Below, in pieces: positions 1 to 64,000 of a stretch of DNA of 64,000 bases. Each line of letters starts with the position of its first letter. Position 1 is the first letter of the stretch. This DNA is from Odontesthes bonariensis (taxonomy: Eukaryota > Chordata > Actinopteri > Atheriniformes > Atherinopsidae), in assembly GCF_027942865.1 (NCBI RefSeq), contig NC_134509.1, positions 9,197,754 to 9,261,753 on the forward strand. The letters run 5' to 3'. The position numbers and the translations under genes were made by a program. A model generated the notes under the pieces. It was given only the letters and a program-made list of their open reading frames with translations. It was not told where the DNA came from and made no database searches.

Positions 1-41
1 AGGTTTGCAACCGATTTAAAAAAATAAATAAATAAACTTAC

Positions 42-3000
42 TTCCATCTTTTAACCTCGTGTCCAGAGGAAAGCAGTGCAACAGTTGTAGGGCCTAGATA
101 AAACCAGTAAACAAACAATGTGTAGAAATGGTGTAGCACTATGGGCCGAACCTCTATGCTTTTAATGAATTTTTAGGGACAGACCAAATTACCTTTCTCT
201 TGAAATACTTTTCAAATTTCAAACGGGCCATCGTGATGCACTGCACCCACTGACTGGGCCGTCTGCTGAGCAGCTTAATGACCTGGAATGACCCCTCCAG
301 ACTTTCCCCTGCCTGCATCCTCTACACACACACACAAATAAATAAACAGGGACGCTTTACAGGCATGTTAAATGAGCGAGAACAACATTTGCGACATAGA
401 AAATCTTACCTGTGTCACTACTTCAGCTGAAGGGTGTGTCTGCCAGAATGAGTTGTACAAGGAGGGCTTATGGAAAAAGGCACTCTCAAACTAAACAAGG
501 AAAGGAGAAAAAAAAAGAAAAAGAAACATGAAGCAGTCTCCATAACAACATGTCCAACATGATTAAAGAATGCTGGTTTTTAAGCTGCGAAACCTTGTCT
601 CTGGCCCACTGAATGGTGTGCTCTATAACAGATGGGAACGACTTGAGAGTGCAGAACGGGATCTCTTCTTCTGGGGGGTCCCGCTGGAGGCCAAAAGGTT
701 AGATATTTAAGGATGATGACAGACCTAAATAATTCAGGTATTTAAAGAACATATGAAAGGAAAAAAAAATTATACAAACATCACCAGAAAATTAAGACTC
801 TTTCATAGACTTACATGGCTATTGTAGGACTCCGTCAATTTCGGCACAATGATCTCAGTGTGTCCTTTCGTTCCCATGGTGCCAGAGTCCAGGAGAGGTC
901 TCTGATTGGACACACAGCGGCTGCAAAGTAAGATCGACACCTGTCAGTTGCATGAAATACTTTCATGATTCGAAATTTGTACATTAGTGCCGTGAGAAAA
1001 TTTAGAATGAGAAGATGGAGACTTGAGATAAAAAAAAAAGAAAGAAATACAATATGCAAACTTAGGAAGCCACTGGATGTTGGATTAGAGCAGCAGAAAC
1101 TCGGAGCAAAACAAAAAGAACCATAACCATGCGAGTTGCTGGATGAGAAAGCTTAGATTATATCATACACAGAGAGACAATGACTTCGTTCTCCAGTAAA
1201 CACACCATTACTCCCCTTTACAGTGCAAATAGGTTTTTGCTGCAGTATTAATGTTCAAAACATTGGATTTCAACACAATGTCCTCACAAACCTGTCCACG
1301 TATCTCCGCCCCTCCACGTTGTCCAGTGCAGTGACCACCACGTCCTGCGAGGAGTAGAAGGAGTCATTGTAGATGCCCTCAGTCGCTGGACACACCTTGT
1401 TCAAGTGAGCGTCGACCTGCAGGTCGGGGTTGATGTCATGAGTAGCCTCTGCTGCGGTGGTACTTTTTGGTTTCTGAGACAGGTAGAAAGGTTGGAATGG
1501 GGGGGTGGGTGGGTTAAAATTGAGCATGAGAGTTGATTTCAGCAGACACGAAAACCATAAATACGAAATCTATTCACCTGTATATGATAGGGTCTGAAGA
1601 GAAACTGCCTGTTGAGGTTAGACTTTTCTATGAGGTCTGGGTCTGTGATGCACACCTGAGAAGTGGAATATGCAGCACAGTAAATTCCGGTGAAGTCGCA
1701 TTAACAATAGATGAAATATATGCCAAAATGCAGCCAGACGGCAGAATGAATACAAATGGAGGAGACGCCCACCTCGCCTGAGCTCTTGGACAATCCCACC
1801 CCGAGCAGGGCAAAGTTTTTTAGCATCTCACAGCCTATTGCACCACAGCCAACCTTGAGGAAAATAAGTAACCCTTTAGTTATTTCAGATGTGACCTTAA
1901 AACAAAAAAAAACATTCAATGTCTGCCTTTATTATGCTGATAAAGTCCAATTCCTACCATAAAAACCTTGAGCTTGTGTAGATCAAGACACATTGATTCA
2001 CCAATGCAAGCTCGTAATCCGTCATATCGATCGCCTCTGGGGATAAACTCCTCAACAGAAAGAGACTGAAGAGGCCTGACTACTTCAATGGTGTCAAGAT
2101 AAAACTAAAGACATGTGAGAGAAAGAGAGAGAATGAGATCACTTTGATGAAATGAAAAGAGCAAAGAAAAAGTGAAATTTTGAAAAAGTTATCGGAATTA
2201 GCCCTACATATTGTAGAAAAAGGGCTGTTAAGCATCAACACACACTGTTTTTTTTTTTTTTAACTTGTGAAATAGAGGTATACGACTCAAGTTTAGTAAC
2301 CTACCCATTGCTGCAGTGGCGCAAACTTCCCTGTGATGGCCTTGAGAACTTCCTGACTGGCTATTCCTCCTACAGCTGCAGCGAGTGGTGGAAGAGTTCC
2401 CCTTGCCGTCCTGGACAGACAGCGCACCAGCTCAGTATTCAAAGGAGCCTATGAGGGAGGAAGAAGGCAACATTTGTCTCTCGTATATAAAAATGACAAG
2501 ACTGAAGAGGCATGATATCCTAACTGCCAATATCCCATATGTGAGGTATTTCCAACACATTATGGATTATCGTTAATGCAGAAGAAGAGACCTTTTTCCC
2601 CAACTCATTGCAGAGAGCATCAAGCCTCTCCTGTAGCAGAATTAACATCCTTCTGTGCTTGCTGATACTGCCCACAGGCAGATGCAGACCTAAAGCACAA
2701 TGCTACACAAAACTACTTTAAATAGCATGTCAAATGTAACATGTATATCCTTTAGGATTTGGGAAAAAAAATGTTTCTGACTACAGCCACAACATGGCGG
2801 GCAAATTGCATGTTAAATCTAGAAAAACTCACTTTGTACTTCAGAGTTGCGTTCACTTCCTCAGTCAGCTTCAGTAAAACCTCAGCATCCTGTAAACACC
2901 TGAAGAATGCAAAGCAAATCTGCTCAAGACCTCAATTGTCATCCCATCACATTTCATAAGCATCACACACTGACAAGCAGCAGAAATCGTATCCTCCAGT

Positions 3001-6000
3001 ACTGAGGGAAAACAAAAATATAGAGCAGTATGTTGTATTGGACAGTAAAAAGCTGAGAATGTCAAATCTTGTTTACCCAATGTTGGGAAGTCTACAATGC
3101 TGCTCCTGGAAGGTGTCCAGTGCCAACATGGCTGCATGGATCTGTAGCGGGGCCTGATGGGGAGATTGAAAACAACAACAACAAAAAATTGGGATTCCAC
3201 TTGTTTGTGCATGTGCACTCCTGTTACTTGTAAACAAGGAAGGCAGTGTTATTGAGCTCAAGAGTTGATTTTCTATATATTAGCTTCACAAATTATCCAT
3301 GCTGCTTAGCTGACCATGGTGACATGCCCGATGATGTAAGCCAACTTCTTGAGGCTGGAAAACCCAAAGCAAGCGGGTTACCTGGCCCACTGAACTCACC
3401 TCTGGTTTACTGAAGTCTGGAATCAGCACCTGAGGATCACACAGCTGCTGTTCTAATGTTTCCTGAAAAAGTGAACATATCCAAAAGCACTTGGTTAATA
3501 TAGTTCATTTGAACATCTACGCTTTTTTTTCCTCCAACTAGGAGATTTCTGAAGACAAACTTTCTAACTTACAAATTTGTATGTCTTAGGCGTTTTCACC
3601 AGAACAAAGAAACCTCCGTGTGCATATGGTTGGAACTGTGATGTGTCTCCTATTGCAAAACTGTGAGGGGAAAGGACTAATACGACACACACACACACAA
3701 AATGGGAAAAACATAGCTTTGATTATGTTACCTTTATATTTTGTGGCCTCAAACAGAATAATCTGAAGGTGGATGCAATGTAGATGCAATACCTGAAACC
3801 TGTCGTACAGTAGAGTTGAGCTCCTCCATGCCCCTGACCTCTCTGAAGATAACATTCTGGCCTGTCTGTAGACCATGCGGCTGGTTGTCCATGCAGGTCA
3901 CCACCCCAGGATTGTCCTGAAACAGAAAAAATGAAGAAGCTGAAGCAATTGTTTTTAGATCATGCAAAAATGCCCAAAATCCATCTTAATCTCCTCGTGC
4001 ACATCCGTAACTGGTTTTTACATTAAACAACAGAGAGAGGAAGAATGAAACTTTGTTCAGGTCTCTAAAGAATGACAAAAGATAAGATAAAAATGACTTC
4101 AAAGTGTATGCGGGGATTCCAGAGGAACAGCTAGAACTCATCTTTTAGGCACAGAATGTGAGAGCAAGGGGCCTACCTGGGATATACTTTGGATGAAAAT
4201 CTCCTTTGGCTCCTCTCCTGTGGGATCAGACACTTCAAACTCCTCTCCAAAATCACAAAACACTCGCACACAGATGCCGTATGCATCACAGCAGATGAAC
4301 TGGCAAAGAAAAAAACAAAACAAAGGCAACACAATTTGATTAATCAACTGGCTAAATGTTTTGTTTGGACCATATGGGTGTTTCCATAGGTAGTACAAGG
4401 TTTAGCTGATGCTTTGCTACATACAACCACAACAGGGACTGCATACTTACTCTGATGGGAGGCTGTTGTGAGTGGCAGAACTTATTCACTCTCTTCTGTA
4501 GGCTCAAACTGGCCTCCGTCAAAATCACACACTGCAAGAGAAGACGAAACAGATCAACACTGAACGTTACCCGCAGTTAGCAGAAGCCAGTGGAGAACAA
4601 CACTGCTTTCAATTCAGGTTAAATGCAATCTGAACCCAAATGAAAATGGAAAACATATCAAAGCGTTGCAGTAAAGTCGATTAAATTGGTGCTCCAAAAT
4701 TTTGTCCAAAAAGATTTTTTAATTTGGAGCACCTGTGCGGCCACTGGAAAGAGTTAATCTGGAGCCTTGCTGCAGGAATGGCCTTGCAGGCTTTAGTCAT
4801 ATTTTGAGAATTTTTCCATACTTACAATCTACACATCAACACCAGGAGGAGCGCTAGACAACTATTTTGCTTAGACTGTGAGTGAGCAGATTCTGAAAGG
4901 CTTCGACTTACCTGATACTTTCTGAGAAAACCGAGATCAGTGTTGTCGTCCAGCAGAGAGGAAGACATCTCAACTTGGACATAAGGGTTCAGCTCTGTGA
5001 CCCGAGGACACACTGCCTCCACCCTGTGATAGCAACATAAAAGCCTGGGTGATCATGTCTAAGACCTAAATAATAAACATGCCCAGCGCTCACTGACCAA
5101 TCACAAAAATAATCACAATGACAGAACTATAAACAGATACTTGAGGATGTGTCTCAATTTTTCTCTTGTATGTCCAAGGAAACTAGTTTTGTTAGCTATT
5201 GCTAAATGACCTCAATTGCTAAAAAAGCCTAGTTTATAAGAGCTTTACTAGAGCCTTTTCGACTCAATCCCAAAACTTTTTTCCTTCAACTGTCACACAG
5301 CTGCACATGAATCACTACACTTCACCTTTAAGGCATGCATTACCTTCTCCTCTGGCTCAAAACATCGTCTTTGCGGATAAAAAAGTTCAGGCCAAGATCC
5401 CAGGTCTCACACAGCTGTGTGTCGTGAAGGGTCACCGCCTGCACAGGACACACGTGTACACAGATTATTGTGCTGTATGCGCAAACATAAATCTGATTCT
5501 CAGGATGCACTAAAAAAAAAAAAATTTAAATCCCAAGACGAATCAAGCGAGCTTACCTTCACACCAGCAAGGGCAATATTCTTTGCTGTAAAAACAAAAG
5601 TCAAATTGGTTAGTCTCACATCACTTCTGGCACTGCAGGTCATCTGATAAATTAGGCATTAAATATCACAGAGTGATGTGGTGCTAAAATGCGTCGTCTT
5701 GCCTACCTATCTCAACCCCCAGTGCTCCCATTCCACTGAGAAATACTGAGGACTGGGCCATCTGGTGCATAGCACTGTCTCCAAGCACATATCGCTGGCG
5801 GCTGGAGGGAGGGAAGATGGATGAAGAAAGAGGGTAGTGAGGCGCATTGAAGAACAACAATTGCACTGGCTGTCGCATGTAGAGCAGCTCTGTCATTTCC
5901 TGACTTGACTGCCATACCTTGTTATCTGTAGTTTCAAGATGACTGATTAATCAATAAGGTGCCAAAAGGTGCACTTGCCTGTAAAGAGAGTCGTCAATCT

Positions 6001-6019
6001 CCATCAGGTCTGCAGCCAT
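42..6019 (-). CDS. uba6: UBA6, E1 enzyme for ubiquitin and FAT10 (3' part outside window)
   Basis: E1 enzyme that adenylates ubiquitin or FAT10 and passes it to E2 enzymes such as USE1 (family knowledge). Coding exons seen, in transcript order: 5979-6019 (ATG at 6017-6019), 5707-5801, 5557-5585, 5344-5438, 4912-5023, 4451-4531, 4177-4299, 3793-3916, 3573-3676, 3400-3462, 3077-3153, 2833-2899, 2305-2448, 1958-2104, 1773-1853, 1578-1655, 1292-1473, 815-920, 594-683, 410-490, 193-321, 42-93. Phases join without a break for about 700 codons of a protein of about 1,050. Visible: first Rossmann motif ([13 protein letters not shown]), second one with [12 protein letters not shown], and the catalytic-cysteine segment [10 protein letters not shown] near residue 594. 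The C-terminal third, including the ubiquitin-fold domain, lies to the left of the window. A noncoding first exon probably ends with a donor at about 6542. The closest alternative, UBA1, fits less well than UBA6 in wording and exon text. Confidence 0.93.
5802..5978 (-). other. GC-AG intron, first coding intron of UBA6
   Basis: The exon ending CTTTACAG is followed by GCAAGTG, not GT. The next exon starts CCGCCAGCG after a CTCCAG acceptor. Only this junction gives the conserved reading [13 protein letters not shown] followed by GCAAGT is the strong consensus of the rare GC-AG intron class, so this looks like a genuine GC donor and not a sequencing error. Confidence 0.8.
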
Positions 6020-6067
6020 ACCGGGAGGGGAAGGGGGTTTCTGCAGATTCAGAGACACCGACTCTAC

Positions 6068-7686
6068 CTAATAAAAAAAATAATACATAGACAGTGATTA
6101 ACACAGTTATTGCATAAATTATTTAAACCAACGCCCTGTTGTATGTTAGCTACATAGCTAACTAACTATTAATACCAGCCAGTTGACAGCAGCGCTGTTG
6201 ACTACAAAGTGTCAACTGTGGGACAGGGGGAAGGAACAATTTCTAACCGTCAAGTCTTGTAACGGATGTAACGTGACTACCTTAATAAGTCGAGCTGGTT
6301 TATAAAGCTGCTGAGGAAAACTCAACGTTAGCAGCTACAGCTAGCTAGCAATGAGTGCCACTACTGCCTGGTGCCGGTGGCCAGGAAACTCGTGAACTCG
6401 TTAAAAGTGATGACACATATGTTAGGCCACATAAAACTCGTCACACAATCCAGATACTAAAGGCAATATTATCTGTATCAAGCAAAATGTAAAATATCTT
6501 GTTAATGTTTTTAAAATTTGGCTAAATACCCTACGTAGATACCTGACAGTTCGCGAGACGGGCTACGGCGAATGAATGGCTATGACTGGTTAAAATCTGG
6601 GACTGGTTCCGGGTTACAATAATCACATGACCGATATAATCCAATGATATCATAGTAGTTTTTAATCACTGGATTTGTGAATAAATTTAGTATGTTTTGG
6701 TGTTCTGTAATGTAAAACAGCCAAACTTTAAAATAATATTTTTTACGGGAAATTCAACAGATAATGTTTAGCCTTTAAATTTCCATCAATTCACCCATCT
6801 ATATAAATCCGCATGTTATACAAGATGTCAAGAAAAAATAGAAATAGTAAAGAAGAAATAGTAGAGAAGAAGGCAGGTGGGGGTTGTGCATTTCCTGTTA
6901 AGACTCTAAACTTTGATACTATAAGAGATCCGTTCACTTGAAAATAGGGCTGAAATATGATAGAAATAGAGTGATGTTTTAGACATTTTGATGAGCCTTG
7001 AGGAGCATGATTTATCCCTTTGGACTTGAGGTTTGACATTACCTATTGAATTTGTTCAACCCCATCCTCTCAAAGAATTATGATGTCTTCAGTGTTTAAT
7101 ACACACGTACTATGTCTCTGTGTTATGTTGGGTATCAGTGCTCAACTCTTTGACTGATCTCTAATGTTTAAAAAGCTTTGCACTGAATAACTACACTTTA
7201 GGGATCTAAAGAGAGCTTGGTGAACCGGTCCAAGCTGGAGAGACAGATCAGAACAGCCGGTGCGCCACTGTTTAAAGAAACAAAGGTCAACAGCCAAGTG
7301 AAACATTTACATCTGTCTGACTCCAGTTCTGAACGGTGATGTGTGAAAAATACAAAATTATTCCTGTCTTTGGTATATTTATGTAAGAGTTTAAGTTTCT
7401 TTGATCTCTTTGTTTTGAAGTCAGCTTGGTCTGAAATACGAAAAGGCCTCCGTGTTCACTTAATGTAGGACAAAGACTGACCTCGGAGATTTTGTGTTCT
7501 GTTTGTCTGGGAAAACTATCCCTCACCTTCAGACCTCACAGGCACCCTCCCTTTCATCATATTGGTCAAACTGGCATGGGAACCTCCCCCTGAAGTGTAG
7601 CCAGAACTGTATGCTTGCCGACGACAAACTCTAAACTCCAAAGTACTTTGCTTTCATCTCCTGCAGGTTTTTACCCACTCTTGGCA
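6068..7686. other. Head-to-head spacer between UBA6 and GRHPR
   Basis: UBA6 reads left and GRHPR reads right from this region, so it should hold both promoters. A probable noncoding UBA6 exon ends near 6542 (minus-strand donor CAG followed by GTATCT). A CCTGCAG at 7660-7666 directly before the GRHPR coding exon may be an acceptor after a noncoding exon, but I could not find that exon. There is no CpG-rich block; the rest is AT-rich and I see no further gene. Confidence 0.5.
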
Positions 7687-10353
7687 ATGTGGAGCTGTCA
7701 TATGGCACTACGTCGGCTCCAGAGGATTGCTGCTCCTTTGAATATCCCCAGGAGTGTAACAAGTAAAGTGCAGAGAGAGATGTCATCCCTGCCAAGGGTG
7801 TACGTCACCAGACAGATCCCACCCGAGGGCCTGAAGATCCTCAAAGAATCTGGACAGTGAGTCAGAAAATTGTTCTACTATGTTATTTAGAATAATCTTC
7901 TTTTAAAATAATACACCTTAACCGACCAATGAAATGTCTGCTGCATCGAATTTAACGTGATACCCACATGTAGTTAGGATTATCTGCTTTATTCATTATG
8001 TACTTTGAGTTAATATTTGCCTGTAGGTTGGTAAGATAAGACCTATCAGCCTGAAGGGTATTCCCTCACATCACTGCTAAATAAATATCTCACAGGATCT
8101 TAAAGTCCCTGTTTTTCAGCTAGAAATAAATATGCCACCAGAAGCATTATCTGTGTCATATTTATGTTTTGGATGTGTTTTATGCACTTCTGACCACCAT
8201 GATTCCTGATAAAGAGCTATTTGATTTGCTCCGGACTTTAAGTTAGGGTTTGTGTTTCCCCCCAGGGTACAGTTTGAGCTGTGGGACTCGGACGATGTCC
8301 CTGTTCCAAGGAAGGAGCTGCTTCAGAAAGTCAGAGGTGTCGACGGTCTGCTCTGCGTGCTGACGGAAAAGATTGATGCAGAGTTGCTGGATGCTGCAGG
8401 TGTGAAGTTAGTCTTTGAGTTGGTCTATTAACCTGAAGGCAATAAACAGTTATTCAGCTGACCTATGCGTTTGTATGTGTGTGGCGTCCTGTAGGTCCGA
8501 ACCTGAAGGTCCTCAGTACCATGTCAGTGGGCTTTGACCATCTATCTTTGGAAGAGCTGAAAAAAAGGTGGTTCCTATCTTTCTCCTTCCGTGTTACACA
8601 TTAAAGTCAGCATCAAATATTCTCCTATTGGGATTTCTACATAGAAAAAAGGCTTTAAATGCAAACATCCCAGAGACATAGATGTGCAATGTTGTGTGAA
8701 ATGTTTGTGTGTCTCCCCGCAGAGGAATCCGTGTCGGTTACACCCCTGAAGTTCTGACAGACGCGGTTGCTGAGCTGACTGTAGCTCTGCTGCTTACAAC
8801 CTCCAGGAGGCTCATTGAGGCCACACATGAAGCGAAAAAGTTTGTGTGCTTTACACACAATCACAGACAAGCTCAACTCTGATAATGCACACCACCACAA
8901 AGTTTATAAAGTTCCGATATGTAGAACTTTCTTCATCTCTTACTTGTGTTAGTGGTGGCTGGGGGACGTGGAGAACTCTGTGGCTATGTGGATATGAGCT
9001 GGCCAACAGCACTGTGGGTATTCTTGGTCTAGGAAGGATCGGTACGTGTGGCACAATTACACTAACACATCATGGAGCCATTTTCGCTTTGATTGAGATG
9101 TTTTCCACAGTGTTTCTGGGTCTGTGTGTTTGTGGGCACTAAGGTGTGGCTATCGCAGAGCGTCTTGCACCTTTCAAAGTAAAGAAGTTCATCTACACAG
9201 ATGTGGCGCCCAGGCCCGAGTTGGCCAACCAGATCAATGCAGAATATGGTAAGGAATAGACACACAGTCCCACAACCAGCTGGTTATCCTGTCACCCATC
9301 CATCCATTTTCTATACCCGCTTAATCCAATGTAGGGGGTTTAGGGGGTCGCAGGGTTATCCTGTTATGTGGATAGGAGATCAGTTCAAGGGGAATTGAAA
9401 GCACTGGCTTGTCAAACGTAAAGATCATTTCCCACGGATGTTATCCTGCAAAAGATACATCAGAGTGATTGTAATCAGCCACATAGACAAAAGTCATACT
9501 TTGAATATAATACTACAGTATTGCTGAATCTCTCACTTGTTCTAGTGTCTTTGGATGAGCTGGCAAAGCAGTCGGATTTCCTGGCTGTGTGCTGTGCTTT
9601 AACACCAGAAACAAAAGAGGTCTGCAACAAGAGCCTCTTCTCCAAGATGAAAAATACCTCCATCTTCATAAACACAAGCAGGTACCCCAACCTCAAACAC
9701 CTCGAATGAGCTTGGAACATATTTTTTTAAAGATGCTCTCCAGTTATAAACATCTCCAAGTGAGAGCCCCTGGCACCAAAAGGAACACCAAAGCAGCTAA
9801 TCTTGTAGAACGTTTTCAGCATCAAAACAGCAGGAAATTGTAACAAAAATTCCCAAAATTCCTAATGTATTGAAATGTGATGAATTTGGCAAACAATAGT
9901 CCAAAATACATTACAAAACATACACCATAACAGCTGAGGGCAGAATAATTAAAAAAAAGACTTTTTGTGTTGGTCTCAGTCGGTAAGTATGTGCTTCCTG
10001 TTGTGTCAGAGGTGGGGTGGTGAACCAGGACGACCTGTACGAGGCTCTGTCTACCGGGCAGATAGCAGGTGCTGGATTGGATGTCACTGTCCCTGAGCCT
10101 CTGCCAACCAGCCACCCGCTGTTTACTCTCAAAAACTGCGGTGAGCCTGTCAGACATTCATATTGGCCGTTCTGCTGTTATCCCCGTGCTCGCTTCTCAC
10201 CGCAAATCATTTGAATTCTCTCATCCCACAGTGATTCTTCCACACATTGCTAGTGCCTCCTACACCACCCGTAACGCCATGTCTGCCCTGGCGGCGAACA
10301 ACCTCCTCCTTGGCCTGCGGGGCGAGCCGATGATCAAAGGGCTCAAGCTGTAA
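7687..10353 (+). CDS. grhpr: GRHPR, glyoxylate/hydroxypyruvate reductase
   Basis: NAD(P)H-dependent D-2-hydroxyacid dehydrogenase that reduces glyoxylate to glycolate and hydroxypyruvate to D-glycerate, which limits oxalate formation (family knowledge). Coding exons: 7687-7856, 8266-8399, 8495-8567, 8723-8839, 8953-9041, 9144-9248, 9546-9681, 10010-10140, 10232-10353, giving about 358 residues. Visible: nucleotide-binding GLGRIG at residues 190-195; the catalytic triad expected of the family as Arg275 (SRGGVVNQ), Glu304 (VPEPLP) and His323 (ILPHIAS); and the C-terminal signature LRGEP. The human enzyme is 328 residues; the extra length is an Arg-rich, acid-poor N-terminus (starting [10 protein letters not shown]) before the conserved VYVTRQIP. 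It could be a mitochondrial targeting sequence. Internal Met codons in the same exon are alternative starts that would give a protein nearer to human length. Confidence 0.95.
9290..9390. repeat. Short fish interspersed repeat in GRHPR intron 6
   Basis: Contains the phrase CCATCCATTTTCTATACCCG followed by GCTTAATCC and a GGGGGTCGCAGGG stretch, wording I associate with a very common dispersed repeat in teleost genomes. Ends are not defined and the class is not certain. Confidence 0.5.
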
Positions 10354-10488
10354 GAAGAATCTGGATGGAGTTTGGGAGAATCAGTTCTACCTGCGTGTCT
10401 AATGACATAAATCCAGGACATTAAGTGTTCACCTATCCCTTTCATGCCTTTTCACAAAATAATGACAAGCAAACTGAATTTCATGGTT

Positions 10489-10494
10489 TTTATT
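10489..10494 (-). other. Probable ZBTB5 polyadenylation signal
   Basis: AATAAA on the minus strand (plus-strand TTTATT). It is the furthest downstream candidate before the GRHPR coding end. Confidence 0.45.
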
Positions 10495-12588
10495 AAATCT
10501 ATACAACAACTGAACGTACTTTACAATCTTCATGACCTTCAACAGTAAAGAGACAAAACATTGAACCACCTCTTGGTTACACAATGCGAGTTGTATAGAA
10601 AAAGGAACACAGGAATCCTTCTGCTTTGGCAACCAAAGCCCAGCTTTTAAAGCAACAGGGCTTAAGGCAGTGACTTTTAGAATCAATTTGCGCCTTTGCG
10701 ACATTATCAAAAAAATCTGGCATATTCATACAGGGGGCAGTACAGTCAGTGCATTTTTCTCACAGAGACTCGCATGAAAAGCTTTGAAGACAACATCGTT
10801 ACGACTCTTTACGGGCTTCTCTCTTTGAATCATGGCGACCATCTTGGAGGGTGAAGGCTGGCTGTGAGTCAGGTTAGACATTTAATCATCAGTGGGTATT
10901 TTAAACTCTGCAGCCCAACTGTAACAACTTCCCCGCCGATCACATGTCACGGACAGCAGGTTAGATCACGTTAACGAGGCCATTTTTCTTCTGAAATAAA
11001 GTGTCGAGAGTGTAGATTAACGTCTCAAATATAGGTGATGTGTGTACTATACAGGCTAACAGTGTAATGACTCAACATTAAGGTGCCGACAGGATTGAAA
11101 GCAGTGCCCGAGGTCACGATACATCAAGAATACACAATACAAAAAGGCAAACGTGTTACTTTTCATTTAGGCTCACTAAAACAGAACTCTACAACACCGC
11201 AGGAACAATGGTCTCAGTTAACAAACTCTTGACCAGCGAAGCTGCTCTCACAGGATATACAACCGAAAGGCAGGTGGATGTACAATTACTGATATAAAGG
11301 TGTTTCATAGGAGAGGCATATCTAATTTGCTCGAGTCCTATGGTGAAACGTAGTTATCTAACTTACAGTGAGTGTCAGCACATACCAAATTACACACGGG
11401 CGATAAGAGACACTTAAATACATTTTCTAAAAGCCAAACAAAGAGAGAGAGAGAGACAAGCCCTGTAAAAATATTTTGTTTTCGAATGATCGGCGTGTGA
11501 AACGTTCCCTCTCCTCTGCGGACATGATTGGCTGCCCGCCGAAGGAGGAAAAATAAATGCTAAACTCTTGGCTTTTAGACCCAGATTAATGAGGGAGATC
11601 ATAGCAACGTGTTCACATAGTTCTAGATTCCAGTAAACATATTAGTTCTACAAAAGACTGATTTGTCGAAGTGCTTTCGTGTCAGACAGTGTGAACCAGA
11701 GCAAACATGGAAAAAGCACTCGCAGCACAGTAGCAAACTTATAGAAATGTTTAGTACTTCACGTGCTGTTCTCAGTCAGCTTCAATATTTACATTTCTCA
11801 TTTTTTTTCCCAAATACATGCACGATGGACTCCTGTCCAACAGTTCTTTCAGGAGGCAAACTATTACCAAAGAAGCCTGGGTGGCGTAAACTTTTTTTTT
11901 TTCCCTTTTTGGCCACAGCTGAACTCGTTTTGGCGTTTTTCAGTCAGCGACTCGCTCAACGCCACATCTTTTACGGTCATAAACCACATCAAACCACATC
12001 ATGACACCAAATGAGGTTTATTTACAGTGGATTTCCCTGTCAAACTCCCATTTCAGTGTTAAAACGTCACTGTTTCTCAGTATCGTACATTTTTTCAAAA
12101 ATAGAGGCACGGTTGGGAGGAAAGACAGTTTTTTTTTTTTTTACTTCCCTAAACAATGCATCTTCACTCTAAGGTCAACAGGTGAAGCGTAAACCGAGGA
12201 GAGGATATTAAGAATTATTCAAAGTCTCCAAAGACGTATATGTGACAAAGTACTGGTGCCAAACCTTTCAAAGCGAGAAAAAGTTATTAATGCAGTCATG
12301 TGAAGTAAGGCCCCATCAATACAACGAGATTCATTTTGCCTGCTACGAGAAATATTTAACATTAACCGGGCTGAGCGACACTATCGATGATCGTTGGACC
12401 AAAAGGCAACTGCAGAGTTTTATAATCTCACGTCGTCCTGACCTGATTTAAGGATTGAGTACGCATGAAAAAAAAGTGGAGTATCTATACATAGAAGTGT
12501 TATTTACCTAATTTCCTATTTAAAAAAAAAAAAAAAAGCTTCAAATAGAGTTCACAACATTTTAACTGCATTACAATGACAAAGTTAA

Positions 12589-13088
12589 AGGGATAGTTTG
12601 CCTCTTTTGACATGAAGCTGTATGACATCCCATATTAGCAATATAATTTATGAACATTTTCTTACCCCCTGCTGTGTCCTGTGAGCCGAGTTCCAGCCTT
12701 GTTTTGGCGTTGACAAAAGTAGTCCGGCTAGTTGGCTGGGGCTACAAAAATAAAGCGTCTTGCTTCTCAAAACAATATGCGTTCAAAAGAGTGATACATT
12801 TGCATCACAAAATCGTTCATCCAGAAAAAGTCAGACCTCACAATCGCTTGGCACTATTTTCTCTCCCTTCGTATCACTACGGGCTGTGTAAACTGTGCAG
12901 ACCGAAGTGCAGGCCGAGCAGTCCCCTGCTTCCGAACAGGAAACAATGTAACAGGTGCAGCTGTCGTCAGGTGGCTGCATGCATTGATATGAAGGGAGGC
13001 AAAAAATAGCAGCAGGGGGTACGTCAAATTTAATAAATGATATTGCTAAATGATATTGCTAATATGTCAAAAGAGGCGAACTATCCCT
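12589..13088. mobile_element. TTAA-flanked MITE, family C, copy 1 (short right arm)
   Basis: Begins AGGGATAGTTTGCCTCTTTT and ends with the inverse (AAAGAGGCGAACTATCCCT), directly flanked by TTAA at 12585-12588 and 13089-13092. The left two-thirds match copies C2 and C3, including the CCGGCTAGTTGGCTGGGGC and GCATCACAAAATCGTT segments. The right arm is truncated and carries a repeated AATGATATTGCTA, so unlike C2 this copy is not a near-perfect foldback. No coding capacity. Confidence 0.85.
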
Positions 13089-13857
13089 TTAAACAAACCA
13101 AACGCAAAACCCACCCGACTCTGTCGTCTCCTGTTCGTTAAACGGTCAGACGGCTACAGATTTCCCAGCATTACGCAGGCTCGCCCAACACCACCGACTC
13201 TGGCTCCATACAGCTTTTTTTTTTTTTTTTGCACAATAACCACGGGTTCTCAAGTATTTACATACATACAGTTCTCCACAGTCTACATGAAGGCCCATAA
13301 ACAGAACAAGGCACAGTCAGTGTGAACAGCTGGGAGAGCCCGATGGGACGCTGCTACAGATTGTGCAGGTGTCGAATGCAAATTCTTCAGTAACAACCTC
13401 GTCAAAGTTGCTTCCAAGAATAACTACAAACGATTCATTTCGACAGCTCACGATTTTTTGTTTTTTTTTGGAAAACACAATACAGTCAACAATTTTAAAA
13501 GCTGACCTGACTTACACGATGTAATGACAGACCTTCATAGAGCATACACGACAGTGGCTAAAATACAGTCGAGTGAATCAAAAGCAATCCATGTTCCATT
13601 TTTGCTCCTCCTCTGTCGTTATCATTTGTTCCTACAAAATAAAAGGGTTCACAATAACAGAGGATCTTGACAGTAAAGGCTCGTCCAGAACAGCATCTAA
13701 GATTACGCCACCGTCCCTTTTCTTTGGTCTGTTTGGACAGAGCAGATAATGAGATCAAGTAGTTCTTTCAGAGCTCTACAAAAAAGAAAAAAAAAAGTTT
13801 CCGCTTTGGGGACTAAATGTGTTGAAGTTGGCACGACGCACTCTGTTCACTTTGACC

Positions 13858-16273
13858 CTACAGCAATGCGTTGGACATGTTGCTGTTCTGCCAGCGCAGA
13901 CATGTTGTCTTGGAATGCTTGTACAGGTGTGACGACTGGCTGAAGCGTTTCCCACACTTCAGACAGGCGTAAGGCTTCTCTCCTGTGTGCACGCGGATGT
14001 GTTTCTTGCAGTCGGTCAAGGTGAGGAAGGTTTTGCAGCATATCTTGCAAGCGTATTTTCGTGCCCCCTCAACCACCAGGACGTTGTGCTCTGAGAGAGC
14101 CTTCTTGCACTTGGACAGAACATCTGCCGAAGCCCTGGTAAGCTGAGGCGGGAGGGAGGTGGGCCTGCCACTGTTAATGTCATATCCTCCGCTCTCGTTG
14201 AGAAGCAGGGGATTGGCCAGACTTGAGGAAGAGGAGGCAGCATCTTGAAGAACTACTCCTACTCCTTCACCTGCCATGCCAGCGGCAATTTTCGGAGCGA
14301 TTCGTCTGTAGCTTGGATAACCCGCAGCGGTTGTAGTCGCTCCTCCCGGCCCTCTTGAGGGGCGCCCCAGTGAGTGAAGCCCGAGACTGGATCGCTGGAA
14401 GTCCAAACCGAATGGATCTACTCCTCCTCGCCCTCCACTCGCACTTCCACCACTTCCTCTGGGGTTTCCTAGACCATCATGCAGGGGGCGGAGGAACAGA
14501 GAATCAGCCTGCAGGTTATCTCCAAAGCTGTTTCGACACTCACCGCTGAGACCACCTGACTGCAGAAGGGACGAAGAAGCGGAGCTAGACGGTCCAGCAG
14601 CGTTCTGTCTCAGGAGAAAATTATGTGCTTCGGCATCTCCGGTTGTCGTGTTGGGAAGGTCATCCTCTCCAGCAACCAACCCCGACCCACCACTCCCAAA
14701 ATCCTTCGGGCTGAGGAAGCTGGAAATGTTGAAACCAGATTTACCACTAAGTCCGCTATTGCAGCCGAAGCCTCCTGCGACTCCAGCGCCGCCTCCCATG
14801 CTGCTCTTGAGGAGGAGCTGCGAGCTGGACTGGAGCAGGGGGTCGGAGCTGGGCTGGGGCTCGGAGGTGAAGCTGCGGTCGCTGCTCTCTGAGCTCAGCT
14901 CCACCTTCTCCTCCTCTTCCTGACACCCAGGCTCAGCCGGGTAGCTCCCCTCTGCCTGTGACATCACGTCGCTGTTTTCATCTGCTGCCTCGGGCGAACT
15001 GAGCGGCTCTCGTTTAACCATCACCTATGTTGAAAAAAAAAAAAAGGCCAAGAGAGATTTAACAATGATCAGAACTTAATTTGAAAACTTGAAATGTTTC
15101 TCTGATAAAATTCAATAAAAAATAACAAGAAAGTCACATTGTGATCACCAGAATACCAACATGTCGTGCCGAGAGTTTTTACCTTCTGCTCTTCCTCTTC
15201 TTCCTCTTTCCCTGATTTGACCCCTGCTCTGTTGCCCTGGTGATCCTGGTCACTGATGTCCTCTTCTTTGCTCACACCCCCCTGCATCCTCTCCCCTTCA
15301 CAGTGTCCGCTGTCTGACTGACTTGGCATTTGAGGGTCATCTTGAGACACTGAGACTAACCCGGTGATTGCAGGACCCAACTTGGATTCATCCCCCATCT
15401 TGTGGGAGTCGGGTGAGAGAAGTGCGCCGTCCTCTCGCTCCGCACTCACCCCGTCTTCTCCTAACAAGCCCAGGTTAGGAGCAGAGGGGCGCTGCCTCTG
15501 TCTGGGCCTCTCCTCTGAAAGTCCAAGAGCAAGAGAGGGCTTACGTTTGTGGAAGCGCCGGACCGGGAAGGAGGCCCTCTGCTCGACCCCTCTGCCACCC
15601 ACCCCATCCTCCTCCATCCCACCCAAAGCAGAGCTCACCAAGCTGAGCCCCAGCTGCTGCAGCAGGAAGGAGCGCTGCAACTTCGACGTGGCAGCGCTGG
15701 CAGCGAGATTAGCACTCGCCCCTAAAGTCGGATTCCCTGCTAAATCTGCCACTTGCTGCTGCCTGTGCCTCTGCTGCTCCTGCTGGGGGTGGTGACGAGG
15801 GGGTCTGTCGGACGAGGGGGACATAGGCAGCGTGCGCGTGGTCAGGTAGTGCTTGCAGGCCTTGACAACATTGTTGAGGTGCAGGTGCGACGCAGCAAGG
15901 AGGATATCCATGACATTGCTCTCCCCCAGCATTAGTGTTGACGTGTACATCATGTCAACCAGAGCAGCAAAAGCTTCAGCCGTCACCACCTGCAAGCACA
16001 AAAAGTTTAAGTATCATGTGATCAGTACACAGGAGCGACGGAGTCCCTGTGAAAAGTCCAAACCTCGCTGTCCAGCTGGATCATGTTCATGCTGGCGTCT
16101 CCCTCTGCGACAGTGAACAGTGCTCTGAAATGGGTGCTGCAGGCCGCAAGCACTGAGCGGTGGGCCTTGAAATGCCGGCTGCCCACCACGATGACACAGT
16201 CGCACAGCTGGCCGTGAACGCGCTGATAGTTGAGCTGCTGGAAGATCTGTTCAAAGTGGCCCGGGAAATCCAT
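13858..16273 (-). CDS. zbtb5: ZBTB5, BTB/POZ zinc-finger transcription factor
   Basis: Nuclear transcriptional repressor of the ZBTB family; mammalian ZBTB5 is reported to repress p21/CDKN1A. Coding exons in order: 16064-16273 (ATG at 16271-16273, right after an acceptor), 15183-15989, 13858-15024, giving about 727 residues against 677 in human. The first 120 residues are a BTB/POZ dimerisation domain (starts MDFPGHFEQIFQQLNYQRVH; also CDCVIVVG, FKAHRSVLAACS, MYTSTLMLGESNVMDILLAA). The long middle part is low-complexity, rich in Ser, Gly, Gln and Glu, and contains VKREPLSSPEA, a likely sumoylation consensus conserved with human (VKSEPLSSPE). Two zinc fingers lie at the C-terminus: CKICCKTF..HIRVH and CLKCGKRF..HSKTTC, the second ending in Cys. 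The linker HTGEKPYAC is intact. Glycine- and serine-rich insertions explain the extra length. Confidence 0.96.
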
Positions 16274-16277
16274 GGCC

Positions 16278-18380
16278 CTGCAGAAACAACAGTCGATCAG
16301 CAGAGGAGGCAAAGTCACATGTGGGGAAAAAGCAGCTGTAGAGCTGAATAATTCAAGATCAAAAGAGCATCAATCAACTCCATATATTTGTCTTTATGCA
16401 GCTTCTGAAATGTGACGGTCTGCTGATTTTCTCTGTTTAGGTCTGCTGTATCGGATCAGTCATAGTAAGCAACTTCACCATAATTTGGCCTATTATATTA
16501 ATAAATATGACAACACATAGCCTGTATTAAAGTAAAGCTGGAGTTTCATTGAGGGTTTGCACAGGTGATAATGAACTGAATTGGTTTGATAGCTCCGTCA
16601 TCAACTGTTGTTAGTAATGATATAAAGGCTGAATCCTGCAGCTTTTTAATGAGGGCCTTAAAATGTTGTTAGTTAAAAAGCACCATGAGCAATATGTGCC
16701 TGGGGTTGACTATGTTGCTACAAAGTAAACATTGAGAAGTAGCTCGCACTTAAGCTAGTCTAGTTGTTTACATATGCGCGTGGTGAGCAGTTAACTTCTA
16801 ACTCCACTTATAACACAGTAGCTACAGAGCACACCCATCCTCATGGACAGCTAGCAAGTCACTGGTCAGCAGATTATCAGTTAGCTAATTCAAATGCAGT
16901 AGCATAAAATATCATTGTGTTGTTAGAACAGTGAGACATAGAGCCCGACATATGTAACATTACCTTGAATTTTCCAAAAACGCTGATATCAAGAGGCAGA
17001 AAAAAGTCCTGTTCAGAAGCTGAAGAAGCTAAATTTAGCTGGCTGCTACCCAGCAAACTGCCTGCTAGCTACAGCGCCAGTAGCGGCATACGGTCCCCCT
17101 GGGATGATCCGCTCGTCTCTCTCGGACTTCCCCCCCGACAAATTGCCCCCTAAAATGTAGCTATCGACAGCTAACACCGCTGCTGCAATTACCAACATCC
17201 CCCGCTGTCCACGTCCCCGCAGTTTGCCCGCACAGGCTGGATGGTTTTAGCTGCCGGCAGTAATACGGTCACCGTTGGTTTTCAAACAGACAGGCAGGTC
17301 TTAGTCTCACAGCTACCGGCGGATATAACTAATGGTTAACATTATGGTAATGGGGACCGGTCCCATCGGGAGCGAGATGCAAGTGTTGTATGTAATTTCA
17401 AAATTTTGCCCCTCACTCAGACGGTTATTCAACCCAGACTCACAGGGTGGCGCTGTGCTTAGCAACCACGTTCACGGCCCCCGTGAGGCGAAGTGCTGCA
17501 GTTTTATAGTTTCACCGCACGATGTCGCTGCTGAGTATCAGAGCATTCTCTGAGCTCACGGCAAAAAGTTTTTCATCAGTGTGAAGAAAATACACATTCA
17601 AAATGTCTTTCCTTTATCAAAATTGGTAAATGGTCCTCTCTTATTACGGCAAGTTTTTAACCGTTTCTGTGCTCTATAAAGCACTTAAAAATATGTTTCA
17701 TACATCTATTGACACAAACACTAATGCTGTGCCTATTTAATTAAACAGAAGCCCTGTAAACTAAACAGAATGAGATATTGGGCTGTAATAATACAATTCA
17801 ATTCATCTTTTTTTCCTTCATTTTTTTCCACTAATAGCAATAATGGAAATTCATTTCAAATCTAAATTGGGTCATAACTGAGGTTTTGAAGTTGAAATTA
17901 AATACTGAAAAGTGGTCTAAAAATCAAATAATGGGAAAAGGTTTAAAAACTGAATGCCTATTTCTATTTCAATTCATTTAATTTAAATTCGAAGCTAATT
18001 CTGACTTAGCATTTAGCAGAATGTCTCAATATTCTAACTTTGCATCTCGAAATTTTTAAATGAGAAAATCTCAAAACTGAATTTGCATCTGGAATTGTGA
18101 CCAAATATATATTTAAAAAAAATACTGAAACATTAAGTGGGAAGTCTGACATATCTAGTCAGGATTTTGACGTCTTGGAACGTTATTATTTCACACTATT
18201 TTTTTCAGTGACAGAAATGCCATCCCATACTCTGTAACATGAAACAGAGTCACGATAGCAAATCTTGAATTATTATTAAAGAAGCTTGGAATTAGCCCTG
18301 TTGTGCTGAAATAAATAGTTTTGACGAAAACGGAAGTATAGCGGAAGGAAACATCCTGGCTGGCACACACGAAAACTGTC
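16278..18380. other. ZBTB5 5' intron/5' UTR and ZBTB5-POLR1E head-to-head region
   Basis: ZBTB5 and POLR1E are divergent. A probable noncoding ZBTB5 exon lies at about 16964-17330 (minus strand): it has the donor AAG followed by GTAATG at 16958-16963 and GC-richer sequence above it. From 17560 to 18300 the DNA is AT-rich with many AATTCAAAT-like words resembling those near 35300-35700; no gene is visible there. Confidence 0.5.
18325..18380 (+). promoter_or_regulatory. Probable POLR1E core promoter with paired CGGAAG motifs
   Basis: Two CGGAAG words, the ETS-type core found in many housekeeping promoters, occur within about 15 bases of each other, less than 60 bases before the POLR1E ATG at 18381. 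No TATA box is evident at a useful distance. This is motif-level evidence only. Confidence 0.35.
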
Positions 18381-21300
18381 ATGGCTGCCTCCTGCTCCTT
18401 GGTGTGCTGCGGAGAAGAGACGGATTCCGACAAAGCCGTTATTGGTGACTATCTGACATTTATTTCACATTGAAAGCGCTTTAAGAATAATTCTAACCGC
18501 AACAGTGACAGCGGGTGTTGTGTCGAGCTTAGCGGCACTGTTTAAACAATGCTGTGCGCGCACACGTGGACGTGCCGCTCTCTACCAGGACCGTGTTGAC
18601 CGTGTTCTCACATATCCCCAGGGCCGGCCCAAGCCTTTATGGGGCCTTAAGTAGAATTTCATTTGGGCCCCCCCTACCATCACCTCAGCTCCAGATGCCT
18701 CATTATTCCATAGGCTACACTGTTATGTGTATAACGGACCCACAATCATTAGCATTATTTGTAATCATCTTACATTATACAGGTGTCATTCTTGTTTTTA
18801 ACCTTAAAGGGATAGCAAACTCATAAATATGGTTTAATTAACTTCTACATAAAGAGTGATGTATAAGTATGGCTCATTAATTTAACTATTTGAAAGTAAC
18901 ATCAGCAGGCTGGAGACTGCATTTATAGTAAACACGTTAAATAGTTTAATTTCTTTCAGATGTGCAATGGTGTGCAAAATGTTCAAAATCCAAATACAAA
19001 ATAGAATCAAATGACATTCACATTATCTTACAGAAAAATAAAGTTATAATCAAAATTAAATAATAAATACAATACTTAAATAATTTTGCCCAACGGTGGC
19101 AGCAGCCAACAGGAGGCATAAATGAACCTAGTATTAGTATTTTGTCAAAATTATTTTATTTTTTTCTGGTGCAATACAATTTCGTTGAAATTATTCAATG
19201 TTATTTTAATTTCATGTATATATTTACTTTTTTATCACAACATCTCGGTGCTCTCTGGGGCCCCCTGGTGGCGTGGGGGCCCTAAGCGACCGCGTAGTTG
19301 GCTTATGCCTTGGGCCGGCTCTGCATATCCCCAATACATCTGGGAGTTTACGAACATGATATGGATAATGTGATGACCCGTTCACCTTTGTGTTTCCCGT
19401 GTACAGTCCGCTTTTCAAACGGCTGCGTCCAAAATGCAGACAAACTGGATTTCACCATCTTCAAGAACACAGATGAAACCAACCCGAGGAAAAGGAGCAT
19501 GCGGATAGTGGTGAGGAAGATGATGTGCTGTGTGACACAGGTTGCGTCGCATTGCTCTCAGCATTCAGTGACTTTGTTCCCTCTGTTCTCCTCTGTTGAG
19601 GTTGCGGAATCAGACAGGTTGTCCTATGTTGGACAGAATTTCGGAGAGTCATCGTTGAAATGCAACAATCTTTGCAAGTATGTGAATGTAGTATATTTTG
19701 ATACATTACGGCTATTTTTCTTTGTAAAAGAGGAGTGATTAATTGTGTGCCCCTTCAGATATTATGTTGGCGTGTTGAACAGACAGGCCGCGCAAATGGA
19801 GGTGCACTGCGCTCAGATGTTCAACATGAAGCCTGTCATACCAGGTAAAGAGAAAAGTCGTCGCCAGCACATGCTCGCAGTGACAACGAAACATCATTGC
19901 CAACCAGCATATGCCAAATCAGTCTCAACTGACAAAAAAAGATGTTGGGAGACGCCATTTAATCTGTCTTTGCCACCAGGAGAGACAACAGAGACCGAGA
20001 ACCCACAGGACGCTACTCAGTCCTATAGAGATAAGGTACAGGGATTTATCCTGATGTCTTTTTTTTTCTTTTTCTGTCCTCAAGCAAGAAATAAAAAAAA
20101 CAAAGCTAGTGTCTTATTTTTTTCTTTAGGTTGACTCATTGATTGAAGCCTTTGGCACCAACAAACAAAAGCGAGCGCTGAGCTCCCGCAGGCTCAACCA
20201 GGTGGGCAGCGATACCCTCCAGCATGCAGTGGCCAAAGCTGCTAGCACCGTGATTGACAAGAAGGGTGTGGCAGGTAAGCTGCTCCTCTCTCTTATTTGT
20301 GTGAATTTCAGCGGTGTTGAGCCATTTTTTGGAGAATTCTCTCAGGCAAAGTCGCCATAGAAAGAGATGGCATTAGCAAACCCTAAATATCTTTGCTGCT
20401 CGAATGGTCTTCTTTGTCTTTCTGTTGTCTCATTTTATCAACTTTCTCCCCACTCGTCCCTCGTCAGCTCTTCAACAGGAAGTGGCTGAAACGGAATCCC
20501 AGGAAGCCCTGACCTCCCACCTGCCTCCCTGCAACTTGGATGCAGACAGTCGAGAGAACGTCTACCCGTTCGATGAACGTATCTTTTATTCGTTCTGTAT
20601 CACCGTGTGCTTGTGCGGCTGAGAAAGGTCGTGGGGAACAGAGTTTTTGGTTTTGGAGCTGCAGCAGAGTTGGTCTTCACCCTTAACTGACTCCCAACAG
20701 TCCTGAGTCCAGTTGAGTTTGCTGCTTTGGAGCAGGCTGGCTCCAAGATGGCAGCGCTCGCCCCCGAGGAGCTGCAGAAGATGAGAGATGCAGGAGGGTA
20801 GGTCAACAAAGATCTCTGCTTTCTGGGATCACTGCTTTCTGGGACAAAAATTCTCATTTGTGCTTGTACTTTTTTTTTTTTTTTACTCGAGGTGCCTTTG
20901 CGTCTTGAGGCATCTAGAGAACATGGCAACCTTGGGAGAAGCCAGAGACAGAGCGTCACGCTTAGCCTTTTACCTCTCGATGCTCCTGAAGCTGGCACGG
21001 CAGAAGAACGTCTCCCACAAGTGTGAGTGATGTTGTTTTTCTTTTTCTCATACAATGCTGACGGGAGAGTTTTTCGCACCCTTTGCAGTTCAGGATTGCA
21101 TCAGAGTACAGAGTACAGATACAGCGGAAAGATGCCAAAAGAGAAGGGTCTTTATCATTCTGGAACGGAAGGAGTGTTGAAGCAACCAGTACGCTTGGTG
21201 TGGTTAGATCGGTGGCCAGTAAAACAAACGGTCGCTTCAGAACCAGCTTGGGACCTTTTTTTTTTTTTTTTTTTTTTTTCAGGGCTAAAAGATTTGTTCA

Positions 21301-23781
21301 TGAGCAGAGATTGAATGTTGTGTTCACAAACAGTACCGACTGTTACTGCTGAATATTCGACCAGTCAGAAAGGTTCAGTTCTGGTTTTAGGTGAGCACTA
21401 CCTGGGAAAATTTTTTGGGGAAGGAATTTTTTTCCTGTAACTCCAGCTGTATTCCGGACTACATTGCCCAGAATTTAACGGTCTGGAGCTGTTTTTCCAG
21501 CAGCTGAAATGTTATTTTAACCCTGGGCCTGTTGCATTCCCACTGAGCTCCTAAGGTTCAGGGTAGGTTAGGCAATGTGAATCTTCTGAAGCCCGTCGCT
21601 CCACCCCGTCTGTCTTTGTTGGAGTGTCGGCGCTGCCGTGCTGAGCCTGTGGTGAAACTTGGAAGTCGGCTTTGGCTGTATTAAAGGGATAGTTCGCCTC
21701 TTTTGACATGAAGCTGTATGACATCCCATATTAGCAATATCATTTATGAACATTGACTTACCCCCTGCTGCGTCCTGTGAGCCGAATTCCAGCTGAGTTT
21801 TGGGGTCCACGAAGCTAGTCCGGCTAGTTGGCTGGGGGCACAAAAATAAAGCGTTTTGCTTCTCAAAAAAATATCCGTTCAAAAGAGTAATACATTTGCA
21901 TCACAAAATCGTTGTCCAGGAAAAAGTCAGAACTCACTTCGCTTGGCGCTATTTTTGCCTCCCTTGATATCAATGCATCCAATGTAAACTGTGCAGACCG
22001 AAGAGCAGACCGAGCAGTCCCCTGCTTCCGAGCAGTAAACACCGTAACAGGTGCAGCTATCGCTAGGTGGCTAGGGAGTGCCCGGTCTGTTCTTCGGTCT
22101 GCACAGTTTACATTGGACGCATTGATATCAAGGGAGGCAAAAATAGCGCCAAGCGAAGTGAGTTCTGACTTTTTCCTGGACAACGATTTTGTGATGCAAA
22201 TGTATTACTCTTTTGAACGGATATTTTTTTGAGAAGCAAAACGCTTTATTTTTGTGCCCCCAGCCAACTAGCCGGACTAGCTTCGTGGACCCCAAAACTC
22301 AGCTGGAATTCGGCTCACAGGACGCAGCAGGGGGTAAGTCAATGTTCATAAATGATATTGCTAATATGGGATGTCATACACTTCATGTCAAAAGAGGCAA
22401 ACTATCCCTTTAACTCCAAATCTGTCCATATTGCACATTTCTATGACGTTTTAACCATTTTTATTGGTGTCTAAGAACATGACTGCTGTTGAACAAAAGT
22501 AAACAGAAGTTAACATTTTGTTTGTCCGATTTCACTGCTTTCTTCTCACTTGCCTGCAGGTCCTGGTCTGTAGTGTTTTCTACTCCGCAGTAGAAACACC
22601 AGGAAGTGCTCATCAGCTACTTATTTGTCACTATCCATCTAGTCATTCAGTCTTCACACCTCCCTTTTAGTTGCCGGTATGGGTCGATTGAAACCAACGT
22701 TGCCCTCTTCAAACAGCCAGTAAACAGAGGCTCTGTGTTATAATTGCAACACTATTTTTTTTCTTCTTCTTGCAAATGCAAATTCACTTTTGTTATTTCC
22801 CGCCTGTTTTTTCCCCCCTGTTTTTTCCCCCCAGATCTGTTCTAAACGCATTCAAAACCAAATTATGGCACATTTTGGGCATTTCTGCACTCATCATATT
22901 GAAGCATATAGAAAATGGAAGCAGTGTGTTTACAATGAAATGAAGCAGCACGTTGAGCTTGAAACTTTAATGTGAAAAACCTGTCATAGCTTTCTGTCTG
23001 CACGCCGCATGTAAACGGACCTAAAAACCTGCTTGTAAACTTGAGCTAATAATGGCTCATGATTGTGTGCAGTCGGGAAGGAAGAGGGCTGCCCGCGAAT
23101 CATTCAGACCAAACTGCTCAGAACATTCACCGTTGAGACGTTCAACAATGGCAGGTATGATGATCGGGACGGCCTCCTGCTTCAACTTTCTAAACCAGAA
23201 CTTTTTCAGTTTCAGACAAATAAACTTCATCTTCATTCTTTTTAGGGTCCAGAACATCGTGTCGACCTCAATGCGTTCCAAATTAGCTGCATACAGTCTG
23301 GCTCTGCTGCTGCATATGGGTTACATGACGGCTGACCTCTCATTACTGCACCGCGACCTTGGAATTACTGAGACTAAGTAAGAATAAGATCTTTGTTACA
23401 CGCAGTGTTAACACAAACTTTCTCTGGTTAAATAGCATCAAGCCAGTAGTGTCCTCTCTGTCCCATTTGCTCAGGTTGATATTATTCTGGCGTCGGTCAG
23501 TCAAGTTTCTACTTGTAGACACATAGCTGCGATGCCTCACACTGTACTGAACTGTCAGCACGAGGTGTGTCCCAGGAACTCTGAACATAGAACTGATGCA
23601 TATTTTTACCTACAGTGTGATCGAGATCGCAAAGTCAATGGGGCTGACTTTAATCAAACCAGCCCGGGGCAAAGGGGAGGAGGCTGGACTGCACAATGAC
23701 CACAAACAGGCCTCTCTTGTTCTGCCTCTGATCAAATACGATCAGTTCATGGAGAGACGAAAGCGGAGGAAAATGCACTGA
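18381..23781 (+). CDS. polr1e: POLR1E, RNA polymerase I subunit (PAF53/RPA49)
   Basis: Subunit of the RNA polymerase I PAF53-PAF49 heterodimer, acting in nucleolar rRNA transcription (TFIIF-like and TFIIE-like role, family knowledge). Coding exons: 18381-18444, 19407-19510, 19601-19677, 19759-19844, 19980-20035, 20130-20274, 20468-20578, 20701-20797, 20892-21022, 23073-23154, 23246-23377, 23616-23781; phases are continuous and give about 416 residues, near human length. Conserved stretches: FSNGCVQNADKLDFTIFKN, ESDRLSYVGQNFG, QKRALSSRRLNQVG, the tandem winged-helix C-terminal half, and the basic tail MERRRKRRKMH-like end. A hAT-type element sits in intron 1 and foldback MITE C2 in intron 9. 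AATAAA at 23878-23883 is a likely polyadenylation signal. Confidence 0.95.
18619..19323. mobile_element. Non-autonomous hAT-type transposon in POLR1E intron 1
   Basis: Starts CAGGGCCGGCCCAAGCC and ends GGCTTATGCCTTGGGCCGGC-TCTG, an imperfect inverted repeat. It is flanked by a perfect 8-bp direct repeat CATATCCC at 18611-18618 and 19324-19331. An 8-bp duplication and CAG...CTG termini are hallmarks of the hAT superfamily. At 705 bases, with no transposase-like reading, it is a non-autonomous derivative. Confidence 0.88.
21685..22409. mobile_element. TTAA-flanked foldback MITE, family C, copy 2
   Basis: A 725-base near-perfect palindrome in POLR1E intron 9: arms of about 340 bases (21685-22023 and 22071-22409) around a loop of about 45 bases. 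It starts AGGGATAGTTCGCCTCTTTT, ends with the inverse, and is flanked by TTAA at 21681-21684 and 22410-22413. The two strands read nearly identical translations, which confirms the inverted repeat. The open frames have no recognisable protein content. Confidence 0.9.
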
Positions 23782-24888
23782 AGACCTTAAAGGAAATGAA
23801 AGAAAAGGACTACGAGAAGACTGTGAGAAGTGGAAACGTCACAAACAAGAACTGTTTATTCGTGTATTTTGTAGACAAATAAAGAGGTTGACTTTGAGCT
23901 ATACATGATCTCATTACTCGACGCTTACAAGTTGAAGGTACAAAAAAAAAAAAAGCAGACTAACGAGCTGTAAACAACCTCTAGATGACGGAACATCCAG
24001 CTTAAACGTGTAGGCACATTTGTAGACATCACGTATTGCACACTAAACATCTTTCTGCTTCTTTGGTTGTTACCAAGCGAGTCTTTGTGATTGTATGTCA
24101 CCGTGCAGCATGTTGTCACCATCCTGAATGGTAACTGTAACATTTCCCACTGAAATAAAAACTAAAAAAAAAATCAAAGACAGCTGAACAACTTTGAGGA
24201 CATTTTCTGAAACTGCAGACTCACCAGGAAACAACAGCTCTGTGCAAGAGGCAGAAGCTTAATTTTGCCTTAGGTTTTTTTTTTCCTTTCTCTTTTTGCA
24301 TATACACCTCAAACTGACGCACTCGCTCTCCTAGCTACAATCATCGATTTACTCAAAAAAAAAAAAAAGTCAACAAGGCACAGCTTTACTTTGTTTACCA
24401 TGGTTGAAGCTGGCATCTCCGAAACCTCTGACTCCGGCTGGGACTTTTCAAATGTGCACGTACTAACCCGAGTCCCGGAGGCAAACTGACAAAACCGACA
24501 AGTTCACGGAGAAAAGGAACATGATTAAAGGTAAAGCTTTAGTGTAATCTGCGTGTCAAACATGTACGGTGATGAAAAGATCCAAATGTGCTGCGCCCAA
24601 GCTTCACCTTGTTCTGTATTTTACGGGCGCACCGGTAATGTATCAGAAAATTAAAACGAGTCCGATTTCAGATTTACAGAATGATTTTGCCGTCCTTGCA
24701 TACTGTAGGACAGGTGGCCCTCTTTTACTCTTTCGGTTGCGTCTCTCGACTTCTCGAGACGGTTCACTGCAGGAGGAGGACATCATGTTGGAAAGTTTAG
24801 AGGACTCCGCTTGGAGCGTAGACGCCAGTTTAAAAAGCGAGGAGTCATTGACGCCTGGCCACTGGAATCCACGTTGGCTTGCCAGGAT
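23782..24888. other. Convergent 3' ends of POLR1E and FBXO10
   Basis: Holds the POLR1E 3' UTR (AATAAA at 23878-23883) and, on the minus strand, the FBXO10 3' UTR. A minus-strand AATAAA near 23855-23860 would make the two overlap. Several homopolymer A runs occur (23941, 24355). No coding exon is visible. Confidence 0.5.
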
Positions 24889-27800
24889 TCACAGGATCGA
24901 GCAGAACATGCTGCCACTGTGGCAGCCGCTTTCCACCGTAGCGCCGACCCTGGCAGTCATGGAGATTCCAAGTCGGGAGGGATACTGGGATGAGGACAGG
25001 CCGGCATGAGAGCTCGCCAGCGGGCGAGGAGGAGGGTTATCCAAAACCCAGGGTGGAGCAGATGTACAGCTGGAAAATGTCAAAGAGTTTACCAAATATA
25101 TTCAGACTCCTTTGAAATACATTGTGGCAAATGTATGTGTACTTAGCACATCTCACGCCAATATTCAGTCTATTTTTTTGTGAGATGTCACACTTTATAT
25201 GCTGCTATGTCCCACTCTGTTCATCAGCTAGTTTCCAACCATCTGGTATGGTGATTTTTCTGTTAAAACTGAAGCCCAAAACATCACCATGAAAGCATTA
25301 ATAGGGATCATGAACTATAACAAGTATGAAAAAAAAAAAGGAAACCCACTCAAACACACCTAAAAGTTCAGTTTAAAAGTAGCTGCGTACCTTATTTCAA
25401 ACCCTGTGGTGAAACACTCGCTGAAAATATGGGGCCAGTTTAGGAAACACTTTGAACTCCATGATTTTTCCCTCTTAAAGCTGCAGTCTGCAGGATTTGT
25501 TGTTGTCATACGTAAAGTCCTAATTTTTGGCATTTTAAGAGTTTACATGATGTATCAGAACGCTTGAAGTTGAAAACGGTGACCTCCGTAGTCGCAAAAT
25601 GCAAGAAATGCTTATTTTTTAACCGAAAAATAAAAAGTTATTCAACTTCCTGTCCCGCCCCATCAAAACACATGAGAACTCGTGCACGTAGACGTGCACG
25701 CCAGATGCGCTTACACGACTCCTCATTCATCAACTCACCTGTCATTTGCGATCATGGAAGACACAGTAAGTAGACAAGCCCGTAATGAAGTTCAATAGTC
25801 TAGATAAATAAGCGTGGGGACGAGCCTACCTTGTATCGCGCGTGCACAATCGGTGATTGACAGGCAGCAGAGCCCAGCTCATAACCTGATTGGTTACCTC
25901 TTACCGGTCCGGTCTGCAATTTTGTAAACAAACCTGCTGGCTTTGGAGGGACCTAGCGGGACATATAGGGGACCTAGAGAACTCGTTTTTTTTTGTATTG
26001 GGGTATTTAATGTACTACTTTCAGAATCCCCGGACAGTTCCAGGCATTATGCTTGAAAAAGAGTTGCAGACTGCCGCTTTAAGTCCAATTGCACTTAACC
26101 ATTTTTTTAAACCATCTGTTCAGGATGGGGTGTTCCTAGAGTGGCACCGGAGGGGGCTTATTCATTTTAAGGACCTTTTCATAGAGAAGAATTTGGCATC
26201 CTTTGAGGAACTTAGCAACAAATATGGTTTACCTAAATCCCATTGTTTTAGATATTTGCAAGCCAGAAACTTTATTCGGTCTCACTTTTCAGGCTCAGTT
26301 TCCCTACCAGAGTGTACACTGTTGGAAACCATCCTATTATTGAACCTGACTCGTAAAGGGATGGTTTCGTGGCTTTATAATAAAATGTTGACCATGAAAG
26401 AGACCTCCTCACCTAAACTTAAAACTTCATGGGAAGAAGACCTGAATATGACTATACTGGATGAGACATGGGCCTCTATACTTAAACTGGTGAATACATC
26501 ATCTCTGTGTGCGCGCCATTGTCTCATTCAGTTTAAAATAGTACATAGAGCCCATCTCTCCAAAAGCAAACTATCTCGTTTCTATCCAGAAATCACCCCA
26601 TACTGCGACAAATGCAAAACTGCCGTAGCCACATTGGGTCATATGTACTGGTTCTGCCCCGCTCTTGGTCAGTTCTGGACAGATGTTTTCCGTACGATGT
26701 CCGGGTTGGCCGGAGTTGCAGTAACACCTGGCCCTCTTTTGGCTCTTTTTGGCTTCAGTGATGAGGGGTTGCCTTTACCAGCCTCTAAAAAACAGGCACT
26801 AGCATTTTGCTCATTGTTAGCGAGGCGTACAGTTCTAAACCAGGTGGAAGGGTGCTGCTCTTCCAACTCACAAGCAGTGGTTATGTGACCTCATGTCGTG
26901 TTTGAAATTGGAAAGAATTAGATGCTCTCTTCAACACTCAACTGGTAACTCATTCCAAAATTTACAATAATCCTCTAGATTAATTTATTTTATTAAAATG
27001 TGCTCTGTTTCTGTCAGGGATAGGAATGTAGTCCTGGGTGGGCTAAATGGGATTACTTTGTAGGGATTCATTTTTTGTATATTATTTTATGTCTGTGCCA
27101 GATAAACACTTTGTATTCACAAACTGTATGCATAAAAGGAAAAAAAACTTAATAAAAAGACTGATTAAAAAAAAGTAGCTGCGTATCCCTTTAACTTCGT
27201 TAGCAGTGCCTGGAGGGATCTTCTTCAAATACAGCACTAAAGTTCGCTTTGCCTGATGGATGAACTTTTAGATTCAAGCTTTGATTGAAAGTTGAAAGTT
27301 GTAAAAAGCGACTTTTCTCCACAGAAGAATTCATACACTAATGATAAAAAATCTGACAGAAATACCTAAAAGGAGAATCTGACCATAATTTCACAACATC
27401 ACTGTGGAAATGAAGGGCAGATTCTGATCATTTATCTTTTCAGACTGAGTCCTAAGTTAGTGACCCTACTTTTAGGTGTCCATCTTGAGACTACGGAGAT
27501 TGCATGGATCTTAAATGTTAAAATGGTGGATGTGAAGAGAATCTGCAGGTCTTTTGGCATCTAAAAATAAGGCAGAAAAGTGTGTTCAGAGGCCACTGAT
27601 GCCTCTGAACGCTGTTATTTTCAGTTGCTTAGTTACCTGTTATTATGCCTTAGAATACTGTTGTTGCACAGCACGCAGCTCTCATTGCCAGGGTCCATGT
27701 GTAGCAGTGTTTTTTTGTTCTCAGGGTGGCCCTGGAACAAGATGTTGTCATGCACAACACCTTTTACTTGCCCCAGCAGAGCAATACCACAGCCCTGTGC

Positions 27801-30800
27801 TGGTTGCACACGGTTGCGCACTATCTAAAGACAAAAAAGACAGAAGAAAAAAATAAATAAATCACTAAACGTATTAAAGTAATGTGTACATTGTGTTTGT
27901 TGCATCTGAAATAAGTCTAGTCCTATGTTAGAGTCTTGAGTCATCCCTCTTTTCTTTATATTTTCCTTCCAAGGAGCCAGACTTTCTGGTAATCTTTTTA
28001 AGCTGCTGGGAGCAATAGTTCTGAGAACGGAACAAAAGGCAGCCGACATCCAAAGAAGAGCTTTGGGATGTCCTTCAAGAAGCCTGGAGAACTGTTCCCA
28101 AAGACTACTTAAAGAAATGACAGGAAAGCTTGTCCAAGAGTGTTCAGGCCACGTTGAAGAATAAAAGAAGTCAAACTAAATATTGGCTTTCATGCTCGTT
28201 CAAATTGTACGCGCTCAATTTTCATGTTTGCCCATGTTTAAAAAACGTATTGCACTTATTTATGCTGGCAATATACTGTATAAAGAAACAAGGGAAGGCT
28301 CAGGACTTTTGCACAGTACTCAAGTCTACCGGTGTATCACTCAATCTCACCTTGATATCAGTGCTTGCAGACACCTGGATCCCACATCCACTGTTACCAA
28401 CCACATCATTCTCCACTATCTGCCCATTACCACTAAGCCGGACTCCATGGCCACTGTTTTCATAGATGCCATTACCACGTAGCTCAACTCGGCAGTCCTT
28501 CTCTACTGTAATACCACCTCGACTATTTTTAAGAATGCAGTTTGTAACAAGTCGGGTCAGCTGACTGCTCTGCAGCACGGCGATGCCAGGGCCACGGTTG
28601 CTGTTTATAAGGTTCGCGAATACATTCAGGGCTTCGCTGCTCTTCACATATAGGCCAACTGCTGCAAAAAAGAGGGAGAGACCGTTGGAGACAGAGCGCC
28701 ACCGTTTGCATTTGGTTCAACAGATCGGTTCAGTACCTCCGTTGTAGCTCACGCAGTTGCCTTCCACCAGGGCCACGCTGATGGAGCGGCGAGCAGAGTG
28801 CCGCTCATCCTCGCTGTCCAGATCGCTCTCCCAAGCAAACAGTTCGCCCTCCTCATTAAAGTTCTCCTGCCCTTCTCTTCCTTCTCCTTCCACTCCCCTC
28901 CTTTCTCCAATGCCTGCATCTCCACCAATCCCTTCCTGTCCAGGCCAACTCCCCTCCCTGGCCTCAATGTTCTCCGGGTCCTTTCGGCAGAACACTGCCA
29001 GCCCATACATGCAGTTATGGAGGATGTAGTTTCCTAAGAGCTGGGGGAGGCTGGATGACATAACCCACACGCCGCAGCCTTTATTACCTAAAGAAATCAG
29101 ACGAGGAGGAAATCAAACACTTGGAGAAAAGCGTTTAAAGATGAGCTGTTATGTACAAACAATCAGTGCAGCCACTATCAGGCTGAAATGACATACAATA
29201 GACATGGTTTCCCTCAATAAGTCCACGTCCTCTTTCTCCCACCACCACACCGTCTGAGTAGCCATAGCAGATGTAATTGTTCCTCAAGATGGGGTCACCT
29301 CCTCTGCGGATGTCCACGCCCCCCCACTGGTTCTCCCTGATCACATTCTCTGGAATTAAAATGCCACACATGATGAATCCAGTCATCCCGATGGGTGATG
29401 TTGACAATTAGACGGGGCAGAGCCAATGACACACCTGTTATCATCCCTCTGCCGTTCTCATTGATAGCAATCCCTGCTGCCTGGCCTTGAAAGATGTGAT
29501 TACCACTAAGAAAGAAATGAGAGAAGTGGATTAAATGCTTAGGTTCAGACTTTGCACAGACACTGAATAGAGCAGAGCCAACAAAAATCCTATTAGGAAT
29601 GCATGTGTTTCGAAGTCAAAATATCTGAAAGAAGGTACGCAGTTTCTCTGCTAAACAATACTGCCTTTGATTTTATTACTGAGAACCTTTGTCTTCTGTC
29701 CCTACTGAGAACACCCATCGAGAAACTATGAACACTGAACAATATCCAAATAATGGCAACCGCAGGGTCAACACAATCCCAGGAAAGTTGGATGTTTGTG
29801 GAGTCCAACCTACCTCACCACAGGATTCCCGCTGAAGAGAATATACACACCGGCCTCCTTGTTGTTGTAGATCAGGTTGCTCCGAATAGAACCTTTCCCG
29901 TTGCCAAGAACAACAACCCCAGAACGAAAACCACTATGAATTTTGTTGCACTGCGGAATGAAAGATGGTATACAAACAGAGTAGTGCATACGACACTAAG
30001 ACAGGTTTACAGCAGAGTCAACATGCCACGAGGTTACGGCTAAGAGGGTGATACGCTTTCTCTTAAAGGGATAGTTCGCCTCTTTTGACATGAAGCTGTA
30101 TGACATCCCAATCTAGCAATATCGTTTATGAACATTTTCTTACCCCCCACTGCGTGCTGTGAGCCGAGTTCCAGCCTCGTTTTTGACGTTGACGAAGGTA
30201 GTCCGGCTAGTTGGCTGGGGCCACAAAAATAAAGCGTTTTGCCTCTCAAAACAATATACGTTCAAAAGAGTAATACATTTGCATCACAAAATCGTTCTCC
30301 AGGAAAAAGTCAGACCTCACATCGCTTGGCGCTATTTTCTCTCTACCTTCGTATCACTGCATGCTGTGCAGACCGAGCAGTCCCCTGCTGCCGAGCAGTA
30401 AACACCATAACAGGTGCAGCTGTCGGCAGGCGGCAGCACGCAGTGATACGAAGGGAGAGAAAATACACCAAGCGATTGTGAGGTCTGACTTTTTCCTGGA
30501 GAACGATTTGTGATGCAAATGTATTACTCTTTTGAACGCATATTGTTTTGAGAAGCAAGACGCTTTATTTTTGTGGCCCCAGCCAACTAGCCGGACTACC
30601 TTCGTCAACGTCAAAAACGAGGCTGGAACTCGGCTCACAGCACGCAGTGGGGGGTAAGAAAATGTTCATAAACGATATTGCTAATATGGGATGTCATACA
30701 GCTTCATGTCAAAAGTGGCAAACTATCCCTTTAACGACTAGTCATGAGATGCTTTTGAAAAATCAGAGACAAGCTGTATTAGAATTATTGAGAAATGCCT

Positions 30801-32790
30801 CCAACTTTAAAAACTTGGGACTTTTAAAGATGGTAATTTACCAGAATGGTGGGGTTAGCCCCTTTTCGGATGTCCAGCCCCGCCTCCCCATTCGAGTGGA
30901 TGTTATTTTCCGCAATGAGGCCCCGAGCAGACAGGCGTAGAAACACACCTGACGCACGGCACTCACACACCTCGTTTCTCAGCATCACAATCTAAAGGAG
31001 GGGAGAGAGAAAGAGGGAGCTCAAGTAACAGCTTGAACTGGAATCTGCTGCTAAATTACTAATGATCAAAGCCACTTCCTTAACTTGATATGTTACTCAA
31101 ATGGTGCTCTGCGCATTAGAGTCCCTAAACCTGAGAAATCTTAATGTGTAAGGATGATAATTCAGATTTATAAGAGACAAAGGTATAAGGATTTAATTTA
31201 CCGTGGAGTTCTGGATGCAGCGGACAGCATAGTTCAGCCCACGGAATATATTGTCCTCCAACCGAGCTTGTCCATAATTAGACAAGTGTACACCACCCTT
31301 CCCGTCTCTGAAGAGGCAGCGTCTGAGGATGCAGCCAAGGGTCGATGTCCCCAGTATCAGAGCCCCAGGGTCCCTTTCAAATTCTTGCTGAAGGGTGAGG
31401 GGTTCAGGGGTGGCAGATGGGGGGTCAGAGGAAGACGCAAGGGGCAGAGAGCCATCTGCCCGGAGCTTGAGTAAATGGGATAGGCTGTGATGGTCACAGG
31501 GGATTTTGTAATCCAGTGTAAATTGTTTCTTAGTATTGTCATTTGTCTCGCCATCTCGGTTTTCCTCCTCTCTCTCACTGTGCTCACCATCACTCCAGCC
31601 ATCTTCAATAAATGTGCCCTGACAACCAGAATCTCCACCTGTCCTTCTCTTCCAGTCCTCCATGCTCACATGCTCCTTTTTAACATTACCATGGGGAGGG
31701 TCAGGCTCACCAGTGGAGCTGGCCCGAGGGCCTTTGGGGGAGCTGCAAGACCCAGATGGGAACGTCCTGGCTAAGGCAGCCAAGTGTTTACAAGCCCAGT
31801 TCCTTTCTGACACCGGAGGACCTTCCACAGTCACCGAAGCTGTGTCACTTCCAGAGAAATCACAGCTGTCCAATAAACTGAGCACAACGCCCAGCAAGTG
31901 GGCAGAGCTGCCTTGTGAGAAGGAGCAAAATCGAGCCTGGCAAGTTCCAGGACCACGGATTTGCAGCTGGGCCCCCTCAAAGTTGCAGTTATCTAGCTGG
32001 ATGTGACCCCATGATGTCTAGAGGAGAGCAGGGACAGAAAAGTGATAGCAGTCAGAGAGATTTAGCTACAAAGAATAAAATAAACTGGAATTAAACCTGA
32101 TTCGGTCATTTGTGGATTCAAGCGAGAATGGACCTTTTTTCAATCTTAAACCTCTAATGAGACATAGCGCTCTATGAAACCACAAGGACAAGCTCCAACT
32201 TCACCTTGTAGACAACAGTGGAGAACCAGGGGGGCATGAAAACCAGGTTACACAACCTGGCAGTAGGGCACTGCTGCTCCATACACACCAGGAGGGCCAC
32301 CTCGCCCAGTCGGCCCAAACCAACCAGCTCCACGGGCACTTTCAGCGTCACCTCAGCCTGCTCCTCATACACCCCTGGATGGAGAACCACACGGTCATAT
32401 GGCCCCACCACCCCCAGAGCCCCTCGCAAGGTCTCAAACTCACAACCGGGCCCCACGTGCCAAACCCTGCGGTCCTTTCTCCGACGGAAGAAGAGGAGGC
32501 AGGCAGAGGACTGCAGCTCTGGTCCATTTCGAGTCCAGGTGCGGGTGGCAAGGGCGTGCTGCTTCAGTGCCTCTCTCCAGGAGGGGGGCTCAAGATGGGG
32601 CTGACTGGGCCAGTTGGGATGCCGACACTCGGGGCAACCAAGGCAGAGCTGCCTCCAGCGGGTGTTATCCAGAGAGAGAATGAGCTCCCGCCAGGCACGG
32701 CACACCTGGCAGCAGCGGCCCAGGTCTGGGAGAGGAAGATAGGCCAAGATAACCCTCCACAGCTCCATGGGGAGGCTACCCACCTCCATG
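24889..32790 (-). CDS. fbxo10: FBXO10, SCF ubiquitin-ligase F-box adaptor with beta-helix repeats
   Basis: Substrate receptor of an SKP1-CUL1-F-box ligase; human FBXO10 targets BCL2 (family knowledge). Coding exons in order: 32215-32790 (ATG 32788-32790), 31202-32017, 30842-30991, 29814-29950, 29435-29505, 29197-29349, 28737-29087, 28351-28661, 27637-27824, 24889-25069; about 977 residues (human 956). F-box in the first 50 residues (LPMELWRVILAYLPLPDLGR). It is followed by CASH-type right-handed beta-helix repeats with many G-N-x-I/V steps (for example GLIEGN, GGVDIRRGG, ELRGNGIYENSGHG). The second exon carries a fish-variable Ser/Glu-rich loop. The exon at 28737-29087 holds an acidic, Gly/Glu-rich insertion. 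The last four residues are CSIL, a CaaX box like human CTIL. A noncoding first exon ends at a donor at 33347-33352. The last intron is expanded by a LINE. Confidence 0.95.
25390..27170 (+). mobile_element. 5'-truncated L1/Tx1-type LINE in the last FBXO10 intron, split by a MITE
   Basis: A 15-base direct repeat (AAAAGTAGCTGCGTA) at 25375-25389 and 27171-27185 brackets the insertion, with an A-rich tail just before the second copy. Inside is an open frame of about 260 codons (26083-26888) resembling the C-terminal part of L1-type ORF2: it contains LIQFKIVHRAHLSKSKL and a cysteine/histidine motif CDKCKTAVATLGHMYWFCP. Upstream of MITE E the frame continues back to about 25400. Only the 3' end of the element was inserted. 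The final frame is open, so the insertion is probably fairly young. Confidence 0.85.
25479..26078. mobile_element. TTAA-flanked MITE, family E, nested inside the LINE
   Basis: Begins AGCTGCAGTCTGCAGGATTT and ends with an imperfect inverse (GAGTTGCAGACTGCCGCT). It is flanked by TTAA at 25475-25478 and 26079-26082. Removing the element with one TTAA joins ...FSLL to SPIALNHF in one frame with no stop, so the exact excision boundary is verified by the host reading frame. About 600 bases, no coding capacity seen. Confidence 0.9.
28020..28320 (+). mobile_element. Tc1/mariner transposase 3' fragment, decayed, FBXO10 intron 8
   Basis: Reads CAGCCGACATCCAAAGAAGA and GAAGCCTGGAGAACTGTTCC, matching on the opposite strand the relic at 39245-39700. 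It ends with GGACTTTTGCACAGTACT, a phrase typical of Tc1-like element ends in fish. Frame is broken; only the C-terminal coding end remains. Confidence 0.7.
30067..30730. mobile_element. TTAA-flanked foldback MITE, family C, copy 3
   Basis: 664 bases in the FBXO10 intron between 29950 and 30842. Arms of about 300 bases (30067-30366 and 30433-30730) are inverse copies; a loop of about 65 bases lies between. It starts AGGGATAGTTCGCCTCTTTT, ends CAAACTATCCCT, and is flanked by TTAA at 30063-30066 and 30731-30734. Sequence follows C1 in some central words and C2 in architecture. Confidence 0.9.
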
Positions 32791-32924
32791 GCAGCAGAGA
32801 CACCGGCTGAGGAGCACCGTGACGAAGGGGAGTACCTGGAAACAACATGTAAGACGTGCACACGCACGTGCAGTTACAGCAACAGGAAACCACGCAACCG
32901 TGACACAACAATAACATACATACA

Positions 32925-33060
32925 TACATACACATACATATACATATATATACACATATATATACACATATACATATATACACATATATATACATATACA
33001 TATATATATATATATACACATATATATACATACATATACACATATATATATACATACCAC
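32925..33060. repeat. (TA)n/(CA)n compound microsatellite
   Basis: Alternating TACA, TATA and CACA tracts just upstream of FBXO10's ATG-bearing exon. The open frames over it are purely repeat-derived. Confidence 0.95.
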
Positions 33061-33352
33061 CATACAACTGTGTTCATTAATACTAGCACTCTAATGTCCA
33101 GTGTCGCGGCAGCAGTGTTTTTTGTTGTTTTTTTAAGTAGGAAAACAACAGCAAATATTCAACATTTTTTATTTTTCTGTCAAGTTCACTTCACTCAGCG
33201 ACAACTAATATTTGCACACAGGCCTGCAGCTTTCTCCTCAAAGTTTACAACGGTTAATGATGGTTAGCTAGCGAGGTAACGCTAGGTATTGCGAACTAAC
33301 CCTCTGCGCAACTAACGTTAGCTGCAAACATCATGAGAAATGAGACGCTCAC

Positions 33353-33450
33353 CTTTTAGCAGTTCGCCATTAGTTCGAATAATCAACACATGCCGGCTCG
33401 ATGTTTACACCAGCTACCTACATGGCGGTCTCCTCACAGCCTCCGCCAGC
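33353..33450 (-). promoter_or_regulatory. Probable noncoding first exon and promoter side of FBXO10
   Basis: On the minus strand CTGCTAAAAG is followed by GTGAGCGTC, a strong donor at 33347-33352. It pairs with the acceptor (TTTCCAG) at 32837-32839 in front of the ATG exon. The upstream boundary of the exon is not defined. Confidence 0.5.
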
Positions 33451-34261
33451 GTTCTCAGTAGTGCATGATGACTGCAGATGTGCCATGGAAATGGAGCTCA
33501 GGCTCAGGCTACCAGTTTACGGCAGGAGACAAAAAAAAAAAAAAAAGATCTCCATCTTCCGCTTCCAAAAAGTGGGCGTTGACGTTAACCCCCCCCCCCC
33601 CCCCCCCTCCCCTAAAGACGCACACACATAGACACGCGCGCGCACCTTGGGATGTTTGGAGGAGAGCATATGCGGTCAGGACCGTTGCAGATGAAGATGG
33701 CCAGGCAAGCCTTCAGTAGCAACCAGACAAACTTTGGTCACAGTGCCTTTCACCAGTGTCTAATTTTGAAAGGAATTTCCTCAGGATTTTAATGCGCCAC
33801 ACCAAATAAGACCCGCAACTTGCTGATGAATACTGCCTCCATGGTCGTTATTGGCAGTGCCAAGTCAGTTATCAGGATTGGGTAGCTGTCGGGATCAAGA
33901 TGGCATAATCAGATCTCAAAAATAAGTGATTTCATCGAGTCTAGATTAGATGATAAAACTGTGTAATTATACTATCGTTACATTTCCAAGGATACTTGGT
34001 TAATGTAGTTATACATCTAAAATATGCCAACAAAAACCTTACAGGAACCATATGCATAGAGTTACCGTATATGGCATGTTTGTTTCCATTGACAATTTTA
34101 CTGGACCCGTTCCAACTGCTACATTTTTTTCTACGTCTACAGGCTTCCAGTTCTGTTAACGGTTTACCAACTAATTCCTGAATCTGTTTTTAATTTTGCT
34201 CCATTTTCGTTCTACTGCCTTGACCTTGGTAGGATTTTTATTTTATTTTATCATAACTTAA

Positions 34262-34682
34262 AGCAATACTATGTAACATTTCTACCTTAAAATAACAGCT
34301 TGAAAAAAATTGTGCGGCTAGAATGAGTTTTAATATTACGATTGGCCTGTCTCCTATGCCCTTCGGGGGTCTGAGTTGGAAAAACTGCGCAATGTAACTT
34401 TGCTGGACCGGCCCGGGAGCTAAGCGGAAGTACTTCGACTTGCTTTCTGGCACACCTACTGCAAAAACAAATAGACCCCTCTCACGCTCCCAGGTACATT
34501 TGATTACTCTTACCTTCTCGGTCGACATAGCTTGCACCTTCTGACTCCTCGCCGGTTCGTAAACAAACGTGAAACGTGAAAGCAAAAGGGTGTTGTATTT
34601 ACGACAGTGTAACCGTACATTACCTCCAAGCCTGTAGGGGGAGCTCCATAGTGGGCTTTTTGAGAAGTTACATTGTATCGCT
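34262..34682. mobile_element. TTAA-flanked MITE, family B, copy 1
   Basis: Begins AGCAATACTATGTAACATTT and ends AAGTTACATTGTATCGCT, flanked by TTAA at 34258-34261 and 34683-34686. It is about 421 bases. The interior (CCCTTCGGGGGTCTGAGTTG; GCAAGCTATGTCGACCGAGA on the other strand) matches B2 in reverse orientation. Confidence 0.88.
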
Positions 34683-34760
34683 TTAATTTGAATTTTTGTT
34701 CTGTTGTCTTCTGAGAGGCCCCAATGCAGGGGACACTCGCAACTTGTTAACAATAAATTA

Positions 34761-34790
34761 GTTTGCAGCAGTTTGCAGCAGTTTGCAGCA
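34761..34790. repeat. Three perfect tandem copies of a 10-mer
   Basis: GTTTGCAGCA occurs three times head to tail with no mismatch. No function visible. Confidence 0.95.
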
Positions 34791-35063
34791 CATGTGGGCT
34801 CTGCATATCTCACTGGCCAAGAGTACCGTTTTTCTCTGACTGGGCTGTGGTATGAAAGGAAGAGCTTAAATGTGTTTTCCAAACAAAATTTTATTACATA
34901 GAGAATTTACTCTTGGTGATTTACATCAATAAGTAAACTGATTGCATCATGCAACGGTTATGTAATTATTGTGGATAAAAAGTTCTCTAAATCTGCTGGA
35001 CCTGCTCGACTACAGACCAGAGAATGATAAAAATGAGTTGAACATATATTTAGGCTATTTAGC

Positions 35064-36140
35064 AGTGTTGTGCGTGAACGAGTTCAAAAGAACGCGTTCA
35101 TTGAACACGCTCATTTTTTCGCGAACGTTGAACTGAACGCAACACGTTTTTTAATAAAGAACTTGAACGTGAATGAGTTCACATTATGTGTCATGAACGG
35201 CAGACATCACTGTAAATGAACGTTGGAATTTGTTTTCCATTGAAAACTGAGTGACATCTGTTTTCTCTTTTGAAAAGCAACGAGAGAAATTCCTCCCTCC
35301 TGTATTCTATGGAAGCAAATCGTGATCAAAATTCAAATTCAAATGCATTATCAGAAATGCTTTTTCATTTTAAGAATGTGGCTGCATTATTTGACTCATA
35401 AATGAAATTACTAATCAATCATCCTATTTGCATTTCAATTTTCTTCTTCAAGACTGCTCATTCTTTCACTTAATTCAAATGAAAAGGACAAAGACATTTG
35501 AAATTTAATTTTCAAAATATGCCTCAGCAAATAGATACCAAAATTCAATTTGAAATGTAAAAGTTGAAAATTCAAATGCATTATCAGAAATGCTTTTTCA
35601 TTTTAAGAATGTGGCTGCATTATTTGACTCATAAATAAAATGACTAATCAATCATCCTATTGCATTTCAATTTTCTTCTTCAAGACTGCACATTCTATGC
35701 CATAATCAAAAAGAAAACAAAGCGGACATTGCTTTTTCGTTTTCGTGGTCTGCATGCAAAATACTGCCCACAATTCGATAACGAAAAAGCAATCTGAGCG
35801 GCGCAGGAGAGTGACGTCACGCCTGCTGACCGTGCTACCCATCATGTAGGCTACGGTAGGGGGCGGTGTGCATATTTGCTGTACAGTTAGCTGCCCAGGT
35901 GGAGTCAAACAATATATCCGATTCTGATGCCCGTGACCGGGTTGAACGGGTCACAGAGAGCTTGGCTGCATACTCTGCCGTCACAAATTCAGAGGTTAGT
36001 GCAGCAAGGGCTTGCGCGCCGAGGCCGCGGCCACGACCGGCCATGACTTTCTGGCCGCGGCCATTACTGAGGGAGCAGCCATTAATGAGGCTGAGACAGA
36101 CGTTGCGAACAGGAGTCGGGGGATTACCTTTCACAGGTAG
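35064..36140 (+). mobile_element. Possible hAT-like element, left end and first exon
   Basis: Starts at CAGTGTTGTGCGTGAACGAG, followed by a dense set of GAACG/CGTTC words, wording I associate with left ends of fish hAT elements. After an AT-rich stretch with an internal duplication comes a GC-rich open block (35866-36136) ending in TTTCACAG followed by GTAGGATT, which looks like an exon with a donor. No transposase domain is recognised, the right end is not found, and element G may lie inside it. Confidence 0.4.
35333..35690. repeat. Tandem duplication of a 125-base AT-rich segment, period 233
   Basis: Segment 35333-35457 is repeated at 35566-35690 with few differences (both contain GCATTATCAGAAATGCTTTT and GACTCATAAAT). 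The spacer between them is AT-rich. Confidence 0.85.
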
Positions 36141-36252
36141 GATTCAACATTATTATTGGTTGTAATTTGTCAATAGAATATTATTGTACTGTATTTGTGT
36201 CTGCCGGCGAAATCGTAGCCAGCAAACGTTAAACTAGGATATGTTTATAGCC

Positions 36253-36781
36253 GGTGTTATGCCGAGAAGTGCACCCCCTGCTGGTCATACTTTAAGGAGA
36301 GTCTGTGATGGAATGATATGATATAACTACATCATAATTTGTTTACCTAATTGAAGTAACGGATGCAAATCTCAATCAGTCCAAATTTGTATATAAAATT
36401 AAAATAACCAAATTTCATAGTTTCAGGTTCATTTTTATATCATTTCATCTGGGCTATAATGAGTTGAGATTGTTAATAGAAAATGTATCCAACCGTCTTT
36501 CGTGTTGACTACAAAAGTATTAGTCACGGCCCTTACTTTTGAATATATGTCCAATATTATAAAAATAGTTAGGAATAGGAATACTCTAAACTCTACAATT
36601 GTCGGATTATCATAATTGTACACGTATTATTAATTTGCATGAAGAGATGTGAAAAAAAGATGCACGAATGAAACACCATTGTCAGCTCAATATTATTTTT
36701 TTTGGATAAATGTAATAATCCACACCTGAAACGGTTTACGCGCGCTCCGTGAATGGGAATGCACTTCTCGGCATAACACCT
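36253..36781. mobile_element. Inverted-repeat element G, unclassified
   Basis: GGTGTTATGCCGAGAAGTGC at the left is repeated as the inverse (GCACTTCTCGGCATAACACC) at the right, about 525 bases apart. The inverted termini are about 22 bases, near-perfect. I could not find a convincing target duplication, and the interior is AT-rich without coding content. Confidence 0.6.
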
Positions 36782-37063
36782 CTGTTCACACGGCTATTAG
36801 GCCAACGGAAACTTCATAAATCATATATTCCATAACACAGGCTTAGATTACAACTAACACAAGAATGCTACTTTTGAAATAATGCAAATATTACTGTTAT
36901 AACATTGACCATCAGATTTTACTCAGGTTTATTAATGACGTTTATTATGCCTGTATTATTCACATGTAATTCTTTCATCCTAACAAAAGTATTTACCTCA
37001 GGTCTCATACCCACCCCTCAGATTGTCCGACCGAGAGTTGGTGTTATTCCCTCCATCTTGGGC

Positions 37064-37263
37064 NNNNNNNNNNNNNNNNNNNNNNNNNNNNNNNNNNNNN
37101 NNNNNNNNNNNNNNNNNNNNNNNNNNNNNNNNNNNNNNNNNNNNNNNNNNNNNNNNNNNNNNNNNNNNNNNNNNNNNNNNNNNNNNNNNNNNNNNNNNNN
37201 NNNNNNNNNNNNNNNNNNNNNNNNNNNNNNNNNNNNNNNNNNNNNNNNNNNNNNNNNNNNNNN
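37064..37263. other. Assembly gap (200 N)
   Basis: Exactly 200 N. A round number often marks a gap of unknown size, so distances across it are not reliable. Confidence 1.
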
Positions 37264-38523
37264 GTTTGCTGTTTCGTGTGCTCTTCTGCTTGGCCACCAT
37301 GACGGCATACGTTTCTTTATAAACTGCCTTTTTGAAACCTTGCCATTTGCTATTTTCCCCCCTTATGGAACCAGAAATGACCATTTTTAAAATAAGAAGG
37401 TGGAGCTGGAGAGTGATACTTCAAAGCTGATTGTGTAGAAAAGTATCTTTTAAGTTTGAATATAAAATTATTTTCAATTGGACTGCCAGCACATTGACCA
37501 GGAAGTGAATCTGACTGAAAATTTTTGAAATTTTGTCAAACTGATGTGATCTTTCGGGATTTCACCTTGTTTAGATACCCAGGACGGGCGCTGTGAGAGT
37601 GGGAATGTAACGGGACGAAGGTTCCTTCACTTAATTAATATTGCATGAGACGCGCACAACCACTACACATACGCACGCATTCAGACATGTTCGTGCCAGG
37701 TTTTCACACAACTATCACAGGTTGATGGGAGAATACGGGGAGGATTTAATTTCTTTTTTTTTCTTCCCCCTTCTCCCGTGCTTTGATTCATTCTATGTGG
37801 TGGATCAGACTATGTGGAGATAACACAAGCCCAAGGTCAGGGAGGAAGAGACAGAGGGAGACCTACAGCCAATTTACATGAAAGCTGAATGGGAAGAAGG
37901 GCAGGAAGGGTGGAGGTCGGGGGGCTTGAGACGGGGACTGTGATCTCCTTAGGGTGCACATGTGTGTATGTGAATGCGTGCCTGCATGTGTGCTTGCAAG
38001 AGGTCTGTGATCTCCTGGCCTTTGTGATGGAGATGGGCCCGGCAGGCCTGACCTGATAATGACGCGACGCTCTAATAGCATTCATCCCTTCCACCGCAAA
38101 ACCACTCAAGCGGAAAAGAGAGGGAGAGAGAGGGGGGAAAAAAACAAGTGTGAGGGGTAGATGTTGGTTTGCAGGGGTGTGTACAGACGGGTGGGGGGGG
38201 GGTAAGCTGAGCTATGTTTAAGAAATGACGTGGGGCACAAATCATTTGTAATCTCAGAATCGGCGTTGAGAGAGGAGGGAGGGAGGGAGGGAGGGAGGGA
38301 GGGGGGGCACCTTAGATGATAGTGTTAAGGTGTGGGCAGAGTTGTGCGCGTGTGTTTTTCAAAGAATGACATTAGAGGTGTGGGTGTGTATATATAACAT
38401 TAGCAGTAAATGCACTCTGCCTGTGTCTCCTTTCTCTCTCTTTATCAGTGTGTATTTGCTGTGGGCGCTGAAGCATGGAAGGCTTTCAGAACACTGGCCC
38501 ATAGGGGACAGGACCCTGTGTCC

Positions 38524-38524
<1 letters not shown>

Positions 38525-38591
<67 letters not shown>
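38525..38591. repeat. (CA)n microsatellite
   Basis: More than 30 uninterrupted CA units. Confidence 0.98.
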
Positions 38592-38594
<3 letters not shown>

Positions 38595-38818
38595 ACTTAT
38601 CATGCAGGGTCATTACAGGCTCTAACTATACCTCAGTAATCACTGGTTTAGATCAGTACCCATATTCACCTTACAATACACAGCAGTCCACCACAATGGA
38701 GAGCATTGGAATGATGGCGGAGCAGAGGGAAACCAGGAGACAAATCCGATTTTGAATTCATATAAATCATATCAGCTTTCTAATAACAAGCTCTTTTTAA
38801 TTTTCTGTCTCTCCTTAG

Positions 38819-41800
38819 ACTGAAACCAGTCTTCCTCTTAAGAAGCAGGGAACAGACAATGGTCGATATCCTGCCTACTGCTACAACTGCTCCCAGAAAG
38901 GACACTTTGGCCATGTGAGTACCTCACTCTTGCTCATATGATTACAGCAGCATGTTTAAAGAAGTTAAAGCAGGGGTAACAAAAGCCTAGGAAAAGTCTG
39001 TACTGTTTTAAAGACCTAAAGAAAACAAAAAACACTGAATATATGACAATAATCAGGTTAACTGTCAACGTGATATATTTAAAATGAATCGTCCATGAGT
39101 CTTTCAAGAGGGTCAATACTGTGGAAAAGTCATCAGACGCCCCGAATTTCTTTATATATTTCCAGAAAAACGGGAAATAGAAACACAATTGGAAATAAAT
39201 GGAAATACAGAATAAAAGTCAAAAACGTAGTTTTCTAACAAGCTTATAAAGTCAACATTTGGTCTGAGCACCTCTATTCTTCAACACAGTCTGAACCCTC
39301 TTAGACCAGCTTTCTGTCCTTTCTTTAAGTAGTCTTCAGGAATAGTTCTCCAGGCTTCTTGAAGGACATCCCAAAGCTCTTTGGATGTCGGCTGCCTTTT
39401 GTTCCGTTCTCTGCCAAGATGATCCCACACTGCTTCACTAATGTTGAGGTCCGGTCTCTGGGGAGGATTCATCACCCAATAAGTCCTGTAGCCACTGATT
39501 TTCAGTCCAGTTCTTGTGTCATTTAGCATACGTCAGCCGTTTCTTAAGAGTTGTCTCTTGACAGCCGTCCCTCTATGGAGCCCATTTCTGATGAGGCTTC
39601 CGCCACCAGTAGATAGAACAACTGAAGTTCCAGATACAACTCTCAGGTCTTTGCTGGATTATTTTCCTATTTCTTAAGAACATCGCTTTCAGGCCCCATT
39701 TATCTGCTGTAGATCTTTTTTTTTTTTTTTTTTAAGGCTTATCGTCCAGTTTCCTCAAATTATTTTAAGGACACACTCTACTTATTTCCTCTACTTCATC
39801 TGAAAAAAAGAAGAAGCAAAAAGTCAAATTTTCTAAACATTCTGTGATATGTTATACAAAGCCATATTAAAAAACATTTAGTCATATCCGTGTTATGTTT
39901 ATTATATTACAAAAAAAGCTCTGAATGGTCATTTTGGTGATTCCACAATTTTTGCCAGGGGTTTTAGACCCAACACTGGTTCGTCCCTTGAGTTAGGTAC
40001 CTTTTTATAGCTTGAATGATTCAAAGATTAGTGTTAAGTGACTTAACAAGAAAAACAAAACAAGACTTGACTGAAAATGAGTGACAAAGCAGCCAATGGC
40101 TAAAGAAAAGTTTGTAAAAAACTTCCAAAAATCCTGGAGAATGGAGTCCACCACTCTGTAAAAAAACATAGTTCAACAATATGATGAAAATCTATGCGAT
40201 TCAAAATTGCTAAGAAGATGAGTAATGCCTTCGTATCTTAAGCAGCTGAAAACAAGAATGCAAGATTGGGAAAATATATCATATTCAAAGCTCCAAAACA
40301 TTTACAGAGTAACAGCACTAGTGGAGTCGATGCAACACGGTCGTAAACCTTACAAACTGTTCTTAAAGGTGACAGAAGAGTATTGCATGGGCTTAATGAG
40401 ATATCAGGAGTGAGCAAAGCTTCCTCAGATTTTGGATCCTTGGGGTCTAGTTGTTGGTCAGATTCTATTCTTTGGCTGAAATTGTCATTGTGTAATTTTA
40501 TTGGTTATTTCTGTTTCTGCCTTCTATATCCATTTTGCTCAGGAGTGTACGCGGCAGAAGATGTTCAAAGGGGTTTATCCCAGCATCCCATTCATCAGCT
40601 ACTACGACACTGTGGAGGACATTAACTGCCGGCAGCACAGGATAAAGCTGAAGGCGAAAAGTAAGTCACACGGACAAAAGGTTATTATGGGTTATGGTTA
40701 GTGTGTTTTTGCATATTATGGGGGAAAAAAAGAACACTTGAAATGAATTCCCCAATTTTTGTACCCATGCTAAATCATGATTTGCAGTAGATTCATATTT
40801 CACCAACAAGTTCTTTCTGGCTGGAAATGGCATAAAAGAGGCAGTCGACTGAAATGCATTGTGCTGAATGTGTTCATTTCAATTCCCACGGCTGGGGCAC
40901 GTTTTGATGAAAAATACTATGTCCTGATTCATATTTAATCTTGGTGAAAAATCGATGGGAAAGTGTTCATTGTGATTTTTTTTTGACCACCGTTCTATTG
41001 GGATGATTCCCAGGTCTTCTAGATGTGGAGACCTCCACGCTATCACTCTGCTCTGGTTTATGATTTTTGGATGGTCCTTGGAACAGAGGATAAATGTACA
41101 CTATATTTTGGGGAAAAACATCAGTCTGCAAAAAAAAAAAAAAAAAAAAAGACTTTATCTCGGGCAGCATTATCTCTTACAACAAGCCAGCGATCAGAAA
41201 CATCCTGGTAAAAGCTGATGTTTATGTCAATTTCAGCCAGAATATTCACATTGGTCAAATGAAAATTCACTATCAATCAAAATTTGGGTTGTGTGTGAAC
41301 GATAATGTCTGTATTAGGTCAATGAAATAATCTAAAAGCCTAAAGGAAATGTGAAAGTTCTGTTTGTGCTTCAATACATGGTTTGAAGAAATTCATTTTT
41401 ATTAAAGGGTTAGTTCGCCATTTTGCACATTAAGCCCTGTTTTTAGGTAGTCTGGGGTGAATTATAGATGTTCTGATCACAATTTGGACATTTGGTGCTG
41501 AACGGAGCATTTAGGTATCCACTGCTGCAGCCCCCCCACCTTTGCATTGAGTCAATGACCACTCAAGCAAACAATCATAAAACGGCATTAAACTTTCGTT
41601 TGAAAAGACATGGAACTTACCGTGTGGTCAGTGGTGGACAGCGATAAATTGACCCAAAAATCGCAGCGAAATGTGCCTTCTAACAGTTGTTTTAGCATTT
41701 GGTGGACCTATTTTTCCGGACACCATTGAATAGCAGCAGCAGATACAAATCAATGAAGACGGACAATAATGGTAATATAACTTCTCTGGAAGCGTATTTC

Positions 41801-42778
41801 GCGGTGATTTTCGAGCCAACGTATCGCTGTCCACCACAGACCACACGGTGAGTTTCATGTCTCTGCAAACGAAAGTTTAATGCCGTTTTATGATTGTTTG
41901 CTTGAGTGGTCATTGACTCAATGCAAAGGTGGGGGGGCTGCCGCAGTGGATACCTAAATGCTCCGTTCAGCACCAAATGTCCAAATTGTGATCAGAACAT
42001 CTATAATTCACCCCAGACTACCTAAAAACAGGGCTTAATGTGCAAAATGGCGAACTAACACTTTAAGTAAATTACGAGCATAGTTTTTTGTGTTTTCATT
42101 TTCCATGAAAAATGTATTTTAGAAAACATAAACATTTGTCCTTAAATCCTTTTTTTCTTTTCCCTCTTAGCGTTGAGGAAAATGGGCTATTTAGCCGCTC
42201 CTTCTGAGACGCCTCTCCCCCCTGGGCCACCAAAAAAGAAACAAAGAGTCAGTCATCACAAAAACAATTACCAGCCCCACAACGCACCTCAACAGACCCC
42301 GAACAGCCACAAAGCCACTCCCAGCCATATCTTTTTTAATGACAAGTTCAGGGACTCCACGCCCAAAACAAAGAAATTGAAACAGCAGGAAGGTGTTGGC
42401 AGCGTCAAACCGTGGAAACCTAAAAGACCCGTTCCCACCTCAAGGGCGCCACTCCCACCGGCGAAGTTAGTTTTGGATGAAGCAGATGACTTTCCCAGAG
42501 GGGGAATGCCAGAAGAAAACACAAAGAAGAAGAAGAAGAAGAGGAATAAAATGAAGCACGTTCCTTTATCCCTGCCAGACGGTCAGAGAGACCGAAGACC
42601 AGAGAATCTATGCCGGACTGGGACTGGGACTGGGAGGAGGCAGGGGTCGGCATCAAAACATCAGCGGGTGGAGAAGAAGAGAAACAGGAGAAATCGCGCT
42701 GACAAAAATCTCGGAGCGCAGATGTACCCAGCAGATGAGAATCTGTTCATTATAAAACAACGGAAACGCAGGAGATAG
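38819..42778 (+). CDS. zcchc7: ZCCHC7, zinc-knuckle RNA-surveillance factor (5' exons not found)
   Basis: Vertebrate homologue of yeast Air1/Air2, the RNA-binding zinc-knuckle subunit of the nuclear TRAMP polyadenylation complex feeding the exosome (family knowledge). Exons: 38819-38914, 40543-40660, 42171-42778; phases match. The first two complete one CCHC knuckle, CYNCSQKGHFGHEC, followed by a conserved YYDTVEDI segment like human CYYDD. The last exon is Lys/Arg-rich and low-complexity (PKKKQR, TKKKKKKRN), and ends NLFIIKQRKRRR, matching the human end LFLIKQRKKK. The upstream knuckles and N-terminus are missing: no ATG-bearing exon was recognised between 33450 and 38818. AATAAA at 43747-43752 is a likely polyadenylation signal. 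Introns hold a Tc1 relic and foldback MITE D. Confidence 0.9.
39245..39700 (-). mobile_element. Tc1/mariner transposase relic in ZCCHC7 intron
   Basis: Minus-strand translation contains WVMNPPQRPDLNISEAVWDH and ELWDVLQEAWRTIPEDYLKK, a degraded form of the WPxQSPDLNPIExxW segment that follows the last catalytic residues of Tc1-type transposases. Frames are interrupted upstream and intact terminal repeats were not found, so it is inactive. Confidence 0.85.
41406..42062. mobile_element. TTAA-flanked foldback MITE, family D
   Basis: 657 bases just before the last ZCCHC7 exon. Arms of about 245 bases (41406-41650 and 41815-42062) are inverse copies. It starts AGGGTTAGTTCGCCATTTTG and ends with GCGAACTAACACT, flanked by TTAA at 41402-41405 and 42063-42066. 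The terminal bases resemble family C but the interior is unrelated. Its right TTAA is about 100 bases from a splice acceptor. Confidence 0.9.
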
Positions 42779-44189
42779 CATCAGTTTGTGTGAGGTGTAG
42801 ATGTCACAGTTTGTATCAGTCAGCATCTTTAGGGACATTTGTTCACTCAGGTTGTACAGCATAAAAGTTGCCTCTTTAAGGTCTTAAGGGGAACTTTTAC
42901 AGACATTTGGACATGTCGGTAGGAAAACTGCAAGTGTGACTGGTAAGATTAGTGAGAGCTGAGTTCCACTTCCTTCAGTCATTTATTGCATTTCTTCTCA
43001 TCCCGGCTCATAGTAGCACCCATGCTTTTCCTTTTATAAAAAGTTTAATTGTTCGAGACCTTTTTTTTTTCCCCCACCCTCTGGTCAGTGTGAGAATTAC
43101 AGTTTTTCTTATTCAAACCATCAGAAGTTACTGTTAATATTGAAATGGTCAGTGAGAAAATTAAAAGTATAGCCAATCAGTTGATACATTTGTAAGACAT
43201 TCAGTTTCCCATTTTGAGGTATTCTCAGGAGGTGGTGTGTGTGTGGGAATAATTTAATTTCATGAAGTTGTGATGTTCACAGAAGAGCTATTTGCATATT
43301 CTTTATAAATCTTTGTTCCAAGGATTTACCAACGTTGTGACATAGAGTAAGATAATTTTGCTGTGCCTCCACTCTAAATATAGTGCTGAAGTTGTTTTTC
43401 TTCTGAAGCCAAAAATATGATGACGAGATTTTAGAAATACACTTGGAAATAAATATCTCTCTTTCTGTTTGAACTGAAGAAATTCCCAGTCTTTCTGTAA
43501 CTCATTACAATGTAATTTATCTAAATATTGATCGGCCTGTGTAAATACATCTGCTACTGATCATATATTGGATGCTAATCTGCAGTCACATGCGAGCTTT
43601 GGACTGCATGCGTCACTGACATTCTCGATGATATGAACCACCTTAACTTTAAACCATCAGCTGTTTATATCATGTTGTACATGGTGCTGTTTGTTCATAA
43701 CAAATTGAAACCCCGATGCCTAACAAGGAAGAGTTGGAAACACTTCAATAAATACCGGCTGGCCAAACTCTCTGAGGAAAATTAAAACTTGAGTCTTCAC
43801 TGTTTGACTTATGAGTTCTGCAATTCATGAAGAGGAAGGATTCTGATCAAGATGCTCCTCGTGTCTTGCTCTTTCTGGTTGGAGCTACTCTGGAGTCCTA
43901 CTATGCAGTGTAAGTCACCTTACCTGTGATTAATTGAATCCAGTGAAGATAAGGAAATGATACTGTATTTGCAATTTCTGTCAGATCGTCACACATTTTT
44001 ATTGCTCATTAGTCCACAAGAAGACTGCTATCACCTGTGGAACTTTTATATTTCCACTCTTGATCCACTCATTATTACAGCACTGAGGCAACTCCAATTA
44101 AGGTTCTGATTGACATGGTCCCAGGTATACAAAATACCATGCCTGTGTTATTTAACCTCACTTCTGCATGTGATTCTGTAGATCATAAT

Positions 44190-45045
44190 ACAGCCCCAGT
44201 TCCAAAATAAGTTGGGACCCTGTATATAAAATGTACATACAATATAATGCAATGATTTGCTAATCTCATAAACCAAAAATATATTCATATAGAGTGTAGA
44301 AAACATCAAATATTGAACATTTTTATTATTAAAAGGATATTATTCATGAAAAAATATCAGCTCTTCAGTTTGGTGACATCAACAAATAAATGTTGGAAAA
44401 GAAAGTGGAACAACATGGAAACGAATGGAGGGACTAATGTTGTTGGGACTATTAGGTTAACTGGCAACAGGTCAGTAACACGATTGGGTTTTAAAGAAAG
44501 CTCCTTAGAGCAGGGGTCTTCAACGTTTTTCAGGCCAGGGACCCCCAAACTGATGGAGAGTTGGAGCAGGGACCCCCCCCCTACTATTTATAGGGCATAC
44601 AATTGTGCTTTATATTTAACAGGGCCTGGTGCCGTGTATAAACATAGCTACTCTGTTATTGTACATTCAATACTAAGCTATTCAAATAATACACAGGTTA
44701 ATATATTCATGTTTTTATTTTAAACATGTGCAAGGTACAGGGTGGCCGTGCCACTGCCATTTATAAACAAACATCTTGCATACAACACTGAGCTATTCAA
44801 ATAATCCACAGATTTTAACTTTAAACATGCATGTAGATGGGACAATGAATCCTCAAACCATCTGTGGATGGCACACGTTTGCACACAATTTGTGAGAAAA
44901 AACAGTTTGAAAAAAAAAAAAAAAGTTAAAAATCGTCTAATCAACCAAAGATTTCGCGACCCCCCTGCAGTACCTCCGCGGACCCCCTGTTGAATACCTC
45001 TGCCTTAGAGACTTTCAGAGCTCAGCATTCACAGAAGGGGACCCA
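44190..45045. repeat. Fish dispersed DNA repeat, interrupted by a hAT element
   Basis: Contains ACAGCCCCAGTTCCAAAATA followed by AGTTGGGACCCTG, then GGTTAACTGGCAACAGGTCA, phrases I recognise from a repeat widespread in teleosts. Class not certain; right end not defined. Confidence 0.5.
44511..45002. mobile_element. Non-autonomous hAT-type element with 8-bp duplication
   Basis: Begins CAGGGGTCTTCAACGTTTTT and ends TTGAATACCTCTG, an imperfect inverted pair. It is flanked by the perfect 8-bp repeat CCTTAGAG at 44503-44510 and 45003-45010. GGGACCCCC words occur near both ends. 492 bases, no transposase. Confidence 0.88.
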
Positions 45046-45093
45046 TAGACATAATATAGTATATAATACTATAATATATATATTATGTCTATG
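45044..45093. repeat. Perfect 15-base hairpin arms
   Basis: CATAGACATAATATA at 45044-45058 is repeated as its exact inverse at 45079-45093, with a 20-base AT loop. Confidence 0.9.
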
Positions 45094-45511
45094 AGGGGAC
45101 CTGCCGGTTAGACGAACCAGGAAGCGTCAATATTAACCACCAGACTTCCGTGCAGCCCTCTATATTTCCAGACTCTAAATCTGTTTGCCATACCGAATAA
45201 ACTTAATTAACGTCAGCTTTAAAAACCAGTGCTGTCAATTTGTGGAGACTGCCCAGTGCGGCCTCACCGCTGGTAATTACAACATTTACGGCAGTCTTTT
45301 TACGGCCACACAAAGGACTACTCGTGACGCGACGCGTTGCTACAGCCTCTCGGACACCGTACTCTCGTTTACCAACAGCCGTTAGTGAAGTCAGGTGTCA
45401 ACATACCACAGCTGGATTTGTGTCGGAAAGGCTCCAGGAAGGGAACAATCACATCGTATGACCAGACAAATAGGGAGCTAGACAGTTTCTGGAATCGGCC
45501 GAGGAAGACAA

Positions 45512-45896
45512 ATGGAAAACGGTTCGACCCCAACCGGCGACGCCAAGCTGGACCAGGCTGTTGGGCAGTGGCTGCAGTATGATAAGGTGAGCTGACAGCT
45601 AGCCGCTTAGCTCACTGCGCTGCGGCTGTCCTGCATCTCCCACGAATAAAAGCAATATCGTCGGGTATGTTTCAAAGGTTTTGACGAAAGTGAGGGCAAC
45701 TGTTGTGATAATGAGGGATTAGATACAGTGTAGGTTTAACGCCCAGGATGAGTACTTTCTCTTAGGCTTTATGTTGAGGTCTGTCATTCAGAAACAGATC
45801 TGTGTAATAATGGTGATGCAACGACAGGCAGTGTTCTGCTAATAAGTAACTGCAGTTAGTCGGGGGCGGGACGCACACTATAGTTTGATGACTATA

Positions 45897-45942
<46 letters not shown>

Positions 45943-48348
45943 TTGCATTGTTGCCCTGCACATTTCCTCAGGAGGGTTTTGACTCTTCAGTTTTACCTGT
46001 TGTCATCAGCTCAAATATCCTATCCTCAACAAGCTACCACACATGTCAATAGCTTGTCCTCTCCATGGTACTGTATGGCTAATCATTATTTTTCAGTTGT
46101 ACACAGTTCACAGTGGTTCTGTGTTTATGTCTGAACTGCCCAACGGAATCAGTGGACTCGATGGAGTGGTGGGATTTAAATGTGTGTCAAAAATGAAAGA
46201 AATGAAAAAATACTGTTGCTATAATCAAATGGAAGCTGTTTAAAGGAAGTGAGTGACACTGGAGGGTGAGACTAACCATAATTACAGATGGGAGATGATG
46301 GGAGAATGTGAAATAATGAACCAGGGCAAAAAAAAACGATTTTTGAAATCGTCAATTGGTTTAATAATTAATTAAGTTGTCATTAATTACTGTATTTAAA
46401 GGCTTATTTGAATCTATTTGTCTTTAAATTAGTCAAATAGCTCCCTCCACTTTTTACTAATGTTTGTTTTTTTATGTATTAAAAACACAATATCCATGTC
46501 ATGCAAACAGACTCAGACTCTTCTGTTCTGCCAAACTCGGTGCAGATACCAACATGGGGCGCCTTGTGTCTCGTTTCTAAGATGTCATGTTGCCACTCAA
46601 AGCTTTTCTCAGTTCAATCAGAACGATCCAAAATAGTTGCTCTTGGAAATTTCAGCCTGCCTCTCTCAAGTCTTAACATCCTGTCAGGAAATTCCGTTGT
46701 TCTTGCCATTGTTATATGGAATAAGCAATACTTCTCAATGAGATATCAAAGCTGGACCAAAGTTATGGACCAAGAAGACGGAACATAACGTCACTTTCGC
46801 AGTTTATGTCGTTGCAGTGAAGAAAAGTCCCCGTGGCGTGTTCCGTTAATACTTAAATGTGCCAGGGTCACACGTTGCATTTCATCACCTCTCACACACT
46901 ATAAAAAAAAAAACTATTAAAAAAAAAAAAGGTTTGGTCACACGATGCTCACACACTCAACTTAGACTAACAGGCATTTGAACGTCTGACCAACACAAGA
47001 ATAGTTCTTCTTGGTCTTAAACAGACATGCGATGCCACCAATTAGGTCACACTGGAGCAGGGACCCGGACTCATCAGTCTTAGTATAATTGTGTTAGTGC
47101 GGTTCCTCGGTGAACGGTGAAAGTGTCTTACCGGATGGACCGTCTCATGATATTTATTTACGGTCACCATTGCTAACCAGGCGGATTGTTCCAGTGAGCT
47201 TTTGCTTCATGTGAAAAAAATGTGCCATCGCTAATAATTGAAAACTCTTCTAAACTGTGTGAAAATGAGGTTGCATGTCAGACACTCGGAAGAACAATCT
47301 CCTCTCTGAACTTTTCCATGACCCGGAACATAATCCGGTAATCCTTAGAGAGGACAAGACAAGTATTTGTCAAATAGTTTTTTAGGTAAAAACTACTGTA
47401 ACCAACCAAATGCACGAGTTCAAGTCTCAAGTGGGAATAGTTGCCAGCTTGACGAGAAGAATTCGGGCGAGGATTGGACTGTTTAAATGTTTTGTCTGTG
47501 GGGCACACATATGTTACCTTTTGGTTTGGTAAATGGATGTCAGTTGTCACTATTGTGATGTTTTCAGATAATATTAAGCAAAAACCACTAGTCATAAAAT
47601 CCATAATGAAGTCGGCCTCTAATTATAGGCCTCATCTGGAATAGAAACCACCTGGCACCACAGTAGATATAAAAAGCGACACAGAAAACAGATTTTTTTT
47701 CGATTATGTTAACCAGGTCCAAGCTACAGTTTTAAAGAACGTTCCCGGTCAATGTGGACTTGTTTTTTTTCCTCCTCAGAACCCCAAAACCGCATCAATG
47801 GTGCAGGACCTGGTGAAGGAGGGAGCGGTGGAGGCTCTGAGGAAATGCTTCTCCTCCAGGATGGAGTTTGGTACGGCAGGACTGAGAGCTGCCATGGGCC
47901 CCGGCGTGTCCTGCATGAATGACCTCACTATCATCCAGACCACGCAGGTTGGTTAATTGATAAACGGCTGCTACAAATTACACATCAGGACACACGCACA
48001 GCCCCACACGCACACCACGGTATTGATCTCTACACTAGTATTGTTTTCTTTTGCATTGCTCCCAAGCAACGTTCTCTGAAACTTCCAAGAAGTCAAGTCA
48101 TGTCCGTAAATCAGTATCTGAAAATCCAGGTTTTCTCTCTCTTGACCCGATCTCATAAACTCGATCGTGCAAATCGCAGTTATATTGTCGCATTGCGTCT
48201 CGCTTATGACTCCCAGTCCAATGTCAGACCGTCTTTCAGGGTTCTTCCTGCTGGTCTCAGAATGGTGGTATCGCTAGCAGCTGCTATTCGCCCTGATTTA
48301 TTTAATCGGTGGTCACCGAACAGTCAAATCAGACGGAGGATGATTTCC

Positions 48349-48390
<42 letters not shown>

Positions 48391-51300
48391 AGAAAGAAGA
48401 GCTGAACTGTCTTAAAGGTGGGGTATGAGATGTTTTCTGGAGCATTTTTTATCATATTGTCTGAAAACCTCCTCACGACCCCATTGCACCCACTAAAATA
48501 GAATGTTTGGGGAAAAAAAATAATATTTTAGTCCATTGTAAAGGGTGTAGCAAGAGGAAATGTCTGACCAATAGAAGTAATGATGAGAGTTACTTCTATT
48601 GGATTCTGACACGCCAATCAACCGTCAGCCCCCCTCACCCCTCACCCCTCCCCCCTGCGCGTTCACAGACTCGTGACTCGTTGTGTATTTTCAAAAATAT
48701 AGCTTGCAGGAACCGTTTTTCCAAGATCTCATACCCCACCTTTAAGCAAAGCCTGTAGGGTAACACAGCCACTCTCAACTTGAATTAAAGCAATACAATG
48801 TAACTTCTCAAAAAGCCCACTATGCAGCTCCCCCTACAGACTTGGAGGTAATGTACGGTTACACTGTCGTAAATACAACACCCTTTCCCTTTCACGTTTG
48901 TTGACGAACCGGCGAGGAGTCAGAAGGTGCAAGCTATGTCGACCGAGAAGGTAAGAGTAATCAAAGCAAGTCGAAGTACTTCCGCTCAACTCCCGGGCCG
49001 GTCCAGCAAAGTTACATAGCGCAGTTTTTCCAACTCAGACCCCCGAAGGGCATAGGAGACAGGCCAATCGTAATATTAAAACTCATTCTAGCCGCACAAT
49101 TTTTTTCAAGCTGTCATTTTAAGGTAGAAATGTTACATAGTATTGCTTTAAAGGTGGGGTCTGAGATCTTGGAAAAACGGTTCCTGCAAGCTATATTTTT
49201 GAAAATACACAACCTTGCCTCTCCCTTCAGCCCACCCCTCGAAACCACGCCTTCAAAACACATGAACGAGTCACGAGTCTGTGAACGCGCAGGGGGGAGG
49301 GGTGAGGGGTTTGACGGTTGATTGGCGTGTCAGAATCCAATAGAAGTAACTCTCGTCATTACTTCTATTGGTCAGACATTTCCTGTTGCTACACCCTCTA
49401 CAATAGACTAAAAGATTTAGTTTTTTTCCAAACATTCTATTTTAGTGGGTGCAATGGGGTCATGAGGAGGTTTTCAGATAATATGATAAAAAATGCTCCA
49501 GAAAACATCTCATACCCCACCTTTAAGTCAACTATTATTTATTTCAAGCCACTGAGGCTTCATATCTCAGTCAAAAACGCACAAACACAACCTTGCGCTC
49601 AAGCCAGCGCCACAAGCAGCACGTAGATATCAGCAGGAAATGCACTTTGCTGCACAGCAGATAATGGACTTTGTGTCACCGTAAGATCAATCAACATTTC
49701 CAGACGAGTGTTAATCCATGTAAAACCAACACCGGACAGACGTGGAGCTTTTGTCCACCAGTCAAGTCAAGTTTTGGGAGTTTTTTTTCCTCCCCTTTTT
49801 TTTTTTTTGTTTTTGTTTTTGTTTTTGTGTTTTCTTTTCTTTTTTTGATACACAACTAACCTGAATCTTAAAACAGATTAGCACCTGGCTAATTTGCATA
49901 TGGTTACGGACAGACATTACCAAAGATATCTGTCAACAGCTGGGGCTTTATTTTCATGTCACTGATAAGAGACGCAGCACAGCTCGTATTTTTCTCACAA
50001 GAATAAGAATGCTGGAAATCACCTAAAGGACTGGAGTATTTGAACATGATGTCATTAAAGGATAACAGCGGCAAGTTCTGGTGAAAATGGTGACAAACAA
50101 TGTCGCGTTCAGTTTCATCTCAGATCAGTTGCTGTTTGATTATATGTGCTTATTTCAAGGTGTTATTTTTTTGGTATTGGTGGTCTTTTCTTTTCTTTTT
50201 TTTGTGATTGCATAACTAATGTTCAATTAGATTTTATTTATAAAGCGCCAAATTACAACAAAATGCCATCTCAAGGCACTTCAAAGACAATCCAATTCAA
50301 GGCAATTAGAATCCAATTTATTGTAATACATTCTTAATCCAATCAAATCAAATTCATTAAATTCCAAATTAGTCCAGTTAATCCATACAAAGCCGATTTT
50401 AAAAAGCCTCGCTAAGGAAACCAACAGATTGCACTGAAGCTTCTCTTCGATCCTGCTTCGTCCTGAGCGTGCACGAGGCGACTGTGGAGAGAAAAAACTC
50501 TCTTTTAACAGGAGGAAACCTCTGGCAGAAGCAGACTCAGGAAGGGCGGCCATCTGCCTCCACCGGCTAGTTTGAGAGGACAGGAAAGCGGCGACAACAA
50601 GCACCATAACACCAGGCCAAGAATACCTGCTGAGAAAGAGAAACACAAGTTAATGACAACGACAATGTAATATGAACATAAAGAAAAAGAGCAGAGTGAG
50701 GAAAGGTGTATCATTGGAGGCCCCCCAGCAGTTTAGGCCTATAGCAGCATAACTATGGGATGTTTCAGGATCACCTGAGTCACCCCTAACTTTAAGCTTT
50801 GTAAAAAAGGAACGTTTTAAGCCTAATCTTAAAGGTAGAGAGGGTGTTTGCTTCCTGAACCCAAACTGGCAGCTGGTTCCACAGAGAGGGGCCTGATAAC
50901 TGAAGGCTCTGCCTCCCATGCTACTTTTAGAAACTCTCAGAACCACAAGTAGACCTGCAGTCTGAGAAGAAGCGCTCTGTTGGCAAAATATCGCACTACG
51001 AGATCTTTAAAGTATGATGGAGCTCGGCCATTAAGAGCTTTATATGTGAGGAGAAGAATTTTAAATTCTGTTCTGTCTGGTTATTCCTTACTTTTTCATC
51101 ACAAAGCTTTTTAATTCAGTCCTTTATTGTTGATATCGTTATTAATCCTACCTACACACTTTGTTGTGAAAGATGCGGTATAGTTCGATAAAACTTGAAT
51201 ATTCTCACCTGCCCTCTTTGAGATTTTCCTCGTCACCGTCATTCGCTTTCTCTTATCTCCTCTCCAACAGGGTTTCTGTCGCTACCTGGAGCAGAGCTTT

Positions 51301-54300
51301 GGGAATCTTAAAGAGCGAGGCGTGGTGATTGGGTACGATGCTCGGGCCCACCCTCCCAGCGGGGGCAGCAGCAAGCGGTTCGCCAGCCTGGCCGCTGCGG
51401 TTTTCATCAGCCGAGGGGTGCCGGTCCACCTCTTCTCTGACATCACCCCAACGCCCTTCGTGGTAATCACTTGAATTCCTCTCAAAAATTTTTGAGGACG
51501 TTTTAGGATTTCTGTTACCCTGCGTTTCACGTTTTACTAAAGCTTAGTTTCTGTCGAGATTTATAGTGAAGAAGATTCTGAGCAGCACAGATGGGCTTCT
51601 GTGTAATGCAAGGAAAAAAATGGAGAGAAAATAGCTTGTCATGCTATTTTCATGTTTGTTTTCTATCATGGAGAGATTTTGATAGTTTTTACTGTCGTGG
51701 AATATGGTAGAGATGTGTCTGATAACAATATATGAAATTTGGGTTCAGTTACTTTCTCTTCTCGTTTTTCCCTGCAGCCTTTCACAGTTTCCCACCTGGG
51801 TCTGTGTGCTGGTATCATGGTAACTGCCTCCCACAACCCCAAACAGGACAATGGCTACAAGGTAACACTTATTCAACTTTGGTATTTCTGGCTTCGGCAG
51901 TCATTAGGCATCATGTACTAACCTGATGATCTGTTTCTATTCCAGGTGTACTGGGAGAACGGTGCCCAGATTGTGTCTCCTCATGACAAAGAGATCTCTA
52001 AAGCCATTGAGGAGAACCTGGAGCCTTGGCCAGAGTCATGGAACACAGGGGAGGCCCTCAAGAGCCCCTTGCTTAAAGACCCCTACCAGGATAGCCACAC
52101 ACAATATTTCAAAGCCATCCAGAAACACTGTCATCACAGGTGCTTCATAAACAGATAGATGAGCAGCATGCACTGCGTTCTACTAATGATTCACACAGGA
52201 CTGTAGAGACAAAAAATTGTGAAAATCTCCACTAAAAATGCCCATTTTGACATCTTTTCTTCACAGGGAGATAAACAAGAGGTCAGAGGTGAAAATAGTG
52301 CACACGTCTGTGCACGGTGTTGGTCACACATTTGTCCAGTCAGCGTTCAAGGCCTTCGATCTTCCCCCTCCATACGCTGTGGAGGAACAGAAAGAGCCCG
52401 ACCCTGAATTTCCCACCGTCAAATACCCCAATCCTGAGGAGGGAGAGGGCGTCCTGGTGGGTACCGGAGAATGCGCGCGGTGCTCCCAGCATAGGACACA
52501 TTCAGTCACGTGCAATAGACGCTCTGCTTTGGTGTATTGTGACGCATGTGTGCGATTGCTTCGCAGACGCTGTCATTTGCTCTGGCAGAGAGGGAGGGAG
52601 CCTCGGTGGTGTTGGCAAATGACCCCGACGCTGATCGTCTGGCTGTTGCTGAGAGGCAGGAGAGGTGTGCATTGAGATAGCATTCATGATGTTCTACTAA
52701 TTCCACCCTTCAACACAATGTTAGTGTTGAAGTGAAAACCAGCGTGCGGTCGTGTGGTCCGTCACATGTTACTCCTGCTATCATTCCATCCTACACACGC
52801 TATAAGCGGTTTCCCACTCCTCCGCAGAGAAGTTCTAAAATGGCTTCAGGGAGTCACTGAATAAGGAGTTTACGGAAAGCCTCTGAAGTATTTCCAACAT
52901 GTAAATTTTTTGTTAAGTTGTTTTAATGGTTCTACTTCACTGTCCTCTAAACAGTGGATTATACTTAGGTTCACTTAGATTTGAAATGTCTTTACCCCAG
53001 AAATGCTTGGAATCACCAGCAAAAACCCATCATATGTCATACATGAACTTCTTAAGTAAGAAAAACCCTCGAGATTAAAAAAATCATAGCCTCACACAGC
53101 TCCTCCTTTTTCCTGATAAACTGCTGAAATGCTTTGATCGCGACAGCATTTCTTAACGTGTCTGTTTCTTTGTCTGTGCCTCAGTGGACAGTGGCGAGTG
53201 TTCAGTGGTAACGAGCTGGGAGCGTTGCTTGGCTGGTGGATATTCCACTGCTGGAAAGAGCAGAAGCCCGACGCTGCCGCTGTGAAAAACCTCTACATGC
53301 TGTCGAGCACAGTCTCATCCAAAATACTGCGGGCCATCGCTCTGAAGGAAGGTTTCCACTTCGAGGTAACACGTTCGAGTTTTTATTCTTTTGATCTCAT
53401 GTCGTACGTCGCCGGCATTAATGTGCAACGATCGGGGAGCATGTGAGGCTACGTCACACGTGTTGTATGCGATGCGGGGACGTCGGTACCATCTTATGGG
53501 GAATGCTCCGTTTACGACCGTTGTTGCCCGGTGAGGTTGAGTTTCGTTTGGCTAAAATCAGTCAAATCTAGAGGAGAAGAGAAGAGCTGCAGAAAGGAGA
53601 AAAAGATGGAGCTCAGTAAATGGAGTGAATAAATCGCACAGTTGCTGAATGGAGGACTCGGTTATTAACGAGCCGCTTTTGTGCCACAATCTGATCCCTC
53701 GCAAAATCAGACCCCCAGCAAATGCTTCCAGGTTTTTTTTGTTTTGTTTTTTTAAATTTCATCTATTTATTTATTTATGAGAAAATGTATTAAGTGAATG
53801 ATAATAGGTGCGTTTCGTACTTTATAAAAGCCAAAAAGTCCAACTAACAAACGTGGTTTGACAAAGTTTCTCTCGTTATGTTTGAATAGGAAACGCTAAC
53901 AGGGTTCAAGTGGATGGGGAACAGAGCCAAAGACCTGTTGGACCAGGGCAAGACTGTTCTTTTTGCCTTTGAGGAGGCCATAGGTATGCACGCACAAATG
54001 GACGTTGTCCACAAGTGAAAGTCACAGGAATCTGAGAGCGCAGGTTTAGTTGGCTCTGACAGAATCACTTCCACGGAGATTTTTGAGCATGCCTTGTTGC
54101 AATTACAGAGCACAAAATTTGGGCCAGAAGGATTTGAATCAACCAAACTTTGTGTTATTTAGGGTTATGAGAGGCAGTTGACAGCTGATTGCACCAGTAT
54201 TTACCGCCAAAGATGGTATGTCTCGAGCAGAGTGAGTGATGGAAGAGAGGAAATTTCAGAACAGAGTGACTGTCAAGCCCCATTATTCTTGAGTTACGAT

Positions 54301-55689
54301 AAGATTTAGAACATTCAACCAAAATAATAATATTACACTTAATTTATTCCTCCTAATGCCTTTTCATTTTGCTTCCCATGTAGAAATTAGTCCTGAAAAA
54401 AAACACACCGAACTCTTAGCGTATCTGATTTGTGATTATTTTGAGCATTTGGAAAAGCGCTATATAAAACTTATGTATTATTATTTTTATTATTATTTTA
54501 TTGTCATTATACAAAGTATAGAAACATTTCAAAGCTGATGATGATGAGTTTATTAAAACTCGTGTTTTTCGGTAAAGTTTTGAGCCATGCTTGCAGTCAA
54601 ACACAAGGCACTGGGTTAAAGTTATAAGTCAGTTGGGGTTAAGATAACAGATGGTTAGACAAACACGGATAACATAGTTCAGAGCATTCCAATATAATAA
54701 GATTACTGTGCTGTAATTAGAATCACATGCCTTTGCTCACACAGTGTTATTAAAAGAAGCGACAGCTGACCACAGCAACTGGAGAATCGAGACATACTGT
54801 GAATGAACTGAAAATGTGTGTGTGTGTGTTTTGCAGGATATATGTGTTGTAACTCTGTGTTGGACAAGGATGGAGTGAGTGCTGCAGCCATAGCAGGGGA
54901 GATGGTTTCCTATCTGGCCACTGAAAACAAAAGTCTCTCTCAGCAGCTCACTGCCATCCATGAAGAGTAAGATGCACAGATTGATACATCACACTTGAAT
55001 TTCATAGTTTTTTCGGTGGGTTGTCATCGCAGGCTAACTTGTCCCCTCTGTATTTCTCATCATCAGGTATGGGTACCACATGAGCAAGAACTCCTACTTT
55101 ATCTGCCACGACCAGGCCGTGATCCGCAGTCTGTTTGAGCGCCTGCGCCACTTTGGCGGCAAGGAGAACTCGTATCCCAACGAATGCGGTCAATTCTCCA
55201 TCTCCGCTGTTCGAGACCTGACTACTGGCTACGATAGCAACCGACCTGACAACAAGGCCGTGAGGGGACAAACTCACACAAACACTTCATGCACTCAGAG
55301 CACAGCATCCCTCTGACATCTGTTTTTGGCCGACAGTATGTTGTCTGCCATCAGACAAGTGATTTTTTTTGTTTTGTTGAACAATGAACTGTGGAGACAG
55401 AAACTGAAAACATGGAGAGAAAACTAAGTCCGTTTCATCAAACCTGTGCACATAAAATGTTTTTGTTTTTTTCAAATGGTTTATCTGGGCTTCTTATCTC
55501 TCCCATCCTTACATTTCTTCTGTCACTTCTTCCTCTTCTCTCTCAGGTTCTTCCCACCTCCAGTTCCAGTCAGATGATCACCTTTACCTTCTCCAATGGG
55601 GGTGTAGCCACCATGAGAACCAGCGGCACTGAGCCAAAGATCAAATACTACACGGAGCTCTGTGCTGCTCCTGGGAACAGGTAAGTCAT

Positions 55690-55760
<71 letters not shown>

Positions 55761-56060
55761 CGTATCATATACATTTTAAGAAACTCTAAATATTCTTTGG
55801 CTGGAACAAAGAATTTCAACATTTTTCTTCATAGTTTTTTAAATCAAGCTTATTTTTTCACTTCTGAATGTCTTGGGAAGGAACAGTTAAGCCTGCCTGT
55901 TGACTGAACCGTGTTGTGTTTTATTTCTGTTTTTCCCCCCTTTTGGGTCCGAATCAGTGATGTTGCGCATCTGAAGAAGGAGCTGGACAACTTGGTCGAC
56001 GCCATCGTTGAAAACTTCTTTGAGCCAGCAAAGAACAAGCTGCAGCCCAAGCCAGAGTAG
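45512..56060 (+). CDS. pgm2: PGM2, phosphopentomutase / phosphoglucomutase 2
   Basis: Cytosolic alpha-D-phosphohexomutase superfamily enzyme. Vertebrate PGM2 interconverts ribose-1-phosphate and ribose-5-phosphate (also deoxyribose and, less well, glucose phosphates), feeding nucleoside-derived sugars into metabolism. Exons: 45512-45586, 47780-47947, 51271-51462, 51778-51861, 51946-52139, 52267-52456, 52567-52664, 53185-53365, 53890-53983, 54837-54966, 55067-55259, 55547-55680, 55958-56060; 611 residues (human 612). Visible: catalytic Ser163 in [13 protein letters not shown]; metal loop DPDADR at 320-325; sugar-specificity loop FAFEEAIGY; phosphate-binding loop [13 protein letters not shown] near 557. 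All key residues are intact. PGM2L1 is the main alternative; synteny with TBC1D1 supports PGM2. AATAAA at 56991-56996 is the likely polyadenylation signal. Confidence 0.96.
45896..45937. repeat. (AT)n microsatellite in PGM2 intron 1
   Basis: Nearly pure AT dinucleotide run with one CAT interruption. Confidence 0.95.
48416..48741. mobile_element. TTAA-flanked MITE, family A, copy 1
   Basis: Begins AGGTGGGGTATGAGATGTTT and ends CCAAGATCTCATACCCCACC-T, flanked by TTAA at 48412-48415 and 48742-48745. 326 bases in PGM2 intron 2. Interior ACTTCTATTGG words are inversely paired. It follows a 34-base poly-T run. Confidence 0.88.
48789..49147. mobile_element. TTAA-flanked MITE, family B, copy 2
   Basis: Begins AGCAATACAATGTAACTTCT and ends GAAATGTTACATAGTATTGCT, flanked by TTAA at 48785-48788 and 49148-49151. 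Reverse-oriented relative to B1, with the same interior. Its right TTAA is also the left TTAA of A2. Confidence 0.9.
49152..49522. mobile_element. TTAA-flanked MITE, family A, copy 2 (inverted relative to A1)
   Basis: Begins AGGTGGGGTCTGAGATCTTG and ends AACATCTCATACCCCACCT, flanked by TTAA at 49148-49151 and 49523-49526. 371 bases; the interior is the inverse of A1 with an extra segment (about 49215-49260). Confidence 0.9.
50215..51080. repeat. Unclassified fish interspersed repeat, PGM2 intron 2
   Basis: Begins about ATTTTATTTATAAAGCGCCA and contains ATCTCAAGGCACTTCA, GGAGGAAACCTCTGGCAGAA and CTGGTTCCACAGAGAGGGGC. These phrases recur in many fish genomes. No terminal repeats or coding region recognised. 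Confidence 0.55.
55693..55756. repeat. (AT)n microsatellite next to a PGM2 splice donor
   Basis: A pure AT run starting only about a dozen bases after the donor of the exon ending at 55680. Confidence 0.95.
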
Positions 56061-56277
56061 CGCTAACGGACTAAATAACCAGACAAATAGTATCTCCTAT
56101 CACTGGCCAGCATTTCACATAATGTCTTAATTTTCCCAGGAGAGATTCTCAGGCTTGACTCTTGTTTTTAACTCTGTTAATGACCTTTTTTTTTTCTTTT
56201 CTTTTTTTTTTTTTAAAACCAAAACATTTGGACCAGTAAGAATAGCAATGCTGTATTATTATCTACCTTTTATTCTA

Positions 56278-56310
<33 letters not shown>

Positions 56311-57030
56311 ATCTGCCTGTTTTTGGGTTTCTTGACTGATTCACAATCAGCATCATGCTTTAGATTCAGTGTGCCACATTGGTCATGATTAGCTACATCT
56401 GTCAAGTGCTTGGCCATTCCACAGCCGCAGTCATTCCCTTTTCCAGATGGTGGTGTCCGATAGATCCAGCCTGTTGCTTATCACTTGCATATAACAATAT
56501 GCATTTATACATCCACTGGGCTTCAGCATCAACCGGGCTGCTGCTGATGTAGAGTTACCGTAGAGTATAAACGCTCAAAACTACTTGAAGTTGCACATTG
56601 CTGTCAGACTTTGAATGCGTAATATCTTTTTGAAGTTGCCAGTAAGTAAAACAGCACAGATTTAAGCGGCGGTATGATATTTTGAGCTGAAATAAATGAT
56701 GGGGGATGTAGGAGGGAATGGTTACTCCAAAGTTACTAGTGTGCTCCTCACAGTTACAGCACCACCAAGTGGAGCCATTGTGCATCGTCTTAACGCGCCC
56801 ACCTCTCATTCCATGATGTGAGTACTTGTGACATCTCAAAGGGACTCTATACCTCTTAGTTGAATATAACAATGACAACCTCTCACTTTGCAGTATGTGT
56901 GAATTAGTGAATGTGCAGCTGGCAAATTGCCCTTATGAGCATTATGTATCTATTACACCGAAATACTGTGCCAGTATGAAATGTTTCCCAAATAAAAACT
57001 GTTTCTAACGATGTAAAATATGGAGCAATA
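56061..57030 (+). other. PGM2 3' UTR
   Basis: No coding exon. It holds two poly-T tracts (56186-56214 region and 56280-56306) and ends with AATAAA at 56991-56996; a second AATAAA is near 57028. Confidence 0.6.
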
Positions 57031-57079
57031 AAGTGAGAAAAAAAAAAAAAAAGCATAAGCTACCCAGGTTTACTTATTT

Positions 57080-57348
57080 ACGCTGCGCGTGCGCTGGTGC
57101 TCGCTGCATCCTTTGCAGCTCACGCCTCATGCACTTGTCATTCAAAGGAGGAGGAGAAGGAGGGCGGGGGAGGTCGGGTTGGACCTGTCCTCTAAATTTA
57201 ACTCGTGCTGGAAACAGCGAGAGCTGTGTAAAGGTCTCCCTCTCTTCTCTGTGTACTTGCGTGTTCAGCTGCCCGACTCACTTCTGTGCTGGCATTCTAA
57301 CTTACTTTGGTACCGCTTTAAGGAGACCTAACAGGGGCGAACTAGCAG
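57080..57348 (+). promoter_or_regulatory. Probable noncoding first exon of TBC1D1
   Basis: A relatively GC-rich block ends GGCGAACTAGCAG followed by GTAAGGCTG, a strong donor at 57349. The next acceptor on this strand that leads into TBC1D1 coding is at 58099-58101. The 5' boundary is not defined. Confidence 0.45.
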
Positions 57349-58101
57349 GTAAGGCTGTGCTGAGAAGGAGGAGAGCATAGAGATAGATTCATTTGTGTTC
57401 TTCTGGACCTGTTTTTTTTTTTTTTTTTTTTTTTTTTTTCTTGGACAAATTGCGCAGTTTACATGAGCAGCCTCGTGCGGCAAACGTACTTAAAAAAAAA
57501 TAAAATAATGTAAAGCAGATTAAACGAGGCATACAGGGGTTACAGCGCTCATCTTAAATCTAGTTTTCACTTCCGCATGATGTCCTCGCGCAGCGCACGG
57601 ACCACCTCTGTCACCGTTTTCTGAAGTTGACAATTTGATATATCGCAAGGTCAAGCAGGAGGCAGGTAAACAAGACTCTTTGATTTTCATGTTCAACACC
57701 TTCACCCGAACGTTTTTGTCCTATGGCGGGCATTATCTGTCCCGATATTCGTGTTTAGCGTGCAACGGGACGTTTCTCACCCCCACACATTTAAATCTTA
57801 ACTCGCAATCTCAGAAACGTTTGTGAGAAATACACGACCTCTCTATGGCAGACCATTCTAAGCTATATGATTGTGACAGTGTCGCTCTCGTTTGTTTACC
57901 TTGGGACTGTAAAAGTCACTCAGCTGGTTTAGTGTCCTGGGAAAACTGCCCTGCTTCAATACAAATGCAGCAAAATAAATGTTTACTTAGTATCTTTATG
58001 GTCCTTTTTAAATCTTGTAAGATAAATAGAATAAACCCACACCTATGGCTGTCGTTTTAGGTGCTGTATTGGTTGTCTGACGCCTCACTGATGTATTGCA
58101 G

Positions 58102-58711
58102 GTACAGTGGCAGCACGCAGCGGCTTCTGGCCTCAGAAGCTATGGAGGGACTGTACTTTGAAGTGAAGCCAAAAGGAGGTGAAGCCCGGAGGCCACGGAG
58201 CTCTGATAAACCTAGTCCTCATCTAAGCTCAAACCACCGCTCCTGTCCGTCACTTTCGCATCTGACTTCTTCCCCTCAGAGCCTTCAGAAATGGAGAGGA
58301 CAGGTGGATGTGGAGGCAGGGGAGGAGATAAGATACAAACTAACAATGACTGGTTCTCTGCCAGTCCACAATCTGACCACCATGGCCATGCTGCCCTGGG
58401 TGGTGGCTGAAATCCGCAAGTTTGCTGAAAAGGATCGGAGTGCTGGGCTGCGTTGTGGTGGTCGGTTCGACTCTGCTACATGCAGTAAGACGGTTCTTCT
58501 TTGTGTGTCGGCATCCTGTGTGCGGTGTGTGTCTGCTCTGGGAGAGCAACGTCTCTGGGACCCTCTGACACACGCAGTGTTGTTTGAATGTCGTCCTCAC
58601 CAAGTGACCAAGCTGATTCACAACAGCCAGGAGCCCAACAGCTTTGCCTGCCTGGTGAGAAGCACGCCAAAGTGTGCCTGCTATGTCTTCCAGTGCCAGG
58701 ACAGCACCAAG
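58102..58711 (+). CDS. tbc1d1: TBC1D1, Rab-GTPase-activating protein (first coding exon only)
   Basis: Rab-GAP of the AS160/TBC1D4 family that controls GLUT4 vesicle traffic downstream of AKT and AMPK (family knowledge). The exon starts after ATTGCAG; ATG at 58142; it ends with a donor AAG followed by GTAGGT after 190 codons. The second half is the start of the first PTB domain: GSLPVHNLTTMAMLPWVVAE, WDPLTHAVLFECRPHQVTKL, IHNSQEP, CYVFQCQDSTK, which closely parallel human TBC1D1 (GSLPVHSLTTMPMLPWVVAE). About 85 residues precede the PTB start here, against about 25 in human, and this extra N-terminus is Ser/Pro/basic. The rest of the gene lies to the right of the window. TBC1D4 is the alternative; the PGM2 neighbour supports TBC1D1. 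Confidence 0.9.
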
Positions 58712-59059
58712 GTAGGTATGCATGAAGATAGTAAAAATCTGTGTCTTGAGCAGGAGACATATACTCATGTATGGAAGGAAATAATACCTACAGATTGGGT
58801 CAGAAGTTCCTCCACACTCATTGTGTGCATGGATGACATCGCAACTAAGTGGGGTTTAGATTAATTCTTTGAAATGAACATTTTCTGGGGCTCAGTGACT
58901 ACACAACATTTTTGATCCAGAATGAAGTACATGTTTTCATTTCGATTGGGTTTTCTGAAATCGACACAGTAAGAATTTTTTCATTCAGGCTCAAAAATGT
59001 AAATTGAATGACAGTTGTAGCAGCATTGAAGAATTCTGGCTGGACAGTTGACCGCTCTT

Positions 59060-59400
59060 TGGCCCAGAATTCGATCAGATTTGTTGGATTTTCCCAGAAC
59101 AGACCTGACTTTTAGGATTACCATGCATTCTGTAGTGGTAAAAACCGTCCCAGAGCACGATGCTACCACCACCATGACTGCCAGCTGCTACAGCATTCTT
59201 GGGATGGAACGCCTCACCTTTCATTCTCCAAACATACCTCTGCTTACTGTGGCCAACCAACTCAATCTTTATCTCTGATCTGACAACAAAGCCTTCCTCA
59301 AGAAGGACCTACTTTGTCCATGTGGTCAGCTGCAAAGTTTTGCATCAGTTTTGAAACTGATCTGGAGCTGAGCAGGGAATTCTTTCCCACACGCAAGCCT
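59060..59400 (-). mobile_element. Tc1-like transposase relic
   Basis: Minus-strand readings include YVWRMKGEAFHPKNAVAAGS followed by HGGGSIVLWDGF, corresponding to the HVWRKKGxAxHPKNTxPTVKHGGGSIMLWGCF segment of Tc1-type transposases (catalytic-core region). Frames are broken and it covers only part of the gene. Confidence 0.85.
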
Positions 59401-62400
59401 GAGTCTCAGCCCAGGGTGAGGTTAAACTTGCTTGATTGTATCCTATGACGCTGGTGTTTGAGTAACTTCCAGTTCAAATTAGACACGTGGCTTGGTGGTT
59501 CCTCCGAGTGCGTTTCCTTTCCGGTAATGACTCTAGTTCTTCTTTATAAATAAAAAAGGGGCTTACACTAATACCAAATGACAGACAATAAGAGCTTAGA
59601 AGACGACATCTTTCAGCAGCAAATGAGGCCAGTTTTTCATAAATCAAGGGGAGCGGGCTCATAATGAGGAATGTATGTCAGTAATAAACATATCAACACA
59701 ACCTCAGCCAATAAATGTAGAGGTACTGCAAAAGACATATGGCTGTCAGATTAAGAAGAGACTGTCATGAGGAACAGGGGTCAGCCAGGCAACAACTCTC
59801 TCCTACATTTATATGTGTGACAAAAAGCTGGCTGAGCTTTAAATGTGACCGTATCAGTATTTGTCGGGACATCCCACAGAGAGAAACTGGATCTGGCTTT
59901 GGCATCACTGCAGCCTACGCATGCTGCACTTTTATTCCATTCAGCAACACGAGCAAATGTCCCGTCCACTAATGGTGCATTTAGTAACGTCACCCTGCTG
60001 ACCGGCACACTCCTGACCTCTAATCCTTTCGCCTTTCCTCCACGTGGCGAGAATTTCCAAAAGCCTTAGTTTGAACAGCAGAGGTCCAGCTGGTGTCTGA
60101 TAGTCGATAGCATCCCATGCCCAACATACCAGAGACAATGAGGCATATTAGAAGTGAAACCGAAGGAAGTCAGATTACAAAATGTCAGTTCGACCTTAAC
60201 CTTAGTGTCTGTCTTGCTCCTCACATGACATGCGCACACATGTAGGGGCTCACGTAACAAATACCCGCACGCTACAGCCAGCGGGTGCGGCGTAGCTGAC
60301 TGTAAACATGGCTGAGTGTATACTGTGGCAGAGAGGACAACATGCGGACAGGCTGCGCTTGGGCACCGTCACGGACTTTTTGTGTCCTGATGCGTGTGTG
60401 CGTGTTTTCTTGTCTGTGAGAAAATTAGCCCTAATTTTCATCAACCGGTCAGGATATGAAACCACGTTACCATGGAGACCACTTCCTGTGTCATAATGTA
60501 TTTGTGATGGAGTTTTTGTGTGGGTGCTTGTTGTTGTTATTGCTGTTTTCAGCCCTATCCAAAGTGTGATGATGATCTCAGCCTGACCACCTGTTGCTCT
60601 AGATCTGTCACGCTGGGCTTAAACACACACACACACACAAACACACACTATTACAGACATGCTAATTATGAATACAATGTTATGGCAAAATTGTTTGGCT
60701 TTATATATATACTTACATATTTACAACTCTTGTCTTTAGTCTTTAGTAGGTGATGTGAGTAGATGTGTAGATAACTTAGTAGATAAGTTCTTCCAACCCC
60801 AAGTTGTTCCTACATTTACTTTGACTTTAAAATTATTGCAAGCAATATTAACCCAATATATTTACTGTTTTTTTTTGGGGGGGGGGGGTTCTTCAGCACT
60901 TGATTTAATTTGTTAATATAAACCCATTCCTGCATTTCAGGCCCGGAACACATTCCAAAGAAAAGTCGGTACAGGGGCAGTTTGAGGCTGGGAATGGCAC
61001 AAGCCTGAGCTGGACAGCCATAATAATCTATCCCTCACCCGACACTATGTCTGGAGCCATCATTCATCGTTAGCTGTTATAACCACATGGGCTAGGGATT
61101 ACCGTAGGGAACCTTTGTCGAGTGCTACAATACAAGAGTTACTTCACAAAGGCCAAAAACCTTGAATTCAAACTGTCTGCAACATGGCAAAGATCAAAGT
61201 AAATGCGAGTATTTGATGCATAGAGGGGAATGCAACGGAAAGCTAAAGATGCTTTTGTTTTTTTCCCCCGGTTTTGATGAAACACTGCTAATATTGCACC
61301 ATTTGAGGGTTTTTGGTAAAAGGCCCGCTGAATGTTGGAAAAGTGTCAGGATGATGCTAAGATGTAAACTGGGATCTCTCTCTTTCAGCCACGGAGAGGC
61401 TGTGAGAAATAAGAGTTGTTAACAAAAAGAAAAGAAAATCTTGTTAACTTGTCAAACTGGTGTAAAGTAGGCTGGAAGCTAGAATTTTAGTGTGAGAGAA
61501 CACACACACACACACTCACATACCAAATGACACTGTGCATGTGACACCACTGTCACTTTCAAGCACAAAATGTGACAGTTCACCAACCAGCAGTTCATTT
61601 TCACCACAGTATCATGTGCAGCAAAAGTTCAAATGTGTTTGTCGCCACCACCTGGTCCTCTATACCAGCGAGGCCCATCTGGGGTGTTCTCATTTTAATC
61701 GTCAAAGACATAGAGTCATACACAATGGTTTTTTTCAATACTTTAAACAAGATTATTATTATATAATTTTTTTATTATGACAAAAATGGACCAGGGCCTA
61801 AAGTTTGTGCATCTTGCTTGTTGAGCACTAGTCTGAATCAAATCTTTATATCTTTATAGGCAGCTCAAAATCATTTCATCCTTGATTTTGGTGGGTTTTT
61901 TACATCCATTTTCCAGCAAAGTTTCTAGTTCTGTGAGATCCCTGGGCCATCTTGCATAATCTGATCATTAGAGGTCAAGGCACGTTTTTTTTTTTTGTTT
62001 GTTTGTTTTTTTTTGCCACGTCCTTGCTACCGGCTGCAGTATAAATCCAAATAATGAATAATCCATACACTGTGCTCAACAGTGGAATTTTACAGACCTT
62101 TCCTCCAAACACAACCAAAAATGTCCTGTTTGACATCCGTCACTCCTCAGGACCTATTTCCAAAATATATTTATGTTCAGATGTTCTTTTTCAAACTTCA
62201 GAGGCAGAATTTTGTGGTGACAGGCTGGAGAGTAGTTCTGGCTGGAGCTATCTTATAGCCTTTTCGCCCTCTTTATTGGCAGTGATTTTTTTTTTAAATG
62301 TTTTTTTGGTGCTGAGCAGCAGTTTAGTGGAATCCCTGAGCACTTCCAAAGCTTTGACATTTGTTTTTCCCTACTGCTGACAATGCTAACAAGCTAACTA

Positions 62401-62829
62401 CAGTGTTTGACCTTGTCGAAATTTCAAGGGCTCAAACCTCCTTTGAGAAGCCTAAAGGTTTAAATGTGTGTGTGAGGAGTTGTGGGATATGAGGTTGGTT
62501 ACACAGTTCGAAAAACTTTTTTGTTTGCGGTGAAAACAAATTCGATGGGAAAAAAGTATATCTTTAATTGGAGCCATAAAGGAGAAACTTCCTGCTCTGT
62601 CTCCTTAGACAGAAACTCTCCGGGGGGGCTGCTGGGTTTTCCCCTCCTGCTGCAGCGGTAACAACAGAGTCACCACTGGGTGTCACCACAGACTCATGTA
62701 ATGTTCATGGTGACTCAGGATGAAAATCTTTGAAGGAATTTGTGTTTGTTGCACTGGTTGATTTCAGTGACTGCCGACAAGTGTTGTGTTTGCAGACTCG
62801 TAAGTATTTTTGACATTGTTTTTTTCTTT

Positions 62830-63020
62830 TAAATATTTTTTGGGGCTTTTTATGTCTTTTAATGGATAGGACAGTTGGAGAGAGACAGGAAGCAGGGGGC
62901 AGAGAGAGGGGGAAGACACGCAGCAAAGGGCCATCCGGTGCGGGACTCGAACCGGGGCCAGCTGCAGCAAGGACTGTAGCCTCTGTACATGGGGCAGCTG
63001 ACCGCCCCATTTTTGACAAT
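62830..63020 (-). mobile_element. tRNA-derived SINE
   Basis: On the minus strand, GGTTCGAGTCCCGCACC is a good RNA polymerase III B-box in a tRNA-like context. It is preceded by GGGGCAGC and a CATGTACAGAGGCTACAGTC head, and followed by a body with TGTCTCTCTCCAACTGTCC. The layout (tRNA head, then a purine/pyrimidine-rich body, then a T-rich/A-rich end near 62825) is that of a common fish SINE. No clear target duplication found. Confidence 0.7.
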
Positions 63021-64000
63021 GTTAATGCGACCAAATTCATAGAAAAATAGAAAAGTCGCCATTCACACAAACAATCTTTCTTTCCCTATCATCACCCGTG
63101 CTCACCAGCAAACATTAGGGCAAATATATATCACATGCTGGTTTCATTTGATTTTTGTGTGTAACTCGCTCGCTATTTTCATTTACAAATAAATGCATGA
63201 TTGTAAAATAAAGGCATATATATGTATTTTAAAATGACACTGTAAGTTTTTCATTGAACCCATTTGCTATTGGGAGGATAATAGGTTTGTGTATGTCAGA
63301 AAGTTTCTTACAGACAGCTTTTGAGGACTCTAATCTTTTTAAACTTTCAAGTAAAAAACACAGATTCATCAGCATGAGGTTGCAATAAATATCCATCTAT
63401 TATATTGCACTCCCGTAGGACCAACACTTTTGTTCATCAGCGTTCATGATGCTTAGAAGTGAGTTTCCTCAAGTCTTTTATAGCGTCATGACAGTTTATG
63501 TCATATATTTAAAAAGTGAGTGACTGACGGTGCCCACTATAAGCCTGAATACTGGTTACAGTGGAAAGACGTGCAGGGAATGTAGCTGTGACTGTGGAGT
63601 TTGACACACAGAGAACATGGGCATCTTAATGATGACCAAAGGACCAAGACATTAAATTGGCTGCAGACTTCTGGGCAAAAAGTTAACAACCACCAAATCT
63701 CGGTCAGTAATTACTCTCAATGGGCATTAATTGGGTCTGTGCTGCCAGCAGACAGGAAGATATTGTTTATGTATATGCATGCCAACGATGTTAGCAGATA
63801 TAACCCTCACTATGTAACAGTAACGTCAAACCCGCCCAGACCAAACATCTACCGCCCAAACTTTTTCCGGGATAGACTTGCGTCCAGCCCATTCTCTCAA
63901 TGCATTGGTGGGTTTCAGTAAGTCAAAATCCCCACAGTTTGGTGGAAAAAAGTCAGAAGTCGCTTGGTCAGCCTTCAAAATAAGAAAAGCATTTGCAGGG

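Follow-up and report, generated by a model that had tools for sequence, protein, structure and literature searches.

L1-type LINEs integrate where their endonuclease nicks a TTTT/AA-type consensus, and among transposons that duplicate TTAA, Sola3 forms a further superfamily beside Kolobok and piggyBac. Kolobok elements are described as making TTAA duplications and as carrying 5'-RR...YY-3' ends, unlike piggyBac (PMC9587614). In one study's table of ten full-length Kolobok copies from Xenopus, every copy has AG ends; the same source gives a left end beginning AGC for XKol A1 (AGCGATTC) and TTAA with AGGRR ends for the T2 MITEs (PMC6004289). piggyBac, too, is described as duplicating TTAA, with the conserved 5' motifs CACTA, CCCTC, CCCTT and CCCAT (PMC10813416). 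A length limit of under 800 bp is given for MITEs (PMC5199201), and the passages that mention Sola3 name it without its ends (PMC5199201; PMC5753468).

We analyzed a stretch of 64,000 nucleotides (the window; G000:C4:9197754-9261753 in a host genome of 945 Mb) in which a LINE is split by a shorter element, here called E. The original prediction that a 15-bp target duplication brackets a 5'-truncated L1-type LINE is borne out by the sequence. The window contains the duplicated sequence, AAAAGTAGCTGCGTA, at exactly two places: on the plus strand at 25375..25389 and, as an exact repeat, at 27171..27185. Between the two lie a 5' piece of the LINE (25390..25478, plus strand, TTAA included), which belongs to the ORF2 C-terminal region of the L1 clade, and a 3' piece (26079..27170, plus strand) that runs from TTAA to the A-rich tail with a frame open to 26888. 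Without E the copy measures 1,177 bp, and only 89 bases of it stand to the left of E. Its L1 traits are a target duplication at a TTTT/AA-type nick (the bottom strand at the 5' edge reads TTTT/AAAC), 5' truncation and a 3' A-rich tail, which is short (ATTAAAA ahead of the duplication). The rejoined frame of 297 aa matches human LINE-1 ORF2p (8sxt) over residues 1035-1178 (E 2.8e-5), the C-terminal homology by which the copy is placed in the L1 clade, while its zf-RVT match is weak (18.9 bits vs a cut-off of 27.5); the reverse transcriptase and endonuclease regions are missing from this 5'-truncated copy.

The copy resembles human LINE-1 in its ORF2 C-terminal alignment, 5' truncation, long target duplication and A-rich tail, but represents a separate family that is young in the host genome, and the copy is split by E. 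Its 5' piece shares 97–100% identity with 10 other LINE copies (approximately query 15-104), and the whole copy differs from these 10 relatives by 2.6–4.0%. Two other copies, L122 and L123, are 0.2% apart across approximately 950 bases, and the LINE family (L122-L124) is very young in this genome. A single indel near 26838 breaks the frame of the window's copy and is absent from all nine relatives that cover the position. Pattern searches for LINE relatives yielded 3 matches in viral contigs and 22 in bacterial and archaeal genomes, none of which was confirmed.

E proper (25479-26078, plus strand) consists of 600 bp; as predicted, the TTAA at 25475 and the TTAA at 26079 enclose exactly this length, and with TTAA at both sides the element spans 25475..26082 (plus strand). 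It is recognized as a MITE by its terminal inverted repeats (TIRs), by exact ends that number more than 1,000 across the genome and by the flanks of 30 copies. The TIRs are 14 bp long and match at 13 of 14 positions: the left one (25479..25492, plus strand) reads AGCTGCAGTCTGCA and the right one (26065..26078) reads AGCGGCAGTCTGCA on the minus strand, where 27 of the 30 copies have AGCTGCAGTCTGCA. The sole inverted repeat of at least 12 bp reported in 25460-26110 is a 19-bp pair (25474-25492 and 26065-26083) with 95% complementarity. An 18-base TIR pattern allowing up to three mismatches occurs in the window only at the two ends of E, with 0.17 matches expected by chance and two matches in one of 100 shuffles. 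When all TTAA pairs 60–3,000 bp apart were compared (n = 6,386), 13 pairs, E included (13/14), had at least 12 of 14 inner bases matching and the remainder at most 10 of 14, a control that is not clean, as an A-rich pair and pairs within other elements are among the 13, and as AATT, ATAT and TATA also reach 14/14 because they fall inside long palindromic arms. The TIR pattern also gave at least 120 matches in viral contigs, which were taken as chance given its 14 specified bases.

Within the window, blastn detected no second copy of E and Rfam returned no matches. All six reading frames of E are interrupted by stops, and E itself shows no transposase; in Kolobok, the autonomous parent would encode one with DDE, THAP and H2CH motifs. 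As single-stranded DNA, E gave a better fold than each of 20 shuffles (z −3.0), an excess that we set aside because inverted repeats alone would produce such folding. The observed/expected CpG ratio is 0.91 in E, 0.37 in the LINE and 0.56 in the window; CpG content was dropped as a clock, since its use would require the starting content of each family. In the CpG-rich middle of E, inspection by eye found an ATG string, ATGGAAGACACA, followed directly by a splice-donor-like GTAAGT (together at 25754..25771, plus strand), and we speculate that it could be a relic first exon of the parent element with its splice donor.

Deletion of E together with one TTAA joins ...HDFSLL|SPIALNHFF... in a single frame open to 26888, exactly as the original prediction held. 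However, an in-phase join arises by chance about one time in three, and TA and TTAA duplications give the identical empty site, so the frame cannot separate them and other copies were needed; the further claim that the frame alone defines the exact ends of the element fails for the same reason. Residues 1-75 of the LINE frame, which contain the join, are not recognizably similar to their human ORF2p counterpart (their score is reached by 776 of 2,000 shuffles), so that this comparison lends the join no support, and a phmmer search with residues 1-103 returned only an unrelated protein (E 1.5). The empty site was looked for in the host genome, where the best 40 of 2,148 candidates, for E and the LINE together, were scored. 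Thirteen LINE loci besides the window's were found among them, 10 of which span the insertion point. The 600 bases are missing from all 10; nine read through a single TTAA at this point, the site being mutated in the tenth (L134). This is the outcome that the original prediction had named as support for itself. The other three loci start downstream of the insertion point and include L125, a duplicate of the window's LINE.

This duplicate is part of an inverted, 99.9% identical copy of window 26268-29361 and 34368-35221 that lies approximately 209 kb away (G000:C4:9005900-9014847; L125 and L181). Interrupted by a 5,000-N gap, it stops within the LINE at a gap of 200 N that lies 185 bases from E; its appearance is that of an unresolved haplotype or an assembly duplication.

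We compared copies of E across the genome, using its inner 541 bases as the query and scoring the best 40 of 1,795 first-look candidates; all 40 had 99–100% identity. Thirty copies with loci were examined, the window's included, in a sample biased to copies most like the window's. They are 598–601 bp long and each carries 1–7 mismatches to the consensus (mean 0.57%). An exact 32-base left end of E occurs 1,033 times genome-wide (reversed-pattern controls, 0), and a 34-base right end, which takes in TTAA and leaves one position free, is found 1,618 times, counts that are not comparable one-to-one because the two patterns are unequal in length. With a length below 800 bp, TIRs, a high copy number and no transposase, E has the hallmarks of a MITE, and the family is large and very young, with strict TTAA insertion.

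The left end begins AGC in 29 of the 30 copies and CGC in one (L166, which begins CG), and on the opposite strand all 30 right ends start with AGC. AG...CT termini of the 5'-RR...YY-3' type are found in the window's E and in 29 of 30 copies, alongside a TTAA duplication such as both Kolobok and piggyBac make. E behaves as a cut-and-paste MITE of TTAA sites, and its ends fit Kolobok/T2-type TTAA transposons rather than piggyBac. Like the Kolobok/T2 MITEs of Xenopus, E combines TTAA insertion with a short AG-TIR, high copy number and non-coding sequence; the T2 ends are AGGRR as against AGCTGCAG in E, and the XKol A1 left end begins AGC like E but differs in its remainder. That E might instead be a piggyBac-type MITE is suggested by the TTAA duplication that the two have in common (PMC10813416), yet the cytosine-rich end motifs of piggyBac MITEs are absent from E, whose AGCTGCAGTCTGCA ends begin AGC rather than CACTA, CCCTC, CCCTT or CCCAT and conform to the Kolobok RR...YY pattern, and we consider the piggyBac assignment improbable. 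Sola3 stays among the candidate identities for E. Among the papers listed by a literature search with end-sequence strings of E, none looked related; Repbase and Dfam were outside its scope, and we do not claim E as undescribed.

Private substitutions in the LINE copy number 7 of 955 (0.73%), and the window's E differs from the E consensus at 5 of 600 positions (0.83%), so similar that divergence does not date the two insertions apart. The same similarity, together with the youth of both families, is what could be expected if E had already resided in the source LINE and both had been retrotransposed together, with no insertion of E at the present site. Against that scenario, the exact string across the LINE-to-E junction, a pattern able to match E in both orientations, has a single occurrence genome-wide, in the window (exact matches only; mutated copies would escape the count). 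Nor does any of the 29 other E copies examined lie inside the same LINE. These two observations make co-retrotransposition unlikely, and we give it very little credence. Most likely, as far as the sequences indicate, E entered the LINE copy after the LINE was in place. The relative age in the original prediction (LINE first, E later) is thus favored by the unique junction, while divergence contributes no order.

The identity of the target is established by the family rather than by the locus. TTAA stands at both sides of E in 30 of 30 copies and precedes 1,009 of the 1,033 exact left ends (97.7%), which together indicate that the target of E is TTAA. The flanks of the 30 copies comprise 29 distinct ones, one being common to L168 and L169, and the bases outside TTAA vary, with a pyrimidine before it in 25 and a purine after it in 21 of the 30. 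The earlier claim that TTAA is the target duplication therefore stands on these counts, the frame by itself being no proof. A TA duplication of Tc1/mariner type, with free flanking bases, ends reading AAGC... and TTAA as mere local context, would leave the identical empty site at one locus, but a free TA target, under which TTAA would be far rarer, is refuted by the left ends and by the 30 copies with their varied outer bases, and this reading is hardly credible.

We looked for an autonomous partner with the same ends on contig C1, which holds 52 exact left ends of E. Forty-one of these pair with an exact right end to form an element of 497–613 bp (608–610 bp with both TTAA in 32 of the 41), four pair at 1.4–9.7 kb, and seven are without a right end within 15 kb. 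The four long pairs were rejected as autonomous elements, being E copies that carry nested insertions (L183-L186), and no autonomous element with E ends was found among the C1 end pairs. L183 is an E copy missing approximately E bases 308-434 and interrupted by a gypsy-like retroelement, in which Pfam identified an integrase domain and in which gag, protease and reverse transcriptase frames were recognized by eye. The insert in L184 has a reverse transcriptase domain and a second frame without a Pfam match, and was taken for a putative non-LTR retrotransposon; L185 and L186 are E copies with inserts of no assigned type. A THAP search of the host genome, in which the best 150 of 1,545 candidates were scored and nine on C1 were compared with E ends, showed all nine to be more than 15 kb from any exact E end, with a minimum distance of 17.5 kb.

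Other TTAA-flanked, AG-ended elements are present in the window, and these were chosen by requiring TTAA, so that they provide no independent test of the target. Four have AGGGATAGTT-like ends (12585-13092, 21681-22413, 30063-30734 and 41402-42066), two have AGGTGGGG (48412-48745 and 49148-49526) and two have AGCAATAC (34258-34686 and 48785-49151). Within the neighbor families a1-a3 and c1-c2, the copies are alike as far as the TTAA at either end, beyond which their flanks differ. The AGCAATAC element at 48785-49151 sits between the AG-ended elements at 48412-48745 and 49148-49526 and shares its right TTAA with the latter, as if one might have inserted into the TTAA duplication of the other. 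Elsewhere in the genome, three E copies (L155, L183 and L185) directly abut a TTAA that belongs to a further AG-ended sequence, which is AGTGATACTCCGGAG for L155 and L185 and AGCGATACTCCGGAG for L183. The first nine bases of AGTGATACTCCGGAG equal those given for the Xenopus XKol A1 right end (PMC6004289). The window also holds BTB + C2H2 zinc-finger, F-box and phosphoglucomutase-domain frames (13858-16013, 32172-32873 and 52223-52675), the C2H2 zinc-finger matches being below Pfam cut-offs. We take the BTB/zinc-finger frame to be ZBTB5, the F-box frame to be FBXO10 and the host to be a teleost.

The locus is thus very probably the product of an L1-clade LINE inserted by target-primed reverse transcription (TPRT) and then of the MITE E, inserted into its ORF2 part at TTAA. 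In the first step, for which the sequence gives evidence, the transcript of an L1-clade LINE was reverse-transcribed, target-primed, into a TTT/AAAAGTAGCTGCGTA site, giving a 1,177-bp 5'-truncated copy between 15-bp duplications. In the second, for which the genome-wide copies also speak, the non-autonomous 600-bp E later entered the ORF2 part of the LINE at TTAA, with a net gain of 600 bp and one TTAA. A Kolobok-type transposase that recognizes AGCTGCAGTCTGCA ends may have moved E in trans. Taken as a whole, the original observation is confirmed and its interpretation is supported by the comparative data, with corrections to the use of the frame as proof and to the superfamily.

E in the LINE is ordinary nested transposon biology and implies no new mechanism; the least ordinary aspect is the youth and abundance of E. 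The locus serves as a worked example in which the frame of a host element foretold the pre-insertion site and copies across the genome bore the prediction out, with the correction in logic that a frame by itself does not separate TA from TTAA. It also draws attention to a young family of TTAA MITEs, for which a search for the transposase could be made. We raise, tentatively, the possibility that E, whose exact ends exceed 1,000 in this one vertebrate genome, belongs to the Kolobok-type MITEs and is mobile at present, or was until very recently, still moved by an active transposase. If so, young LINE families would offer ready-made empty sites for timing the bursts of E.
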